DNA from: Desulfobacteraceae bacterium
Lineage (GTDB): Bacteria > Desulfobacterota > DSM-4660 > Desulfatiglandales > Desulfatiglandaceae
Assembly: GCA_030613055.1 (NCBI GenBank)
Contig: JAUWMR010000017.1
Span: 1 to 64,000, forward strand
Length of the DNA stretch: 64,000 nt
Direction: 5' to 3'
The notes under the pieces are model-generated. The model made no database searches, was not told the DNA's origin, and worked only from the letters and a program-made list of their open reading frames with translations. Made by a program: the position numbers and the translations under genes. Numbering within the stretch: the first letter of the stretch is position 1; the number at the start of each line of letters is the position of its first letter. Below are positions 1 to 64,000 of the stretch, one piece after another.

Positions 1-1249
1 CAAGAATTGGGAACATGGCGATGAGTATTAACACTAAAATCATAAGCAAGACAAAAGGGAAAACCCCTTTTAACACCTGTCCAAAGTCAATTCCCCCGAT
101 CTGGGAGATGATAAAGAGCGTTCCTCCCACAGGTGGAGTAATCAAAGCTATGTTAACACAACACATGATTATAATCCCAAACCAGACATTATCCCATCCA
201 TAATGCAAGACTAAAGGATAGAGGATGGGAACGGTAATGATGATGAGGGATATTACCTCCATAAACATACCTAATATTAACAAAAAAACAATAATAACGG
301 CCAAAGCTGCCCAGGACGACAAATTGACTTCCAGCAGAAAACTCATTAATTGATGGGGTATTTTCAGAAAGGTGATGATATGAGCGAGTATTTTTCCACC
401 AACTAAAATCATGGCGATCATGGAATTTGTTCGAGCAGTCTGCATCAAAATCTCCCAAAATGACTTAATGGACAGAGTTCGATATGCTACAAATCCTATC
501 ACCAGAATATAGCCGGCTGCCACTGCAGCAGCCTCCGTGGGAGTGAAAATCCCGGTATAGATTCCCCCTAATATAATTACCGGGACCATAAGACCCCACA
601 GTGTCTCTCCTGTAACCTGCAGCTTTTCCCTTATAGAATATTGTCTCTCAGGAACCGCTCCTCCTTTGATGCAACTTAAGTAAGCAACAAAAATCGCTGC
701 TGAAAGTATACCCGGAACAACACCGGCCATAAAAAGCTTTCCGGTTGATTCATCAGTCAAGGCAGCATATAAGATTAAGCCGATACTGGGGGGAATTAGG
801 CCGCCGAGGGATCCTCCGGCAGCAATAATTCCAGATGTTAAGGAAGGTTTATAGCCTGCCTTTTTCAATTCAGGCATAGTAATCAGCCCCATCGTGGTGG
901 CGGTTACAAAGCTGGACCCTGTCATGGAGGCGTCAACTCCGCATGCGAAGATTGTGCCTATTCCCAACCCGGAGGAACGCTTACCAAACCACACCTTTGC
1001 CATATTAAAGATACGGGCCCCCATCGCTGTGCCTAATATGGCGCGGGCGGCGAGAATATAAAGGGGAAGAGCTACTAAAATAAAAGAGTCCAGGGAATCA
1101 TATCCTTTCTGAGGAAGTTGCATCAATCCTAAGTCTGTCCCCATAAAAAAATATAAGCCTGCTAAACCCAAAAATCCCAACCCAAAGGCTACCGGGATAC
1201 CACTTAAGAGAATAGCCAATAAGATAATAAAATAGAGGAATATTTCCAT
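1..1249 (-). CDS. dctM: TRAP transporter large permease (DctM), 3' end beyond window
   Basis: Large membrane subunit of a tripartite ATP-independent periplasmic transporter, the ion-coupled part that moves an organic acid across the inner membrane. The reading frame is open from the ATG at 1249 to the window edge, about 416 codons of the roughly 425 usual for the family, so only the extreme C-terminus is missing. The translation is a chain of hydrophobic helices with DctM landmarks: an N-terminal IPVAFGLGF stretch, a GSSFVTATTMG loop, GGSLGGLIPPSIGLILY, and a late ITPPVGGTLFIIS repeat. An AGGAGA ribosome site precedes the ATG. It is the last gene of dctP-dctQ-dctM, 35 bases after dctQ. Family is clear; substrate is unknown. 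Confidence 0.93.
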   Translation of the reverse strand, partial: MEIFLYFIILLAILLSGIPVAFGLGFLGLAGLYFFMGTDLGLMQLPQKGYDSLDSFILVALPLYILAARAILGTAMGARIFNMAKVWFGKRSSGLGIGTIFACGVDASMTGSSFVTATTMGLITMPELKKAGYKPSLTSGIIAAGGSLGGLIPPSIGLILYAALTDESTGKLFMAGVVPGILSAAIFVAYLSCIKGGAVPERQYSIREKLQVTGETLWGLMVPVIILGGIYTGIFTPTEAAAVAAGYILVIGFVAYRTLSIKSFWEILMQTARTNSMIAMILVGGKILAHIITFLKIPHQLMSFLLEVNLSSWAALAVIIVFLLILGMFMEVISLIIITVPILYPLVLHYGWDNVWFGIIIMCCVNIALITPPVGGTLFIISQIGGIDFGQVLKGVFPFVLLMILVLILIAMFPIL

Positions 1250-1284
1250 GTTTATCTCCTCTAATGGCACCATTGTGCATGGTA

Positions 1285-1803
1285 CTATTTAGAAGGTTTG
1301 GCAATCAGAAAAGTTAAATCCTGAACGAATATTCGCACAAAATTGAAGACCAGAAGAATGGCCCCGATGGGAACAACCAATTCTGGAATCCAGAGAGGTG
1401 TTTCAAGAAAGCTCTCAGAGGTCATCCCAAGTTTATAGGAGGAGGCTACCATCTGATAACCCTTCCAGGCGAAAACCAGGCAATAAATCATCGCCATACT
1501 AGTAGTCACTAACCTCAATATCCTCCGCCCCCTTTCGGGAAGTCGATCTGTCACGATAGTAATAGAAAAATGGGCATTATGTTGCAAAGTATAGGCGGCT
1601 CCAAGGAAACCGGCAGCTATGCTTAAGTATACAGAGATCTCCAATACCCATGTGGTGGGGGCGTTAAAGAGGAATCTGGAGACTATTTCATAACAGATAA
1701 TCACCGCTATTGCTAAAATACAGATCGCCGCCGCACCACCTGATAAGGAATTGAGCCGCTCAATCCAAGGCCCTAAATTGCCATCCACCTTTTCTCGTTT
1801 CAT
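1285..1803 (-). CDS. dctQ: TRAP transporter small permease (DctQ)
   Basis: Small four-helix membrane subunit of the TRAP transporter, 172 residues, typical for DctQ. Hydrophobic segments are visible near residues 20-45, 55-75, 95-115 and 130-155. The pattern RFLFNAPTTWVLEISVYL in the second helix region is characteristic of the family. A GGGGAG ribosome site lies just before the ATG. It sits between the periplasmic binding protein gene (71 bases upstream) and dctM (35 bases downstream), so it is cotranscribed with both. Confidence 0.93.
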   Translation of the reverse strand: MKREKVDGNLGPWIERLNSLSGGAAAICILAIAVIICYEIVSRFLFNAPTTWVLEISVYLSIAAGFLGAAYTLQHNAHFSITIVTDRLPERGRRILRLVTTSMAMIYCLVFAWKGYQMVASSYKLGMTSESFLETPLWIPELVVPIGAILLVFNFVRIFVQDLTFLIAKPSK

Positions 1804-1874
1804 AAGGACTCCCCTTTTCTGTATTTCTCCTTTTTCCTATGCCCAAAGGAGGCGGAAGAGTTAAAATGACCATC

Positions 1875-2891
1875 TTATGGTTGATAGGACTCGGCAATCT
1901 CGATCATCCTTTTTCCCTTGGGACCCATCTCTTTTGCCCAGTCATGCCATGTTGGAATTGCTATGTCCATCCAGACCTTTCGTTCTTCAGGGGTAAGAAC
2001 ATAAACATTCACTCCCAGTTCCTTAATTTTGTTGATGTAGGCTTGAGAGTACTTTTCGACTATCTTTACATTCATTTCTTCTGCTTTCCTACCTGTTCTA
2101 AGAAGTATGTCTTGCACGTCCTTGGAAAGGCTTTTCCATTTGTTGAGATTCATTGCATATAACATCTGAACGAAGTTTGCGTTACATATAGTCATATATT
2201 TCTGAACCTCATAGATCTTTCTTCCAATGACAGAACCAGGGACCATCCAGGCTCCATCAATTGTTCCCCGGTTCAATGCCATATACAACTCAGCATAGTC
2301 CACAAACTGTGCTTTTCCCCCAAAAGAGGCAACTAATTTACCCATTACAGGTCCAGATGTGCTTAGCCTGAGGCCCTTAAAATCTTTTGGTTTGACGAGT
2401 GGCCTTTTACTGTTAAGAATGCCTGCAGGGGCAATCAGGCCGGCCCATATAACTTTCATATTGTGCGCCTCATATGCCTTGTCTAAAATTTCACTGATTT
2501 CAGGTTGATTGTGAAACCAGGTGGCATGTTTGACATCCTTTAGGAGGAATGGTAGATAGCCGCCCCGACAGATTTTGATTGTTCCCATGAGATGAGCTCG
2601 TAGCACCTGCCCCATATCTACGGCCCCACGCGGAAGTGCCTTTGCTAACGCCTTGCCCTTGTAAAGTTGGCCATTGGGAAAATATTTAATATTGATTTTG
2701 TCTTTTCCCTCCGCCTTAACCATCTCCAGCCATTTGTTCACAGTAAAAGTTGAATAATGCTTGGGAGTCCCCCAAGTGGCAAATGTGATATCAGTCCCTT
2801 CTGCCCTGAGAGTCCCTGTTATACAGAATAGGGAGAAAGCAATACCCGCAAAAAGCATACTAAAAATAAGATGTCCGATTTTTGTTTTCAT
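1875..2891 (-). CDS. dctP: TRAP transporter periplasmic binding protein (DctP family)
   Basis: Solute receptor of the TRAP system, 338 residues, exported by an N-terminal signal peptide (about residues 1-29, ending TLRAEG). The mature part has the DctP fold signatures: a WLEMV motif after the first strand, KALPRGAVDMGQ, and MALNRGTIDGAW. At the position where most DctP proteins carry the arginine that clamps the substrate carboxylate (usually GLKIR-x-P) this one reads GLRLSTSGP, so the arginine appears to be serine. The second DctP in the window (60000-61022) keeps it. The ligand may therefore be bound differently or may not be a simple carboxylate. It is first in dctPQM, behind its own sigma-70-like promoter and a GAGAGGAGG ribosome site. 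Confidence 0.92.
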   Translation of the reverse strand: MKTKIGHLIFSMLFAGIAFSLFCITGTLRAEGTDITFATWGTPKHYSTFTVNKWLEMVKAEGKDKINIKYFPNGQLYKGKALAKALPRGAVDMGQVLRAHLMGTIKICRGGYLPFLLKDVKHATWFHNQPEISEILDKAYEAHNMKVIWAGLIAPAGILNSKRPLVKPKDFKGLRLSTSGPVMGKLVASFGGKAQFVDYAELYMALNRGTIDGAWMVPGSVIGRKIYEVQKYMTICNANFVQMLYAMNLNKWKSLSKDVQDILLRTGRKAEEMNVKIVEKYSQAYINKIKELGVNVYVLTPEERKVWMDIAIPTWHDWAKEMGPKGKRMIEIAESYQP

Positions 2892-2920
2892 CGTTACCTC
2901 CTCTCGTTTTATTGTAATTT

Positions 2921-2949
2921 ATTAAAGGTCCTTTTTTTTAACTTGGCAA
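2921..2949 (-). promoter_or_regulatory. Sigma-70-type promoter of dctPQM
   Basis: Reading the minus strand, TTGCCA (2949-2944) and TTTAAT (2926-2921) each differ by one base from the -35 and -10 consensus and are separated by exactly 17 bases. The predicted start is about 20-25 bases before the dctP ATG. The transporter is therefore probably transcribed separately from the upstream beta-oxidation genes. Confidence 0.6.
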
Positions 2950-2961
2950 ACATGTTTTGCC
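2945..2961. promoter_or_regulatory. Palindromic operator candidate overlapping the dctPQM -35 box
   Basis: GGCAAA and TTTGCC arms (2945-2950 and 2956-2961) flank a 5-base centre. The core AAACATGTTT (2948-2957) is a perfect 10-base palindrome. It overlaps the -35 element, where a dimeric repressor would block RNA polymerase. No binding protein can be named. Confidence 0.4.
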
Positions 2962-3041
2962 TCGTTATGCTTTTTGAAAGTTATCACCCCCCCCTCGCTT
3001 TCTTAGGCGCTCTGAGCCGGATACAAAAAAATAATCCGTTT

Positions 3042-4196
3042 TTAACCCTTTTTAGATAATAGATGACGGGCAATAGTTATTTTCTGTATCTCGGTACTTC
3101 CCGCACCAATAGTAGCAGCTATGGAATCTCTCAATACCCGTTCGACCTCGAATTCACGCATATATCCATATCCGCCATGGATTTGAACCGCATCCAATGA
3201 ATTGGCCACACGTGTCTCAGACATGACCAGCTTGGCAATAGCCGCTTCCATCCGGGCTGGAATGCCTTTCTGTTTCATCCAGGCTGCCCGGTAAACCAAC
3301 AGCCTCGAGGCCTCCAACCGCCATTTCATATTGGCCAATCTTTCCTGAATCAACTGAAATTGGCCAATAGGTTTTCCAAATTGAACTCTTTCATTGGCGT
3401 ATTTAACACACCGGGCCAACTCATACTCGCACACACCGATACTTCCAGTAAGCAAGCAGGCCCTTTCCCATTCAAGAGACTCAATAAGTATTGGCATCCC
3501 TTGACCTTCTTCTCCTAAACGATTCTCAAGAGGAACAGCACAGTCTTCAAAGACAAGCTCACCTGTCGGTGAGGTCCTTTGTCCCATCTTGTCTAAGGCG
3601 CGGCTAACAGAAAAACCAAGGGATCCCTTTTCTACAATAAAGGCAGTTATTCCTTTTGGTCCCTTTGACCTATCTACTGTTGCAAAAACTACTACAACAT
3701 CGGCAATCGGGCCATTAGTGATAAACATCTTTGTTCCGTTAAGAATATAATGATCTGCCTTTCTAATGGCACTTGTCCTCAGGCTGATAGCATCAGAACC
3801 TGCATCCGGTTCCGACAGCCCATATGCACTTACCCATTCGCCACTGCACATCTTAGGAAGATACTTAAGTTTTTGCTTTTCTGAGCCAAACTTCCAGATA
3901 GGAATCTCCCCTATAATTGTATGGGCGGCAAGGGAGAGATAAAAACCTGCATCTCTGCACCCCAAACCGAATCCCTCCATCCCCGCCATCATGGTCATAA
4001 TATCTGCTCCACCCCCGCCATATTCCTCCGGGATGGGGAGGCCGAGGATTCCAAACTCACCAGCCTTTTTCCATGCCTCCCAGTTAAATTCGCCTTTCAT
4101 ATCCCTTTCAATAATACCAGGGCTTACCTCTTTTTCAGCGAACTTGCGCATTGATTCCCGAAAAGTTTTCTGTTCAAAGCTCCATTCAAAATCCAT
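3042..4196 (-). CDS. Acyl-CoA dehydrogenase, isovaleryl-CoA-dehydrogenase-like base
   Basis: Flavin-dependent alpha,beta-dehydrogenation of an acyl-CoA, electrons passing to ETF. The start is placed at the ATG at 4196 (MDFEWSFEQ), which has an AAAGGAG site 6 bases upstream. A longer frame reaches 4310 but would overlap the ligase gene and has no family match there. 384 residues, normal for ACADs, with signatures YGLSEPDAGSD and ILNGTKMFITNG. At the medium-chain enzyme's catalytic Glu position the sequence reads GAGSTEIQ (no Glu). A Glu is present in LEWERACLL, where isovaleryl-CoA dehydrogenase has its base, which suggests a branched substrate. The ligase lies 31 bases upstream. Confidence 0.92.
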   Translation of the reverse strand: MDFEWSFEQKTFRESMRKFAEKEVSPGIIERDMKGEFNWEAWKKAGEFGILGLPIPEEYGGGGADIMTMMAGMEGFGLGCRDAGFYLSLAAHTIIGEIPIWKFGSEKQKLKYLPKMCSGEWVSAYGLSEPDAGSDAISLRTSAIRKADHYILNGTKMFITNGPIADVVVVFATVDRSKGPKGITAFIVEKGSLGFSVSRALDKMGQRTSPTGELVFEDCAVPLENRLGEEGQGMPILIESLEWERACLLTGSIGVCEYELARCVKYANERVQFGKPIGQFQLIQERLANMKWRLEASRLLVYRAAWMKQKGIPARMEAAIAKLVMSETRVANSLDAVQIHGGYGYMREFEVERVLRDSIAATIGAGSTEIQKITIARHLLSKKG

Positions 4197-4227
4197 ACCT
4201 GCTCCTTTCGTCCCTGACATCTTTTGA

Positions 4228-5763
4228 TCAATATACGACTGCCTTGCCATATTTTTCCCTGAGCGGGAACTTCTGTATTTTTCCAGACGCTGTTTTGGGC
4301 AATGAGTCAACTATATCTACTGATGTGGGCTTCTTATAGCTGGACAGCTTAGTGGCACAAAAGTCGATAACCTCTTCCGGCTTTAGATCTTTGCCCTGTT
4401 TAGGGACTACTATGGCCTTTACTGTCTCTCCCCATTTAGGGTCTGTGACACCAATAACAGCTGCCTCTGAAATATCGGGGTGGGAATAAAGAATTTCTTC
4501 AATTTCCCGGGGATAGATATTTAGCCCCCCGGAAATAATGAGATCCTTTTTCCGATCTACAATATAGATATAACCTTCGTCATCTACCTTAGCGATATCG
4601 CCGCTGTATAGCCAACCGTCTCTGATGGCCTCTTCTGTCGCCTCAGGATTCTTGTAGTATCCTTTCATAACTACGGGTCCACGAAAAATAATCTCCCCGA
4701 CTTCACCAGGCTTGACCTCTTGACCTTTTTCGTTTACCACCCGCACCTCATGATGTGTAAAGGCCTGACCGACACAGGCAATTTTCCGAAAGACATCCTT
4801 GGGTAAAAGTCGGGTGCCTAATCCTGACTCTTCGGACATTCCATAGATTTCGCAGGCCTCAACATTGGGAAAGAGCTTTTTGGTCTGTTTCTTGAGTTCT
4901 ATAGGGAAAATAGCCGTGGCCGAGGTGAAAGATCTCACCGAACTCCGATCATATTTTTCTAAATCGGGAAACTGGAGTAAGGCATTGAACAGGGTCGGTA
5001 CGAGTGCCAAACTTGTAATTTTTTCCTGATCAATAATTTCTAACATCCTTTTCACATCTGCACTCTTCATTAGATATAGGGTAGCCCCTATAGCAACGCG
5101 TACAAAGAAACTTGCCAGACCTGCCGTATGAAACATGGGAAAAACCACCAGGCTTACATCTTCAGGCCGAATATCCATATCCATTATTCCGTTTAAGGCA
5201 CCCCAGATATAGTTGCGATGGCTGAGGAGACATCCCTTTGGTTTTCCGGTTGTTCCTGCTGTATACATAATGGCAAAATCGTCTTCCTCTGTAATTTTAA
5301 CCCTAGGTTCATCTTTAGGTTGTTTCTCTAAAAGCGATTCATACGCGAGGTTCTCATCATTTGACTTCCCCTTAGCCTCAATAAAATGTTTGATATTGGG
5401 AATATTATCTTTCATTTTCCTGATAAAATTTGAAAATTGGGTGTCAAAAATCAAGGTCTTTGCATCACTGTGATTGATAAGATCTGCCAATTCTCTATCG
5501 TTCAGCCTGGCATTCAGTGGAACCAGTACACAGCCCGATTTAGTAATGGCAAAATAACTCTCACACATCTCCTGGCAGTTGAGGAAAAGAGTGGCAATCT
5601 TATCCCCTTTCAGGAGGCCAAGTGAGATTAAGGCATGGGATAGCTGGTTTACCCTCTCATTAAATGTCATATAAGAGACACTTCCTTCTTCGAATTTTAA
5701 TAGCGTTTTCTGGGGATATTTTGAGGCCGATTTAATCAAAAAATAGCCGACATTCATTCCCAT
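4228..5763 (-). CDS. AMP-forming acyl-CoA ligase
   Basis: Activates a carboxylic acid with ATP and CoA through an acyl-adenylate. 511 residues, normal for the ANL superfamily. Visible motifs: the phosphate loop YTAGTTGKPKG, the hinge region GWLYSGD and VDRKKDLIISGG, and the C-terminal catalytic lysine in PKTASGKIQK. The ATG at 5763 has AGGAGG 6 bases upstream. Downstream is the ACAD at 3042-4196, upstream the BKACE gene 21 bases away. It is one of seven ligases or ligase remnants in the window. The acid it activates cannot be told from sequence. Confidence 0.93.
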   Translation of the reverse strand: MGMNVGYFLIKSASKYPQKTLLKFEEGSVSYMTFNERVNQLSHALISLGLLKGDKIATLFLNCQEMCESYFAITKSGCVLVPLNARLNDRELADLINHSDAKTLIFDTQFSNFIRKMKDNIPNIKHFIEAKGKSNDENLAYESLLEKQPKDEPRVKITEEDDFAIMYTAGTTGKPKGCLLSHRNYIWGALNGIMDMDIRPEDVSLVVFPMFHTAGLASFFVRVAIGATLYLMKSADVKRMLEIIDQEKITSLALVPTLFNALLQFPDLEKYDRSSVRSFTSATAIFPIELKKQTKKLFPNVEACEIYGMSEESGLGTRLLPKDVFRKIACVGQAFTHHEVRVVNEKGQEVKPGEVGEIIFRGPVVMKGYYKNPEATEEAIRDGWLYSGDIAKVDDEGYIYIVDRKKDLIISGGLNIYPREIEEILYSHPDISEAAVIGVTDPKWGETVKAIVVPKQGKDLKPEEVIDFCATKLSSYKKPTSVDIVDSLPKTASGKIQKFPLREKYGKAVVY

Positions 5764-5784
5764 TTTCTCCTCCTTTCCTTACGG

Positions 5785-6765
5785 TTAATATGAGCTTGGT
5801 TTTAGTGAGATATTTAACATCTTTCTTGCCTGCATCGGGGTGGCCACCTCTCTATTTAACTCCCTTGCTAATCGGACGACCCTCTCAACAAGCTCAGCGT
5901 TACTCTTACACAATTGACCCTTACTGTAATAAAGAGTGTCTTCCATTCCAGTACGGACATGCCCACCGAGAATAATACCCATAATTACCATGGGAAGCTG
6001 AAAGTTTCCGACACCGATAACCTCAAAAAGAGATTTGGATGGAAGCTCATCGAGGAAGGCCAGAAGATTCTTAGGGGTGGGATAACTTCCTGATTGGAAA
6101 CCCATTACAAATTGAATGAGGTAGGGTTTTGTGATAAGGTCTTTCCGTATAAGATTATTGACCAACCAGTACTGACCGGGATTATAGACCTCAAGTTCTG
6201 GTTTTACACCATTTTCTATCATTGCTTGAGCATACCTTTCCGTGTCCCCATAGGTAATTGGGATGCAGACATCCCTATGGATTTCTTTATCTCGACCCGA
6301 GAGGGGTGGTTTTCGTGGGGGGAGGGTGGTTCTTGCAACAAAAGGTCCGCAGTTGAGTGACGCTAATTCAGGATTAGCATAGATCGCCGCCATCTTCTCT
6401 TCCAATGAAAGGCCGGGCCCTCCCCCCGTAGAATTGTTGATAATAATATCCGGGCATTTCTCCCTGATTAATCCATTGATTTCCCGGTAAACCTGCGGAT
6501 CAGAGGAGACCTTGCTCGGATCATCAGGACGCCGGGCGTGAATATGTACAATACTGGCTCCGGCCTTATAGACCTCGTATGTCTGCTCTGCCTGTTCCTC
6601 CTTTGTTTCAGGAAGATTTGGGTTCATCTCCTTGCCCTGGATCCCTCCGGTAATCGCAACAGAGATGATCAAAGGTGGTAATCCCTTTCTAATTTTCTGC
6701 ATCCATTCGTAACTGTTATTAAAATTCCATAAATACTCCTGTTCTTCGAAATTTAACTTTTCCAA
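5785..6765 (-). CDS. Beta-keto acid cleavage enzyme (BKACE, DUF849)
   Basis: Family of zinc TIM-barrel enzymes that condense a beta-keto acid with acetyl-CoA to give acetoacetate and a new acyl-CoA; the prototype is 3-keto-5-aminohexanoate cleavage enzyme (Kce). 326 residues. The metal-binding HIH (His74, His76) lies in IVHIHARRPDD, and an N-terminal SVAITGG strand and IINNSTGG are also typical. The start appears to be TTG at 6765 with AGGGAGGG 8 bases upstream; the first in-frame ATG falls inside the fold. Set between a ligase and a MaoC hydratase, it could close a pathway in which a beta-keto intermediate is not cut by thiolysis. Substrate unknown. Confidence 0.88.
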   Translation of the reverse strand: MEKLNFEEQEYLWNFNNSYEWMQKIRKGLPPLIISVAITGGIQGKEMNPNLPETKEEQAEQTYEVYKAGASIVHIHARRPDDPSKVSSDPQVYREINGLIREKCPDIIINNSTGGGPGLSLEEKMAAIYANPELASLNCGPFVARTTLPPRKPPLSGRDKEIHRDVCIPITYGDTERYAQAMIENGVKPELEVYNPGQYWLVNNLIRKDLITKPYLIQFVMGFQSGSYPTPKNLLAFLDELPSKSLFEVIGVGNFQLPMVIMGIILGGHVRTGMEDTLYYSKGQLCKSNAELVERVVRLARELNREVATPMQARKMLNISLKPSSY

Positions 6766-6814
6766 GGCTTATCCCTCCCTGAATATCCTTCTCATTTAAA
6801 TGACCATTTATTTT

Positions 6815-7276
6815 TTATTTTTCCTTGGGTCTACCAGCAACAAGAATCCTTGATTCATGAACGTTGACTACCTCATCACGCTGGTTTTTTAGCTCGCTCT
6901 TAAACACGACAATTCCCTTGTTTTTTTCTTTAGGAATTAGATCGATAACCTCAATCTCTACGTGAACTGTATCCCCTATCTTTAAGGGGGCCGTGAATCT
7001 GAAATTGTCCATTCCGTAAAAGGCAATGAAATATTTAGGCAGAGGACCCTGGTATCCCAATCTAAAAGCGAGTCCTGAACCAACCACAAGGCCTAACAAA
7101 CCATGAGCAATTCTCTCTCCGAAAACGGTTTTTTTTGCATACTCAAGATCAGTATGGATCGGATGCCAGTCTCCCGAAATGGCGGCAAATAATACTATGT
7201 CCGCTTCGCTAATGGTTCTTGCTGGGGTGACGAACTTCTCTCCATTTTTGTAATCCTCAAAATATTCCTTTTCCAT
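6815..7276 (-). CDS. MaoC-like (R)-specific enoyl-CoA hydratase
   Basis: Hot-dog-fold hydratase adding water to an enoyl-CoA. 153 residues, a single domain. The hydratase-2 motif is visible as AAISGDWHPIHTD (catalytic Asp and His), followed by RIAHGLLG. AGGAG lies 10 bases before the ATG. The next two genes upstream encode a DUF35 protein and a thiolase-like protein. This MaoC / DUF35 / thiolase-like order recalls ChsH1-ChsH2-Ltp2 of steroid side-chain degradation, where the hydratase feeds a retro-aldolase. Family assignment is firm; the pathway comparison is inference. Confidence 0.9.
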   Translation of the reverse strand: MEKEYFEDYKNGEKFVTPARTISEADIVLFAAISGDWHPIHTDLEYAKKTVFGERIAHGLLGLVVGSGLAFRLGYQGPLPKYFIAFYGMDNFRFTAPLKIGDTVHVEIEVIDLIPKEKNKGIVVFKSELKNQRDEVVNVHESRILVAGRPKEK

Positions 7277-7304
7277 ATTGAAAGCGCTCCTTGATTATAT
7301 TTTA

Positions 7305-7787
7305 CTAAGATGGATTTCTCTCTTTTGTTATTTTGAAGTATTTGATATCTTTAAAATTCCCGGTCCTGTTTTCATCAAAGACTGCCTCAACCCTCATACC
7401 GATCTTTAGTTTTTTAAGATCCGATTCCTCAAGAAAGTGAAGGAATCCACTATCTGCACCATCAAGCTTTATCCTTCCATACCCATAAGGAACAGGTCTT
7501 TTTTGGCCCGTCTCTGGATCCAAGAATGAAAAATAGACAACGGTGAAGCTCTCAAGATTCCCTTTATTACTTATCTCTGCAAACTCATCCATTTTTACAA
7601 AACATTTACCGCATACCTGCCTGGGTGGAACATAGACATGTCCGCATTTTGGGCATTTAATCCCCACAATCTTTTTATTATGCTTCAATTCCTTTAAAAG
7701 TCTTCCTCCATACCTTCCCAACGAATAATTATATGGCTGCTCAATCTCTGAAGATATAGTTAGCAATGGATATTTTTGCTTAGACAT
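7305..7787 (-). CDS. DUF35 zinc-ribbon/OB-fold partner protein
   Basis: Small acyl-CoA-binding partner of thiolase-superfamily enzymes. The start is set at the ATG at 7787 because an ideal AAGGAGG lies 8 bases before it; an ATG 21 bases earlier sits inside that site. 160 residues. The zinc ribbon is plain: CPKCGHVYVPPRQVCGKC, four Cys in two pairs, followed by an OB-fold (about residues 75-150). It lies 23 bases after the thiolase-like gene at 7811-8971, its likely partner. In Ltp2-ChsH2 and benzoylsuccinyl-CoA thiolase BbsAB such a subunit is essential. Confidence 0.9.
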   Translation of the reverse strand: MSKQKYPLLTISSEIEQPYNYSLGRYGGRLLKELKHNKKIVGIKCPKCGHVYVPPRQVCGKCFVKMDEFAEISNKGNLESFTVVYFSFLDPETGQKRPVPYGYGRIKLDGADSGFLHFLEESDLKKLKIGMRVEAVFDENRTGNFKDIKYFKITKERNPS

Positions 7788-7810
7788 TAGGTAACCTCCT
7801 TGTTTCATAA

Positions 7811-8971
7811 TCAGTTTGGTTTAGAGCTGCCTATAAGAAGAACGTCTGACCACTGGCAGCCGCCAAACCCAGTAGCAAGGGCCAATTCGGCACCATCAAT
7901 TTGATGCTCCCCCGCCTTTCCACTTATCTGCATTGCGGCCTCTGCAACCCTTATAAGGCCTGTGGCGCCGATACAGTTTGTAGAAATAACCCCGCCAGAT
8001 GGGTTTATTGGAAGTTCACCATCCATTTCTGTAACACCGTCTGAAACCAGTCTTGCTGCCCCACCCTCATCACAAACACCAAGTGCATCAATCCATACCA
8101 ATCCGGCAAATGAAGAAGGGACATACATCTCAACTACATCCAGTTCGTGTAAAGGATTTTTGATTCCTTCATTTTTATATATATCCATACATGCCTCATA
8201 TAGAGTTGGCATCCTTCCGGCTCTCTCGACATCGGTAAAGAAGGTGAAATTGTGCCTGGAAGAGACCTGGTGAACCCATGCTGGTTTATCTGTTATGCAT
8301 TTTGTCTTATCCTCGGAAGCAAATACAATAGCACAGGCCCCATCTGACCTGGGGCACATGTCCAGGAGTTTTATGGGATAGGCCAGCATTGGGGAATTAA
8401 GAACATCTTCTACTGTAATTTCCTTCCTTAGATGGGCATAGGGGTTTTTGAGTGCATTTTTTCTATCTCTCACCGCAATGAGGGCGGCATCCCTTTCTGT
8501 AATTCCATACCTGTGCATATATTCACATGCAGCGCCAGCCAATCCGGCCACGGCTCCACCGAATGTTGGCCTTTCCCAGAAAGGATCAGCACAGGTAATA
8601 ATGGCCGCGGTAGTGTCAGATTCAGAGTTTTTTTCCCAGCCAATGGCCAGGACCGTATCAAAAAGACCCGAGGCCACATGGTAATAACCGGCAATGGCTA
8701 CGGTGGTACCTGTAGTACCTCCTGTTGTAACCTTCATGACAGGCTTATGTAGCCCTCCGTTTCCGTCAATGCTCCACATATCCACATAGTTAATTCCTTC
8801 AAAATGATCCATATTCCCAATGACTACTGCATCTATGTCCTGCCTCCTTAGACCAGCATCTTCAAGAGCCCTGGCCGTTGCTTCTTGTATCAACTCAACA
8901 CCATTAACATCCTTGCGGCTACTTTTATGGTCTGTCTGACCTGTACCGACGATAGCTACCCTTTGTCCCAT
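7811..8971 (-). CDS. Thiolase-superfamily protein lacking the nucleophilic Cys (Ltp2-like)
   Basis: 386 residues with the SCP2-thiolase fold: N-terminal VAIVGTGQTDHKS, central DGACAIVFASED, C-terminal INPSGG. The segment that normally reads N-x-C-A-S-G is KVTTGGTTGTTVA, so the acyl-accepting Cys is Gly/Thr. The GHP-x-GATG histidine motif reads STNCIGATG, losing the His too. A Claisen thiolase is therefore unlikely. Ltp2, the steroid side-chain aldolase, is a thiolase-fold protein with a rebuilt active site that works with a DUF35 partner, and a DUF35 gene follows here. A retro-aldolase acting on a beta-hydroxyacyl-CoA is the best guess; a non-catalytic partner of the next gene is the alternative. 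Confidence 0.85.
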   Translation of the reverse strand: MGQRVAIVGTGQTDHKSSRKDVNGVELIQEATARALEDAGLRRQDIDAVVIGNMDHFEGINYVDMWSIDGNGGLHKPVMKVTTGGTTGTTVAIAGYYHVASGLFDTVLAIGWEKNSESDTTAAIITCADPFWERPTFGGAVAGLAGAACEYMHRYGITERDAALIAVRDRKNALKNPYAHLRKEITVEDVLNSPMLAYPIKLLDMCPRSDGACAIVFASEDKTKCITDKPAWVHQVSSRHNFTFFTDVERAGRMPTLYEACMDIYKNEGIKNPLHELDVVEMYVPSSFAGLVWIDALGVCDEGGAARLVSDGVTEMDGELPINPSGGVISTNCIGATGLIRVAEAAMQISGKAGEHQIDGAELALATGFGGCQWSDVLLIGSSKPN

Positions 8972-8989
8972 GTTTACATCTCCTCTAAT

Positions 8990-10129
8990 TTAATTTTCGA
9001 GAACCCAAACACAATGGGCTTGGCCGCACGCACCGTTTATGCCATGTGCGAGACCTGTTTTTGCCCCATCAACCTGTCGGCCATTTCCTTCTTCTCTCAG
9101 CTGGATAGTAATTTCTGCAATCCTGGCCAGTCCAGCAACAAGCACGGGATGGGCTGAAAGAACCCCACCGGAGGGATTGATTGGAAGCTTACCCCCCATG
9201 GTTGTTTCACCGGACTCAATCAATTTTCCCCCCTTACCTCTTTCACAGAATCCCAGCCCCTCACTCCAGAGAAGCTCCTGGTATGTAAAGGCATCATATA
9301 TTTCCGCCACATCGATTTCTTTATAAGGCTCTTTAATACCGGCCATATTATATGCCTTTTGAGCTGCCCTGATCAGGGCAGCGGGTTCAGCGAGATCTCT
9401 ATCTCCCAAATTATAGGCATCTGCGGAATGGCCTATTCCCTTTACCCAAACAGGGCTCGTGGCAACTCTCTTTGCCATCCGTTCATCAGCCAGAATAATG
9501 GCACATGCCCCATCTGAAATAGGTGACGAGTCAAAAAGTTTTATGGGCTCAGACAGCATCCTTGAGTTCATAACATCTTCTGCACTGATATCCATGGCAA
9601 TCTGTGCAAATGGATTATTCAGGGCATTCTTGTGATTTTTAACAGAAACCAATGCACACTGTTCTTCTGTTATGCCATATTTTTCAGTGTACCTCCTTGC
9701 CTGAAGGGCTGAAGAAGAGATGCTGTCAAGCCCTATGATCCTTTCATAAATAGGATTGAAAATGGCATTGGTAATAAAATGATTAGAGCCCTCTGAACCC
9801 TTACAATGAGAGACAACCAGAGTTGATCTAAAGGAGCCAGACAATAATCTCATCAGTCCATATAAGGCGCCGAAAGTTCCATCACCTTCTACAGTCGAGA
9901 CAGATTTTCCATAAGACCCACAAGCATCAGTGACAGCCATACTGGAAATTGTCCTTCCATCCCAGAAGTCATTGGAAACAGTAACCACATTATCTATATC
10001 TTCTATGGCGATTCCTGCATCATCTAATGCCTTTGTCACCACTTCAAAAACCAGATCAGCAAATGTTTCCCCCTTTTTATTTCTTTCGTACTTTGTCTGC
10101 CCTACACCAATTATAGCTACGCGTTCCAT
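8990..10129 (-). CDS. Second thiolase-superfamily protein lacking the nucleophilic Cys
   Basis: Paralogue of the neighbouring thiolase-like protein. The start at 10129 follows GAAAGGA by 9 bases; another in-frame ATG 9 bases earlier abuts that site. About 379 residues: MERVAIIGVGQTKYERN, DGACAIILADERMAK, INPSGGVLSAHPV. At the catalytic Cys position the sequence reads STVEGDGTFGALYG, with Gly by eye, while the His of the HP motif is kept (SAHPVLVAG). The IAEIYDAFTY segment places Tyr residues near the active site. It is flanked by DUF35 genes at 10203-10649 upstream and, after the paralogue, 7305-7787 downstream, so two thiolase-like/DUF35 pairs exist. Possible roles are retro-aldolase or a mixed complex. 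Confidence 0.85.
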   Translation of the reverse strand: MERVAIIGVGQTKYERNKKGETFADLVFEVVTKALDDAGIAIEDIDNVVTVSNDFWDGRTISSMAVTDACGSYGKSVSTVEGDGTFGALYGLMRLLSGSFRSTLVVSHCKGSEGSNHFITNAIFNPIYERIIGLDSISSSALQARRYTEKYGITEEQCALVSVKNHKNALNNPFAQIAMDISAEDVMNSRMLSEPIKLFDSSPISDGACAIILADERMAKRVATSPVWVKGIGHSADAYNLGDRDLAEPAALIRAAQKAYNMAGIKEPYKEIDVAEIYDAFTYQELLWSEGLGFCERGKGGKLIESGETTMGGKLPINPSGGVLSAHPVLVAGLARIAEITIQLREEGNGRQVDGAKTGLAHGINGACGQAHCVWVLEN

Positions 10130-10152
10130 TACAACCATTCCTTTCGTTTAGT

Positions 10153-10193
10153 TAGTGCCCGACCGAAAACTGTTATTTTTCGTTCAGACACTA
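10153..10193. repeat. 17-bp imperfect inverted repeat in an intergenic gap
   Basis: Arms at 10153-10169 and 10177-10193 pair at about 14 of 17 positions around a 7-base loop (left arm TAGTGCCCGACCGAAAA). It fills most of the gap between the DUF35 stop and the next thiolase-like gene. It may be an RNA hairpin that tunes or stabilises the operon transcript, or a small dispersed repeat. There is no clear U-tract, so it is not called a terminator. Confidence 0.5.
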
Positions 10194-10202
10194 GTTAACA
10201 AA

Positions 10203-10649
10203 TCATTCAACAGGTTCAAAATAAGAAATATCCAAAAGACTTCCTCCTCTGTCCTCTTTAAATGCCGGTTTGACGCGCATACCGGAACGAATCCCTTCGA
10301 CCTCTACTCCTCCAATTAGATGAACCAGACCGGTTTCCGCTCTGTCAAGCTGGATAATACCTATAGCAAATGGGGGTGGAATTGGATGTATTTGTGCGCT
10401 GTACCTCACAATAGTAAAGGTAATTAATGTTCCGTTCGGCCCTACTTCAACCCATTCACCTATAGGGACAAAACAATCCGGGCATGTTTTTCGCGGCGGA
10501 GTAAACACCTTTTTACATTTTGGGCATTTTGTCGCCCAAATCTTTTTGTTCTCTTTTAGCTCATAAAAAAACCTGCTCCCATATTCTCCAACAGACCATG
10601 AATAGGGAACTTTAATCCTACCGTGATATACTATCTCTTCATTAACCAT
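10203..10649 (-). CDS. DUF35 zinc-ribbon/OB-fold partner protein
   Basis: 148 residues from the ATG at 10649 (AAAGGAG 8 bases upstream; a GTG 9 bases earlier overlaps that site). Zinc ribbon CPKCKKVFTPPRKTCPDC, then an OB-fold ending in YFEPVE. It resembles the DUF35 protein at 7305-7787 in architecture and in the N-terminal VGEYGSRFFYELKENKKI stretch, which points to duplication of a thiolase-like/DUF35 pair. It probably partners the protein encoded at 8990-10129, from which it is separated only by the inverted repeat. Confidence 0.9.
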   Translation of the reverse strand: MVNEEIVYHGRIKVPYSWSVGEYGSRFFYELKENKKIWATKCPKCKKVFTPPRKTCPDCFVPIGEWVEVGPNGTLITFTIVRYSAQIHPIPPPFAIGIIQLDRAETGLVHLIGGVEVEGIRSGMRVKPAFKEDRGGSLLDISYFEPVE

Positions 10650-10676
10650 TGTAAGCACTCCTTTTGAAATATGGAT

Positions 10677-11855
10677 CTACAGCGCCTCTGGGGTAACTCC
10701 TTTGATCACTCCTTCTGATTTCAATTCAAAGATCTCCGGGGACTGAAGACCTATCTCCATCAGGATTTCTTCTGTGTCTTGACCAGGATCAGGGGATGGG
10801 CGCCTTATCTCACCTGGTGTTATGGAGAACTTTGGAGCAATGCCGATTTGCTTTATCCTTGTCTTTCCGAGAGTATGATTATCAATGATCATATCTCGAT
10901 GGCACACTTGAGGGTCATCGGATGTCTCCTGAAGATTTAAAACCGGTGCATAACAAACATCTTCAGACCCCAACAACTCGTTCCATTCAGCCTGGGTCTT
11001 AGACAAGAAAATTTTCTGAATCTCGTCAACAATCCTTTTACTTGTATCATTTTGCTTTTTGATGAGATCCGGGCGATTTAACTTATAGCAGAATGTAGTC
11101 CAAAATTTCGGTTCCAAGGCCCCAATAGAAATGTACTTGCCATCCTTTGTTTGATATGTGTTGTAGCAAGGGACAGAACCCAGAAGCCTATACCCCCCCT
11201 GCGCAAAAACCTCCCCCTTTAAAAAATATTCAAAAAATGAGACAGGGTTCAGGGCAATAGCACTGTCCATCATTGAGACGTCAATATACTGTCCCTCTCC
11301 TGTTTTTTCTCTGGCTAATACTGCCACCAGAATGGAAAAAGCCCCAAAGATACCTCCTCCAACATCTCCTACCTGCGTTCCCAAGATGCATGGCCCTTGA
11401 CCTTTCTTGCCAGTGACTGAAAGCAGACCGGCCAAGGCGACATAATTGATATCATGGCCGACCCGATCACGGTATGGTCCATCCTGACCAAAGCCCGAGA
11501 TCGAACAATAGATAATTCGCCTGTTGATCCTTTGTACAGTGTGATAATCTATCTCAAGCCTTTCAGCCACACCCGGTCTGAATCCCTCCACTATCACATC
11601 CGCTGTGGCAGCAAGCCTGTAGAATACCTCGCGCCCACGAGTATTCTTTAGATCTAAAACAATGCTTCTTTTATTTCGGAAGATATAGAAGTCTGTTCTT
11701 CTCCCACCCAGTCCAGACCCTGACCCCTGTTCAATCATGATCACATCTGCACCGAAGTCTGCCAGAAGTAAAGTACAATAAGGACCTGGTAGCATACGGC
11801 TTAGGTCCAAGATTTTAAGACCTTTAAGCGGCCCTTTTGCAGGAGGATTCATCAT
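10677..11855 (-). CDS. CaiB/BaiF family (class III) CoA-transferase
   Basis: Moves CoA between acyl-CoA and a free acid through an enzyme-bound anhydride on a conserved Asp. 392 residues, normal length. N-terminal GLKILDLSRMLPGPYCTLLL with LADFGADVIMIEQG is diagnostic, and the catalytic Asp is visible in YIDVSMMDSAIA. It begins just past the enoyl-CoA hydratase stop (4 bases between), with its ribosome site inside that gene's end. CoA transferases of this class recycle CoA in anaerobic pathways such as BbsEF of toluene degradation, but the partner acids here are unknown. Confidence 0.92.
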   Translation of the reverse strand: MMNPPAKGPLKGLKILDLSRMLPGPYCTLLLADFGADVIMIEQGSGSGLGGRRTDFYIFRNKRSIVLDLKNTRGREVFYRLAATADVIVEGFRPGVAERLEIDYHTVQRINRRIIYCSISGFGQDGPYRDRVGHDINYVALAGLLSVTGKKGQGPCILGTQVGDVGGGIFGAFSILVAVLAREKTGEGQYIDVSMMDSAIALNPVSFFEYFLKGEVFAQGGYRLLGSVPCYNTYQTKDGKYISIGALEPKFWTTFCYKLNRPDLIKKQNDTSKRIVDEIQKIFLSKTQAEWNELLGSEDVCYAPVLNLQETSDDPQVCHRDMIIDNHTLGKTRIKQIGIAPKFSITPGEIRRPSPDPGQDTEEILMEIGLQSPEIFELKSEGVIKGVTPEAL

Positions 11856-11859
11856 TTAA

Positions 11860-12639
11860 CTAATCTCCCTTAAATTCCGGCTTTCGCTTTTCCAGAAAGG
11901 CAGAGATCCCTTCCTTTTTATCTTCTGTATCGCAGAGTCTGGCCCATAGCTGATTTTCCAAGCTCAGCCCCTCATCAAGGGGAAGTTCACAACCTTGATT
12001 GATTGCCTTTTTCGCCATCCGGACGGCTAACGGGCCCTTTTTGTTTATTCTGTCTGCTATAACCTCGGCCTCTTCCAAAAGGGAATCATAAGGTACGACC
12101 CTGTTCACCAGGCCCTGAGATAAGGCTTCCGTAGCTGTCAATGTGCTTCCAGTATAGATAAGATACTTGGCCAAGCATGGGTTGATGAGCCGGGGTAATC
12201 TCTGTGTGCCACCCGCACCAGGCATAATTCCCAGATTCACTTCAGGAAAACCCAACTTGACATGATCAGCAGTAATGCGGAGGTCACAACAGAGGGCCAA
12301 TTCCAATCCCCCTCCAAGACAGGTACCGTTAATTGCAGCGATAATGGGTTTTTCAAGGTTTTCTGCCTTTGAATAGAGCTCTCTTGCTTCCTGGACCCTT
12401 GCCAAACCTTCCTTATAGTCAAGATCAAGAAGGCTCGGAATATCGGCTCCAGCAGCGAATATCTTCTTGCCAGCGGCCGTAAGGATAATCGTCCATATCT
12501 CTTCTTTTAATTCAAGATCATCAAAACGCTCGTCGAGTTCCTTTTTTAGTTCAGACCCAAGGGCATTTACCGGTGGGGAGTCCATAAGAAGAACAGCGGT
12601 CCTGCCTTTGACCGTCATCTGGGTATGCTTAAAACTCAT
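11860..12639 (-). CDS. Enoyl-CoA hydratase/isomerase (crotonase family)
   Basis: 259 residues, standard crotonase size. Oxyanion-hole motifs are visible as IFAAGADIPSLL and INGTCLGGGLELAL. The active-site acids lie around PEVNLGIMPGAGGTQRL; both Glu positions typical of hydratases appear to be present, suiting a (3S)-hydratase. C-terminal FLEKRKPEFKGD is typical. The upstream dehydrogenase gene ends 43 bases before. Together they make consecutive beta-oxidation steps. Confidence 0.92.
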   Translation of the reverse strand: MSFKHTQMTVKGRTAVLLMDSPPVNALGSELKKELDERFDDLELKEEIWTIILTAAGKKIFAAGADIPSLLDLDYKEGLARVQEARELYSKAENLEKPIIAAINGTCLGGGLELALCCDLRITADHVKLGFPEVNLGIMPGAGGTQRLPRLINPCLAKYLIYTGSTLTATEALSQGLVNRVVPYDSLLEEAEVIADRINKKGPLAVRMAKKAINQGCELPLDEGLSLENQLWARLCDTEDKKEGISAFLEKRKPEFKGD

Positions 12640-12682
12640 TGTCTTTTCCTCTATTATATCTTTTGAGTTTGAAGTGGATGAA

Positions 12683-13846
12683 TCAGTCCTGACCGTTAAT
12701 ATACTTTCCTTCCCGAATCATTCCTGTTGGTTCAAATATTTTTTTATTGAACTCTCTGCTTAACCGTTCCAACCGCGATACCAGATCCTCGGGATCGAAT
12801 TGCTGAGCCTCTTCCATAGGTCCCTTCTTGTTGCCGGTACCATTGACAATCGCCTTGTCAATATCCTCTACTGTGGCAACTCCCCATTCAATTAACTTGG
12901 TAGCCTCATTTATCTGGACAGCCAGTATATCCTTGGGATCAACTTTTTCGGTAGCCTTGCTTAGGTCTATCTCCGGTCTTCCCTTCGACCAGTCATAGAA
13001 CCCTCGGCCGGTCTTTTTACCATATTCACCGGCCTCCACCTTGGCTTTCATAAGTTTAAATGGGGCAAGGTCAGGAGAAATCGCCTGGGCAAAATAGTTG
13101 CGGGCATCAAAAGAGATATCGAGTCCGGTAAAATCATTTAGCTCAAACGGCCCCATGGGTTTGCCGAGCTTGCGAAAAAGGGCATCTATCTCCTCTGGCT
13201 CTGCTATACCATGATCCACTATTGCCCCGAGAAGGGCCCCGCTTGGTGCCTGAACCCGGTTGACTATAAATCCGGGTATATCTTTTTCTACTCGTACTGG
13301 TATTTTGCCTGTGCGAACACAAAAATTATATGTGGTTTCCATTGTTTCTTCACTCGTATGATCCCCCTTTATGACCTCTACAAGCTTCATCAGGACTACA
13401 GGGTTAAAGAAATGAAGTCCAAGCACCTTGTCCGGCCTTTTAGTGGCCAAGGAGATCTCGGTTATAGACATGGTAGAGGTGTTGGTCGCCAAAATGGTCT
13501 CCTTCGGACATAGTCTATCAGTATCACTGAAAATCTCTTTCTTTAGATCAAGGATTTCTGGTGCGGCCTCAATCACCAGATCCGATTCTTTAACCGCCTC
13601 CTCCAAATCCACGGTACTATAGAGCAGATCTTTAGTAATCCGATCATATTGCTCCTTGGAGATCTTTTCTTTTTTTAATAATTTCTCCAGGCTCTCAGTA
13701 AGCCGTTTTACTCCTTGTTCCACTATATCGCTTCTGATGTCCCTCAAGCTAACCTTGTAGCCAGCCAATAAGGCAATTTCAGCAATTCCATGCCCCATGT
13801 CACCAGCGCCAATAACAGCAATTTTTTGAATATCCGCAGTTTTCAT
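12683..13846 (-). CDS. 3-hydroxyacyl-CoA dehydrogenase
   Basis: NAD-dependent oxidation of (S)-3-hydroxyacyl-CoA. 387 residues. Rossmann motif IAVIGAGDMGHGIAE at the N-terminus, catalytic region LGLHFFNPVVLMKLVEVI (His), GKIPVRVEKDIPGFIVNRV, and a helical C-terminal domain with an extra tail compared with the roughly 285-residue core. CGGAGG precedes the ATG at 13846. The 22-base sequence just upstream of this ribosome site is identical to the 3' end of the ligase gene at 16497-18044, which suggests that the ligase once directly preceded this gene. Confidence 0.93.
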   Translation of the reverse strand: MKTADIQKIAVIGAGDMGHGIAEIALLAGYKVSLRDIRSDIVEQGVKRLTESLEKLLKKEKISKEQYDRITKDLLYSTVDLEEAVKESDLVIEAAPEILDLKKEIFSDTDRLCPKETILATNTSTMSITEISLATKRPDKVLGLHFFNPVVLMKLVEVIKGDHTSEETMETTYNFCVRTGKIPVRVEKDIPGFIVNRVQAPSGALLGAIVDHGIAEPEEIDALFRKLGKPMGPFELNDFTGLDISFDARNYFAQAISPDLAPFKLMKAKVEAGEYGKKTGRGFYDWSKGRPEIDLSKATEKVDPKDILAVQINEATKLIEWGVATVEDIDKAIVNGTGNKKGPMEEAQQFDPEDLVSRLERLSREFNKKIFEPTGMIREGKYINGQD

Positions 13847-13860
13847 AATTTATCCTCCGC

Positions 13861-13882
13861 TACCAGGATTTAAAATCACTAA
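13861..13882. repeat. 22-bp direct repeat, left copy
   Basis: Identical over 22 bases to 16479-16500 and in the same orientation; flanking bases differ on both sides. The right copy covers the last bases of the ligase gene at 16497, whereas this copy is non-coding and sits directly before the dehydrogenase ribosome site. The two copies bracket a 2.6-kb block with two ACAD genes and a thiolase relic, as expected for an inserted segment. Confidence 0.85.
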
Positions 13883-14003
13883 CAATGGTAAGTAAAATTG
13901 TACAATATTAATAAGTAAGGTTAACTTATTGGACCTGGATTTAATGCCAATCCTTCTTCATTTGTGGAAACCTGAATCGCTGCCTGACGAATTGGAATTG
14001 GTT
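13883..14003 (-). other. Gap with possible coding remnant
   Basis: 121 bases between the ACAD stop and the direct repeat. On the minus strand the first part translates without stops into about 28 residues (IRQAAIQVSTNEEGLALNPG core) ending in TAA. It has no start or ribosome site of its own and no family that I recognise. It may be a fragment left by the rearrangement seen around it. The remainder is AT-rich with no motif. Confidence 0.25.
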
Positions 14004-15149
14004 TCAATTAGTTACCCTTGGACCTATTATTTGATTCCCTATAAACTCTCTCTGAATTTGACCTGACTCAATAAAAAGATCTAATGCCTTTGCATCCCGG
14101 TAAAAATGCTCTATATGTGTCTCTGTCATATAGCCATAACCACCAAATATTTGCAGTGCTTCGTAGGTTACCTGATAGGCTGTTCTTGATGCCACCATCT
14201 TGGCCATAGCTGCCAATGAGGAATCGGCTTTGCCGTGGTCAAATTTCCAGGCTACTTTGTATGTAAGAAGTCTTGCGAGCTCTAATTCCACATACATATC
14301 GGCTAGTTTGTTTCTGATTGTTGGAAATGCAGCAATAGCTTTGCCAAATTGCTCTCTATTCTTTGCGTAGGTCAAGGCCATATCCAATCCGCCCTGTGCG
14401 ATCCCTACCGCCATGGCTGCAGCTTCGATCCTCATCTGGTCAAGAAATTCTCTCAGATACAGATGGCCTTTTTCTTCATCTCCTAATCTGTTTTTTTCGA
14501 GCACTTCCACATCTTTGAGTGAAATCCGGCTTACAGGAACCATCCTCATGCCAACTTTCTCTCCCATGGAAAGTACTTCAATCCCCTCTGTGTCCATCTC
14601 CAGAATAATTGATATCTGACATTCAGGTCTAGTAGTGTCTGATTGACAGATAATGATTGCAAAATCAGCCAGCTCCCCATAGACAACAAATGATTTAAGT
14701 CCGTTAATCAAATATCCACTTTCTGCCTTTACCGCAGTTGTCAAAAGCGATGTCAAAGAACGTTCTTCTTCCATAAAGGCCAAGGTGGAGATCGCTCTTC
14801 CTTCAGTGATGGGAGAGAGAAATTTCTCCTTCTGGGCCTCATTCCCCTGCCTGAGAATGATTTCTGAGCCAAAATCGGAAAGTGCGATGGCAATACCTAT
14901 TCCAGAGTCCTTCCGGCAAAACTCTTCTACAATCAAACAATTTTCTAAGATCCCATAATCACCCCCACCAAGGGCCTCTGGGAAATGTAGCCCAACAAAT
15001 CCGAGCTCGCAGGCTTTCCGCCAAATCTCATCAGGAAACTTCTCTTCAGCATCGAATTCTAAGGCCTGATCCTCATCGAATTCACCTATGGCAAAATCCC
15101 TTGCCGCTCTTTGTATATCTTTCTGCTCTTTTGTTAATTGAAAGTCCAT
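14004..15149 (-). CDS. Acyl-CoA dehydrogenase, canonical Glu base
   Basis: 381 residues. The start at 15149 is the ATG that shares one base with the stop of the upstream ACAD (TGATG), showing translational coupling. Typical ACAD layout: N-terminal helical domain with FPDEIWRKACELGFVGLHFP, central beta domain GYLINGLKSFVVYG, C-terminal AYQVTYEALQIFGGYGY. The catalytic Glu of medium-chain ACADs is present in LFIESGQIQRE. In the beta domain the usual TEP motif reads FMEEERSL, less typical, so the substrate may differ. Paired with the next ACAD it may form a heteromeric enzyme or act on a neighbouring intermediate. Confidence 0.92.
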   Translation of the reverse strand: MDFQLTKEQKDIQRAARDFAIGEFDEDQALEFDAEEKFPDEIWRKACELGFVGLHFPEALGGGDYGILENCLIVEEFCRKDSGIGIAIALSDFGSEIILRQGNEAQKEKFLSPITEGRAISTLAFMEEERSLTSLLTTAVKAESGYLINGLKSFVVYGELADFAIIICQSDTTRPECQISIILEMDTEGIEVLSMGEKVGMRMVPVSRISLKDVEVLEKNRLGDEEKGHLYLREFLDQMRIEAAAMAVGIAQGGLDMALTYAKNREQFGKAIAAFPTIRNKLADMYVELELARLLTYKVAWKFDHGKADSSLAAMAKMVASRTAYQVTYEALQIFGGYGYMTETHIEHFYRDAKALDLFIESGQIQREFIGNQIIGPRVTN

Positions 15150-16297
15150 CAAATGCCCAGACTCTTGGCGATAATCCTCTTCATGATTTCATTGGTCCCG
15201 CCGTATATTGTATTTACTCTTACGTCCCTGAACCATCGTCCAATCTTGTATTCTTCCAGATAACCATAGTCTTGGTATATCTGCATGCACTGTGAGGCCA
15301 CACTGTTGGATAGATCGGATGTCCACCATTTGGCCATAGAAACCCCTTTTACAATATCTCTTTTTTCGATATGATCCCTGATAAGGTTTTCTACGAATGT
15401 GCGACTTATCTTAATCTCGGTAGCCATTTCGACAATCTGGGTAGTATCATGAATTGAATAGCCAATCGATTTTTTGGTCCCGCCCTTTTTTTGAAGGTAG
15501 TTCATGGTTTGGTCAAACGTCGCCTCGGCCTGAACCTGGAAAGCAATAGATGCAATAAGTCTTTCCTGCTGAAGTTTTTGCATTAAATAGTAAAAACCTT
15601 GACCTTCCTCTCCCAGCAGATTAGAAACCGGCACACGGCAGTCTATAAATATCAATTCAGCCGTATCCTGGCTATGCAGACCCATCTTTTTCAGATTCCG
15701 ACCCTTAGAGAAACCCTGGGTTCCATCTTCGACACAGATCAGGCTGACATTCCCATAAGGAGTTTTTGCACCTGTCTCTGTTTTACAAGCAATAATGGCC
15801 AGATCACATTTAATACCATTTGAAATGAAGGTCTTTTCTCCATTGATAACAAAGTGGTTTCCATTCTTAACTGCTGTAGTCTGGATAGATGCCAGATCTG
15901 AGCCAGCATTAGGTTCGGTCATGGCCAGGGACAATATGATGTCTCCGGAAACAGCTCCGGGCAACCACCTTTTCTTCTGTTCTTCCGTACCAAAGCTATC
16001 AATGTACGGAGCACATATGTCGCCATGAAGTTCGCAAAATAATCCGCAAAGACCTGCACGCACCATTTCCTCTATGACAATAACTGCATATTCAAAGCCA
16101 AGTTCTCGTCCGCCGTATTTCTTTTCCGCCCAAGTGCAGAGGTAACCGTGCCTTCCTATCTTTTTCCAGATCTCTTTAGGAACAATACCTGCCCTTTCCC
16201 ACTCATTATAGTGAGGCGCTATTTCATGGGTTAGAAAAATTTTAAGCTTTTCTCGAAAAATTTTTTGTTTTTTTGTGTCGGCTGGATTATTTTTCAT
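15149..16297 (-). CDS. Acyl-CoA dehydrogenase, IVD-type base
   Basis: 382 residues with LAMTEPNAGSDLASIQT, VINGEKTFISNG and IYQDYGYLEEYKIGRWFRD. The residue at the medium-chain Glu position is Gly (IYGGTNEIM), but LQQERLIAS supplies a Glu at the isovaleryl-CoA dehydrogenase position. The upstream sequence has only a weak ribosome site. A thiolase 3' remnant lies 39 bases upstream, so this gene and its partner probably once followed a thiolase gene in another cluster and were moved here as a block. Confidence 0.92.
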   Translation of the reverse strand: MKNNPADTKKQKIFREKLKIFLTHEIAPHYNEWERAGIVPKEIWKKIGRHGYLCTWAEKKYGGRELGFEYAVIVIEEMVRAGLCGLFCELHGDICAPYIDSFGTEEQKKRWLPGAVSGDIILSLAMTEPNAGSDLASIQTTAVKNGNHFVINGEKTFISNGIKCDLAIIACKTETGAKTPYGNVSLICVEDGTQGFSKGRNLKKMGLHSQDTAELIFIDCRVPVSNLLGEEGQGFYYLMQKLQQERLIASIAFQVQAEATFDQTMNYLQKKGGTKKSIGYSIHDTTQIVEMATEIKISRTFVENLIRDHIEKRDIVKGVSMAKWWTSDLSNSVASQCMQIYQDYGYLEEYKIGRWFRDVRVNTIYGGTNEIMKRIIAKSLGI

Positions 16298-16335
16298 CCG
16301 ATGTCCATTCAGTCTATTAAATCCACATTAGTTAC

Positions 16336-16478
16336 TGCCCAAAATCGCTATACTACAAACACTGCCACTGGGAAGACCACCCAAATTATGGGTGAGCCCC
16401 AAGTGAGGATCTTTTAGCTGCCTTTCTTCACATCTACCTAAAAGCTGATTATATATTTCGTAAAGCATCCTTAACCCT
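16336..16478 (-). pseudogene. Thiolase 3'-end relic
   Basis: 143 bases that align without gaps to the 3' end of the thiolase gene at 37313-37455, with 12 differences by my count (about 92% identity). On the minus strand they still encode the final ~47 residues of that thiolase (GLRMLYEIYNQLLGR, then THNLGGLPSGSV), with a stop just after. A TAA lies immediately before the homologous part. The high identity means a recent copy or transfer from a close paralogue. The first seven-eighths of the gene is absent. Confidence 0.9.
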
Positions 16479-16500
16479 TACCAGGATTTAAAATCACTAA
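16479..16500. repeat. 22-bp direct repeat, right copy
   Basis: Perfect match to 13861-13882. It includes the stop codon of the ligase gene (16497-16499) and runs directly into the thiolase relic at 16478. The abrupt switch from repeat to relic marks a recombination junction. Confidence 0.85.
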
Positions 16501-18044
16501 TACTTTTTCATAGTGATTCCTCCATAATGCTCACGGATTTCTCGTTTATGCACCTTGCCTGTGCTGGTGCGAGGTAACTCCTTTACAAACTCGACGTGAC
16601 GCGGGCATTTATAATGGGCTAAATGTTCACGGCAGAAGTCTATAACATCCTGTTCACTTAGGATTTGGCCGCTTTTCAGGACAATAACCGCCTTGGTAAT
16701 CTCACCCCACTTGTCATCTGATACACCAATGACAGCAGCTTCTCTTATCTTTTGATGACTGTGGAGGACCTCCTCTATCTCTCTGGGGTAGATATTTTCT
16801 CCACCACTAATGATCACATCCTTCATACGATCTACAACATATAGATATCCCTCTTCATCCTGCTTCCCCATATCTCCGGTATGAAGCCAGCCATCAATGA
16901 TTGTTTCAGCGGTAGCTTGAGGGTTTTTATAGTATTCTTTCATGACATTAGGCCCACGAACCAGGATTCCTCCGACCTCACCAGTTTTTACATCCCTGTC
17001 TTGTTCATCTATAATGCGAATTTCCACAAAGGCATGGGGGAGACCAACGCACGCCTTTTTTCGAAGGAAGTCCTTATCAGGAAGGATAGTTACATAGCCG
17101 GTAGCCTCTGTCAGGCCATAAGAATCGGCAATCCCTACATTGGGAAAACGTCGTTTAAGTTTCTCCTTTACGGCCTGGGGGACAATTGTTGCTCCAGTGC
17201 TAAAATACTTAAGTGAGCTGATATCATAACTATCTCTGCCCGGTAGATCCAAAAAAGCGATCAGCATGGGTGGGACAGCCGGGATTATTGTGATTCTCTC
17301 CTTTTCAACCAGAGAAAAGGCTTTAGCAGCATCAAAGGATTTTTCCAGCACGACTGTGCCCCCTAATAAGGCCGTGGCGAAATATCCCCCCATAGCTGCT
17401 CCATGGAAAAGGGGTAAACCATAGTAGACAACCTCATCGCCAGAAAGTACCCCGCTGATCACACCATTAAGGCTATTCCATATGAGGTTTGTGTTGGTAA
17501 TGACTACTCCCTTGGGGCGACCGGTAGTCCCTGAGGTATAAAGGATGTAAAGGCTGTCGTCATCGCTTAGGGTCTCACAAGGAGGCTCATTCTGTTCAAC
17601 GGCAATGAGATCATCCCAGCTTAAGTACTCCCCTTCTGAATTACCCTGCCCAGAGACAACAATCCTTTTAACTTTAGTGATATCCTTACGGATCTGGTTA
17701 ATTAGCCCAACAAACTCCTCACCAATGACAAGAAGGCTGGCATCACTGTTTTCAAGGATAAGTACAATCTCTTGAGAAGCTAACCGAAAATTCAAGGGTA
17801 CCAAGATGGCTCCCAACTGGAAGATTGCCATATAGGTAATAAGCTCCTCAGGAGAATTGTAGAAAAGGGTACCTATCCGATCCCCTTTTTTAACCCCCAA
17901 TCTTCTAAGGGCATTAGCCATACGATAGACATGATCCTGGTAGACCTCATAAGTAATCCTCTCTTGAGAGCTGACGATAGCTGTCCTGCTCGGATACTTA
18001 CGTGAATTGCGTTCTAACATGTACGAAATGTGAGTGTCATTCAT
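16497..18044 (-). CDS. AMP-forming acyl-CoA ligase
   Basis: 515 residues from the ATG at 18044 (AAGGGTG 6 bases upstream; a GTG 9 bases earlier is in frame). ANL-superfamily motifs: LYTSGTTGRPKGV, SYGLTEATGY, GWLHTGD, VDRMKDVIISGG and the C-terminal lysine in PRTSTGKVHKRE. It activates an unidentified carboxylic acid. It ends in the 22-bp repeat. If the 2.6-kb block downstream is removed, its stop would lie about 30 bases from the start of the 3-hydroxyacyl-CoA dehydrogenase, a normal operon spacing. Confidence 0.93.
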   Translation of the reverse strand: MNDTHISYMLERNSRKYPSRTAIVSSQERITYEVYQDHVYRMANALRRLGVKKGDRIGTLFYNSPEELITYMAIFQLGAILVPLNFRLASQEIVLILENSDASLLVIGEEFVGLINQIRKDITKVKRIVVSGQGNSEGEYLSWDDLIAVEQNEPPCETLSDDDSLYILYTSGTTGRPKGVVITNTNLIWNSLNGVISGVLSGDEVVYYGLPLFHGAAMGGYFATALLGGTVVLEKSFDAAKAFSLVEKERITIIPAVPPMLIAFLDLPGRDSYDISSLKYFSTGATIVPQAVKEKLKRRFPNVGIADSYGLTEATGYVTILPDKDFLRKKACVGLPHAFVEIRIIDEQDRDVKTGEVGGILVRGPNVMKEYYKNPQATAETIIDGWLHTGDMGKQDEEGYLYVVDRMKDVIISGGENIYPREIEEVLHSHQKIREAAVIGVSDDKWGEITKAVIVLKSGQILSEQDVIDFCREHLAHYKCPRHVEFVKELPRTSTGKVHKREIREHYGGITMKKY

Positions 18045-18164
18045 GGCTATCACCCTTGCAACATATCACCAGCTCAACACTTCCTCCTGTGAGAGCACTA
18101 CCCGTTTGTTAATAGGGGAATCTTGCCGGAAGCGTGGCCTGGAGGCCGAGCCTCACGGCCTGGT

Positions 18165-18335
18165 TCATGCAATCTTTAATTCGCTCTTCAGAATTTTTCC
18201 TGCTGAGCTTTTTGGAAGACCCTCATTAAATATTACTTTCTTCGGCGATTCATAAGAAGCAATTTGGTTTTTACAAAAACCTATGATTCCCTTTGAAGAT
18301 ATCTGGGCTCTTCCAGTACCCTTATCAAAGGTAAT
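18165..18335 (-). pseudogene. AMP-ligase 3'-end relic
   Basis: Minus-strand translation beginning directly after the DUF362 stop, in the same frame, gives a ligase C-terminus: ISSKGIIGFCKNQIASYESP, then LPKSSAGKILKSELK and a stop. It matches the end of the ligase at 40004-41530 (ISAKEIVEFCKNHIASYKSP, LPKSSVGKILKREL), but is clearly more diverged than the thiolase relic is from its parent. The A10 lysine motif survives, while roughly 450 residues upstream are missing. The DUF362 gene appears to have replaced the rest of the ligase. Confidence 0.85.
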
Positions 18336-20735
18336 TTAAATCACCTGCTCAGGCCAGATCTCTTTACCTCCAGCAAAACTAACGGTCAGAATTTTAGCAG
18401 GATCGTCCGTCACCTCCACGTTAGGCACCATCTTGTCGGATAGTTTTTCATAACCTGCGGGCACATAGAGTGTAAAATCAAGGGGTCTTACCTCCCCGCT
18501 TGACGTTTTTTCAACATATCTATTTATAGCTTTGGAGTTTGGTTGGCTCATTATTTGGCCCGTATACTGACCTCCATTTTGAGTTAAATCTGCGTACAAT
18601 AAAGCTGATGTGTAAAGGCTGGACAATCCAACATTGTGAGGATAGTCTCGGCCGTATAGAGCCACACCAATCTGGAAAGACTGAGCAAATTGAAAGCTGG
18701 GCCATTTGCCTTTACCGCAGGTGAGGCAAGACAAGAAGGGATCTGGAAAGTCGATATCCAGCTGAGATATTTGGTAGGCCGCACTGCAGGCGGTACCATA
18801 ATAAAATTCCTTCATTACATCATGTCCATTAGAATTCATTGATGAGTCTGAACTTTTCAGCATCTTAGCATATGCAATGAAACGGCCTTTCAGATAGCCA
18901 AATTTTTCAGTCCCCAACTTGGAGATCATTTCACCTGCTGAATGAAGAAAGACACTGAAAATTCCCTTTTTGCCAAAATCTTCATAAGTGACAATTCCAT
19001 CCCCATCCTCGTCATAGGCTTTCAAAAATTCCTGCCTATAGGATGTTCCGGCTAATTTGTCTGAAGCTTCCAGGTAATTAAAGGCTGTCTGTTGCATGTC
19101 CCAGGGGAATTTAAATGTGTCATAGAAAAGTGTATTTGTGACTAAATCAGAAAACCCGTGATTGCTGATCGTGCCTAAATGGCCTTTAAGGGAAACTATA
19201 GGTGAGTCTGTAACGGCGTCGTGGCCGATTACATAATAATTTCTATTTCCCAAACCCCTCTTCTCCGCCAGTTCGAAGCAATCATCACGAGCAAGTGGGC
19301 AATCATATCCTGGCTTAGAGATGATATTATTACCTTCCACCGTAGGTAAAGGGACTGCTTGCGGGAAATGACCATCCGCTCTATCCTTAAGATCCACCTG
19401 CAGAGCCTCTTTAAGAGGAACATTGCTGAACATATACCGGGCACACAAAAGATCAGTTGCAACAGGGTCCAGGCCGGCAAATACTATACCTTCAGGTTCT
19501 TTAACACCTAAACCAATTCCCTGATGGTCCACATTAATTGACTCGATTCCATCAACTACATGGATCATAAAAATGTTCTGGTTCTGGATGGCCCTGATAA
19601 TATCAATCATTGTGGCCGTGATACCGCCGGTTTTTTCAACCATGTAGTTGCCTTTATCATCTCTTTTTGGAAAACCAGTTTCATGGTCCATATTGGGAAC
19701 CCAGACCTGATGCGGTATACCACCTTTTATTCCGGGTATCAGTTTATGAGGGATGCCATAGTCCCATCGGTTACCGCCGGCCTTTACCGACTGCATCGGG
19801 TAAAGCCCGACACCCAGGTTTTTTATAACATTTGTAAATAGTGTAAATGAGTGGACCTTTAACTTTGGCACATTGATCAGAATGCATCTTTGATTGGCTT
19901 GCAAATCCTGGGGGTCTTCCTTCGCTCCGCCCACAACAGCCTTGTGAAGCGTTATGGACTTGTAGTTGACACCATCGGGTACTTTGATATCACGTCCCTT
20001 GGTTTTGTCATCAAATATCCGGTTTAGGTCGTATACCATCAATTTGTCCGATACAAGCCCAGAAGGAATATAGGTTCCTGCAACGCTCTCATCATAGCCT
20101 GCCATTGGATTGTCGCCAGCTCCGGGTTCAAGGGATTCCAATAAATACCTCCGGGCAAAATAAAACCCCCAGCCACCGTGAAAATTGCCAGATTTGCCTT
20201 CAATAACGGCCTCAGGTGTTATCTTCTTTCCGTCAGGGTTTATCATGGAAAACAGGCCTGCCAACGCAGTCGTCATGGTAGCAGCCTCGCCTAAAGCCAT
20301 TTGGTGATAGCTTACACCAAGCTTTTCATGAAACCATCTCATCAAGGCAGCGACAAACGCCCACTCTGTACAGGCAGTGCTTCCTGTGCCAGGACTGTGT
20401 GTCTGAGGGTTTATATTGTTAGCGCTTACCAGGTTGGGTTTAAAAAGCAATTTCTGCCCTTCCTTTAGCCTTGATTTAATTTCGCTGTGAAAGCTGGTTT
20501 CTGCTTTTAAGGGACTTAGAGCCAAATCAAGGTTTTCGTACATATAGTCTATCTTTGCTTTGATCTGCTCCCAGGACTCCTGATCGGAGTTGTTTATGTA
20601 TTCTTGAAGAAGATCCCCTATGCCCACGTAAGATCTGGCTGTATCCATCCGGACCACTCCTACAGGAGACCCTCTACGATCTGGTTCACGCTTTCCAAGA
20701 GGTGAATCTATAATAAATGATTCACGTTTTGTCAT
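18336..20735 (-). CDS. Large DUF362-family protein with an EF-hand-like loop
   Basis: 799 residues, much longer than the usual 300-400 of DUF362. The DUF362 core spans roughly residues 85-480 (LLFKPNLVSANN near the start, ILINVPKLKVHSFTLFTNVI, GLDPVATDLLCARYMF). Near residue 572 is DEDGDGIVTYED, a good match to a calcium-binding EF-hand loop (Asp at 1, 3, 5, Gly at 6, Asp at 12). A late LSCLTCGKGKWPS holds a Cys pair. No signal peptide is visible. DUF362 members are often annotated as iron-sulfur or uncharacterised proteins and the reaction is unknown. AGAGG precedes the ATG. A ligase relic follows directly. Confidence 0.8.
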   Translation of the reverse strand: MTKRESFIIDSPLGKREPDRRGSPVGVVRMDTARSYVGIGDLLQEYINNSDQESWEQIKAKIDYMYENLDLALSPLKAETSFHSEIKSRLKEGQKLLFKPNLVSANNINPQTHSPGTGSTACTEWAFVAALMRWFHEKLGVSYHQMALGEAATMTTALAGLFSMINPDGKKITPEAVIEGKSGNFHGGWGFYFARRYLLESLEPGAGDNPMAGYDESVAGTYIPSGLVSDKLMVYDLNRIFDDKTKGRDIKVPDGVNYKSITLHKAVVGGAKEDPQDLQANQRCILINVPKLKVHSFTLFTNVIKNLGVGLYPMQSVKAGGNRWDYGIPHKLIPGIKGGIPHQVWVPNMDHETGFPKRDDKGNYMVEKTGGITATMIDIIRAIQNQNIFMIHVVDGIESINVDHQGIGLGVKEPEGIVFAGLDPVATDLLCARYMFSNVPLKEALQVDLKDRADGHFPQAVPLPTVEGNNIISKPGYDCPLARDDCFELAEKRGLGNRNYYVIGHDAVTDSPIVSLKGHLGTISNHGFSDLVTNTLFYDTFKFPWDMQQTAFNYLEASDKLAGTSYRQEFLKAYDEDGDGIVTYEDFGKKGIFSVFLHSAGEMISKLGTEKFGYLKGRFIAYAKMLKSSDSSMNSNGHDVMKEFYYGTACSAAYQISQLDIDFPDPFLSCLTCGKGKWPSFQFAQSFQIGVALYGRDYPHNVGLSSLYTSALLYADLTQNGGQYTGQIMSQPNSKAINRYVEKTSSGEVRPLDFTLYVPAGYEKLSDKMVPNVEVTDDPAKILTVSFAGGKEIWPEQVI

Positions 20736-20815
20736 AACAGCCTCTTATTTATACGGTAACCGTTCACGGGTTTTCAATTAAGACCGGAAATCCACGTCCT
20801 GTGGGCATGGGTTGC

Positions 20816-21148
20816 TTAATAATCGTTGAGGATTTTGCCGGTGCGGGCCTTTTCGATTGTTTCATCTAAGCCAGGTCCCAGATCCACGCCCAATTCCTTG
20901 ACTCTTTTCTTGGCCCAAAGGCCGACGTTCCGATCGTCATTGAAAAAAGAATCGTCTCGGGGTGCATTGGTATCAAATTCATCCAACCGCTGTGCTTCGG
21001 TCTTGCGGAAAAAAACCCTGGAAAGAACGCGAACGAGGTGATCACCCTGACACTGGCTGCATCGCACCTCTTTTTCGTCTTTGGATCTAAGGATCAGGGC
21101 ACTGGTGATCCTTCCACACGATTTACACTGATATTCGTAAATGGGCAC
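20816..21148 (-). CDS. FmdB-type zinc-ribbon protein with C-terminal extension
   Basis: 110 residues starting with GTG at 21148 (AAAGGAAA site). The first 45 residues are an FmdB/CxxC zinc ribbon: MPIYEYQCKSCGR and VRCSQCQGDHLVRV, four cysteines in two pairs. The charged C-terminal part (RLDEFDTNAPRDDSFF onwards) is not part of the domain. FmdB-like proteins are often called regulators, without firm proof. Here it follows the ACAD-ferredoxin-nitroreductase fusion by 85 bases and may help its assembly or control; that is a guess. Confidence 0.85.
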   Translation of the reverse strand: MPIYEYQCKSCGRITSALILRSKDEKEVRCSQCQGDHLVRVLSRVFFRKTEAQRLDEFDTNAPRDDSFFNDDRNVGLWAKKRVKELGVDLGPGLDETIEKARTGKILNDY

Positions 21149-21233
21149 GCAATTTCCTTTCCCGTTTCACGTTAGCGACCAGAGTCTGGGAGAACAATAG
21201 CCCCTGAGCCCTCTTCTCCTTTTTCATCCCTGT

Positions 21234-23531
21234 TTACCCCTCGATTTCCGGGCCATCCCTACCGGGCCGGAACCAGGTCACGGGCCGGAACTGCCGGGGC
21301 ACCAACCCCTCCTGGTTGAACTTGGGATATCCCAGCACCATGGCGGCTTGGATCCGCCAAGGTTTTTCAAGACCAAGCTTGGCCTTAAGTTTGGGGATCA
21401 GTTCCACCCTTGCGCCGAACCCAGTCCAGCAAAAACCCAGGCCCAGTGATTTCGCGGCCAGGTTCATATTTTGTCCGCAGATGCCTGCATGTTGCTCAGG
21501 GGAGACCATCCGGTCGTTGCCAGCCAGTAAGATAACTACCGGCGCGTTCATAAAGATCGACAGTTCTTTCCTGGCCACACAACCTACCCCCCCTTGGACG
21601 CGGGGATCAAACACGCCGACCGGAATGGGTTCTCCCAACATTTGGACCATGCCCATGACCATGGTGTCGTTATGGTACGAAGTATGCGTCATGTTTATTA
21701 CTTTATATACGGCCTCTTCCATTTCATTGATAAAATCTTTGTCCGTCACCACTACAAATCTCCAGGGCTGGTTGTTACCAGCACTCGGCGCGAACCGGCC
21801 CGTCTCCAATACCCTGCGAATAAGCGGATCTGGCACGTGGGTGTCCTTGAAGTTCCTTACACTGCGGCGCTCGATGATGGTCCGCTCGACCTCTGTCCAT
21901 TCCGCGCGATTGCCTTCTGTGTCTTGAGGTTCAAGCGGCATCTTGACCGGTGGGTATCCGGTGTCGAAGAAGCCACCATCCACATGGTATGGTTCAACAA
22001 TGGAGATGGCATCCACCGGGCAAGCCACCATGCAGTTGAAGCAGGAAAAACAGGCATATTTCTCCTTCATCTTCGGAACTTCGTTTTCATCCATTTCCCA
22101 GCACTTGAAGGGGCAGTTTAAAATGCATAGCCCGCAATTGGTGCACTTGTCAGGGTCGGTCTTCATAACACCCATGTGCACACCAGTCGGGCGGAGCATG
22201 GGCTTCAGGTCCTCAAAGGTCGGACCTGTCAGAACCTTGCCAGTTGGGGCCACCTGGGCCGTCCCCTCCTTAATGTCCAAGATCAGCTTGCCACTCCCCA
22301 GCCTCTCCGCTCCGTCAAGGGCCAGGGTCTCGTTGGTCCCGTCTTCGATCAGGGCGGCGCGGGCGTCCCGGAAGATCTTTTCGATGAGATACTCTTTGGA
22401 AAGGCCGTAGCTGCCGTGGATCTGGACTGCCTCACTGGCCACCTTGAAGGCGGTCTCGGTGGACATGATTTTAGAAGCCTGGGCATAGTGGACGGCCAGG
22501 GGCCGCATCTGTTTAGAAAGGCTGTGGTTGTAAACCGCCACCCGTCGGGAGAGAGAACGGGCCGCCTCCACTGAGACGAACATGTCGAAAAGCTTCAGCC
22601 TGACAGCCTGATGCTTGAAGATGATCTTTCCCCCCTGTATCCTGGTCATGGCATACTGGAGGGCCTCCTCCAGGGCTGCTTGGGCGCACCCCGTAAAGCA
22701 CGACCCTATCCAGCCGTTGGCCGCGCCAAGCTGGATGTTGGAAAAGAGCTTGAAGGCCTCCGGATCGGCGGCGACCATCATCTTCTTGGGAATACGAACG
22801 TTGTCAAAGAAAATCTCTCCCTGGTTCAGTGCCCGCTGGCCGAGCTTATCTAAGGCTTTTCCCCGGGATATGCCCGGCAGGTCGAGAGGAATGACCGCGA
22901 TCCCGCCGCCTTCATTACCCTTGGACGGGTCCAGAGACAGCCAGAGGGCCGCGTATTTTGCGAAGGTGCCGTTGCTGACCCAGGATGACTTCTGGCCGTT
23001 GATCACATATGAATCTCCATCCTCCACGGCCCTGACCCGATAGGCCAGTTCGGGTACATCATAGTATTCCCCTGCGAAACGTAGCGAGTCCGAACCATGG
23101 TCCGGCTCGGTGATGGCCCAGCACCCGGTCAATTTGCCATCTGTGTCCGCACAGAATTGCTTTGCCAACTCCCGCATTTCCGGATCAGGAGATACAAGGG
23201 CCCATAGATAAGGCATCTGGCAGACACCCCAACTGACGGCCAGGTCTGAGGCGGCCCAGCCCATCAGTTCAATAAGCAGGGTTGAAGTCAAAGGATCGAC
23301 GTCCATACCGCCAACCTCTTCTGGAAAGGTCATTTTGTGGTAGCCCAGTTCGTTGGTTTTACGAAATACATCCCACAAGACGGAGTCCTCGGCGATCACG
23401 TCTTGCGGGTCGGTAACCCTATCCAGCTCGCTGGCCGCCGGCCGCCATACCTCTTTGACAAATTTTCTTGCCGAATCCCAAACGGCAACATGCTCTTTGG
23501 TCAGATCGATATTAAGGTCTCTCAGCCCCAT
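21234..23531 (-). CDS. Acyl-CoA dehydrogenase / 2[4Fe-4S] ferredoxin / nitroreductase fusion
   Basis: One 765-residue chain joins three redox modules. Residues 1 to ~410 are an ACAD (CWAITEPDHGSDSLRF, VINGQKSSWVSNG, AVQIHGSYGLSKEY). The catalytic Glu position reads IEDGTNETL, so the base would be Asp. Residues ~455-515 hold two [4Fe-4S] motifs, CTNCGLCILNCPFKC and CFSCFNCMVACP. Residues ~545-765 are an FMN nitroreductase (ERRSVRNFKD, RFAPSAGNNQPWRF). Electrons could run from acyl-CoA FAD through the clusters to FMN and then NAD(P) or ferredoxin, or the reverse, bypassing ETF. The frame is open throughout with a good ribosome site and no sign of decay. The region is richer in GC than its neighbours. 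Confidence 0.93.
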   Translation of the reverse strand: MGLRDLNIDLTKEHVAVWDSARKFVKEVWRPAASELDRVTDPQDVIAEDSVLWDVFRKTNELGYHKMTFPEEVGGMDVDPLTSTLLIELMGWAASDLAVSWGVCQMPYLWALVSPDPEMRELAKQFCADTDGKLTGCWAITEPDHGSDSLRFAGEYYDVPELAYRVRAVEDGDSYVINGQKSSWVSNGTFAKYAALWLSLDPSKGNEGGGIAVIPLDLPGISRGKALDKLGQRALNQGEIFFDNVRIPKKMMVAADPEAFKLFSNIQLGAANGWIGSCFTGCAQAALEEALQYAMTRIQGGKIIFKHQAVRLKLFDMFVSVEAARSLSRRVAVYNHSLSKQMRPLAVHYAQASKIMSTETAFKVASEAVQIHGSYGLSKEYLIEKIFRDARAALIEDGTNETLALDGAERLGSGKLILDIKEGTAQVAPTGKVLTGPTFEDLKPMLRPTGVHMGVMKTDPDKCTNCGLCILNCPFKCWEMDENEVPKMKEKYACFSCFNCMVACPVDAISIVEPYHVDGGFFDTGYPPVKMPLEPQDTEGNRAEWTEVERTIIERRSVRNFKDTHVPDPLIRRVLETGRFAPSAGNNQPWRFVVVTDKDFINEMEEAVYKVINMTHTSYHNDTMVMGMVQMLGEPIPVGVFDPRVQGGVGCVARKELSIFMNAPVVILLAGNDRMVSPEQHAGICGQNMNLAAKSLGLGFCWTGFGARVELIPKLKAKLGLEKPWRIQAAMVLGYPKFNQEGLVPRQFRPVTWFRPGRDGPEIEG

Positions 23532-23630
23532 GGTCTTTCTCCATTTCTGGTTATGTGTAAGCTTCCTTTACGTTCAGACGAACAAACATGCGGCACCAAA
23601 ACCACGTGATGCGTTTTTATACGAACCCCA

Positions 23631-24884
23631 TCACTTCTTCAGGATAGTTACAGACAGTGCCGCTTCTGAGGCATTCACGTTTCCACCTGCATTCTGAGCC
23701 AGACCGACCTTTGCGCCTTCGACCTGGCGTTTTCCGGCCCGTCCTCCGCCGGTCAGGTGCCAGTAAAGCTCCACCACCTGGCGCACCCCCGTGGCCCCGA
23801 TGGGATGGCCTTGCGATTCCAGGCCGCCAGAGACGTTGATCGGGAGCCCTCCACCCAGAGTACTATTGCCAGCCTCGGCAAAGGGGCCGCCTTCACCGCG
23901 TGGGCAAAACCCCAGTTCTTCGGTTGCGCCGAGTTCGCCAAAGGCTGTGGCGTCATGAACCTCGGCAACATCAATGTCATCCGGCCCGATTCCGGCTCGT
24001 TCGTAAGCCCTTTTGGCCAGCCATGCCAGGGTACTCTCTTTCCTTTCCTCAGAGGGATCCTCTCCGCTCGCCAGCATACAGGCCGCCACCTCAACGGCAT
24101 GGCTGGCGCCTATTTTCTTAGCGAATTCCTCAGAGCAGATGACTACGGCGGCTACCCCGTCGCCAATGGGAGAGCACATTGGCCTGGTCAAGGGGTAGGC
24201 TACTTCCGGGGCCTCAAGGACTTCTTCCACGGTGAATAAGTTTTGGTATTGGGCCAGAGGGTTCATCGAGGAGTGATAGTGGTTCTTGGATGCTATCACT
24301 GCTAACTGTCTCTGGGTGGTACCGTATTTCTTCATGTGGTTCCGGGCTGTCCAGGCATAAGCGTCCATAAACACTGACCGCTGGCCGGACTTTTTCTTCT
24401 TGGCTTCCCCTCTGGCTTCCATTTCCTTTTTGATTTTTTTCTCTTGGTTGGCAAATGCTTGCATGAGCTGGGGCAAGATTTCGACGTCCATACACCCAGT
24501 GAAGGCGGGTAGGACCTTGCTTCGATTCTCAAAATACATCTTCTCCATTCCCACGGCCAAGGCAACATCCATCTCACCCAACGCCACCATGGCCCGGGCT
24601 CCGTGAAGTGCTGTGGCCGAAGAAGCGCAGGCGTTTTCAACATTCACCACCGGGATGCGTCCGATACCCATGGCCCGCATGACCACCTGGCCTCGGATGG
24701 ATTCCTGGCCGGTCAGGACCCCCTGTGACGCGTTGCCGACCCAGACTCCTTCAAGCTGGTCCTTCGTCAGGCCCGCGTCTTTGAGTGTCCCGTTGACCGC
24801 CTCGGCCACCAGCGACTTCAAGCTGCGGTCCATGTGGCGTCCGAATTTGGTCATAGCCCCCCCGATTATTTTGACTTTACGCAT
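23631..24884 (-). CDS. Thiolase (acetyl-CoA acetyltransferase family)
   Basis: 417 residues from the ATG at 24884 (MRKVKIIGG). The open frame runs 76 codons further upstream into the ligase gene, but that part has no thiolase character. The nucleophilic Cys is intact in VENACASSATALHGA, and GHPIGATG and the C-terminal VGLAQNAGGNVN are present. This differs from the two Cys-less proteins at 7811 and 8990, so it is probably a true thiolase. A Lys-rich insertion at MEARGEAKKKKSGQRS is unusual. No DUF35 gene adjoins it. It forms an operon with the ligase upstream and the redox fusion downstream. Confidence 0.92.
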   Translation of the reverse strand: MRKVKIIGGAMTKFGRHMDRSLKSLVAEAVNGTLKDAGLTKDQLEGVWVGNASQGVLTGQESIRGQVVMRAMGIGRIPVVNVENACASSATALHGARAMVALGEMDVALAVGMEKMYFENRSKVLPAFTGCMDVEILPQLMQAFANQEKKIKKEMEARGEAKKKKSGQRSVFMDAYAWTARNHMKKYGTTQRQLAVIASKNHYHSSMNPLAQYQNLFTVEEVLEAPEVAYPLTRPMCSPIGDGVAAVVICSEEFAKKIGASHAVEVAACMLASGEDPSEERKESTLAWLAKRAYERAGIGPDDIDVAEVHDATAFGELGATEELGFCPRGEGGPFAEAGNSTLGGGLPINVSGGLESQGHPIGATGVRQVVELYWHLTGGGRAGKRQVEGAKVGLAQNAGGNVNASEAALSVTILKK

Positions 24885-24906
24885 AGTCCTATTTTCCTTT
24901 TCTGAA

Positions 24907-26514
24907 CTAACTGTGATCTTCAAATTTGTACACGTTGTTGGCCTCCGGATTGAACTCTTCCCGCAGCAAACGGTCCAAATTTTTTTCGGAAGCGGTTTTA
25001 GGTATCTCTTGGACGACCTGGAGATAGGACGGTACGCTGTTCCGTTCAAGCCCGGCAGCGCAAAGGTCGAAGATCCCTTTGATATTGGGGGTGCGGCCTG
25101 CTGTTGGGACAATGGCCGCTACCAGGTCACTTTCACCTGGCGCACCGGATGCGGCCTTCACCCCGTAAACGCAGATTTCGTTTATGTCAGGATGCTCGGC
25201 TACCACTCCTTCCACGTACTCGGGCATGATGAAATCCCCCTGGCGCCTCAGACCGCCTCCCTTGCGGAAGTCGAAATAGAACCACCCGTCCTCGTCCGTG
25301 TGGACCATATCTCCTGAGCGCAACCAGCCTCCGCGGATCTTAGTTTTCGAAGCCTTCTTTTTACCATGGTAATCCACTTCGGTCTCTCCCTTACCCATGC
25401 GAGAGATAAGTTCTCCGATCTCGCCAGGCTCGCATTCCGTGTCGTCTTCGCGAACAACCTTCATCTCCATGATCCCTTCCAGGGGCTTACCAAAGGAACC
25501 GACTGGACCGACTCCGGGTGGCTTGTGGGCAAAACCGCCTTCCACTGCGCCGTACCACTCGTGAATTTTGACGTTGAAACGTTTTTCAAAGTCTTCCCAG
25601 ATACCTCGGGGCGTGCCCGCACTGAGGATGACCCTAACAGGGTTGTCTCCATCGTCTGCCCGGACCGCTTCGGAGTAAACCCCCATCATCATCCCCCCCA
25701 GGAGCGAGAAGGTCGTGCAGCCGTATTGCCGACAGATGTCCCAGATGCGGCTCTTGGTAAACCTGCGGGAAATCACAGCCGGTATACTGTTTAAAAGAGC
25801 AGGGCCCAAAGTCACAGCCTGAGCGTTTCCATGGGTCAACGATAGGCCGGTGTATAGCTTGTCCTCCGGAGTGTACTGCCAGACGTAATCCGCCAGCATG
25901 ACGTAACCCTTCAACCGGTTGGCACGTATCCTGACGCCCTTGGGGTCGCCGGTGGTTCCCGAGGTGTAAGCAATCATGAAATAGTCTTTCGGATCATGGG
26001 GACCCGGATCGAACATCTGAGCTTCGGGGCCTTCCAGGAATTCTTTCAGGTCCGGATACTTGGGAGAAACCGAAACCCCGAACTCCGGATTGTACATGCA
26101 GCCGATAGTCTTAACATTAGGGAGGCGCGACAGGGTTTCATCCATGGCCTCCATGAACTCGGCGGCAAAGATTACGCCCTTGGAGCCCGAATCCATAATC
26201 TGGTACCTCAGTTTTTCCCCCTTGGACCTGGGGTCGATGGGGACTACGATCGCTCCCAGGGCCGAGGCCGCGTACATGGACATGACGATCTCCGGATGGT
26301 TGCGCATCACGATAGAAAAGGTGTCCCCTCGGCCGATGCCCATATTTTCCATTTCTCGAGCCAGCTTGTTGCCTCTGAGAACGAGATCGGAATAGGTGAG
26401 TATCTCATCAGAATACGGGTGGTTTTCAAAAGTGACCACCGGAAAGTCAGGGTTCTCCCCGGCCTTGGCCATCATGTCAAAAGCCATTACACCAGGGATT
26501 TTGCTCTCAGTCAT
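24907..26514 (-). CDS. AMP-forming acyl-CoA ligase, CaiC-like
   Basis: 535 residues from the ATG at 26514, with GAGG 7 bases upstream; a longer frame would overlap the LivF gene. It carries AYTSGTTGDPKGVRI, SAGTPRGIWEDFEKRF, GGWLRSGDMVHTDEDGWFYF and C-terminal PKTASEKNLDRLLREEF. In the last motif the usual S-G-K reads S-E-K, keeping the lysine. GGFAHKPPGVGPVGSFG and the Arg/Gly-rich hinge are closer to crotonobetaine/carnitine-CoA ligases than to the other ligases here. The substrate is unknown. It is codirectional with the Liv importer immediately upstream. Confidence 0.92.
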   Translation of the reverse strand: MTESKIPGVMAFDMMAKAGENPDFPVVTFENHPYSDEILTYSDLVLRGNKLAREMENMGIGRGDTFSIVMRNHPEIVMSMYAASALGAIVVPIDPRSKGEKLRYQIMDSGSKGVIFAAEFMEAMDETLSRLPNVKTIGCMYNPEFGVSVSPKYPDLKEFLEGPEAQMFDPGPHDPKDYFMIAYTSGTTGDPKGVRIRANRLKGYVMLADYVWQYTPEDKLYTGLSLTHGNAQAVTLGPALLNSIPAVISRRFTKSRIWDICRQYGCTTFSLLGGMMMGVYSEAVRADDGDNPVRVILSAGTPRGIWEDFEKRFNVKIHEWYGAVEGGFAHKPPGVGPVGSFGKPLEGIMEMKVVREDDTECEPGEIGELISRMGKGETEVDYHGKKKASKTKIRGGWLRSGDMVHTDEDGWFYFDFRKGGGLRRQGDFIMPEYVEGVVAEHPDINEICVYGVKAASGAPGESDLVAAIVPTAGRTPNIKGIFDLCAAGLERNSVPSYLQVVQEIPKTASEKNLDRLLREEFNPEANNVYKFEDHS

Positions 26515-26534
26515 TGCTTCCCTCTGCGGAAAAA

Positions 26535-27329
26535 TTATCCTACCCATCTTTTTCGTCTTTTGTAATGTTTAACATCTCGATAACTTTTTCTTTTTCCGAT
26601 TTTACTCAAGCCGAGATAGAATTCCTTGATATCTTCGTTCTCTATTAATTCCGCCGCAGGGCCGTCCATCACAATCCTTCCATTTTCTATAACATAGGCA
26701 TGATCGGAAATGGAAAGGGCCATCATGGCGTTCTGTTCCACCAATAGGAAGAAAGTTCCTTCCTTTTTATTTAGACGTTTGATGATCTTGAATATGTCTT
26801 CGACTAAAATAGGGCTAAGTCCCAGTGAGGGTTCATCCAGTAACATCAGTTTAGGTCGTGCCATGAGCCCACGGCTCATAACCAGCATCTGCCTCTCACC
26901 TCCTGAGAGGTAACCACTAACGCGCTGACGCATTCCTCTGAGCACGGGAAAATAATTATAGACCATCTCAAGATCCCTTTTAATCCCAGTGGTATTTTTT
27001 CGAGAGGAGGCCCCTACTATCAGGTTCTCTTCTACTGTCAGGTTCTCAAATGAGGGGCGGCCTTCCATGACCTGGACAATGCCGTATTTCACTATTTCTT
27101 CGGGGTTTTTCTGGTCTATTCGTTGGCCATCAAAGACGATACTGCCTTCAGTTATCTTTCCCAACTCTGTTTTTAAAAGGCAAGATATCGCTTTGAGAGT
27201 AGTTGTCTTCCCTGCTCCATTTGCACCCAGAAGTGCCACAATCTTACCATCGGGGACCTCCAATGTAACTCCTTTTAGGACCAGGATTACATCACTGTAA
27301 ACTACTTCAATATTTGACAGGCTAAGCAT
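26535..27329 (-). CDS. livF: Branched-chain amino-acid-type ABC transporter ATPase (LivF)
   Basis: 264 residues from the ATG at 27329 (GGAGAGGGAAGG upstream); an upstream extension of the frame has no ABC homology. Walker A GANGAGKTT, signature LSGGERQM, Walker B LMLLDEPSLGLSP and the switch His in LLVEQNA are all intact. The C-terminal tail is very basic (KHYKRRKRWVG). LivF with LivG powers import of small organic solutes. In anaerobic degraders Liv-type systems often import aromatic or aliphatic acids rather than amino acids. Confidence 0.93.
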   Translation of the reverse strand: MLSLSNIEVVYSDVILVLKGVTLEVPDGKIVALLGANGAGKTTTLKAISCLLKTELGKITEGSIVFDGQRIDQKNPEEIVKYGIVQVMEGRPSFENLTVEENLIVGASSRKNTTGIKRDLEMVYNYFPVLRGMRQRVSGYLSGGERQMLVMSRGLMARPKLMLLDEPSLGLSPILVEDIFKIIKRLNKKEGTFFLLVEQNAMMALSISDHAYVIENGRIVMDGPAAELIENEDIKEFYLGLSKIGKRKSYRDVKHYKRRKRWVG

Positions 27330-27430
27330 CCTTCCCTCTCCAACTATTTGGAAGAGACTCAATGCGACAAGGTTCGTCGAGATCAGATCATCCTCACTCC
27401 CCTCTTTATGGGCAATGGAAGCGCCCAGGA

Positions 27431-27451
27431 AAAGGGGAATCATTCCCCTTT
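27431..27451 (-). terminator. Hairpin at the lipoprotein stop, possible weak terminator
   Basis: AAAGGGG and CCCCTTT arms pair perfectly around AATCATT and are followed on the minus strand by TTTTCC. The hairpin overlaps the lipoprotein stop codon and precedes livF by 100 bases. The short T-run suggests partial termination or a processing site that would lower livF expression relative to the binding proteins. Confidence 0.45.
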
Positions 27452-27923
27452 ATTTCTTTTTAGGGGGTGGCAACAATTCTAAGATGGCCTTGCTTACTTT
27501 CTCTGATTCGATTCCTGTGGCAACGATCTCATATTTTCCGGGACGAAGGGGCCTGGCCTTTTTAAAGTCAGGCCTCATAAGTGGAGTCCAACCCACCTGA
27601 AACAAGGTGTTCAGAGTGGTTATGGGGCTCAGGGTGGCCTTGAAATTTCCCTTCTCATCCGCGGTGGCAAAGGCGATACCAACTCCATTTTCCTCCCCCT
27701 TTAGCCCTTTCATCTTGATTCCTTGAGGTACTATTAAATCGATCACCACCGTTTCTTTGGGTTGATAGCCGGAGCCGGTAAAGGTAATGGGCTTTTTAAA
27801 CAGGGCTGGGGACAGAACCGTCTTGCCGGGAACAATATTTAGTTTTGGTGCGGCACATGCAACCAGTAATAAACCGAACAAAGATACAATCCCAATTATA
27901 AGGACCAGTTTTTTTGGATTCAT
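27450..27923 (-). CDS. Small exported lipoprotein of the Liv operon
   Basis: 157 residues with a clear lipoprotein signal: hydrophobic stretch at residues 6-20 and lipobox LLVAC, Cys23 being the lipidated residue. The mature part looks like a single beta-sandwich (ITFTGSGYQPKETVVIDL, GKYEIVATGIES), ending in a proline-lysine tail. No named family was recognised. AAGGAG lies 7 bases before the ATG. Placed between the substrate-binding protein and LivF, it may be an envelope-anchored accessory that captures or hands over the ligand. Confidence 0.8.
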   Translation of the reverse strand: MNPKKLVLIIGIVSLFGLLLVACAAPKLNIVPGKTVLSPALFKKPITFTGSGYQPKETVVIDLIVPQGIKMKGLKGEENGVGIAFATADEKGNFKATLSPITTLNTLFQVGWTPLMRPDFKKARPLRPGKYEIVATGIESEKVSKAILELLPPPKKK

Positions 27924-27957
27924 AGATATTCTCCTTTCTTATACACGGGGTAATCGC

Positions 27958-29181
27958 CTAAAATTTATGCAGGGACACGGTATCCGGCGCTGTTATCCAA
28001 CCGGAGATGGGAACTATCTTTTCGCCTGCGACCTTGTAAAATCTGACATGCTTGCTTCCACGCCGCTCTGTAGGGCTGTAGGTGCATGGCCCTTGAACAC
28101 CCTGGGTCGTGTCCTTTCCCGTAAGCTTCTGATATGCCTGATATATGGCCTCTCCATCGACCTTTTCATAACCCACTTTCTTTAAGGCACTTTCAAGGCC
28201 TGTCACAAAGTGCATCGGCATTACCAGTCCCGCCGCATAGATTGGTGACATTTCGCTGATTGGTTTCTTGCGATACTTGGCCCAGAGTTTTTTTACCAGG
28301 GGGTGTGCATAGACATCAGTGCCTCTGATGGTATAGGTGGCGATGACCACTCCCTGCAGTTCCTTGGCGTGAGCCTTGAGTCCCTCCCCCATGATCGGTC
28401 CCCAGACATCGCAGACAAACTGGATATTCTTGGTCATTCCCATCCGATGGGCATCACGGATGACATTGGTATGGGAGGGATTCGCGCCTTCCACATAGAT
28501 ATAATCGGCCCCTTTTAGGCGAGTTAGATAGGTTGTGTGGTCAGTGGAGCCCACAGGGAAGAACTCTGGTTTGAGGAGCTTGACGCCGATCTTTTCAGCA
28601 TATTCCTTTCCCCCACGCAATGGCTCTTTTCCAGCGGCGCTGTCAAAACCCATGTACCCTATGGTAGGCTTGCCAGGTTTTCCCTTTTTCTCCCAATCCC
28701 TTACCATCCAGTCCAAGGCTGCGCCGAAGGTATCCTGGTAGCAATTCCCGGTAGTAAAAGCACGGCCGATTTTGTTTTTGGATACGAATTCTCCATCCCC
28801 CGGGATAGACATAATCAACTTGTCCCTTTCGAGAATCGGATAGATGGCCTTACCAATGTGAGTCCCCTGAGCGACCGCGAGGAGAAGCTTGGGGGTCTTA
28901 CGATACCTCTTGTAGGCTGACATGGCTCGCGCGACATCATAGCGGGTATCCACGGCGATAAACCTGATCTTTACCCCCTGGACACCACCCTTATCGTTGA
29001 TATATTTAAAGAAATCCACGGCGCCCATATCACCTGGGGCCACAATACCCGCGACGGGTCCCGTATAATCTGACAGGCTCAGATAGGCGACCTGTTTTTC
29101 AGCCGCGTGAGATGTGGTAAATGTCACCACCACAAAAATGATCAAAAAAAGCATGGCAGTGCTTCCAATAGTCTTTTTCAT
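27958..29181 (-). CDS. ABC transporter periplasmic substrate-binding protein (LivK-like)
   Basis: 407 residues from the ATG at 29181, which has AAAGGAGG upstream; a longer frame adds 22 residues with no signal character. The signal peptide covers about residues 1-26 (STAMLFLIIFVVVTF, cleavage near SHA). The type I binding fold is seen in YLSLSDYTGPVAGIV, YINDKGGVQGVKIRFI and TIGYMGFDSAAGKE. It delivers the ligand to LivHM. At about 380 mature residues it fits the HAAT family. Ligand specificity cannot be inferred, though acid-degradation neighbours suggest an organic acid. Confidence 0.92.
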   Translation of the reverse strand: MKKTIGSTAMLFLIIFVVVTFTTSHAAEKQVAYLSLSDYTGPVAGIVAPGDMGAVDFFKYINDKGGVQGVKIRFIAVDTRYDVARAMSAYKRYRKTPKLLLAVAQGTHIGKAIYPILERDKLIMSIPGDGEFVSKNKIGRAFTTGNCYQDTFGAALDWMVRDWEKKGKPGKPTIGYMGFDSAAGKEPLRGGKEYAEKIGVKLLKPEFFPVGSTDHTTYLTRLKGADYIYVEGANPSHTNVIRDAHRMGMTKNIQFVCDVWGPIMGEGLKAHAKELQGVVIATYTIRGTDVYAHPLVKKLWAKYRKKPISEMSPIYAAGLVMPMHFVTGLESALKKVGYEKVDGEAIYQAYQKLTGKDTTQGVQGPCTYSPTERRGSKHVRFYKVAGEKIVPISGWITAPDTVSLHKF

Positions 29182-29259
29182 TGGTATTCCTCCTTTCTTT
29201 TTTGTTTGATCGATTTCTCTTCTGAAAACTGCTGATCGCCCAATCACCTCCTTCCTCTG

Positions 29260-30315
29260 CTACTGCTCACCGTATCTAAAGGGATAGAGACGATAAGAGG
29301 TCTTAAAAATCTCCCATCGCCTGGCCAGGCCTCGGGGTTCGTAGATCAGAAAAAGAATTAGAACCAATCCAAAGGCCATAAGTGATAAGGACGCGGCCGA
29401 TCCCATGCCGAGCCAGGGAAACATGTCGACCAGAAAGGGAGAACTGAAAAGCATTAGTTCATCCAGTAGCTTTAAGAATATAACACCGAAGTAGGCACCG
29501 GGAATGCTCCCCAGACCTCCGATAATGATCATCCCGATGTACGTGAGGGCATGAAGCAGGGTGAATTGCTCGGCATTGACCAACATGTACCAGTGGCCTA
29601 AAAGAGAACCTGCAATACCGGCATAGAAGCAAGAGATAAAAAAGGCCAATAGCTTATAATAATAAAGATTAATTCCCATGACCTCAGCTGCCAGATCATT
29701 ATCCCGAATGGCCACGAAGATCCGTCCCATCCTGCTTCTCACCAGGTTTCGGGCGAAAAATGTCAAAATCAGGGTTGCAATCATAATGATGTAATACATC
29801 CGTTCGTCCGTGTCGAAAACGAAGTTGCCAATCTTGGGCGGTGGTGGAGAAAGGCCTTGAGCAAGTCCTGTGATCTTCAAATGTGTGATAACCCACATTG
29901 TCACGTAGAAAATAGCGATGGTGGCCATGGCTAAGTAGAAACCTTTAATGCGCAAGGAGGGCGCCCCGCCAATAATCCCCACCACACCAGCCGCAATTCC
30001 GGAAAGGGGGAGGGCCAACCAGAAAGAGAAGCCGAATTTGAGGGTCAGGACTGCCGAACAGAAGGCGCCCACGGCCATAAAGGCAGGTTGCCCAAAGGAG
30101 ATCTGTCCGGCATAGCCGGTGACAATCTGTAATCCTAAGACCACAATGACTGTAACGAAGATATTGCTCAACAAATTGATGAAATAATAGGAAGCAAACA
30201 GGGGAATGGTAAATAGGAAAGCAATGGTCCCAAGTAAAAGCATCCAATGCTGCCAGGACCTTACAATGGCAATATCCTTCTGATAGGTCTTATCAAATAT
30301 ACCGGAGGCCCGCAT
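29260..30315 (-). CDS. livM: ABC transporter permease (LivM)
   Basis: 351 residues with about eight to ten membrane helices. The diagnostic LivM stretches GYAGQISFGQPAFMAVGAF and IIIGGLGSIPGAYFG are present. AAAGGA precedes the ATG. It follows livH by 17 bases and pairs with it to form the membrane channel. Confidence 0.93.
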   Translation of the reverse strand: MRASGIFDKTYQKDIAIVRSWQHWMLLLGTIAFLFTIPLFASYYFINLLSNIFVTVIVVLGLQIVTGYAGQISFGQPAFMAVGAFCSAVLTLKFGFSFWLALPLSGIAAGVVGIIGGAPSLRIKGFYLAMATIAIFYVTMWVITHLKITGLAQGLSPPPPKIGNFVFDTDERMYYIIMIATLILTFFARNLVRSRMGRIFVAIRDNDLAAEVMGINLYYYKLLAFFISCFYAGIAGSLLGHWYMLVNAEQFTLLHALTYIGMIIIGGLGSIPGAYFGVIFLKLLDELMLFSSPFLVDMFPWLGMGSAASLSLMAFGLVLILFLIYEPRGLARRWEIFKTSYRLYPFRYGEQ

Positions 30316-30332
30316 TTTCCATTCCTTTCTGT

Positions 30333-31217
30333 CTACAGTCTCTCTATTCGGGCCAACCCGAAAAGCCCGTAAGGTTTTATCAACAAGATGAGAAGAAGCA
30401 TCACATAGGCTGCCACATCTTTTATGCCTCCCCCTAAAATAGGATCAAGGTAGCCGGCGCTGATATTTTCCAACAGTCCCAGGATCAACCCGGCCAGGAG
30501 CGCCCCTCCAATGGATTCCATCCCCCCGAAAAGTGCTACGATGAGTCCCTTTATACCGAAATAGGGCAGGGGATAGTGGATATCCGTAACGGTCGCCATG
30601 GCAATTCCCGATATGGAGGCTAATATGGCGGAGATGATCCAGACGTAGGTAAAAATATTTCTCACACTGACCCCGGCACTCTGGGCCAGGCGATGATCTT
30701 CTGCGGTAGCCCGCATCTTGAGACCGACCCTTGTATGTTTGAAGGACAGGGCCAGTATCAAAAAGAGGAAAAAAGATATCAGAAAATTGACTACCTGGCC
30801 CTTAGGCACGATCACCCCGCCAAAATCCCATTGCCCTTGGGGAAGGAAGTGGGGATAGGCGCGAGTCTGGCCTGCCAGGTATAGCTGGAAGGCCCCATCG
30901 AGAAAGATAAAGAGGGCAAAGGTCATGAGAAAAGAGGAGAACAGTGGTTGTCCAATGAGGGGACGCATGGTAAAGCGTTCGATAAAGAATCCCATAAGGC
31001 TTGCCAAAATCAGAGTCAATAGAAAGCTAAGCCAAAGGGGGTACCCTAATCCCACCATAAAGATCCAGAAAAAGAGGGCGCCGAAGGCCAAAAGCTGGCC
31101 GTGGGCGATGCTCACTACTTTACTTGCTTTGAAAACAATAACAATAGTTACACCTATCAGTGAATAGAGCCCTCCTGTGAGCAAACCAATAACTGAAAAC
31201 TGGAGGAAATCTGTCAT
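30333..31217 (-). CDS. livH: ABC transporter permease (LivH)
   Basis: 294 residues, hydrophobic throughout, with LTGGLYSLIGVTIVIVFKAS near the start and VALFGGMESIGGALLAGLIL later, both LivH landmarks. Its ATG overlaps the stop of the upstream acyl-CoA synthetase gene by four bases (ATGA), and GAGGAGG lies before it. The coupling ties uptake to activation of the same acid. Confidence 0.93.
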   Translation of the reverse strand: MTDFLQFSVIGLLTGGLYSLIGVTIVIVFKASKVVSIAHGQLLAFGALFFWIFMVGLGYPLWLSFLLTLILASLMGFFIERFTMRPLIGQPLFSSFLMTFALFIFLDGAFQLYLAGQTRAYPHFLPQGQWDFGGVIVPKGQVVNFLISFFLFLILALSFKHTRVGLKMRATAEDHRLAQSAGVSVRNIFTYVWIISAILASISGIAMATVTDIHYPLPYFGIKGLIVALFGGMESIGGALLAGLILGLLENISAGYLDPILGGGIKDVAAYVMLLLILLIKPYGLFGLARIERL

Positions 31218-33115
31218 TTTTGTTCCTCCTCAACATTGTTCAATCGGATTAGTGTTTTAGTGACTCCTGTTCGGCCGTCGCGATAAGTAATTGATGCCTC
31301 CATCTCGTATTCGTCCATCTCCTCGTAGAGGGCCGTAATCAACTCACTGTAGCTGTCCTCAACATAGGTCCTCCTTAACTTTCGGGTTCTTGTCAATTCA
31401 GCCTCATCAGCATCAAACTCTTTATGCAAATTACAAAATCTTTTAATCCTGGCATGATCCGGAAGGGTGCGGTTGACCTTTGCCACTTCCCTCCTCACCA
31501 GTTCAATCACATCCGGCTTCTGGGAGAGATCAGATAGAGTAGTGTAAGAAACGCTGTTTTTCTCAGCAAACCGCCCAACATTTTGTATATCGATATTGAT
31601 CAGAGCGGTTACATGACTTCTTTTTTCCTCTCCAACAACCAATACATCTTTTATGTAAGGGCTGAAGCGCAGCCTGATCTCGGTATATTGAGGCGAGAAC
31701 TTTTTACCCCCACTGAGGGATTTAAGGTCTTCCATGCGATCGATGACGATCAGATGTCCCTCCTCATCCAAATAGCCAAAATCACCGGTTTGGTAATATC
31801 CATCCTTGAGTTTTTCCTCGGTTGCCTCAGGATTCTTATAATAGCCGGAATACATATATTTGTTTTTGACCAGGATCTCTCCTGCATCCGAGAGCTTGAC
31901 ATCCACCCAGGGTAAAACAGGCCCGCAGGTCTCGGGACGAATGTCGCCTTCAAGAGGAATGGAAACGAAACCTGTCTCAGTGGTGCCATAAAGCATCTTA
32001 ATCTCTACTCCTAAAGCCTGAAAAAAGCGGATGATTTCCGGACTCACAGCAGCCCCGGCTGAGTACACAACCTTTGCCTTATTAAGCCCTAAATTATCCA
32101 GCAACTGCCGGAAAAACACAAAGTGAGCCAAAAAATAGAGGCCCCGCCAAAACAGATTGACCTTTTTCTTTTCCGACTTCAGCCGAGCCACTTTCAGGCC
32201 GATGGGAAGACACATACGGTATATGAATCGCCGCGGCAGGGTGGAATCGATCATTTTCGCCTGGACAGTTCGACTCACCATCTCCCATAACCGGGCTCCA
32301 TAAAAGAGGAGTTCCGGGCTAATTTCTCTTAAGTTCTCCTGAACAGTCTCCGGAGCCTCGGGGAAATTCACAACGATGTCAGATATAAGCGATCCGGCAA
32401 TGCCCATTGATTGCTCCATACCCCATGCGGGGGGAATAAAGGAGAGATAATTGTATCCATTACCCGTCCAATTATCCCTTTCGATCCATGCCTTTCCCCC
32501 CTCGACCATATACCTTTGACTGAAAATGGCTCCTTTGGGCTCACCAGTGGTTCCGGACGTATAGCAGATGACGCCGATATCGTTGCCACTACCCCGGTCA
32601 ACGTTTTGATCAAAAAGGTGTGGATTGGAGCCCTCATATTTTCGACCCAGTTCGAGGACCTCATCAAAACTAATCAGCATGGGATCTCGATAGCTCCAAA
32701 GACCCTTAGGATCCCAGTAAATGACCTTCTTCACCAGAGGGATTTCATCTTTGATCTCCAGAAGCTTATCCACCTGCTCCTGGTCATGGACAACCACAAG
32801 GACTGAATCCGAATGTTTTACATAAAATTTTACTTCAGAGGGCACACAATCGGCGTAGATTCCCACAGTTGCCCCTCCGGCCGATTGAGCTGCAAGCTCA
32901 GCGTAATACCATTCAGGTTTGTTCTCCCCTAAGACAGCGATTTTATCGCCCTTCTTGAACCCTAAGCTTACAAATCCCAAAGAGAGATATTTGACCTTGT
33001 TATAGTATTGCTTCCAGGTGTAACACCGCCAGATCCCCCGGTCTTTTTCTCGCAGAACCTCCTTATTGGGGTATTGCTCATATTGATGTCTTAAAATTTT
33101 TGGTAACGTATCCAA
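31214..33115 (-). CDS. Long-chain-type acyl-CoA synthetase (FadD15/ACSL class)
   Basis: 633 residues, about 120 longer than the other ligases here, as expected for the long-chain class. Motifs are ICYTSGTTGEPKGAIF, MLYGTTETGFVS, YYQTGDFGYLDEEGHLIVID and LKSLSGGKKFSPQYTE. The start is probably TTG at 33115; the ribosome site is weak. It lies inside the Liv importer operon between livG and livH and is translationally coupled to livH, so it probably activates the imported acid. Chain length cannot be told. Confidence 0.9.
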   Translation of the reverse strand: MDTLPKILRHQYEQYPNKEVLREKDRGIWRCYTWKQYYNKVKYLSLGFVSLGFKKGDKIAVLGENKPEWYYAELAAQSAGGATVGIYADCVPSEVKFYVKHSDSVLVVVHDQEQVDKLLEIKDEIPLVKKVIYWDPKGLWSYRDPMLISFDEVLELGRKYEGSNPHLFDQNVDRGSGNDIGVICYTSGTTGEPKGAIFSQRYMVEGGKAWIERDNWTGNGYNYLSFIPPAWGMEQSMGIAGSLISDIVVNFPEAPETVQENLREISPELLFYGARLWEMVSRTVQAKMIDSTLPRRFIYRMCLPIGLKVARLKSEKKKVNLFWRGLYFLAHFVFFRQLLDNLGLNKAKVVYSAGAAVSPEIIRFFQALGVEIKMLYGTTETGFVSIPLEGDIRPETCGPVLPWVDVKLSDAGEILVKNKYMYSGYYKNPEATEEKLKDGYYQTGDFGYLDEEGHLIVIDRMEDLKSLSGGKKFSPQYTEIRLRFSPYIKDVLVVGEEKRSHVTALINIDIQNVGRFAEKNSVSYTTLSDLSQKPDVIELVRREVAKVNRTLPDHARIKRFCNLHKEFDADEAELTRTRKLRRTYVEDSYSELITALYEEMDEYEMEASITYRDGRTGVTKTLIRLNNVEEEQK

Positions 33116-33159
33116 TTTTTTTTATTGCCCCATTTCGTGAATATTCCTCTTTTTGGGGT

Positions 33160-33957
33160 TCATCCCTTTCCCCCTAAGTAGGCCCGGATAACCTGAGGAT
33201 CATTCCTGATTTCATCTGGGCTGCCTTCTGCAATCTTGAGACCGAACTCGAGGACCACCACCCGATCAGCAATATCCATCACCAGATCCATATCGTGCTC
33301 CACCAAGACTATAGTGGTCCTTCTGAGCTCATAGATGTCCAAAATAAATCGGGCCATGTCCTCCTTTTCTTCAACGTTCATCCCCGCCATCGGCTCATCC
33401 AGTAACAGTAAATGGGGGTCCATGCACAAGGCCCTTGCCAGATCAACCCTTTTGCGCAGGCCGTAGGGAAGTGATCCGACCACCCTTTTTCTGATCGATT
33501 GCATGTCCAGGAGATCAATAACATCTTCCACTGCCTCGCGGTGCTCTATTTCCTCCCGGCGGGCAGGGCCAAAAAAAATACCGCAAGCCACGGCTCCCCG
33601 TTTCATGTGGATATGCCTGGCAGCCATAAGATTCTCCAACGCCGTGAGCCCTGTATATAGTTCAATGTTTTGAAAAGTCCGGCCAACGCCCATTTTGGCA
33701 ATTCTATGAGATGGAAGGCGTGTCAGATCCTTGTCCCGGAAAATGATGCTGCCTCGATAAGGGAGGTAAAACCCACTAATACAATTCAAAAGGGAGGTCT
33801 TTCCAGCCCCATTGGGGCCTATTATGGCCAGAATCTCCCCTTCCAGGATGTCCAAATTGGCATCCTTAAGGGCCTCTAATCCACCGAATCTTAGGTGAAG
33901 GTGCTGGATCTCCATGATCGGCCGGATACTTCGGGATTTCATTTCATTCTTTTTCAC
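33160..33957 (-). CDS. livG: Branched-chain amino-acid-type ABC transporter ATPase (LivG)
   Basis: 265 residues if translation starts at the GTG at 33957; ATG codons at 33942 and 33915 are alternatives and no ribosome site clearly decides. Walker A GPNGAGKTS, LivG-specific GVGRTFQNIELYTGLT, signature LPYGLRKRVDLARAL, Walker B LLLLDEPMAGMN, switch LVEHDMD. It is the first gene of the importer operon livG-acyl-CoA synthetase-livH-livM-livK-lipoprotein-livF. Confidence 0.92.
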   Translation of the reverse strand: MKKNEMKSRSIRPIMEIQHLHLRFGGLEALKDANLDILEGEILAIIGPNGAGKTSLLNCISGFYLPYRGSIIFRDKDLTRLPSHRIAKMGVGRTFQNIELYTGLTALENLMAARHIHMKRGAVACGIFFGPARREEIEHREAVEDVIDLLDMQSIRKRVVGSLPYGLRKRVDLARALCMDPHLLLLDEPMAGMNVEEKEDMARFILDIYELRRTTIVLVEHDMDLVMDIADRVVVLEFGLKIAEGSPDEIRNDPQVIRAYLGGKG

Positions 33958-34138
33958 TGTTTGGTCCTGAATCTTGGGAATAACCAGCTTTTCTCCTGAC
34001 CCTTTATTTGCCGGGGCATATTCCGGTTAAACTGGCGTTTGATTTAGGCTATGATGCCGGCATAGACACCCCGGTTGGAACATTCCTCCGGTTGTTCAAA
34101 ACAATCGGCCAGTATCACATTGGAGTGAACCGCGACCT

Positions 34139-35974
34139 TTATTTTGGATACAGGTCCTCAGCTACAGGGTTTAAGCCCAGTTCAATCAGTTTCTCCTTAG
34201 AAGGTTTGCCCGTCTCCCAATCCCACTGCCGGAAGTCGTAGTAGTCCTTAAGAAGCAGCCCCATATCCGGCACCTTACCGGCCGTGCTACCTTCCTTTAA
34301 GGCCTTGAGGCATATCTTTGGCAGTCTGTCTTCTTCCCGGGTCAGGCCGAGTTTATTGCTTATAGCCCGCTTGATATTGATCGATCTGTCACCTGCAACA
34401 AGTAAGTCTGCCGGGCTTACGTCCCATCCTGTGATACTGTTTAAGAGCTGGCTGATCTGAGTCACTGAAAACGGCGCGAATTTACAAAGGGTCAAGGCAT
34501 CATAGAGATCTCTCAGGCTTTGATATTTGGCCGCATTCTCAGCCTTATTTTCCGATGAGAGCCTGTTACCTGGCATGATATTGAACTCAGGCACGGCTAT
34601 GCCTATATCCACGTTGTAGTAATCTCCCTTCAAATGGCACGCGCCACGAGGACCGGTGGCGTAGGAAACCGCCAGCCCATGAAATGCCCTGCAATCGTGC
34701 ATCGGGATCTCCAGCCCCTTCACCTGTGCAGCTTCGCCTACGTCGCGGCCAAGCTCCTGGGCCATCCTGAGGGTACCTTGGGACAGCAATTTACCAATGC
34801 CTTCCTGATTGATAATCATCTCAACCAGCTTGACCACAGTATTTCCATCGCCCCATTTTATCTCCATTCCGGCCTCGTCTCGTGTTAGTACACCATTTTC
34901 ATAGAGATACATGGCATAAGCGATGGATACCCCAGCCGAAATTGTGTCCAGACCGTGAGCGTTGCAGAGGTGGTTTGCCCGGATGATAGAATCCAGGTCA
35001 ATATTCATGCACAGGGGCCCTAAGGCGTTTGCTGTCTCAAATTCCGGGCCGTCGACAGAATCCAGGTCCTTCCGGAAATTTTTCACCTCACGGCCGCAGC
35101 CGATGGGGCAGCCCGGGCAGGCGTAATTTTCGACTGTGTATGCCTGTCGCAGGGCCTGTCCAGTCACTTTCTCTGCAGGAAAGACGCTCTTGCTGAAATA
35201 CTTGGCCGGGGCATCGCCTAAAGACATGCCAAAGTCCATGTAAAACAGGGTGCCGTATTCTCGTAAGGCCACAGCGCCAAAACTGCCGCTGATCGCAGCC
35301 AGCACCTCTTTTGCAAGCTCTTTTACTTTCTTGCGGTTAGTCAAATCCGGTTTTCTTTTGCCGGCCACGGCCACGGCCTTCAGGTTCTTGGACCCCATAA
35401 GCGCGCCAAGACCGCATCGGCCTGCGGCACGACCCTTATCATTCATGATACCGGCGTACCTGATCTGTCTTTCCCCTGCCGTGCCAATGCAGGCCACACT
35501 CAGCCCGCTTTTTTCAAGCACTCCCTTGATTATCTTCTGGGTCTCATAAATATCCTTGCCCCATAGGTGTGAGGCATCTTTTATTTGAACGGAGCCGTTA
35601 TCGATATAGAGATAAACAGGGTGATCCGCCCGGCCGGTGATGAAGATACCGTCGTAACCGGAGCCCTTGAGTCGGAAAGGAAACTCCCCGCCGCTGGTGG
35701 CCTCGCCCCAGTACCCGGTCAGGGGCGAAATGCCGCTGACTGCGTAGCGGCTGACCATGGGAATCGATGTGCCAGTAAAAGGCCCGGTGGAAAAAACCAG
35801 CGGGCTTTCTGGGCCCAAGGGGTCCATGTCTTTTTCCACATGGTCATAGATCAATTTTGCCGCCAGCGTGGCCCCGCCGATGAATTTCCTTAAATCATCT
35901 TCAAAAAGGGGCATGTCTTTGGTCTTTAGCTCACTTAAATCTACCTTAAGAAAACGCCCGTGATATCCGTTCAT
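34139..35974 (-). CDS. aor: Aldehyde:ferredoxin oxidoreductase (tungsten AOR family)
   Basis: 611 residues, the full AOR length. The N-terminal domain GYHGRFLKVDLS binds tungstopterin; the four-Cys iron-sulfur set is seen as CPGCPIGC plus a late Cys in ALCKFAPFS. FSTGPFTGTSIPMVSRYA and GRCGLGALMGSKNLKAVAV are family signatures. It oxidises aldehydes to acids with ferredoxin, or reduces activated acids in reverse. It lies 18 bases after the iron alcohol dehydrogenase, giving an alcohol-aldehyde-acid route. The cofactor is normally tungsten, but molybdenum cannot be excluded. Confidence 0.93.
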   Translation of the reverse strand: MNGYHGRFLKVDLSELKTKDMPLFEDDLRKFIGGATLAAKLIYDHVEKDMDPLGPESPLVFSTGPFTGTSIPMVSRYAVSGISPLTGYWGEATSGGEFPFRLKGSGYDGIFITGRADHPVYLYIDNGSVQIKDASHLWGKDIYETQKIIKGVLEKSGLSVACIGTAGERQIRYAGIMNDKGRAAGRCGLGALMGSKNLKAVAVAGKRKPDLTNRKKVKELAKEVLAAISGSFGAVALREYGTLFYMDFGMSLGDAPAKYFSKSVFPAEKVTGQALRQAYTVENYACPGCPIGCGREVKNFRKDLDSVDGPEFETANALGPLCMNIDLDSIIRANHLCNAHGLDTISAGVSIAYAMYLYENGVLTRDEAGMEIKWGDGNTVVKLVEMIINQEGIGKLLSQGTLRMAQELGRDVGEAAQVKGLEIPMHDCRAFHGLAVSYATGPRGACHLKGDYYNVDIGIAVPEFNIMPGNRLSSENKAENAAKYQSLRDLYDALTLCKFAPFSVTQISQLLNSITGWDVSPADLLVAGDRSINIKRAISNKLGLTREEDRLPKICLKALKEGSTAGKVPDMGLLLKDYYDFRQWDWETGKPSKEKLIELGLNPVAEDLYPK

Positions 35975-35992
35975 AGCCTTGACCCTCTTTCT

Positions 35993-37243
35993 TTAAAAAT
36001 CTACATCTTTGCCTTCATAAGCGTACCTGAATATGTCTTCACACTGGGCCGTGGTGATCGGCCTGGGGCTGAAGAAGGTATCGATATCCTCAAAGGCATA
36101 GAGCACAAGCTTTTCCATATTCCGATCGAACTCATCCGCTGGTATGCCCAAGTGCTTAAGACTCAATGGGACGTTCAGTTCTTCAAACAAAGCCCTCACC
36201 TTTTTCACAAGGCCTGCCAGGCTTTCCTCCCTGGATTTACCTCCCACTTCGAGGGCCTGGCATATCACCTGATATTTGTCCGAAACCTTGTGGTAGAACT
36301 GGAACACATATGGGATAAAGATCCCGACGGCCAGTCCGTGATGTATATCAAAAAGGCTGCCAAGAGCATGTCCAAAGCTGTGCGTCAAGGCTGCGCCGCT
36401 TTGCCCAAAGGCAATTCCTGCAATACTTGCGGCTATAAGCATCCTGTGCCTGGCCTCCCGGTCCCGCCCGTAATGATATGCGCGGGGGAGATACTGAAAA
36501 ATCATCTTTATAGCAGCCAAGCTCATTGCATCGGTAAGCTCATTAGCAGCCGGCGTGGCCACGGCGTCCATAGCATGCGAAAGGGCATCCAACCCTGTTC
36601 CAGCGGTCAGCTTAGGCGGCATGGTCATGGTAAACTCAGGGATCAGAACAGCAAAATCAGGCATGAGGTCTCTGTTGGCTATGGGTACCTTCCTGTGGGC
36701 CTCTGTGTCATGAAGCACAGAAGCACTGGTGCATTCCGAGCCCGTGCCACTTGTGGTAGGCACTGCCGCCAAAATGGCTTTTTTTCTCAGTCCCAGTTGA
36801 CTGAGGGGATTGATTGAGCCCAAATCGCCTATGTCCGGCCGTTCGTAATGTATCCAGGCTGCCTTGGCTCCGTCGATGACTGATCCACCACCAACAGCTA
36901 CTATCAGGTCAGGCTCGAACTGGCTCATAGCCTCACCGCACTCCTTGACGTTCTCCATCGGTGCCTCGGGCAGTGCCTCGCTCCATGTCTGGGTAGTGAA
37001 GCCGCCGGACTCAATTGACCGAACAACTTTGGCAGCAAATCGCTCAGCAAATTCATCGGTGACAACAAATGCCCTCTTTTTAGAACACTTGGCTCCAAAC
37101 TGATCCACAGTCGAAGGTCCTAACGCCATTGGGCCCATAATCAGCTTGGGTGTATAGAACATCGTGCTCAATCCCCTTATGGAAGTGGAAAGGACCAAAG
37201 GGAAAACTACTTTCAAATGTGGCTCTGTAAACCAATAACCCAT
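35993..37243 (-). CDS. Iron-containing alcohol dehydrogenase (group III)
   Basis: 416 residues. NAD-binding GGGSVIDGAK; metal ligands in GTGLDALSHAMDA (Asp, His) and HSFGHALGSLFDIHHGLA (two His). AGGAG lies 7 bases before the ATG at 37243; a later ATG (MFYTPKLIMG) is an alternative with a weaker site. It interconverts an alcohol and an aldehyde and is paired with the AOR downstream. The substrate may be an alcohol feeding into, or reduced product leaving, the acid pathway. Confidence 0.92.
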   Translation of the reverse strand: MGYWFTEPHLKVVFPLVLSTSIRGLSTMFYTPKLIMGPMALGPSTVDQFGAKCSKKRAFVVTDEFAERFAAKVVRSIESGGFTTQTWSEALPEAPMENVKECGEAMSQFEPDLIVAVGGGSVIDGAKAAWIHYERPDIGDLGSINPLSQLGLRKKAILAAVPTTSGTGSECTSASVLHDTEAHRKVPIANRDLMPDFAVLIPEFTMTMPPKLTAGTGLDALSHAMDAVATPAANELTDAMSLAAIKMIFQYLPRAYHYGRDREARHRMLIAASIAGIAFGQSGAALTHSFGHALGSLFDIHHGLAVGIFIPYVFQFYHKVSDKYQVICQALEVGGKSREESLAGLVKKVRALFEELNVPLSLKHLGIPADEFDRNMEKLVLYAFEDIDTFFSPRPITTAQCEDIFRYAYEGKDVDF

Positions 37244-37304
37244 TCGTCACTCCTCACCTCTTTTAACGTCTGGCCAAAAGTGGTATCTCCTGGTAAACCC
37301 AGTT

Positions 37305-38501
37305 TTACTCCCTGCCTAAAATAGCGATACTGCAAACACTGCCACTTGGAAGACCACCCAAATTATGGGTGAGTCCCAAATGAGGATCTTTTATCTGCCT
37401 TTCCCCGCATCTACCTAAGAGCTGATTATATATTTCGTAAAGCATCCTTAACCCTGAGGCACCAATGGGATGTCCAAAACATTTCAGCCCCCCATCGGAT
37501 TGGGTTGGGAGCTTTCCATCAAGATCAAAGAATCCATCCATGATATCCTTCATGGCCGTTCCCCTTGGGCAGATACCGAGGTCCTCGTACGTTGAAAGCT
37601 CGGTAATGGAGAAGCAGTCGTGGAGCTCCATCAGGCTGATCTCTTCTCGTGGATTTTTAATTCCTGCCTCTTCATAGGCCCATTTTGCAGCCTGAGTGGT
37701 TGTCATGACATAGCTACCATCCCAGCTTGTGTATATAGCCTCCTCTCCAGACGTAACTGATATCTGGAGCGCCTTGACCAAAACCGGGTCTTTCTTGAGG
37801 CTCCTGGCAATTTCAGGAGTTGTAACAATGGCCGCTGCTCCGCCATCACTTACCCCACAGCAATCATATAGACCAAGAGGCCATGCTATCATGGGGGCCT
37901 TAATAACATCTTCCTCGGTAATAAGACGGCGAAGGTGGGCCTTTGGACTCAACAAACCATTTGCATGGCTTTTGACAGAGATGTGGGCCAGTGCCCTTTT
38001 TAATTCATCAGGAGAGATCTTGTATTTCGCCATATATCGAGTAGCCATAAGTGCAAATCCAGCAGGAGCCGTATAATTGGGCTTTATCATTAGATTTATC
38101 TGGCTTGTATTTCCTCCTCCAGGGAGACCTCCATATCCGGTGTCTTTTAGTTTCTCGGCTCCTAATGCGAGAGCGATATCATAGGCCCCGGAGGCAACAG
38201 CGTAACATGCACCCCTTAAGGCCTCTGTTCCTGTGGCACACCAGTTATCAACCCTCGTTACGGGTATGAAGGGCAACTTTAATGTTGTGGAAAGGGGTAC
38301 AGCCGCCTTTCCATAGTTTACCTGATCAAAATGACAACCCCACCAGGCGGCCTGGATCTCCTTTTTTTCAATTCCGGCATCTTCCAGACATTCCACAAAG
38401 GCCTCAATGATCAGGTCTTCAGCGTTCGTATCCCAGCGTTCTCCAAAACGAGTGCAACCCATGCCAATAATAACCACCTTATCTTTGATACCAGTTGCCA
38501 C
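37305..38501 (-). CDS. Thiolase with intact Cys, partner of HMGCS-like/DUF35 fusion
   Basis: 398 residues starting with GTG at 38501, directly abutting the stop of the upstream HMG-CoA-synthase-like gene, with AAGGAGGTGGAG before it. Catalytic Cys in VDNWCATGTEALRGA, His in FGHPIGASGLRM. The layout matches archaeal thiolase / HMG-CoA synthase / DUF35 complexes, where acetoacetyl-CoA is handed from thiolase to synthase through the DUF35 bridge. Its 3' end is the source or close sibling of the relic at 16336-16478. Confidence 0.92.
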   Translation of the reverse strand: MATGIKDKVVIIGMGCTRFGERWDTNAEDLIIEAFVECLEDAGIEKKEIQAAWWGCHFDQVNYGKAAVPLSTTLKLPFIPVTRVDNWCATGTEALRGACYAVASGAYDIALALGAEKLKDTGYGGLPGGGNTSQINLMIKPNYTAPAGFALMATRYMAKYKISPDELKRALAHISVKSHANGLLSPKAHLRRLITEEDVIKAPMIAWPLGLYDCCGVSDGGAAAIVTTPEIARSLKKDPVLVKALQISVTSGEEAIYTSWDGSYVMTTTQAAKWAYEEAGIKNPREEISLMELHDCFSITELSTYEDLGICPRGTAMKDIMDGFFDLDGKLPTQSDGGLKCFGHPIGASGLRMLYEIYNQLLGRCGERQIKDPHLGLTHNLGGLPSGSVCSIAILGRE

Positions 38502-39959
38502 TTACTCCACCTCCTTTATAGGAACCGCTTTCCAGAAGTATCCATGAATATTTCTCCTGTCATCATAGTATCTCTTTCTGAAGCTCATCTCTACGCGCAT
38601 TCCTATGTTGAGTTCATCAAGGGTACAATCTGTGAAGTCAAACCAATACCTGCCACCACCATCAAAATCAATCTGCCCGTGAATAGCGGGAGGATCAAAG
38701 GAGGCGGCCAGCATGTCGCCAGTAAAATTAAAGATATTTCCTGGTTTGTCGGCAAATGTGTAATCCTCAATCTCATCAATAGCCCCACAATCAGGATTAG
38801 CGCAGACCCGCTGTGGGGGATAATGAGGTGTACCACATCTCTTGCATCTGTTCCCGACAAGACCGAAGATAACCTTCCGGTTTCTCCAAAGAAGGCTCCA
38901 CCTTGTCCAGATATCCTCCTCAGCCCGAAGGCCTAAGTCTGCCTGGCATAAGTCGCGAAAGACAAGATACTTTTCGTAATTGGTAAGCTCAAATTTCCTC
39001 TTCAAATAACCACCAATCCCGTTTCTTTTCTTTGGCTTCCCGATTTCATCTGTAACCTCAAAGAAAAGGGCCTCACACCCATTGCCAAAGCTAACGACCA
39101 ATATTTTTTCCCCAGGGCTTGCATCTTCAAGGGCCTTGACCAACATTACGAGAGGATGGGCTGCTCCTGTATCACCTATCTCATTCATCATTGTTCCCTG
39201 AAGTTGAGAACCTTCCAAGCTTAAAATCTTCGCGATCTTTTTGTGTGCAGCCGGGTAATCACATGGGTATATTACTCTGGCAAAATCGGTGATCTTTAGA
39301 TCGTATTTCTTAAGCAATCCATTAATTGCCGCAGGGATGAATTTTTCCAGGCCTTCGTCCCTGATCCACCTTTCCTCCCATGACCGGTCATATTTTGCCA
39401 GATCGCCACGGTAATGATCGACAAAGTCATAACTGAGAAAGTAGGCCCCCTGAAATTCAGCTATCACATCATCATTCCCCACTAACAAGGCAGCTGCCCC
39501 ATCACCAAAAAGCATCTCCTGAGGGGTGCCCGTCTTTCCAAGGCGGCTATCTGCTGCACAGATGAGCATCCTTTTGGCCCTTCCTGCCTCAACTGTTTCA
39601 AGGGCAGATATTAAGGCAGTGGTTCCCGACCTTAAGCCATTGCTAAAATCGGCAGAGCGTATAGCATCAGGCAGATTCAAGGCGGTTGCAATAATGCCCG
39701 CGCTTAATCGTTCTTTATAAGGCATGGTAGTAGATGCAAAGTACAGCCCTTCTGCCTGTGAACGATCAAAACCTGTCAAACAGTCAATAGCAGCGGCCGT
39801 ACCCATGCTTATGCTATCTTCATCAAAATTGGCTACGGACTTTTCACCTCGGGCATAAGCTGCAGATCCGGGATTTAGCCAGCCCATGGCCTTGAAGATA
39901 ACCTTCCGATTCAACCTGTAGCGAGGTATGTATCCTCCGTATGAGACTATTCCAGCCAT
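38502..39959 (-). CDS. HMG-CoA-synthase-like protein fused to a DUF35 domain
   Basis: 485 residues. The first ~330 are HMG-CoA-synthase/KAS-III-like (MAGIVSYGGYIPRYRLNRKV, EMLFGDGAAALLVGND, EIGDTGAAHPLV). The remainder is a DUF35 module with zinc ribbon CKRCGTPHYPPQRVCANPDC and an OB-fold. In archaea these are separate chains; here they are fused. Where HMG-CoA synthases have the acyl-accepting Cys followed by x-A-G-T, this sequence reads SNGLRSGTTAL, so by eye the Cys is Leu. It may be a structural partner for the adjoining thiolase or catalyse something other than condensation. Confidence 0.85.
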   Translation of the reverse strand: MAGIVSYGGYIPRYRLNRKVIFKAMGWLNPGSAAYARGEKSVANFDEDSISMGTAAAIDCLTGFDRSQAEGLYFASTTMPYKERLSAGIIATALNLPDAIRSADFSNGLRSGTTALISALETVEAGRAKRMLICAADSRLGKTGTPQEMLFGDGAAALLVGNDDVIAEFQGAYFLSYDFVDHYRGDLAKYDRSWEERWIRDEGLEKFIPAAINGLLKKYDLKITDFARVIYPCDYPAAHKKIAKILSLEGSQLQGTMMNEIGDTGAAHPLVMLVKALEDASPGEKILVVSFGNGCEALFFEVTDEIGKPKKRNGIGGYLKRKFELTNYEKYLVFRDLCQADLGLRAEEDIWTRWSLLWRNRKVIFGLVGNRCKRCGTPHYPPQRVCANPDCGAIDEIEDYTFADKPGNIFNFTGDMLAASFDPPAIHGQIDFDGGGRYWFDFTDCTLDELNIGMRVEMSFRKRYYDDRRNIHGYFWKAVPIKEVE

Positions 39960-40003
39960 ATATTTATCTACCTCCTTGCTCTCTTACTCCCCCAAATCCA
40001 TTC

Positions 40004-41530
40004 TCAAGGCACATACAATTTCTTCAATTCCCTCTTGAGGATTTTTCCTACTGAACTTTTCGGAAGATTTTCAGCAAAAATAATCCTTTTCGGTGATTTA
40101 TAGGAAGCAATATGGTTCTTACAAAACTCGACAATCTCTTTTGCAGATATCTTGACCCCTGCCGTCAGCACAACAACCGCGGTAACAGCTTCACCCCATT
40201 TAGGATCTGGCAGGGCAATAACAGCAACCTCAGCTACCTGTGGGAGCTTGATAATAGTCTCCTCTACCTCCCTGGAATAGACATTTTCCCCCCCGGTGAC
40301 GATCATGTCCTTTTTTCTGTCAACAAGATAGACATAGCCTTCCTCATCAACATTAACCAGGTCTCCAGAATGCATCCACCCTCCCTTCATTGCCTCCTGT
40401 GTAGCTTCGGGATCCCTATAGTAGCACTTCATCCTGGTATAGCCATTGTAGACGAGTTCACCAACTTCGCCTATGGGCACATCCTCATTCTTGTCATTAA
40501 CTACTCGGATCTCATTTGTTGGATAGGGAAGCCCTACTGATCCAGACTTTCTGAAGGTATCCTTAGGCGAGAGTTGGGTTATGGCCCCGGACGATTCCGT
40601 CTGCCCATAGCCATCCAACATACCGGCATTGGGAAAAAGCTCGGCTAATCTCTTTTTCACCTCCATAGGCATGGGCGCTGCTCCCGAACTGAGCTTTGTA
40701 ATGGAGGTTAAATTGTATTTGTGATGATCCGGAAGATTTACAACCTCGCCATAAATCGTAGGAATAGCACTCCATCTATTGATCCCTTTTTTCTGAATTG
40801 TGTCCAGGCAATCCAGTGGGTCATATTTCTCTTTCAGAAGGGCGGTAGCGCCGATGAAGATGTGGGAAATAAAGGTTCCGATCCCCCCGACATGGAAAAG
40901 GGGAAAGATATACATGGAGATATCCTCAAAGCTCGTCATCCCGCCTATGCAATAATTGGCTGCTAACCAGAGAAAATTTCTGTGGGTCAAAACCACGCCT
41001 TTAGGTCTTCCGGTAGTTCCAGCGGTATAAATAATACATGCCTCATCAGGTTCTTCTACTCTAATTCCTTCAGGCTCTCTGGAAGAGGCCTTCTGAAGCA
41101 ATGACTCGTAATGAAGAAAACTACCTCTCTTCTCATCATTAACTATGATGTATCGGTCAATCTTTTGACTTTTCTGGCGAATTGCTTCCACCTTTTCCAA
41201 AAAGGAACTATCAAATATAAGAGCGGAAGAGCCAGAATGGTCCACAAGATTAGATATCTCCTGCGAGGTTAGCCGAGTATTGAGCGGGACAACAATCCCG
41301 CCGATCTTAAACACAGCGTATATTGATTCGACAAATTCGTTGGAGTTATTGAAGAGGAGACCTACCTTTGTGCCTTTTTTAACCCCATGTGCCATTAATG
41401 CATTGGCAAGCCTGTTGACCCTTGAGTTTAGCTCTTTGTATGTGATTCTCTTTTCCCTGAAAATAATGGCGATCTTATCTTTTTGTTTTTTGCTGTTCCT
41501 GGTAAGGGTAAAGCCAATATTTGATTGCAT
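40004..41530 (-). CDS. AMP-forming acyl-CoA ligase, first gene of the minus arm
   Basis: 508 residues with IYTAGTTGRPKGVVL, DGYGQTESSGAI, GWMHSGD, VDRKKDMIVTGG and C-terminal PKSSVGKILKREL. An AAGGAG site lies 9 bases before the ATG. It is the promoter-proximal gene of the leftward arm, behind a sigma-54-like promoter at 41565-41580 and divergent from the activator gene, so the regulator probably controls it directly. Its 3' end resembles the relic at 18165-18335. Substrate unknown. Confidence 0.93.
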   Translation of the reverse strand: MQSNIGFTLTRNSKKQKDKIAIIFREKRITYKELNSRVNRLANALMAHGVKKGTKVGLLFNNSNEFVESIYAVFKIGGIVVPLNTRLTSQEISNLVDHSGSSALIFDSSFLEKVEAIRQKSQKIDRYIIVNDEKRGSFLHYESLLQKASSREPEGIRVEEPDEACIIYTAGTTGRPKGVVLTHRNFLWLAANYCIGGMTSFEDISMYIFPLFHVGGIGTFISHIFIGATALLKEKYDPLDCLDTIQKKGINRWSAIPTIYGEVVNLPDHHKYNLTSITKLSSGAAPMPMEVKKRLAELFPNAGMLDGYGQTESSGAITQLSPKDTFRKSGSVGLPYPTNEIRVVNDKNEDVPIGEVGELVYNGYTRMKCYYRDPEATQEAMKGGWMHSGDLVNVDEEGYVYLVDRKKDMIVTGGENVYSREVEETIIKLPQVAEVAVIALPDPKWGEAVTAVVVLTAGVKISAKEIVEFCKNHIASYKSPKRIIFAENLPKSSVGKILKRELKKLYVP

Positions 41531-41564
41531 TTTCGATTACTCCTTAAATACTCTGATCGAACCT

Positions 41565-41580
41565 TTCAATTATCATGCCA
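41565..41580 (-). promoter_or_regulatory. Sigma-54 (-24/-12) promoter for the leftward arm
   Basis: On the minus strand the sequence is TGGCATGATAATTGAA: GG at -24 and a TTG at -12 with the standard spacing, differing from TGGCAC-N5-TTGCT mainly by GA for GC at -12. The predicted start is about 20 bases before the ligase ATG, leaving room for the AAGGAG site. A divergent sigma-54 activator gene supports it. Confidence 0.65.
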
Positions 41581-41861
41581 CATTTTCACTCACAGAACGT
41601 CAATATCCTTATGGCTCAAAAAAAAACAAATTATAAGTAAATATCGCTACTTAGCAGTAGTTCTATGGTATTTAATAAAAGGAAGCTTTAAATTTACTGG
41701 GGTTTTGACCTGGAAATTTGATTTTTTGTTTGATTTTTAGGACAGAAGGAATCTATATTGATTATATGTTTTTATTTGCTATTATTTTGTTTTCATCAAT
41801 ACACTCAAGGATTTGGAATCATTGGCTAAATTGGTGTTAATATTACTTATAGAGGTTGAAA
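41581..41861. other. AT-rich divergent control region
   Basis: 281 bases between the leftward sigma-54 promoter and the activator start. No open gene is supported. The region is strongly AT-rich with several A and T runs and a CTAC/GTAG imperfect dyad near 41648-41662. It is a natural place for activator-binding and bending sites and for the activator's own promoter, but no -35/-10 pair stands out. Confidence 0.4.
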
Positions 41862-43247
41862 ATGAGAGAAAAAAGCCAGAAATTCACAGACAATGAGTTG
41901 TTAGTCCAATTAACTGTTGACAGCCCTTACGAGGGCTTGGTCATTGTTGATGCGGCCGGAATTATAAGATTTTTCAGTAAAAGCAATGAAAAGGTATTTA
42001 ACCATACCATTGAAGAGGCTGTCGGCAAGCATGTTACCAAGGTCATTCCAAATACCAGGCTTCATATAGTTGCCAGGAACGGTAAGGCAGAAATTGGTAA
42101 TACAATGCTGATAGGGGGAGGGGAAAAAATCGTTGGCCGATTTCCTATAAAAAGAAATGGCAAGACGCTTGGAGCTGCAGGGAAAGTCATATTCTTTCAA
42201 ACAAAGAAATTCATAGAGATGGCATCAAAAGTCGCCCAGTTACAAGAGAAAATCGAATTATATCAAAGAAATATTACTTCTCTGTTAGGAACAAAATATA
42301 CATTTGATGATATTATTGGGAGAAGCAAGGCATTGAAAACGATCGAGGAAGAGGCACGGCAGTGTTGTAACACAACATCTACTATCCTGATAACCGGGGA
42401 GACTGGAACCGGCAAAGAACTGTTAGCTCATGCTATACACAGTGCAAGTATAAGAAAATATAAGCCTTTTGTTAAACTAAACTGTGCCGCGATTCCTGCT
42501 GAACTTATAGAGTCGGAACTATTTGGTTATGAAGAGGGCGCATTCACTGGAGCAAGGAGAAAAGGTAAACTCGGGAAATTCGAGTTGGCTCAAAATGGTA
42601 CTGTCTTTCTGGACGAAATCGGTGAGATGCCGCTACAGATACAGCCGAAACTCTTAAGAGTAATCCAGGAAAAGGAGGTGGAAAGGGTAGGGGCAGGCCA
42701 TCCAATACAACTAAACTTCCGGCTTATTGTCGCTACAAACAAAAACCTAGCGACAGAAGTAAGAAAAGGAAATTTTCGCGAGGATCTTTATTATAGGCTG
42801 AATGTAATTACACTGCGAATGCCTCCATTGCGGGAAGTTAAAGAGGATATGCCGCTTTTAATGGAGCACTTCCTCAGCAAGATGGCCATAAAACTGGGAA
42901 CAACGAAAAAGAGACTTGCGGAGGAAGCAGAAAATTTGCTCTTGGAATATAACTGGCCGGGTAATGTAAGAGAATTAGAAAACATTATTGAAAGAGCAGT
43001 AAATATTACTAAAGATGATATCATTCCCATACAGAATATTCCGTCGGAATTAATCATATCCAATTTCATTTCAATAAAAAAAAATCCTGCTTCAAGAATC
43101 TTTGAGCAGGCAATTAAAGATGCCAAAAGAGAGATAATAAAATCTGCCCTTTCGTATACCAATAACAGCAGGATAAAAGCAGCAAAATTGTTAGGCATCC
43201 AAAGAAGTAAGCTCTACTACACAATGAAAAAGGTCGGTCTGCTTTAA
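41862..43247 (+). CDS. Sigma-54-dependent transcriptional activator (PAS-AAA-Fis)
   Basis: 461 residues from the ATG at 41862 (GAGG 6 bases upstream; a TTG 6 bases earlier is in frame). N-terminal PAS sensor about residues 10-110 (EGLVIVDAAGIIRFFSKSNE), a short coiled linker, then an AAA+ domain with Walker A GETGTGKE, the sigma-54 contact loop GAFTGA, Walker B VFLDEIGEM and NWPGNVRELENI. It ends in a Fis-type helix-turn-helix (NNSRIKAAKLLGIQRSKLYY). There is no receiver domain, so it should sense a small molecule or redox state. It sits between two sigma-54 promoters reading outward and to the right and is the likely pathway regulator. Confidence 0.95.
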   Translation: MREKSQKFTDNELLVQLTVDSPYEGLVIVDAAGIIRFFSKSNEKVFNHTIEEAVGKHVTKVIPNTRLHIVARNGKAEIGNTMLIGGGEKIVGRFPIKRNGKTLGAAGKVIFFQTKKFIEMASKVAQLQEKIELYQRNITSLLGTKYTFDDIIGRSKALKTIEEEARQCCNTTSTILITGETGTGKELLAHAIHSASIRKYKPFVKLNCAAIPAELIESELFGYEEGAFTGARRKGKLGKFELAQNGTVFLDEIGEMPLQIQPKLLRVIQEKEVERVGAGHPIQLNFRLIVATNKNLATEVRKGNFREDLYYRLNVITLRMPPLREVKEDMPLLMEHFLSKMAIKLGTTKKRLAEEAENLLLEYNWPGNVRELENIIERAVNITKDDIIPIQNIPSELIISNFISIKKNPASRIFEQAIKDAKREIIKSALSYTNNSRIKAAKLLGIQRSKLYYTMKKVGLL

Positions 43248-43382
43248 ACATCGAACATGTTTGAAAATTAGGACATATATTTTTCTATGTCTTGCTTCAT
43301 TTGCCTTGTTTAGAGCCCTTTCTGATCAAAAATCTTATCTCAATCTCCTATAGTTTTTCATTTAAACTACCACTTAGATATG

Positions 43383-43417
43383 ATTAAACCTTGAACTATC
43401 CATACGTTGGGTTTAAT
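43383..43417. promoter_or_regulatory. Inverted repeat, candidate upstream activator site
   Basis: ATTAAACC (43383-43390) and its exact complement GGTTTAAT (43410-43417) flank a 19-base spacer, 65-100 bases upstream of the sigma-54 promoter at 43483. The position suits an enhancer site for the adjacent activator. No clear second copy was found in the 41581-41861 region. Confidence 0.4.
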
Positions 43418-43482
43418 GCCTGAGCCACAAAAGACTGTATCCGATTGGGAAAAAAGTTATCAATTATTAAAATAAAATAACA

Positions 43483-43498
43483 TGGCACAAAAGTTGCT
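43483..43498 (+). promoter_or_regulatory. Sigma-54 (-24/-12) promoter for the rightward arm
   Basis: TGGCACAAAAGTTGCT matches the sigma-54 consensus TGGCAC-N5-TTGCT exactly, with correct GG-to-GC spacing. It lies 37 bases before the first ATG (43535). No gene other than the broken livG/ligase chimera separates it from the ACAD-mutase operon, so it should drive those genes. Confidence 0.85.
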
Positions 43499-43534
43499 GT
43501 ACTTTGAAAATAAAATAGGGGGAACATTATTTCA

Positions 43535-43918
43535 ATGGCCATTCTGGAACTTCAGAAAATCAGCAAAGCCTTTGGCGGTGTCCAGGCAGTTGACGGTTTA
43601 GATCTTGGTGTTGAGAAGGGCGAGATCCTTGGACTAATAGGTCCTAACGGAGCCGGTAAGACTACGACCTTTAATCTGATCAGTGGAGTCTACCCCCCTT
43701 CAAGAGGCAGGGTATTATTCGAAGGGAAAGATATTACCGGCATGAAGGCCCATAAAGTTGTTATAATGGGTATTGCCAGAATTTTCCAGATTACCAGTCT
43801 TTTTAGGGGATATACTGTCCTGGAAAATGTCCTTACCGGCTTTCATCTATATTTACGTTCCGGATTATGGTCTTCCCTATTTCCCACAACAGAGAGCATC
43901 AATAGGTACCGAGGGTAG
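43535..43918 (+). pseudogene. Truncated LivG ATPase, 5' half of a chimera
   Basis: Codes for the first ~118 residues of a LivG-type ABC ATPase: KISKAFGGVQAVDGLDL, Walker A GPNGAGKTT, ITSLFRGYTVLENVLTGFHL. It then leaves the family and stops after a few residues at 43918. The signature motif, Walker B and switch His are all missing, so it cannot hydrolyse ATP as a transporter subunit. A distant ribosome site (AGGGGG, about 13 bases) precedes the ATG. The break point near 43890-43900 continues directly into ligase sequence in another frame. Confidence 0.9.
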
Positions 43919-44930
43919 ACCAAAGGGAGTAATGACTACCCATGGAGGTTATACCGATAATGCCTTTATTAGAAGCAGTATCCTGGAATTAACTGAAAGT
44001 GATATTACCTTGATCCCTTTACCCATGTTCCACATGTTTGCTGTCTCAACCCTGCTCAATTTCATCACTGTAGGGGGAACAGTAATCATTATGGAACGGT
44101 TTGAAACGGAAGAGGTTTTGGATCTCCTGCATGAAAACAGAATAACGTTTTTCACAGGAGTTCCGACCATGTACTCTTATCTGCTCAGTCATCCCAAAAT
44201 AGACCAATATGACCTGGGTTCAATCAGAATTTGTATTATTGCAGGGGGGAATGTAAACTATTAGGTTGTCGAAGAGTTTGAAAAAAGGTTTGACTGCCTC
44301 TTCATTGAATCAATGGGTCAAACGGAATTGTCCCCCCTGGTAATGATCAATCCTCCCCACAGGGCCAACCGCCGGTTAGGTTCGTGCGGCCTGACAGCTT
44401 GTAATATCGAGACCAGATTGGTTGATGAAAACGATAATGATGTCCCATTAGGTGAGACAGGAGAATTGGTGGTTAGATCCCCATGCGTCATGAAGGGATA
44501 TTACAACCTTCTGGACAAAACTAAAGAGGCATTTCGTGGAGGCTGGCTTCACACGGGAGACCTGCTCCGGCAGGAAAAAGACGGCTATTATTACTTTGTG
44601 GATCGCAAAAAAGACATGATAGTTACATCAGGATATAACATCTATGCAAAGGAAATCGAAAATGCGCTTCAAAATCATCCGGATGTAATAGAAGCGGCAG
44701 TGATCGCAGTTCACGATGAGGTTAAAGGACAGTTGGCAAAGGCCCTAATTGTCAAGAGAGAAGGAACAAGTCTGATCGGGGAAGAGCTTAAAGATTATGC
44801 CAGAGAGTACCTTGCGCCTTACAAAGTACCGAGGATAATCAAATTTGTTAAAAGCCTTCCCCATACGCCACAAGGAAAAATAGCCAAGGGAATACTGAGG
44901 GAGATAGAGGGGCAGAAAATTTCAGAATAG
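43899..44930 (+). pseudogene. AMP-ligase pseudogene lacking its N-terminus, with in-frame amber stop
   Basis: Begins abruptly at the ligase phosphate loop (IGTEGRPKGVM) just after the livG break, so about 150 N-terminal residues are absent. The reading frame is otherwise ligase-like: PLPMFHMFAVSTLL, a TAG at 44262-44264 (after AGGNVNY, before VVEEFEKRF), then MGQTELSPLV, GWLHTGDLL, VDRKKDMIVTSG and PHTPQGKIAKG. The frame is identical before and after the stop. Loss of the N-terminus plus the stop makes it non-functional. The downstream ACAD begins 15 bases later, so decay has not disrupted the operon. Confidence 0.9.
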
Positions 44931-44945
44931 ATAAGGAGATGTGAA

Positions 44946-46091
44946 ATGGATTCCACACTAACTGATGAACAGCAGATGATCCTTGATATGGTTAGGAAAA
45001 TGGTCCAGCAAAAGGTCCTTCCACGGGCCGCTCAAATTGATGAGGAAGCCATATATCCTGAAGATATCTTTCAGTTATTAAGAGGACAAGGCCTTTTAGG
45101 GATGGCTATCCCTAAGGAATATGGAGGATCAGGGACTGATATTTATACATTCTGTCTCGTGCTCGAAGAGATTGCAAAGGTCTGTTACAACACTGCCTAT
45201 ATTCTGGTAATGACTTATGTCCCCCAAAGTTGCATCTTGGAGGCAGGAAATGAGGCACAAAAAGAATTTTATCTAAGGAGGTTAGCAAGTGGCGAATACC
45301 GGGGCGCATTTGCGACAACCGAGCCTGGGGCGGGCTCGGATCTTGGGGGAATTCGAACCAGAGCAGTCTTAAAAGGCGACTGCTATATACTTAATGGCCG
45401 GAAGGCCTTTATCACCAATTCGACTGTAGCCGATTTTATTATTGTCTTTGCTAAAACAGATCCGGATGCTGGCACCTCAGGCCTTAGTGCATTTATTGTG
45501 GACAAGAATAGCCCTGGTCTCTGTATTGGCAAGATTGAGAACAAGATGGGAGGAAAAGGTGTTCCTTCAGCCGAGGTTATCCTTGAAGATTGTGAGGTTC
45601 CTGAAAGCAATCTTTTGGGAGAAGAAAATAAAGGCTTCGGAATTGCTATGAGGAGCTTCAACAGATCAAGACCGATAATTGGCGCTCGTGCGGTTGGATT
45701 GGCCCAAGGTGCATTAGATATTGCCATTAACTATGCCAAACAGAGGGAGGCCTTCGGAAAAATGATCGTCTCATTTCAAGGGATACAATTTATGATCGCT
45801 GATATGGCCATGCAGATAGAGGCGTCCAGGCAATTGGTTTATAAAGCCGCCTCACTTCTTGATCGGGGTGAACAAGGGAACCATGTGACCGGAATAATCT
45901 CCATGGCTAAGTGTTTTTCGACTGATGTAGCTATGAGAGTGGCCATAGATGCTGCTCAGATTTTAGGTGCATATGGCTATATTAAAGATTTTCCCTCTGA
46001 GAGATATATAAGGGATGCAAAGTCAATGCAGATTGTGGAGGGAACGAATCAAATTCAGAGAATAATAATTGCCAATAGCCTTATCGCTTAG
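44946..46091 (+). CDS. Acyl-CoA dehydrogenase, canonical Glu base
   Basis: 381 residues; ATAAGGAG before the ATG. ACAD signatures AFATTEPGAGSDLGGI, ILNGRKAFITNS, DAAQILGAYGYIKDFPSERY. The catalytic Glu is present in MQIVEGTNQIQR, as in short/medium-chain and glutaryl-type enzymes. It is the first intact gene behind the rightward sigma-54 promoter and directly precedes the first mutase, so it should act on the mutase's substrate or product. Electrons would go to the EtfBA encoded at 54186-56245. Confidence 0.93.
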   Translation: MDSTLTDEQQMILDMVRKMVQQKVLPRAAQIDEEAIYPEDIFQLLRGQGLLGMAIPKEYGGSGTDIYTFCLVLEEIAKVCYNTAYILVMTYVPQSCILEAGNEAQKEFYLRRLASGEYRGAFATTEPGAGSDLGGIRTRAVLKGDCYILNGRKAFITNSTVADFIIVFAKTDPDAGTSGLSAFIVDKNSPGLCIGKIENKMGGKGVPSAEVILEDCEVPESNLLGEENKGFGIAMRSFNRSRPIIGARAVGLAQGALDIAINYAKQREAFGKMIVSFQGIQFMIADMAMQIEASRQLVYKAASLLDRGEQGNHVTGIISMAKCFSTDVAMRVAIDAAQILGAYGYIKDFPSERYIRDAKSMQIVEGTNQIQRIIIANSLIA

Positions 46092-46123
46092 CTGCAATTT
46101 AATTTTCATTTTGGGAGAAAAAA

Positions 46124-47782
46124 ATGAAAAAGGATGTAAATAAAATAAATACCGCTTATCGAGAAAAAGCCCAGGCAACCAATACATTATCAGGCATCGC
46201 AGTGAAGGAGATTTATACACCGGAGGATACAAAGGATATTCACTATGACCGAGATATTGCTGATTCCGGTCAATACCCATTCACCAGAGGAATATACCCT
46301 GATATGTTCAGAGGGCGATATTGGACGAGAAGGGAGGTCTGTGGTTTTGGCACACCAGCCCACACCAACGAGAGACTTTTGCAGCAAATCGAAGAGGGAG
46401 TAGGTGGATTGAACGTGATCGTCGATATGCCTACGCGCTTTGGAGTTGATGTGCAACATCCCCTGGCAGAGGGTGAAGTTGGTGCAGCAGGGGTTCCCCT
46501 CACTTCATTGAAGGATATGGAAGATCTTACAAAGGGAATACCAATCTCGGATGTAAGTTTTTCTCTAATATCTTCCTCTTGTATCGCGCCCATAGTTTTA
46601 TCCCAGTATATAATTACTTGTCAAAGTGCGGGTATAGACATTTCAAAGATTCGAGGGACTATTCAAAATGATACCCTTTCCACGCGGTTCTGCGGTATGG
46701 GAGAAGCGACTCCACCTGATCTGGCCCTTAAGATATCGGCTGATGTTATTGAATTCTGTACAAAAAACATGCCGCTGTGGAATCCTATAAATGTCAATAT
46801 GTACGATCTGCGAGAAACAGGTATCTCTGCAACACAGGAGTTAGCATTCGGGTTTGCGAACGCCATTGCCTATATAGAAGAGGTGCTTGAGCGTGGCTTG
46901 GATATAGATAATTTTGCCCCGCGGTTTGCGTTTTACTGTTCTGCTCACATTGATTTTTTTGAGGAAATTGCGAAGCTAAGGGCTGCCAGGCGAATGTGGG
47001 CAAGGATTATGAGAGAACGGTTTAAGGCAAAAAATCCAAAGTCCCTGAAGTTTCGCTTTGGTATTCATACTGCTGGCTGCTCGCTTGTGGCCCATCAGCC
47101 TCTCAACAACATAGTTCGCGTAGCATTTGAAGCTTTAAGTGCAGTATTGGCAGGAGTGCAGTCCCTTCATTGCTGCTCATATGACGAACCTATTGCTCTT
47201 CCACACGAGAGTACCCAGCGTATTGCCCTGAGGACTCAACAAATTATTGCCTATGAGACTGGTGCTGCAAATACGGCTGATCCTTTGGCAGGTTCTTACT
47301 ATATTGAGACACTGACAAATAGGATTGAGGAAGAGGCATTAAAGATAATGGAGAAAATAGACGAGATGGGGGGTGCCTTGGCCGCGATTAAAAAGAAATG
47401 GATTGATAGAGAGATAGAAAAGGAGGCGGTGAAGTATCAGGAGGCAATTGAAAACAATGAACGTATCGTTGTGGGGATAAATGAATTCATTGAGCCGCCT
47501 GAAGAGGAGACCCGGGCCAAACGCCACAAGTATTCTTATGAAGCAGAAAAAGTACATATTGATAACGTAAACAGATTGCGAAGAGAGCGAGACCACAAAA
47601 GAGTGCAAGAAAGTATTCAGAACCTTCGCAAGGAGGCGCTTAAGGGAAAAAAACATAATCTGATACCATCAATAATTGAGGCTGTAAGAGCATATTCAAC
47701 TACGGATGAGATTATAGGTACAATTCGTGAATGTTTTGGATACAGTTATGATCCATTTGAAATGGAAAAATCGCCTTTTTAA
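46124..47782 (+). CDS. B12-dependent acyl-CoA mutase large subunit 1, atypical active site
   Basis: 552 residues, the stand-alone catalytic barrel of the methylmalonyl-CoA mutase family, with B12 on a separate chain. N-terminal YTPEDTKDIHY and PYTRGIYP-like PFTRGIYPDM are typical. Compared with methylmalonyl-CoA mutase (P. shermanii numbering), Tyr89 is Val72 (WTRREVCGFGT), Arg207 that binds the substrate carboxylate is Gly191, Tyr243 is kept (Tyr227) and His244 is Asp228 (NVNMYDLRETG). Isobutyryl-CoA mutase has Phe and Gln, and 2-hydroxyisobutyryl-CoA mutase Ile, at the key sites. The substrate is thus neither methylmalonyl- nor plain isobutyryl-CoA. All alignments are by eye. Confidence 0.93.
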   Translation: MKKDVNKINTAYREKAQATNTLSGIAVKEIYTPEDTKDIHYDRDIADSGQYPFTRGIYPDMFRGRYWTRREVCGFGTPAHTNERLLQQIEEGVGGLNVIVDMPTRFGVDVQHPLAEGEVGAAGVPLTSLKDMEDLTKGIPISDVSFSLISSSCIAPIVLSQYIITCQSAGIDISKIRGTIQNDTLSTRFCGMGEATPPDLALKISADVIEFCTKNMPLWNPINVNMYDLRETGISATQELAFGFANAIAYIEEVLERGLDIDNFAPRFAFYCSAHIDFFEEIAKLRAARRMWARIMRERFKAKNPKSLKFRFGIHTAGCSLVAHQPLNNIVRVAFEALSAVLAGVQSLHCCSYDEPIALPHESTQRIALRTQQIIAYETGAANTADPLAGSYYIETLTNRIEEEALKIMEKIDEMGGALAAIKKKWIDREIEKEAVKYQEAIENNERIVVGINEFIEPPEEETRAKRHKYSYEAEKVHIDNVNRLRRERDHKRVQESIQNLRKEALKGKKHNLIPSIIEAVRAYSTTDEIIGTIRECFGYSYDPFEMEKSPF

Positions 47783-47805
47783 CAATACTGGGGGATGGCA
47801 GATCA

Positions 47806-48216
47806 ATGGATGAAGAGAGAAAGATAAGGGTGTTAATGACGAAGGTGGGTCTTGACGGACACGATCGAGGTCTTAAGGTTGTATCTGTTTTACTAAGAAA
47901 CGAGGGCTTTGAAGTCATCAACTTGGGATGCTACCAAACTGCGGAGACAATTGTTTCGGCAGCAGTACAGGAAGATGTGGATGTTATAGGGCTGAGTGTT
48001 CTTGGGGATGAATATCGCATCTATGTTCCTAAGATTATTGATCTGTTAAATAAGCAGAGTTTAAACAATGTCGCTTTTGTCCTTGGAGGCGTTATCCCCC
48101 CGGAAGAGATCCCGGAATTAAAGAAAAAGGGGGTTGAGGGAGTTTTTCCTTCTGGCACATTACTTAGCTCAATCAGTCATGATATCAGAGAACTTGTCAG
48201 AAAGAAGAGATCTTAA
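47806..48216 (+). CDS. B12-binding small subunit of mutase 1
   Basis: 136 residues, a single cobalamin-binding Rossmann-like domain. The base-off/His-on motif D-x-H-x-x-G is seen as GLDGHDRGLKVV, followed by LSVLGDEY and FVLGGVIPPEEIPEL, with the C-terminal FPSGTLLS loop. It holds adenosylcobalamin for the large subunit encoded 23 bases upstream, like the HcmB and IcmB-type small subunits. Its stop codon is immediately followed by the ATG of the next gene. Confidence 0.94.
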   Translation: MDEERKIRVLMTKVGLDGHDRGLKVVSVLLRNEGFEVINLGCYQTAETIVSAAVQEDVDVIGLSVLGDEYRIYVPKIIDLLNKQSLNNVAFVLGGVIPPEEIPELKKKGVEGVFPSGTLLSSISHDIRELVRKKRS

Positions 48217-49188
48217 ATGTTTCACACCTCATTGAACAAACTGCTCGGGATTAGATATCCAATCATACAGGGTGCACTTGGTGGATCTACCAGGCCTGTA
48301 AGTGACGCCACTTTGGTCAGTTGTGTTTCTAATGCAGGAGGCCTGGGAATCCTGGCTATTTGGAATCAATCTAATAGTCGTATCCTTAAAGAAATAGATA
48401 GGGTCAGAGTTCTGACGGACAAGCCTTTTGGCGTAAATGTAGCGGCTATTCATTCGTCCTATGATTTTTCAAAGAAGGTAAAGGTGCTTGCGGAAGCAGG
48501 AATTCGGATAGTGACAACTGGGAGGGGGGATCCCAATATACCAGCCATTTCAATACTAAAGGACCACGGAATAAAAGTTTTACCGGTTGTAGCAACTGCC
48601 AGGCAGGCAATGAGTGTTGAAAAGAAAGGCGCAGATGCCGTTGTCGCCTCCGGATGTGAAGCAGGAGGGCATGTTGGTATGATAACGACTTTAACCCTGG
48701 TACCCCAAGTGGTTGATGCTGTCGAAATCCCCGTAGTAGCCGCAGGCGGAATTGGTGATGCCAGGGGTTTTGTCGCTGCTCTGGCCCTGGGTGCATGTGG
48801 GATACAGATGGGAACGAGGTTCGTTGCCACGCGCGAAAGTATTCTTCCCTTACCGCTTAAGGAAAAAATCTTGCGGGCATCAGCAGACGATACCGTGGTT
48901 ACAACAATGAGAACAGGCTGGCCAACCCGAGCCCTGAAAAGCCGCTTTACCGAAGAATGGGATAAGCTGAATAAGCGCGGAGCCTCTCCCAGGGAACTTC
49001 GAGACTTTCGCCGTATGGTCTTGAAGAAAGTGAGAGAAGATATAGAGGAAGATACCATTGGGGCAGGACAAGTATGTGGAATGCTAAATGATTTGAAGAG
49101 CGCCAAAGACATAATATGTGAGATAATTGAGAGTGCTTGTACAATAATTTCAGGCTTAGAAAAAACAAAGTCAAACAATGAGCTATAA
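48217..49188 (+). CDS. FMN-dependent oxidoreductase, nitropropane dioxygenase/FabK-like
   Basis: 323 residues, TIM-barrel flavoprotein. IRYPIIQGALGG at the N-terminus, ASGCEAGGHVG (the catalytic His region of the family), VVAAGGIGDARGFVAAL and IQMGTRFVATRES that bind FMN phosphate. Family members are nitronate monooxygenases or enoyl reductases; in an anaerobe an enoyl-CoA/enoyl-ACP reductase-like or NADH:acceptor role is more likely. The ATG abuts the B12 subunit stop and its end overlaps sequence before mutase 2, so it is embedded between the two mutase cassettes. Confidence 0.88.
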   Translation: MFHTSLNKLLGIRYPIIQGALGGSTRPVSDATLVSCVSNAGGLGILAIWNQSNSRILKEIDRVRVLTDKPFGVNVAAIHSSYDFSKKVKVLAEAGIRIVTTGRGDPNIPAISILKDHGIKVLPVVATARQAMSVEKKGADAVVASGCEAGGHVGMITTLTLVPQVVDAVEIPVVAAGGIGDARGFVAALALGACGIQMGTRFVATRESILPLPLKEKILRASADDTVVTTMRTGWPTRALKSRFTEEWDKLNKRGASPRELRDFRRMVLKKVREDIEEDTIGAGQVCGMLNDLKSAKDIICEIIESACTIISGLEKTKSNNEL

Positions 49189-49225
49189 GCGTTCCCGACT
49201 TGCCTGGAAAAAGGAGGGTAATTGG

Positions 49226-50872
49226 ATGAAAGGGAGTAAAGCAGACTCTAATGATGACGAGCAACGTTTCAAGACAAGATCTGGCATTTCTTTGAAAAGG
49301 GTTTACACTCCCGAAGATGTTAAGAATATCCCTTATTCAAGCGATCTGGGAGAACCAGGTCAATTTCCATACACAAGAGGCATATATCCTAATATGTACA
49401 GATCAGTCGGCTGGATGAAGAGACAGCCTATGGGTTTCAGTTCCAGTGAGCTGACAGCGGAAAGGTATAAGGCCCTAATTAAGAAAGGAGGTCAGGCAGG
49501 ATATAAAGGTGAACCCGCTACAACCCTGCTTTTTGATATGCCCACAAATTATGGGTATGATTCAGATAACCCCATATCAAAGTATCAGGTGGGAACGGTA
49601 GGGCTACCTATCGACCATATTGAAGATATGATAGGATTCATGAAGGGCTTCCCAATGAACCAGGGCTTTACGAACATGGTTATTCATGGCTCTCCAGCTA
49701 TTTTGCTTGCCATGTATGTCGCTGCTGCAGAGGAACTGGGCTATTCGCCAGCCCAACTTAGAGGGAGTGGAAAGAACGATCCCTTTCAATCTTACTTGGC
49801 TGAAAGAATCGAGTTGCTGCCGATTGAAGCGGAGCTAAAGCTGTGTATGGATGTTCTGGATTATTGTACAAATAATATGCCACGATGGAATCCTATCTCC
49901 ATATCAGGATTCTCATATCATCCTGCGGGACTAAATTCGATACAGGAACTTGGGCTGACGCTGGCAACTGCGATTGCTTATGTCCAGTCCGGTATTCAAG
50001 GTGGATTGGAATGTGATCAGTTTGCGCCAAGAATCTCCTTTTTCATGTCTGGAGGTATTGACTTTCTCGAAGAAATTGCCAAATTCAGGGCCGCAAGAAG
50101 GATGTGGGCAAAGATAATGAAGGAAAAGTTTGGGGCATCGAATCCAAAATCGATGTTGTTTCGTGTCTATTGTTTAACTTTAACAAGTGATTACACAGCC
50201 CAACAGCACCTGGTTAATATTATCAGGGGCACTATACAGGGCCTGGCTGCAGTCTTGGGAGGGGTACAGGCCCTTGGGATCCCTTGCTATGATGAAGCGT
50301 TAGGTATACCAACTGAGGAGGCTCAGACCCTATCTATACGAACACAACAGGTTATTGCCGAAGAAAGCGGCATATGTAACACGGTTGACCCCTTGGGGGG
50401 AGCTTTCTGTATTGAGTGTCTCACAAAGAAAATAGAGAAAGAAGTCTATTCTTATATCGAGAAAGTAGAACGTATGGCCGATGATGGCACAGTGCTTAGC
50501 GGACTCATTGCAGGAATAAAAAATGGAATTCTTCTTAAGGAAATCAATGAAGGAGCCTTTGAGAGACAGAAGGAGATCGAGAGTGGCAAAATCACGATGA
50601 TCGGCCTAAATAAGTACAGGGAGGAAGAGACCGTTTCTCCGCCAATATTCCGTGCTGATCCGAGATTTTCAAAAATGAAGATCAAGGAGTTGCGTGAATT
50701 TAAGAATAAACGGGATATCTCTAAGGTTAATAAGACATTGAACGAATTAAGGGAAGTTACAGAGTCAGGACACAATGTCATGCCCGCTCTTATAAAAGCA
50801 GCAAAGGCAAGAGTAACACTCGAAGAAGCTATGGGAGTATTCAGAGAAGTCTTTGCCAGCAAATTTGATTAG
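49226..50872 (+). CDS. B12-dependent acyl-CoA mutase large subunit 2, atypical active site
   Basis: 548 residues from the ATG at 49226 (AGGAGG 7 bases upstream; an open frame from 49178 overlaps the previous gene). It is a distant paralogue of mutase 1: VYTPEDVKNIPYSSD, FPYTRGIYPNMYRS, NMPRWNPISISG. At the key positions of methylmalonyl-CoA mutase, Tyr89 is Pro68 (WMKRQPMGFSS), Arg207 is Glu193, Tyr243 is Phe229 and His244 is Ser230 (SISGFSYHPAG). An acidic residue replacing the carboxylate-binding Arg excludes a methylmalonyl-type substrate and could pair with a hydroxyl or cation. Assigned to the family with confidence, not to a reaction. Confidence 0.93.
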   Translation: MKGSKADSNDDEQRFKTRSGISLKRVYTPEDVKNIPYSSDLGEPGQFPYTRGIYPNMYRSVGWMKRQPMGFSSSELTAERYKALIKKGGQAGYKGEPATTLLFDMPTNYGYDSDNPISKYQVGTVGLPIDHIEDMIGFMKGFPMNQGFTNMVIHGSPAILLAMYVAAAEELGYSPAQLRGSGKNDPFQSYLAERIELLPIEAELKLCMDVLDYCTNNMPRWNPISISGFSYHPAGLNSIQELGLTLATAIAYVQSGIQGGLECDQFAPRISFFMSGGIDFLEEIAKFRAARRMWAKIMKEKFGASNPKSMLFRVYCLTLTSDYTAQQHLVNIIRGTIQGLAAVLGGVQALGIPCYDEALGIPTEEAQTLSIRTQQVIAEESGICNTVDPLGGAFCIECLTKKIEKEVYSYIEKVERMADDGTVLSGLIAGIKNGILLKEINEGAFERQKEIESGKITMIGLNKYREEETVSPPIFRADPRFSKMKIKELREFKNKRDISKVNKTLNELREVTESGHNVMPALIKAAKARVTLEEAMGVFREVFASKFD

Positions 50873-50943
50873 TACGACCTGAGTGAAAAGGTAGTGACAT
50901 TCAAAACAGGGTTAATAAGTCTTATTCTTTTAGGAGAGAAAAA

Positions 50944-51357
50944 TTGGAGCCAGGGAGAAAACATCGGATCCTGATTGGTAGTATTGGACTAGACGGACAC
51001 GAATTAGGAGCACTTATTGTCTCGAGGGCATTGCAAGATGCTGGCATGGAGGTTGTCTACTTGGGTCTGAATCAAACACCCGAGCAGGTCGTGGAATCTG
51101 CAATCCAGGAAAGTGTTGATATTATTGGGATAAGCAGTATGAGCGGTATCCATGTGGAAGCCCTGTCTGATTTGTTAGAGGTTCTTGAAGAGCGAAGGGC
51201 TAAAAACATTTCAGTAATCGCGGGTGGCATTATACCACAAGAAGATTTTTTGGTTTTGGAGAAACTTGGTGTAAAAAAGGTTTTTCCTTCCGGAACAGCC
51301 ACTTCCGAAATAGTTAGTTTTATTAAGAAAGAACTTCCGGAAAAGCCTGAAGTATAA
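50944..51357 (+). CDS. B12-binding small subunit of mutase 2
   Basis: 137 residues. The start is TTG at 50944 with TTAGGAGAG ideally placed before it; no ATG fits. Cobalamin motif GLDGHELGALIV (D-x-H-x-x-G), then ISSMSGIHVEAL, VIAGGIIPQEDF and FPSGTATSE. Paralogous to the subunit at 47806-48216. The 71-base gap from mutase 2 is longer than elsewhere in the operon but contains no promoter that I can support. Confidence 0.93.
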   Translation: MEPGRKHRILIGSIGLDGHELGALIVSRALQDAGMEVVYLGLNQTPEQVVESAIQESVDIIGISSMSGIHVEALSDLLEVLEERRAKNISVIAGGIIPQEDFLVLEKLGVKKVFPSGTATSEIVSFIKKELPEKPEV

Positions 51358-51366
51358 GGAAGAGAA

Positions 51367-52155
51367 ATGAGAAAGCAAAGTGTGAATGTTCATATTAAAG
51401 ATGGCATAGCCATGATAACCCTAAACCGTCCTGAAAACCTTAATATATTGGATGGCTCATTAAAGAGTGATCTTCTAAGTGTTTTACCTTCTCTGGATAC
51501 TGACAAGACTGTGAAGGTTCTTATCTTAACTGGATCGGGCAAGACATTTTGTGCCGGTGGTGACATCCGTGCATTCAAAAGGCGCTACGATGATTTTATT
51601 GAGAGAGAGGGAGCCGGATACTACTATAAAAATACACTGGGAGCTGCTGTATTGAATGTTTCAAAACCTATTATCGCAGCAATTAACGGGGCTGCCATAG
51701 GCGGAGGGTTCTCTATGTCTCTGGCGTGTGATATTCGAATTGCTTCAGACAAGGCGATCTTCAATGCTGGATTTGTTCGTGTTGGTCTAACTCCAGAATT
51801 GGGAAGTTCTTTTATTCTCCCGCGCCTGGTTGGTCTTGGCAAGGCATTGGAACTGATCATGACGGCAAGGGATATAACTTCTCATGAGGCAGAAAAGATT
51901 GGATTGGTCAATAAGGTTGTACCGGCAGATGAACTCAGTGAGGCGAGTTATGAAATGGCCAGAACGATCGCCGCATATCCGCCTATTGCCGTAAGATTGG
52001 CCAAGAAAGCAGTTCTGCATAATCTTGAGTCATCGATTCAAGACTCATTAGACTATGAAAGCCATTTAATGACCTATTGTTTCACAACAAAGGATCACAA
52101 TGAGGCGATCACGGCTTTTTTAGATAAACGAAAGCCTGAATTTAAGGGTATCTAA
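51367..52155 (+). CDS. Enoyl-CoA hydratase/isomerase (crotonase family)
   Basis: 262 residues. Oxyanion motifs KTFCAGGDIRAF and INGAAIGGGFSMSLA. In the region where hydratases have two catalytic Glu, the sequence reads FVRVGLTPELGSSFILPRL; only the Glu of PELG is clear, which is closer to isomerases such as PaaG/enoyl-CoA isomerase. It ends in FLDKRKPEFKGI. It follows the B12 subunit by 9 bases and precedes the long ACAD, so it could hydrate or shift the double bond of a mutase-derived enoyl-CoA. Confidence 0.9.
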   Translation: MRKQSVNVHIKDGIAMITLNRPENLNILDGSLKSDLLSVLPSLDTDKTVKVLILTGSGKTFCAGGDIRAFKRRYDDFIEREGAGYYYKNTLGAAVLNVSKPIIAAINGAAIGGGFSMSLACDIRIASDKAIFNAGFVRVGLTPELGSSFILPRLVGLGKALELIMTARDITSHEAEKIGLVNKVVPADELSEASYEMARTIAAYPPIAVRLAKKAVLHNLESSIQDSLDYESHLMTYCFTTKDHNEAITAFLDKRKPEFKGI

Positions 52156-52187
52156 CCAAGGGGACTATTAATGGAGGAGATTGATTT

Positions 52188-53993
52188 ATGTCTGAGCACT
52201 ATAAGATAAGGGAAGAAGAACTGCTGTTTATACTTAATGAGCAATTGGGCTACGGTGACCTGTGCAATTTTGAACGGTATAGAGAACTTTCTCCAGATAC
52301 ATTGGATATGCTTGTGACAGAGGCGATTAAATTTGCAAAGGGTGTTTTTGATCCACTTCAATCTGTAGGAGAAAGAAACGGTACAAAATATAAAAACGGT
52401 CAGGTTTATCTGGCTCCAGGATTCAAGGAAGCCTTTAAACTGTGCGGGGAAAATGGATGGATTGCAGCCGTAAGAGATACAACATACGGAGGGCAGGGTT
52501 TTCCCAACATGATGAGAATTGTAATTAGTGACATCTTTTCCGGGGCATGTCTCTGTCTACATTTCATATCGAGCCTGACACACGGGGCAGGGCACCTTAT
52601 CGAAAGTTCTGGCTCCGAGGAGTTAAAGGAGCGATTTGTTTCTAAGATGTATGGGGGAAAGTGGAGCGGCACTATGGCCTTGACAGAGCCTGATGCAGGA
52701 AGCAACCTGGCAAACATAAAGACAATAGCCAAGAGGGAAAACGGTCATTTTAAGATTAAGGGAACCAAACAGTTTATAACCTATGCTGAACACGATGCGA
52801 CTGAAAATATTATTCAGCTATTACTTGCAAGAATTGAAGGGGCTCCAGAAGGAGTGAGAGGGCTCTCGTTGTTTGTGATTCCAAAGATCCTTGTAAATCA
52901 AGACGGAACTTTAGGGAAGCCGAACGATGTAGTATGTGGGGGAATTGAGGAAAAGCTGGGTTTGCATGCTTCACCAACCTGTGTGATGAACTTCGGGGAG
53001 AATGATGAATGCATAGGATACCTGTGTGGTGAAGAAAATATGGGGCTTCCACATATGTTCCAGATGATGAATGAGGCCCGGATTAACACAGGAGCATGCA
53101 GTGTGGCTATAGCCAGTACTGCCTATCTAAATGCCCTTGAATACTGTAAAACTCGGGTTCAAGGTTTTGATATAGCAAAAAGAAAGGAAGGTTTTGTTCC
53201 AATTATTGATCACCCTGATGTCAGGCGAATGCTGCTCTGGATGAAAGCAATGGTCGATGGAATGCGATCTATGATATACACAACCGCCCTGTTTGTGGAT
53301 ATGGCTGAAGAGAATTCCGATGATTCGGAAAAAGAGCGGTATGGTCTCTTGTTAGATTTTATGACTCCCATTGTAAAGGCGTACTGCTCAGAGATGGGTT
53401 TTCGTGTTTGTGAAATTGCTATCCAATGTCTCGGAGGGTACGGATACTGCGAGGAATACCCCTTGGAACAGTATCTAAGGGATTCTAAGATCTTTTCTAT
53501 CTATGAAGGAACGAGTGGAATCCAGTCCCTGGATCTATTGGGACGCAAGATGAGGATGAAACATGGCAGAGCACTTCAGACTTTTATTGACGAACTGGAT
53601 GGTTTTATCGAGAAAAATAGAGGAACCAAGAGATTTTCGGGGGAAATGGATCTCTTCCGTAAGGCTTTGAATCGGCTGAAGAAGATTTCTGAAGCTATGG
53701 CTTCAAAAATGGGGGTTGACCCCCTTCATGCAGCCTCTTACTCTCACGCGCTTTTACGTTGTTATGGTGATGTAATTGTAAGCTGGAGGCTCTTAGACAT
53801 GGGAATTATAGCAGAAAAAAAACTTTCGAACAATAAACTTTCGAACACAAGTGGGAAGAAACTATTTTATGAAGGTAAAATATTTCAAGCAACCTATTTA
53901 ACCAATACCGTCCTACCGCAGACCATGGCCCTTTTGGACACGTGTATCAGGGAAGGCAGGGAAATTATTGAAATCCCTGAGGATTCCTTCTAA
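52188..53993 (+). CDS. Acyl-CoA dehydrogenase, long (~600-residue) DmdC-like class
   Basis: 601 residues; the standard ACAD core (GTMALTEPDAGSNLANI, IQCLGGYGYCEEYPLEQYLRD, IYEGTSGIQSLDLLG with the catalytic Glu) is preceded by an N-terminal helical extension (FILNEQLGYGDL region) and followed by a ~130-residue C-terminal domain. This is the layout of 3-methylmercaptopropionyl-CoA dehydrogenase DmdC and related branched/substituted acyl-CoA enzymes. AGGAG lies before the ATG. Near the C-terminus a NNKLSNTSGKK stretch repeats KLSN, a minor low-complexity feature. Confidence 0.92.
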   Translation: MSEHYKIREEELLFILNEQLGYGDLCNFERYRELSPDTLDMLVTEAIKFAKGVFDPLQSVGERNGTKYKNGQVYLAPGFKEAFKLCGENGWIAAVRDTTYGGQGFPNMMRIVISDIFSGACLCLHFISSLTHGAGHLIESSGSEELKERFVSKMYGGKWSGTMALTEPDAGSNLANIKTIAKRENGHFKIKGTKQFITYAEHDATENIIQLLLARIEGAPEGVRGLSLFVIPKILVNQDGTLGKPNDVVCGGIEEKLGLHASPTCVMNFGENDECIGYLCGEENMGLPHMFQMMNEARINTGACSVAIASTAYLNALEYCKTRVQGFDIAKRKEGFVPIIDHPDVRRMLLWMKAMVDGMRSMIYTTALFVDMAEENSDDSEKERYGLLLDFMTPIVKAYCSEMGFRVCEIAIQCLGGYGYCEEYPLEQYLRDSKIFSIYEGTSGIQSLDLLGRKMRMKHGRALQTFIDELDGFIEKNRGTKRFSGEMDLFRKALNRLKKISEAMASKMGVDPLHAASYSHALLRCYGDVIVSWRLLDMGIIAEKKLSNNKLSNTSGKKLFYEGKIFQATYLTNTVLPQTMALLDTCIREGREIIEIPEDSF

Positions 53994-54185
53994 ATAGCCT
54001 GCTGGGGGAAAATTGGAATTCTAATTGATCCTTCCGGAATACGTCCCTTTTTATTGGCAAATGTTGGTAAACCGTCCGCACTCAAATATCTTATGGCCGA
54101 GCAAACGACTTTGTGCTTTAAAGCGCAGCCAATCCCTTGCAAAAATTGCTAAGGAATAGATAAAATCACTGATGTGGAGTCTCCA

Positions 54186-54977
54186 ATGGAAACTATTGTA
54201 ATGATTAAACAAGTACCGGACACAACTGAGATAAGAATCGATCCCAGTACCGGAAACCTTATAAGGGAAGGCATAGAGAGCATCATTAATCCTGATGATC
54301 GCCATGCAATAGAAGCGGCGCTACAAATAAAAGAGAAACTGGGCGGCAGTATAATAGCCATTTGTATGGGACCTTCTCAGGCGATTGATGCCATATCCGA
54401 AGCCCTGGGTTTTGGTGTGGATAGAGGTATCCTGCTTACCGATAAATGCTTTGCTGGAGCAGATACCTGGGCGACCTCTTTTACTTTGGGACGCGCTGTA
54501 GAGAAGATCAATAACTATGACCTTATTATTTGCGGGCAGCAGGCTATAGATGGGGACACGGCCCAGGTAGGTCCACAGTTGGCAGAATACTTACATATTC
54601 CGCAGATTACGTATGTTAAAGGAATAAAGGAAATAACGGAAAAAAAGATCGTGGCCAAACGTTTAGTTGAAAGTGGATATGAAATAATTGGATGCGGTTT
54701 GCCTGCGCTGCTCACGGTTGTGAGAGAGTTAAATAAAACACGATTTCCAAGATTCGACTGGTTAATTGATGCGTGTAATAAAAGGGCACCCATAGAAATT
54801 TGGAATGCAGCTGACTTAGGGGTCAAGGCCTACCAGGTAGGACTTCAGGGTTCATTTACCAATGTAATTAGTACATATACGCCGACGTTTAAAAGACGGG
54901 GGGAAATTCTGGAGGGGGATTCCCAAAGAATGGTTGAGGACTTATTGACGAGACTAGAAGAGAATCACTTGGTGTAG
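54186..54977 (+). CDS. etfB: Electron transfer flavoprotein beta subunit
   Basis: 263 residues from the ATG at 54186 (GGAG 6 bases upstream; GTG at 54174 overlaps that site). EtfB signatures IVMIKQVPDTTEIRID, NPDDRHAIEAALQIKE, GVDRGILLTD, LIICGQQAIDGDTAQVGPQLA, VVRELNKTRFPRF. With the alpha subunit it accepts electrons from the cluster's ACADs. The NPDD/HAIE stretch and the long linker GQQAIDGDTAQVGP are shared with ETFs that bind a second flavin in electron bifurcation, but this cannot be proved here. A 190-base gap separates it from the ACAD upstream. Confidence 0.92.
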   Translation: METIVMIKQVPDTTEIRIDPSTGNLIREGIESIINPDDRHAIEAALQIKEKLGGSIIAICMGPSQAIDAISEALGFGVDRGILLTDKCFAGADTWATSFTLGRAVEKINNYDLIICGQQAIDGDTAQVGPQLAEYLHIPQITYVKGIKEITEKKIVAKRLVESGYEIIGCGLPALLTVVRELNKTRFPRFDWLIDACNKRAPIEIWNAADLGVKAYQVGLQGSFTNVISTYTPTFKRRGEILEGDSQRMVEDLLTRLEENHLV

Positions 54978-55060
54978 ATAATAGGTTGGAAAAGGTTTCA
55001 GGCTATTTGGCAAATCGGATGTAGTGCTCTCAAAAACTTACAGGCAGGTTGGAGACGAAA

Positions 55061-56245
55061 ATGTCTATTTGGATCAAACATGAACTTTGTAGCGGTTGTG
55101 GTGCTTGTGTTAAGGTATGTCCATATGCTGCAGTAGAAATTATCGACACAAAAGCGTGCATAAACGAGCGTTGCACGGAATGTGGCGTATGTCTGACCTC
55201 GTGCAAAGAAAAGGCCATCTTGACGGATGTCACAGAAAAAACAGTCCCTGACTTTAGCGACAGAAAGGGAGTTTGGGTTTTTGCTGAACAAAGGGATGGT
55301 ATTCTCAATCGTGTGACTTTTGAGCTATTAGGGATTGGACAGTTGCTTGCAAAGGAGTTGAACCAGGAATTATCAGCGATTGTTTTGGGTAGTAAAATTG
55401 ATAAATTGATTGATCCGCTTGCAGAATTTGGAGCAGAGAATATTTACATAGCAATACATCCTTCCCTGAATGACTACAGGACAATCGCCTATACATCCGT
55501 TATTAGTAAGTTGGTGAGGGAATACAAGCCAAACATATTATTGATAGGTGCGACCCATACGGGGCGTGATTTAGCACCTCGACTTTCCCGGCGTCTTGGA
55601 GTGGGCTTGACAGCTGATTGTACTGAACTATCGATAGATCCTGAACATGGGGATCTCTTACAGACCAGGCCAGCATTTGGCGGAAATCTCATGGCCACCA
55701 TTATTAATCGATATTCCCGTCCCCAGATGGCGACAGTAAGGCCAGGGGTGATGCAACAGATTAAGGGGAAAAGCCCTAATGGTCCCCGGAAAATAATAAA
55801 ATCTGTTAGCCTGAGCGAAAAAGAAATAATGACGAGGATCCTGGAAGTAGTTAAAGAGGAAAGACAGAAGGTCAATTTAAATGAGGCTAAAGTGATCATA
55901 ACTGGCGGGAGGGGCGTAGGTTCATTGGAAGGAATGAAGAAACTGGAAGCGCTGGCTGATTTATTGGGTGGAGAAGTGGGCGGCACAAGAGTGGCTGTGG
56001 AAGAAGGGTGGGTAACTGTTGAGCGACAGATCGGCCAAACAGGTCAAACCGTCAGACCGGATCTCTACTTCGCCTGTGGCATATCGGGGGCTATCCAGCA
56101 TAGGGCCGGAATACTTGGTTCAAAATATATCATTGCTATCAACAAAGACCCCATGGCCCCCATCTTTCAGGTTGCCGACTGGGGCATTGTAGGTGACATT
56201 CATGAGGTCGTTCCATTGTTGACCGAAAAGCTTCAACAAAGGTGA
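55061..56245 (+). CDS. etfA: Electron transfer flavoprotein alpha subunit with N-terminal 2[4Fe-4S] ferredoxin
   Basis: 394 residues from the ATG at 55061 (GGAG 6 bases upstream). Residues 1-60 are a ferredoxin: Cys10-13-16-20 in CSGCGACVKVCP and Cys38-41-44-48 in CTECGVCLTSC, enough for two [4Fe-4S] clusters. Then comes the EtfA domain (LLIGATHTGRDLAPRLS, TADCTELSIDP, TRPAFGGNLMAT, VRPGVMQ) and the FAD-binding tail CGISGAIQHRAG and IIAINKDPMAPIF. Similar fused EtfA chains occur in CarE of the caffeoyl-CoA reductase complex. The clusters give a route to or from ferredoxin or a membrane iron-sulfur oxidoreductase. Confidence 0.94.
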   Translation: MSIWIKHELCSGCGACVKVCPYAAVEIIDTKACINERCTECGVCLTSCKEKAILTDVTEKTVPDFSDRKGVWVFAEQRDGILNRVTFELLGIGQLLAKELNQELSAIVLGSKIDKLIDPLAEFGAENIYIAIHPSLNDYRTIAYTSVISKLVREYKPNILLIGATHTGRDLAPRLSRRLGVGLTADCTELSIDPEHGDLLQTRPAFGGNLMATIINRYSRPQMATVRPGVMQQIKGKSPNGPRKIIKSVSLSEKEIMTRILEVVKEERQKVNLNEAKVIITGGRGVGSLEGMKKLEALADLLGGEVGGTRVAVEEGWVTVERQIGQTGQTVRPDLYFACGISGAIQHRAGILGSKYIIAINKDPMAPIFQVADWGIVGDIHEVVPLLTEKLQQR

Positions 56246-56260
56246 ACTAAGGAGATAATA

Positions 56261-57394
56261 ATGCTGCGCTCGAATGTTGAAGAATTGATTAAAAAATGTG
56301 CGATCCGATTTGTAGACAGCCAAATTAGACCTCTGGCTCGAAAGTGGGATGAAAACAAGCAGTATCCTCTCGAGAACATGAAGAAATTCGCCGAACTTGG
56401 ATTACTGGGGCTAAGAATACCCAAACAATATGGGGGATCTGGAAGGGGACTGTTTGATGCAGTCATCGTTCTTGAGCAGATAGCCAAGGCGGACGCGAGT
56501 ACGGCTGTGAACCTCCATGTCCAGCTTAATGCATCGCCTCTCTACATCATGTTATATAGTGGGGAAGAAGTGAAAAAGAAATTCCTGCCCGCTCTGGTTT
56601 CGGGAAAAGTTCTTTTTTCAATGGCCCAAACAGAACCTGAGGTTGGGTCAAATTTAACTGAGTTAAGAACCCTGGCTCGATCCGAAGGATCACATTATGT
56701 GGTCAATGGGACCAAATCAATGATCACCATGGGTGCGAATGCGGATGTCCATCTTGTTTATCTTCGATTTGATGATGATTCCATAGGATGCCTGCTGTTA
56801 GAAAAAGATACAGAGGGCTTTTCAGTTGGAAAAAGCGAAGATTTCCTCGGTATGCGGGGTCTGGGTTCTGCTGAATTGGTCTTTCAAGATTGCCAGGTTC
56901 CCGAAGAGAATGTGTTACTAAAAGGTCCTGGATCCCTTAGGAAAATGCTAACAATGTTCAATGGTACAAGAGTAGGACTCGCAAGCATTTCACTGGGTAT
57001 TGCAGAAGCAGCGTTTGAAGAAGCTCTAAGATATTCAAAGTTGAGAACCGTCTCCGGCAAACCATTGATAGCCCTTCAGGGACTTCAATGGAAGCTGGCG
57101 GATATGGCTGTAAATGTGGAAGCAATGAAGCATTTGGTTTATTCGGCTGCACAGGACACAAAGTTAAATGGTTTCCCGGATCAATTTACTTCTTCGGCTG
57201 CGAGAATCGTTGCCAGTGAAGGGGCCGTAAAGATCACAAACATGGCAATGGATATATTCGGAGGGTATGGATATTCTAAAGAGTTATCAATTGAACGCTA
57301 TTTGAGAGATGCAAGAGGTATGATCTATGTGGGAGGAACGACAGATATTTTGAGAAACGCAATAGGCGCGTATTTGTATAAAAAAAATGTTTAG
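56261..57394 (+). CDS. Acyl-CoA dehydrogenase without a recognisable Glu base
   Basis: 377 residues with MAQTEPEVGSNLTELRT, VVNGTKSMITMG, IFGGYGYSKELSIERYLRD. Position 376 of medium-chain ACADs is Gly (IYVGGTTDIL) and the isovaleryl-type Glu position appears to be Thr (MFNGTRVGLAS). The base must be elsewhere, as in cyclohexenecarboxyl-CoA dehydrogenase where an Asp serves, or the protein may run reductively. It starts 15 bases after etfA with a good AAGGAG site, the usual order for an ACAD/ETF complex of bifurcating type. Function beyond ACAD is uncertain. Confidence 0.9.
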   Translation: MLRSNVEELIKKCAIRFVDSQIRPLARKWDENKQYPLENMKKFAELGLLGLRIPKQYGGSGRGLFDAVIVLEQIAKADASTAVNLHVQLNASPLYIMLYSGEEVKKKFLPALVSGKVLFSMAQTEPEVGSNLTELRTLARSEGSHYVVNGTKSMITMGANADVHLVYLRFDDDSIGCLLLEKDTEGFSVGKSEDFLGMRGLGSAELVFQDCQVPEENVLLKGPGSLRKMLTMFNGTRVGLASISLGIAEAAFEEALRYSKLRTVSGKPLIALQGLQWKLADMAVNVEAMKHLVYSAAQDTKLNGFPDQFTSSAARIVASEGAVKITNMAMDIFGGYGYSKELSIERYLRDARGMIYVGGTTDILRNAIGAYLYKKNV

Positions 57395-57460
57395 ATATGC
57401 GAATATGTTTGTTGGGGAGAGCCGATGGCTTTCTCTAATTAAGGAAAGAGGCATTTTTTT

Positions 57461-59545
57461 ATGGAACAGTTTTTTTATCCACAATCCTTGGCTGTTATCG
57501 GTGCTTCACAAAAAGAAGGTAATCTTGCAAGGAATATTATTAAGAATTGTATGGAATTTGGTTATAAAGGTAATCTCCTTGGGGTAGGGAAAAAGCCAGG
57601 GAACGTATTTGACACGCCGATCCTTGATTCCATTGATGCCCTGCCAGAAGGAATTGACCTTGCAGTTATTTTGACCCCTGTGCAAAGTATACCTGGCATA
57701 ATGAGAAAATTGGGCAAAATAGGTGTCCAACGGATTATTATAGAAACAGGAGGATTTGGCGAATTCGATCCCAGTCGCCAGGCAGTAGAGAAGCAAATCC
57801 TTGAAATAATCCGCCGCTATGATCAGCATGTTATAGGGCCTAACTGTTTGGGCATAATCAATATGGAATCCGGGCTTTGCACCCCATTTGCCCCTTATCG
57901 TCGCAATATGCCCACTGGTAATGTCTCATTTGTCAGCCAGAGCGGTGGAATGGGAAGGGCTTTTTTTTCTGTCTTGGAGAACGAGGGAATTGGGCTGAAT
58001 AAGTTCGTTAGTATGGGAAATAAATTGGATATAGGGGAGGCAGAGTTGCTACAATATCTTCTCAATGATCCTGAAACGAGGATCATCTTTATGTATCTTG
58101 AAGATCTCCGGGAAGGACGCGAATTTTTACGTGTTGCTGCAAGTTCTGATAAGCCCATACTCGTCCATAAATCCAACCGAGGGCAAATGGGAAGCGCAAT
58201 AGCACTTTCCCATACCAAGGCCATGGCCACAGATGATCATGTTGTGGGTGCGGCACTGGACAAAGCAGGAGCAATTCGGATTAACAATACTTATGAACTG
58301 GGAAAGTTTCTTAAGGCATTCTCCATGCCTGCCCTGAGAGGACCAAATATCATGGTCATCAGCCGCAGCGGGGGACATGCCGTTGTTACTGCCGATGCCT
58401 GTGAAAGACAGGGCCTTCATTTGCCTCCTCTTCCGCCAGGACTTGTGAACAGGCTCCAAAACCATCTCCGAGCAAATGTAATAAGGCTTCAAAATCCCTT
58501 AGACATGGGAGATGTGTATGATTTGAAGGTGTTCCTTATGGCCGTTGAAGAAGTTTTGAAGCAGGAATCGATTCATGGGGTGGTTTTTATCCTTGTCTAC
58601 CCGGAATTTGTCTCTGCTAAAGACGTTAGGGAACTAATTCCCGGTTTAATAAAACTCATGGAGCAGTATCAAAAACCTGTAGCTGCAACATTCATTTCCT
58701 CCTTTGATGAAGTAAAAAAGCTCAAGCAAGAGTTCAGGCTTCCCATTTTCTCATTTTCTGAAGAAGCTGTAGAAGCATTGGCTGTTTCCTATCAGCACTA
58801 TCTTTTAAAAAAGATTAGGCAAGAACCAACCCACAATTTTCAAGCCTACTTTGCCCCCGCTGCTGCAGCATTATTGAAAAAGGCAAAGAAGAAAAAGAGG
58901 AATTTGCTTCTTCATGAGTCTTTTCAGGTGCTGGATGCCTATGGCCTTCCCATCACCCCCTATCAATTAGTTCATAACCCCACACAGGCCGTCAATTTTG
59001 CACATAAGGTAGGACTTCCAGTTGTTCTAAAAGTGGTTTCGCAAAAGGTTTTGCATAAAAGTAAACATGATGGCGTAAGATTACATTTGGACACATTTGC
59101 AAAGGTTCGCAAAGCATTCAAGGAAATGGAAACAAAGATGGTCGATTGTGAACTGAAAGATCAAGAAGGTGGGATAGTTATCCAGAAAATGATACCTGCT
59201 GCACAGGAGGTCATTTTAGGTGCTCGAAGAGATCCCAATCTGGGCCCGGTGGTTGCCTTTGGTTTAGGTGGCATCTATACAGAGCTTTTTAGGGATATTG
59301 TGATCCGTCTTGCTCCATTAAATAGATCGCAGGTAAAAAGAATGATCACCCAACTCAAAATTTTTCCCCTTCTTACCAAAACCGGACAGAACCAGGGAGT
59401 AGATCTCAAGCAGGTCGAAGAATGTTTATTGAAGGTGTCCGATCTCATAACGAGCTACGAAGAGATAGTGGAATTGGATATAAATCCTTTAATACTTTCT
59501 TCCTATGGGAATTCCATTGTCGACGCCCGGATCATTTTGCAATAA
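57461..59545 (+). CDS. ADP-forming acyl-CoA (acetate-CoA ligase type) synthetase
   Basis: 694 residues, alpha and beta parts in one chain: CoA-binding domain (residues 1-130, AVIGASQKEGNLARNIIKN), two flavodoxin-like succinyl-CoA-synthetase domains (130-460, VSFVSQSGGMGRAFFSVL) and ATP-grasp domain (~470-690, YGLPITPYQLV, GLPVVLKVVSQKVLHKS). The phosphorylated His of the family is in ALSHTKAMATDDH near residue 250. It turns acyl-CoA plus ADP and phosphate into acid plus ATP, giving substrate-level energy at the end of the pathway. Last gene of the arm. Confidence 0.93.
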   Translation: MEQFFYPQSLAVIGASQKEGNLARNIIKNCMEFGYKGNLLGVGKKPGNVFDTPILDSIDALPEGIDLAVILTPVQSIPGIMRKLGKIGVQRIIIETGGFGEFDPSRQAVEKQILEIIRRYDQHVIGPNCLGIINMESGLCTPFAPYRRNMPTGNVSFVSQSGGMGRAFFSVLENEGIGLNKFVSMGNKLDIGEAELLQYLLNDPETRIIFMYLEDLREGREFLRVAASSDKPILVHKSNRGQMGSAIALSHTKAMATDDHVVGAALDKAGAIRINNTYELGKFLKAFSMPALRGPNIMVISRSGGHAVVTADACERQGLHLPPLPPGLVNRLQNHLRANVIRLQNPLDMGDVYDLKVFLMAVEEVLKQESIHGVVFILVYPEFVSAKDVRELIPGLIKLMEQYQKPVAATFISSFDEVKKLKQEFRLPIFSFSEEAVEALAVSYQHYLLKKIRQEPTHNFQAYFAPAAAALLKKAKKKKRNLLLHESFQVLDAYGLPITPYQLVHNPTQAVNFAHKVGLPVVLKVVSQKVLHKSKHDGVRLHLDTFAKVRKAFKEMETKMVDCELKDQEGGIVIQKMIPAAQEVILGARRDPNLGPVVAFGLGGIYTELFRDIVIRLAPLNRSQVKRMITQLKIFPLLTKTGQNQGVDLKQVEECLLKVSDLITSYEEIVELDINPLILSSYGNSIVDARIILQ

Positions 59546-59938
59546 ATTGCAGGGAATTGAATTTACTCGAAAGACGAAGAAAAATATACATTTCAGTCTA
59601 TAGCATTAATATCTATAGTATCATTGAAAAGAAAAGCAACGAGAATAGCTTAAAAGAAAAACAAGATTTGAATTCAGAACTTGTCCGAAACAGTGATTGT
59701 GTGGTTCTTTTGAGAATCTATCCTTCTCTCGGTGAAATTATGCCCGGCCGTAGTTTTACATTTATTGTTCCCTCAATTTGTTCAGCTTATAATAGATTTC
59801 TCCTAAGGTTATAAGTTTTTCGTTAGTTCCCTGCTCAACAATTGCCCATGGACATTTTTCGGGTTTATAGATTACCCACAATCGTCGGATGTACTTATCT
59901 TGATAACCTCCACCCTGCCAGTTTCCGGGTCCTGGACA
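59546..59938. other. Intergenic region with possible degenerate small gene on the minus strand
   Basis: About 390 bases after the last plus-strand gene. On the minus strand, 59762 to about 59935 reads as protein-like sequence in two frames: YVQDPETGRVEVIKIS upstream, then after an apparent frame change RRLWVIYKPEKCPWAIVEQG and LGEIYYKLNKLREQ. This looks like a small gene broken by a frameshift; no family was recognised. The rest shows no feature. Confidence 0.25.
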
Positions 59939-59939
59939 T

Positions 59940-59984
59940 AAAAAAGGGTTACCGTTATTTATTAAATACGGCAACCCCTTTTTT
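59940..59984. terminator. Bidirectional rho-independent terminator
   Basis: AAAAAAGGGTT (59940-59950) pairs with AACCCCTTTTTT (59973-59984) and CCGTTAT with ATACGG inside, with one or two bulges. A run of Ts follows the stem on both strands. It sits between the plus-strand mutase operon and the minus-strand DctP gene, which converge here. Confidence 0.85.
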
Positions 59985-59999
59985 CAGTCAGAGCGTTAT

Positions 60000-61022
60000 C
60001 TACTGGTATTTTTTAATCATCGCCCTTACGGTTCCTACATAGTCCGCGGCCGGTAATCCCTTGGCACTCTTAGCCTTTATATAACCTTCAAAAACCGGCT
60101 GAACGGCCTTGGCCCAGCGAGCACTCTCTTCCGCGGAGAGCGGTATAATCTTATTGCCCTTGCTCAGGGTAAACTCTCGCCCGGCCTTATCGCTGTCATC
60201 CCATGCCTTGCCATGTTTTCCTATCCACTCGATACTGACCTCATTAAAGACCCTTTTGACGTCGGCTGGCAGGGAGTTCCACTTGCTGAGATTCATGGCC
60301 ACATAAAAACCGCACGTATAGCCCACGCTGAAGCACTCAATTGTGTACTTGACCACCTCGGCCTGTTTCCACCCTTTCAATACCTCTATCGGGCTGAAGG
60401 TTGCGTCCACGACACCCTTCTGGAGGGCCTCATAAACACCACCCTGTCCCATTGCAACAGGAACAGCGCCTAATGCCGAAACTGCCTTGGCAGCGGCGCC
60501 GACAGCGCGAACCTTAAGGCCTTTCATATCAGCCAGCTTGTACACGGGTTTCTTGCTGTGGAGGAGTCCAGGGCCATGGGCATGGACATACATAACCTTG
60601 ACCTTGGAAAGCTCTTTTGGCTTATAAAGGTTGTAAAAATCATTAATGATAAAAGTCGTAGCCTTGCCATCAGTGTAACCCATTGGCAGGTCCATTGCTT
60701 CCATTGCGGGAAAGACGCCCCGGCTGTAAGCGAAAACGGACATCCCGATATCGGAGATACCCTTCTTGATACCATCATAGATTTTGGGTCCCTTAAGTAA
60801 TGCCCCTCCTGGATAATATGTGATTTTCACCTTGCCGTTGGTACGTTTCTCAATTTCCTTTGCCCAAGAATCACCTAATTTCGCCTGAATATGTGTTGGT
60901 GGAAAAAAATTGCTGTAGCTGAGTTCTATTGGCCCCGCCTGTGCAGTATTTACACTAAACATGAAAAACACTCCCACAGCAACAACGAGAAAAAGTGCTA
61001 AAAATCCTCTTTTCGCCTTCAT
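60000..61022 (-). CDS. TRAP transporter periplasmic binding protein (DctP family), orphan
   Basis: 340 residues from the ATG at 61022 (AAGGAGG 6 bases upstream; the ATG 6 bases earlier lies in that site). Signal peptide about residues 1-29 (LALFLVVAVGVFFMF, cleavage near AQA). It keeps the carboxylate-binding Arg in GLKVRAVG, unlike the DctP at 1875-2891. MGQGGVYEALQKGVVDATF is the usual ligand loop. No DctQ/M gene is next to it, so it either feeds a transporter elsewhere or the system at 1-2891. It has its own promoter and a terminator right after its stop. Confidence 0.92.
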   Translation of the reverse strand: MKAKRGFLALFLVVAVGVFFMFSVNTAQAGPIELSYSNFFPPTHIQAKLGDSWAKEIEKRTNGKVKITYYPGGALLKGPKIYDGIKKGISDIGMSVFAYSRGVFPAMEAMDLPMGYTDGKATTFIINDFYNLYKPKELSKVKVMYVHAHGPGLLHSKKPVYKLADMKGLKVRAVGAAAKAVSALGAVPVAMGQGGVYEALQKGVVDATFSPIEVLKGWKQAEVVKYTIECFSVGYTCGFYVAMNLSKWNSLPADVKRVFNEVSIEWIGKHGKAWDDSDKAGREFTLSKGNKIIPLSAEESARWAKAVQPVFEGYIKAKSAKGLPAADYVGTVRAMIKKYQ

Positions 61023-61137
61023 ACTCATCCTCCTTATTAGATATTGAAATTAATAAAAATTAAAACAACTTCCCCAAATTTGCCGATTCTACTAGTAGTG
61101 ATGCTAATAAAAAATTTGTCTCCTTTCAAAACTTCTA

Positions 61138-61165
61138 ATTACATGCTAATCTATATACTTGTCAA
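61138..61165 (-). promoter_or_regulatory. Sigma-70-type promoter of the orphan DctP gene
   Basis: TTGACA (61165-61160) is a perfect -35 box and TGTAAT (61143-61138) is one base from the -10 consensus, 16 bases apart. The leader would be about 110 bases and contains the palindrome CTACTAGTAG (61089-61098), a possible operator. Confidence 0.6.
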
Positions 61166-61170
61166 GCCTA

Positions 61171-61511
61171 AAAAGTGCTCCGTTTGTATATTAAAAGACC
61201 TATGACAACCGCCAACACTAACCCTGAAAATGAACGAATCTCCCCCCAACAAAAAACTGCGAGATTTTGTCATTCTAATATATCAATTTGTCTCACCTTT
61301 TGAATATACACATAGATTTTACAAAAAGCGCTTTCAAGAATGCAGACAGGAAAACATTCATATCATTGAAAAACTTACGAAATTTAACAGCCCAAGAAAT
61401 CAGTATCCTCAAATGCTTTTTTTTGATACACAAAAAGAAAATGAGGGTTATTTTTATGAAATCCACAAAACTGATTGTATAATAAAACGCCCCGCATATG
61501 AGGAAAAAATA
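61171..61511 (+). other. AT-rich upstream region of the MmgE/PrpD gene
   Basis: 341 bases. An open frame continues upstream of the MmgE/PrpD start as far as 61230, but its translation is basic, aromatic and low-complexity, with no match to the family. The AT content is that of a control region. TATAAT at 61478-61483 could be a -10 box, though no good -35 lies 17 bases upstream. No other gene is supported. Confidence 0.4.
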
Positions 61512-62882
61512 ATGAGTGTAACAAGAAAGATTACAAAATACATTTTATACGCAAGTTTTGAGAGTATTCCTGGTGAGGCAGTAATTAAAATTAAAGAATT
61601 CATCTTAGACGAGGTTGGTAATGCAATAGGGGGGGCAGCGCTTGAATCCGGAAAGATAATTATCAAATGGGCCAAACAATTAGGCGGCGCGGCCGAATCA
61701 ACAATATTGTCCGACGGCGCGAGAATGCCGGCAGCGATTGCCTCAGGCGCTAATACACAGTTGTGTATGGGATTGGAGCTTGCAGAAACTTATAAAAACA
61801 GGGGACATCCAGGATCGGGAATGGTTATGACAGCCCTGGCGGTTGGAGAGAGGGAAAAGATCAGTGGCAAGGAAGTATTGACGTCTGTGTGCACTGCGTA
61901 CGATGTCACAGGAAGGATCATTGACGCCACTTTCCCTTCTCCAGAGCTTAGAAGAAAAGTGTGGAACTCAACCTGGCAGGGATGTGGTCCATTGGTAGTC
62001 TCGATCAGATTGCTTAAACTGAACGAGGAACAGGGCTTGAATGCCTTCGGCATGGGTCTGGGGAACGCCCCGACCATGAACGTCCACAACATCATCTATG
62101 TCCCGGCATCAATGTCAAAGATTGGAAACCAATTCCACAATTTTGTCGCAATAAACTCTGCCCTTTTGGCCAAATTAGGCTATACAGGATACTATGAAAT
62201 CCTTGATGAGCCATATCCATACTGGACAACTATCTCTGATACCAATGACTGGGATACTTACACCAAAAATTTAGGCAAGGACTTTATTATCATGACCAAT
62301 ATGGCCTTCAAACCCTGGCCGGCATGCAGATGGGCCCAGGCCGGGATTGAATCCTTGCTGAAAATTATGAAAGCCGAGGATCTGAAACCTGCGGACATTA
62401 AGGAAGTTACATATCACGCACACGAAAAAATTACCGGTTACCCGTATTACAGTATAGACCTTAAGAATATAGAGGACGCCTACTGGAGCGTGCCCTGGGC
62501 TTTCGGCAGCGCGGCATTGGGTTATAAGATAGGACCGTCCTGGTATCTTGATAAGCGGCTCAAAGATGAAGAACTTAAAAAATTTATGCAAAAGGTCAAA
62601 ATCAAAACCCTTCCCGAGGCAGTGGAAGCTTTTGTAAAAGAGCCGGAAAAATCCGTATCATTGCTTGAAGTGAAGACACTCACAGGAAAAACATATACAA
62701 TGAGAACCGAATACTGCAAAGGCGATCCCCAAAAACCAATGACACATGATGAGATTATTGAAAAATTCCTTTCCCAGACAGAGGGAATTATATCAAGTGA
62801 TAAGGCCGGCAAAATCATCGAGCTTGTCGAAAAACTGGAGAGACTGCCGGATATCAGTGAAATTACTAATCTGGCTTATTAG
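61512..62882 (+). CDS. MmgE/PrpD family protein
   Basis: 456 residues from the ATG at 61512 (MSVTRKITKYILYASFE), which matches the normal family start and has GAGG 9 bases upstream. The family includes 2-methylcitrate dehydratase, cis-aconitate decarboxylase and iminodisuccinate epimerase. Typical segments are FILDEVGNAIGGAALE, ANTQLCMGLELAETYKNRGH with the conserved His, and MAFKPWPACRWAQAGIESL. Gene context gives no methylcitrate cycle, so a dehydratase or racemase acting on a pathway acid is more likely. Specific activity unknown. Confidence 0.87.
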   Translation: MSVTRKITKYILYASFESIPGEAVIKIKEFILDEVGNAIGGAALESGKIIIKWAKQLGGAAESTILSDGARMPAAIASGANTQLCMGLELAETYKNRGHPGSGMVMTALAVGEREKISGKEVLTSVCTAYDVTGRIIDATFPSPELRRKVWNSTWQGCGPLVVSIRLLKLNEEQGLNAFGMGLGNAPTMNVHNIIYVPASMSKIGNQFHNFVAINSALLAKLGYTGYYEILDEPYPYWTTISDTNDWDTYTKNLGKDFIIMTNMAFKPWPACRWAQAGIESLLKIMKAEDLKPADIKEVTYHAHEKITGYPYYSIDLKNIEDAYWSVPWAFGSAALGYKIGPSWYLDKRLKDEELKKFMQKVKIKTLPEAVEAFVKEPEKSVSLLEVKTLTGKTYTMRTEYCKGDPQKPMTHDEIIEKFLSQTEGIISSDKAGKIIELVEKLERLPDISEITNLAY

Positions 62883-62892
62883 GTAAATTGTA

Positions 62893-63095
62893 ACTACTCA
62901 GGTTATTTAGGCTGAAGGCTGAAGACTGATAGTAAAGGGCTGAATCACAGATAAGGACTAAGTGCTGAGGACTAAGCCTGCCCGCCGGACGGCAGGCGGG
63001 GGCTAAGCTTTTTTCTCAATCCTCAGTCCTTTCACCTCAGTCCTGATACCTTCTACCTTCAGTCTAAACATCTTCAGCCTGACTACGTGAGTAGT
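62893..63095. repeat. ~200-bp imperfect inverted-repeat (MITE-like) element
   Basis: Ends ACTACTC (62893-62899) and GAGTAGT (63089-63095) are exact complements. Just inside, AGGCTGAAG (62909-62917) pairs with CTTCAGCCT (63072-63080). The arms contain repeated CTGAGGACT-like units in opposite orientation, and the centre is a GC-rich hairpin, GCCTGCC/GGCAGGC at 62976-62997. It carries no gene. It may be a non-autonomous mobile element or a long RNA hairpin between the MmgE/PrpD gene and the next ligase. Confidence 0.75.
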
Positions 63096-63154
63096 CACGG
63101 TAAATTAAGGGTAATAAAATTAAATCAAGCCTTTTTGATAAGGAGGTGTTGACG

Positions 63155-64000
63155 GTGAATCTGGCAAAAAACCTGGAAAATTCTGCTAATTATTTCCCTG
63201 ATCGAACAGCCATTATTGAGGACAATCGGAATATCACCTTCAAGGAGCTAAACTTAGACGCAAGCCGTGTTGCTTCAGCGCTGGCAGGACTCGGATTCCA
63301 ACCCGGGGATTATATCTGCATCTGTGCGCCCAACTCCTATGAATGGGTTGCCACTTATTACGGAATTCTCAAGGCAGGATGCGTGGCACTTACCCTTGCC
63401 AAAGACTTAAGACCAAGCGAACTGATTCAGCTCATAGACGATGCACGGCCTAAAATCCTGTTCACGTCTGATGAAAAGTTACAAGACCTTGGAGACATAG
63501 CAAACCTTGGCTACCTTGAATACGTAATAAGCAATCAGGGAGATATGTCCTACCAGAAACTGGTTGAGGACTCCTCCTCTGATTTCAAAGCGCTTGACAG
63601 GGACCGCACAGACACGGGCGCCATTCTATATTCAGGGGGAACCACAGGTCTTCCGAAAGGTATCATGCTGACACATGAAAACCTGATGACTTCCGTCCAT
63701 AATATCGCCCACTTTGAACGCTCTACCCATACGGATCAGGCCCTTTGCTTCCTCCCCCTCCACCATGGTTTTGCCCAGATTCACATCACCGGTTCCAGTA
63801 TATACACAGGGGGCTGTGTCGTCATACAGGATTCCTTCGATCTGGACAAGGCCATTGGCGCAATTGAACGTTACAGAGTGACCAAGTTCTATGCTGTCCC
63901 CACCATTTACGTACGCCTTTTGGCAGTGAAAAATATCGAGGAGAAATTGAGATCTCTCAGGTACTGTTTCTCGGCAGCCGCAAGCATGGCTGTTGAGCTG
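63155..64000 (+). CDS. AMP-forming acyl-CoA ligase, 3' end beyond window
   Basis: First 282 residues of a ligase, open to the window edge. The start is GTG at 63155 with AAGGAGG 9 bases upstream; an in-frame GTG at 63146 overlaps that site. MNLAKNLENSANYFPDRTAI, YGILKAGCVALTLAKDLRPSE, the phosphate loop LYSGGTTGLPKGIML and AVPTIYVRLLAVKN are ANL features. Codons look more GC-rich than in the gene before. It is likely the start of another operon, its partner genes outside the window. Confidence 0.9.
   Translation, partial: MNLAKNLENSANYFPDRTAIIEDNRNITFKELNLDASRVASALAGLGFQPGDYICICAPNSYEWVATYYGILKAGCVALTLAKDLRPSELIQLIDDARPKILFTSDEKLQDLGDIANLGYLEYVISNQGDMSYQKLVEDSSSDFKALDRDRTDTGAILYSGGTTGLPKGIMLTHENLMTSVHNIAHFERSTHTDQALCFLPLHHGFAQIHITGSSIYTGGCVVIQDSFDLDKAIGAIERYRVTKFYAVPTIYVRLLAVKNIEEKLRSLRYCFSAAASMAVEL

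Follow-up and report, generated by a model that had tools for sequence, protein, structure and literature searches.

A replicated gene fusion suggests a fatty-acid-type redox enzyme with a built-in electron partner

For most acyl-CoA dehydrogenases (ACADs), ETF (or oxygen) is regarded as indispensable. A related task is accomplished within one polypeptide by the 2,4-dienoyl-CoA reductase FadH of E. coli, in which electrons pass from NADPH through a flavin, a 4Fe-4S cluster and a second flavin to the unsaturated CoA ester. Ferredoxin-nitroreductases of the Giardia GlNR1 type, composed of an N-terminal ferredoxin domain and a nitroreductase domain, were studied for nitro-drug activation, and we know of none that acts as a partner of an ACAD. 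Nitroreductases usually use NAD(P)H chemistry, and ferredoxin-type clusters are usually low-potential. In the window analyzed here (the whole stretch of 64,000 nucleotides), these elements occur in a single gene (Table 1). The same fusion was found neither among solved structures (PDB) nor in the literature searched, which likewise yielded nothing relevant on an ACAD combined with a nitroreductase (most subscription papers lay outside the coverage of the search); this agrees with the initial annotation, where the arrangement was said to be unfamiliar from characterized enzymes.

The ORF check of the window revealed one frame of 765 codons without interruption, read on the minus strand from 23531 to 21234. 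Pfam and motif analyses agreed with the three-part composition proposed initially, when the strand had been left unstated. Pfam placed the N-terminal, middle and C-terminal ACAD domains at residues 11-411, Fer4/dicluster ferredoxin at 456-511 and nitroreductase at 553-735, the main families scoring over their cut-offs. Membership of the N-terminal module in the ACAD superfamily is supported by PF02771, PF02770 and PF00441 (over cut-off) and by Foldseek (probability 1.00). The best NCBIfam ACAD models scored far under their cut-offs, and the top match, acryloyl-CoA reductase AcrC, reached 175.8 bits, below its curated cut-off of 640. The nitroreductase domain (PF00881, 113.9 bits vs cut-off 23.5) possesses the RRS and PSxGN motifs, with ERRSVR and PSAGNNQPW as FMN motifs. 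The ligand set for 2[4Fe-4S] is complete, comprising C463, 466, 469, 473 and C494, 497, 500, 504 in two CxxCxxCxxxC motifs, and all eight Cys are invariant in 17 unfused relatives. The AlphaFold2 model (59 sequences; pLDDT 90.9, pTM 0.58) predicted disorder at residues 418-434, and a comparison of seven fusions showed that the majority have an Ala/Gly/Pro-rich linker. As modelled, the protein consists of well-defined modules joined by a flexible tether, the mutual placement of the two modules being undefined at this pTM.

Table 1. Features of the fusion gene and its neighbours, with their positions in the window.
Feature	Position	Strand	Description	Evidence
Fusion gene	21234..23531	-	765 aa: ACAD - linker - 2[4Fe-4S] ferredoxin - FMN nitroreductase	ORF, Pfam, AF2
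ACAD module	22299..23531	-	Residues 1-411; Asp397 (IEDGTN) at catalytic-base position	Pfam, alignment to solved ACADs, Foldseek
Flexible linker	22221..22286	-	Ala/Gly/Pro-rich, ~residues 416-437	AF2 pLDDT <50 at 418-434; linkers of seven fusions compared
2[4Fe-4S] ferredoxin domain	21999..22166	-	Residues 456-511, eight Cys	Pfam, motif inspection
FMN nitroreductase domain	21327..21875	-	Residues 553-735	Pfam, motifs, hhalign
SCP-x/Thiolase_C_1-type thiolase	23631..24887	-	Directly upstream of fusion	Pfam, NCBIfam, neighbourhood comparison
AMP-forming acyl-CoA ligase	24907..26547	-	Apparently same operon as fusion	Pfam, NCBIfam, neighbourhood comparison
Small zinc-ribbon (FmdB-like) protein	20816..21148	-	~110 aa, downstream of fusion; relatives near L019, L022, L025 members	

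The Asp of the IEDGTN motif falls, in the alignment to solved ACADs, at the place of the YEGT Glu, and the classical Glu is absent from this position of the fusion ACAD, as had been noticed from the first. Without exception (75/75), the ACADs of the family have Asp at the base position, nearly always as IEDGxN; two more distant relatives (L014 and L017, 37% identical) also possess it, as IMDATN. Among 12 other ACADs inspected, the position was taken by Glu, Gly or another residue and never by Asp. Since the superfamily tolerates various residues here, Asp at this site marks a subfamily, and the family to which the fusion ACAD belongs is uncharacterized. Elsewhere in the window (14004-16297, minus strand), two adjoining ACADs also depart from the usual Glu motif, one with GGT and the other with ESG at the base site.

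When GTDB genome contigs were scanned, the fusion was encountered in seven further loci (L018-L024, 60-76% identity, L024 being cut by the contig start), and related genomes contributed more fused genes (G061:C32, G100:C279, and G135:C34 and C35, truncated at contig ends). Altogether, about 12 distinct genes from eight or more genomes possess the fusion, all uncharacterized. The seven fusions placed in the ACAD tree formed one group with moderate support (SH-aLRT 87), nested among unfused ACADs, several of which adjoin a separate gene for a ferredoxin-nitroreductase (FdNR). The fusion is thus real, replicated and conserved, and is derived from a split ACAD/FdNR arrangement. Far from being unique, the gene is the fused form of a widespread uncharacterized gene pair and exposes a conserved partnership of ACADs with nitroreductases, the function of which we infer. 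An 830-aa frame in G115 was rejected as an extra fusion, as the stretch (L126) is crowded with long shadow ORFs and gave no evidence of fusion.

In many anaerobes the ACAD and the FdNR are separate nearby genes, sometimes in reversed order, as was found at L011, L012, L031 (from Desulfosporosinus), L033, L036, L038, L040, L043, L065, L077, L083, L131, L135, L136 and L137; a more divergent FdNR lies near the family ACAD at L047 and L081. In a set of 395 genomes from the phylum, with E limits of 1e-70 for FdNR and 1e-85 for the ACAD, FdNR occurred in 12, the family ACAD in 48 and both in 11, with a hypergeometric P of ~3e-10 that ignores genome relatedness. Pairwise distances of the two proteins correlate as well (Mantel r 0.61 for 20 loci and 0.74 for 13 unfused ones, p 1e-4). 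The association is specific in that close FdNRs almost always accompany this one ACAD family, and these data are strong evidence that the ACAD and the Fd-nitroreductase work together. Of the initial proposal that acyl-CoA chemistry is wired to an Fe-S/flavin chain, the coupling of the modules across genomes, fused or split, has thus been substantiated, and the electron transfer itself stays at the level of inference.

Some of these loci have additional features. At L131:3618-7673, the interval between the family ACAD and the unfused FdNR contains a MerB-like gene and one with a weak likeness to flavodoxin. At L083:8717-10509, a pair of CoA-transferase-family proteins separates the family ACAD/thiolase from FdNR, and similar pairs occur near Chloroflexota members. 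A Lokiarchaeia record (L096:7995-9014) encodes an FdNR, 54% identical, with ligase and thiolase neighbours, and no family ACAD was seen there.

Two other kinds of nitroreductase-type neighbours were revealed, which family members lacking FdNR often possess. A lone nitroreductase, related to FdNR by hhalign (probability 98), stands beside 15 family ACADs without FdNR, and a DUF2148 pair beside 11 family ACADs and additionally at L013, L085 and L089. The DUF2148 proteins are predicted to have a nitroreductase fold: all of the best 50 PDB matches of the predicted structure (pLDDT 71, moderate) were of this fold, unlike the hhalign comparison with nitroreductases, which gave no clear result. Hence one ACAD family is repeatedly accompanied by nitroreductase-fold proteins of three kinds. 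Of the 42 family ACADs flanked by 4 kb or more in both directions, 15 showed no nitroreductase-type neighbour, a count that predates the DUF2148 pairs of L013, L085 and L089. It may tentatively be proposed that the whole class of Asp-base ACADs uses FdNR, a lone nitroreductase or a DUF2148 pair as dedicated partners independent of ETF, with the fusion as the self-contained form. The DUF2148 genes beside family ACADs (L097:4917-5588, L073:4780-6220, L089:2598-4246 and others) are a lead for this uncharacterized family, on which our literature search, missing most subscription papers, found nothing relevant.

The gene order ligase-thiolase-fusion of the window has counterparts in ligase-ACAD-thiolase-FdNR (L038, L040, L043) and SCP2-ACAD-thiolase-ligase-FdNR-SDR (L047). 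Among the 42 well-flanked loci, the SCP-x-type thiolase family occurs within 5 kb of the family ACAD in 28 and the acyl-CoA ligase family beside it in 21. As relatives have SCP-x thiolase, SCP2, SDR and epimerase-like proteins as neighbours, an acyl-CoA with a branched or cyclic structure is the probable substrate. Also on the minus strand of the window, genes for an ABC transporter of the branched-chain-amino-acid type, with a long acyl-CoA synthetase gene inserted among them, lie upstream of the fusion operon (26535-33957), and a 799-aa DUF362 protein, not seen as a recurring neighbour, is encoded downstream of the fusion (18336-20735).

The FMN/Fe-S module is most likely a dedicated redox partner of the ACAD, and the two modules probably exchange electrons, which would move between the FAD of the ACAD and the FMN of the nitroreductase via the two clusters. 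As the best explanation of the whole, though with confidence a little short of even, we regard the protein as an Asp-base ACAD that carries its own redox partner in one polypeptide and is wired reductively through FMN/2[4Fe-4S]. In the simplest wiring, NAD(P)H would deliver electrons to FMN, from which they would pass singly through 2[4Fe-4S] to FAD and finally to an enoyl-CoA; the fusion would then be an NAD(P)H:enoyl-CoA reductase with a working mode like that of E. coli FadH, made of other parts. If the modules do exchange electrons, the reductive direction is somewhat favoured, as each domain would then keep to its usual chemistry, which for nitroreductases is that of NAD(P)H. It is also favoured by the potentials, as the flow from NAD (about -320 mV) to the level of butyryl-CoA oxidation (about -10 mV) is downhill (PMC8805022). 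The catabolic-looking operon (ligase, thiolase, ABC importer) counts against reduction. The explanation as a whole is weakened by the 15 well-flanked family ACADs devoid of a nitroreductase-type neighbour, by the undefined mutual placement of the modules in the model and by ETF genes near some members of the family.

On the same premise of electron exchange, the oxidative direction has a little under an even chance, so that the route with FMN as the exit for electrons falls only a little behind the reductive one. The corresponding explanation is, as a whole, not very likely. According to it, the ACAD would oxidize an acyl-CoA in a pathway resembling beta-oxidation, and the Fe-S/FMN module would stand in for ETF as acceptor of the electrons and hand them to another carrier. 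It is favoured by L038 and L047, where one family ACAD each is accompanied by ligase, thiolase and SDR, by a dehydratase-like protein beside FdNR in L029 and by the ABC importer upstream in the window. The distribution of ETF genes is consistent with it too: in the window, the fusion has none in its vicinity (within ~30 kb), and five of the six ETF pairs of the genome adjoin other ACADs. We know of no onward electron acceptor for such a route, which tells against it. Moreover, electrons released at about -10 mV (PMC8805022) would have to flow uphill into the clusters, unless these are unusual for their low-potential type.

According to another explanation, which we consider unlikely, the ACAD uses ETF as usual and FdNR is a separate enzyme acting on another intermediate of the pathway, so that fusion would bring co-expression or channelling only. 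Two gene rows speak for it. At L021:876-7378, an Fe-S oxidoreductase (CCG domain) of the kind serving ETF, EtfB, EtfA and the fusion follow in a row, the fusion being directly downstream; at L089, the order is DUF2148 pair-ACAD-thiolase-EtfA-Fe-S oxidoreductase-EtfB. Considering the ETF upstream of the fused gene in L021 and the ETF genes near the family ACADs of L046, L089 and L135, the nitroreductase may act in addition to ETF instead of taking its place, and the statement of the initial annotation that the coupling dispenses with ETF is not established. The broad catalytic repertoire of nitroreductase-fold enzymes would also suit a separate reaction. Arguing against it are the near-constant association of close FdNRs with a single ACAD family and the recurrence there of three different nitroreductase-fold partners.

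That the fusion carries out flavin-based electron bifurcation or confurcation, with its FMN or its FAD as the centre, is highly improbable: the predicted cofactor sites (two for flavins, two for clusters), the ETF genes in a few loci and the flavodoxin-like gene of L131 would suit it, but the ETF scan of the loci detected no ETF beside most fused genes, and to our knowledge no bifurcating nitroreductase fold has been described. That an assembly chimera, a missed stop or accidental read-through joined neighbour genes, as might be suspected in a draft genome of 97 contigs, is practically negligible and was ruled out by the recurrence of the same join, with a similar linker, in the seven other loci and the genes of related genomes, the fused genes placed in the tree falling into one group.

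If the conserved partnership of an ACAD with nitroreductase-fold proteins is true, it would give anaerobes another route by which acyl-CoA chemistry is linked to the redox pool and would suggest a role for the uncharacterized DUF2148 proteins and Fd-nitroreductases; the fusion allows this coupling to be tested on a single purified protein. In comparison with known systems, the module shares the ACAD fold with SCAD 1jqi, its best Foldseek match, and Thermus MCAD 1ukw (28-29% identity over the module), and differs from both in Asp for Glu at the base, an insert of ~12 residues near residue 150 and the fused Fe-S/FMN module. Cyclohexenecarboxyl-CoA dehydrogenase (7p98) has the same fold at ~30% identity; however, it possesses Thr at the base, its Asp91 aligns with Pro106 of the fusion, and it has no fused module, so that the parallel drawn in the initial annotation was rejected on residues. 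The C-terminal half of the fusion has the ferredoxin-nitroreductase domain order of Giardia GlNR1, a likeness at the level of domain description, and FadH, built of an Old Yellow Enzyme barrel and another NADPH domain, is an analogue for which homology is not claimed. In the anaerobe Syntrophus, the ACAD-ETF-EMO chain also connects an ACAD with carriers of the flavin and Fe-S types, but with a separate ETF, a membrane-bound EMO and without a nitroreductase (PMC8805022). Finally, the bifurcating Bcd-EtfAB and caffeyl-CoA reductase-Etf complexes (5ol2, 6fah) combine an ACAD with a dedicated flavoprotein partner, as is proposed for the fusion, the partner there being ETF and here a nitroreductase.
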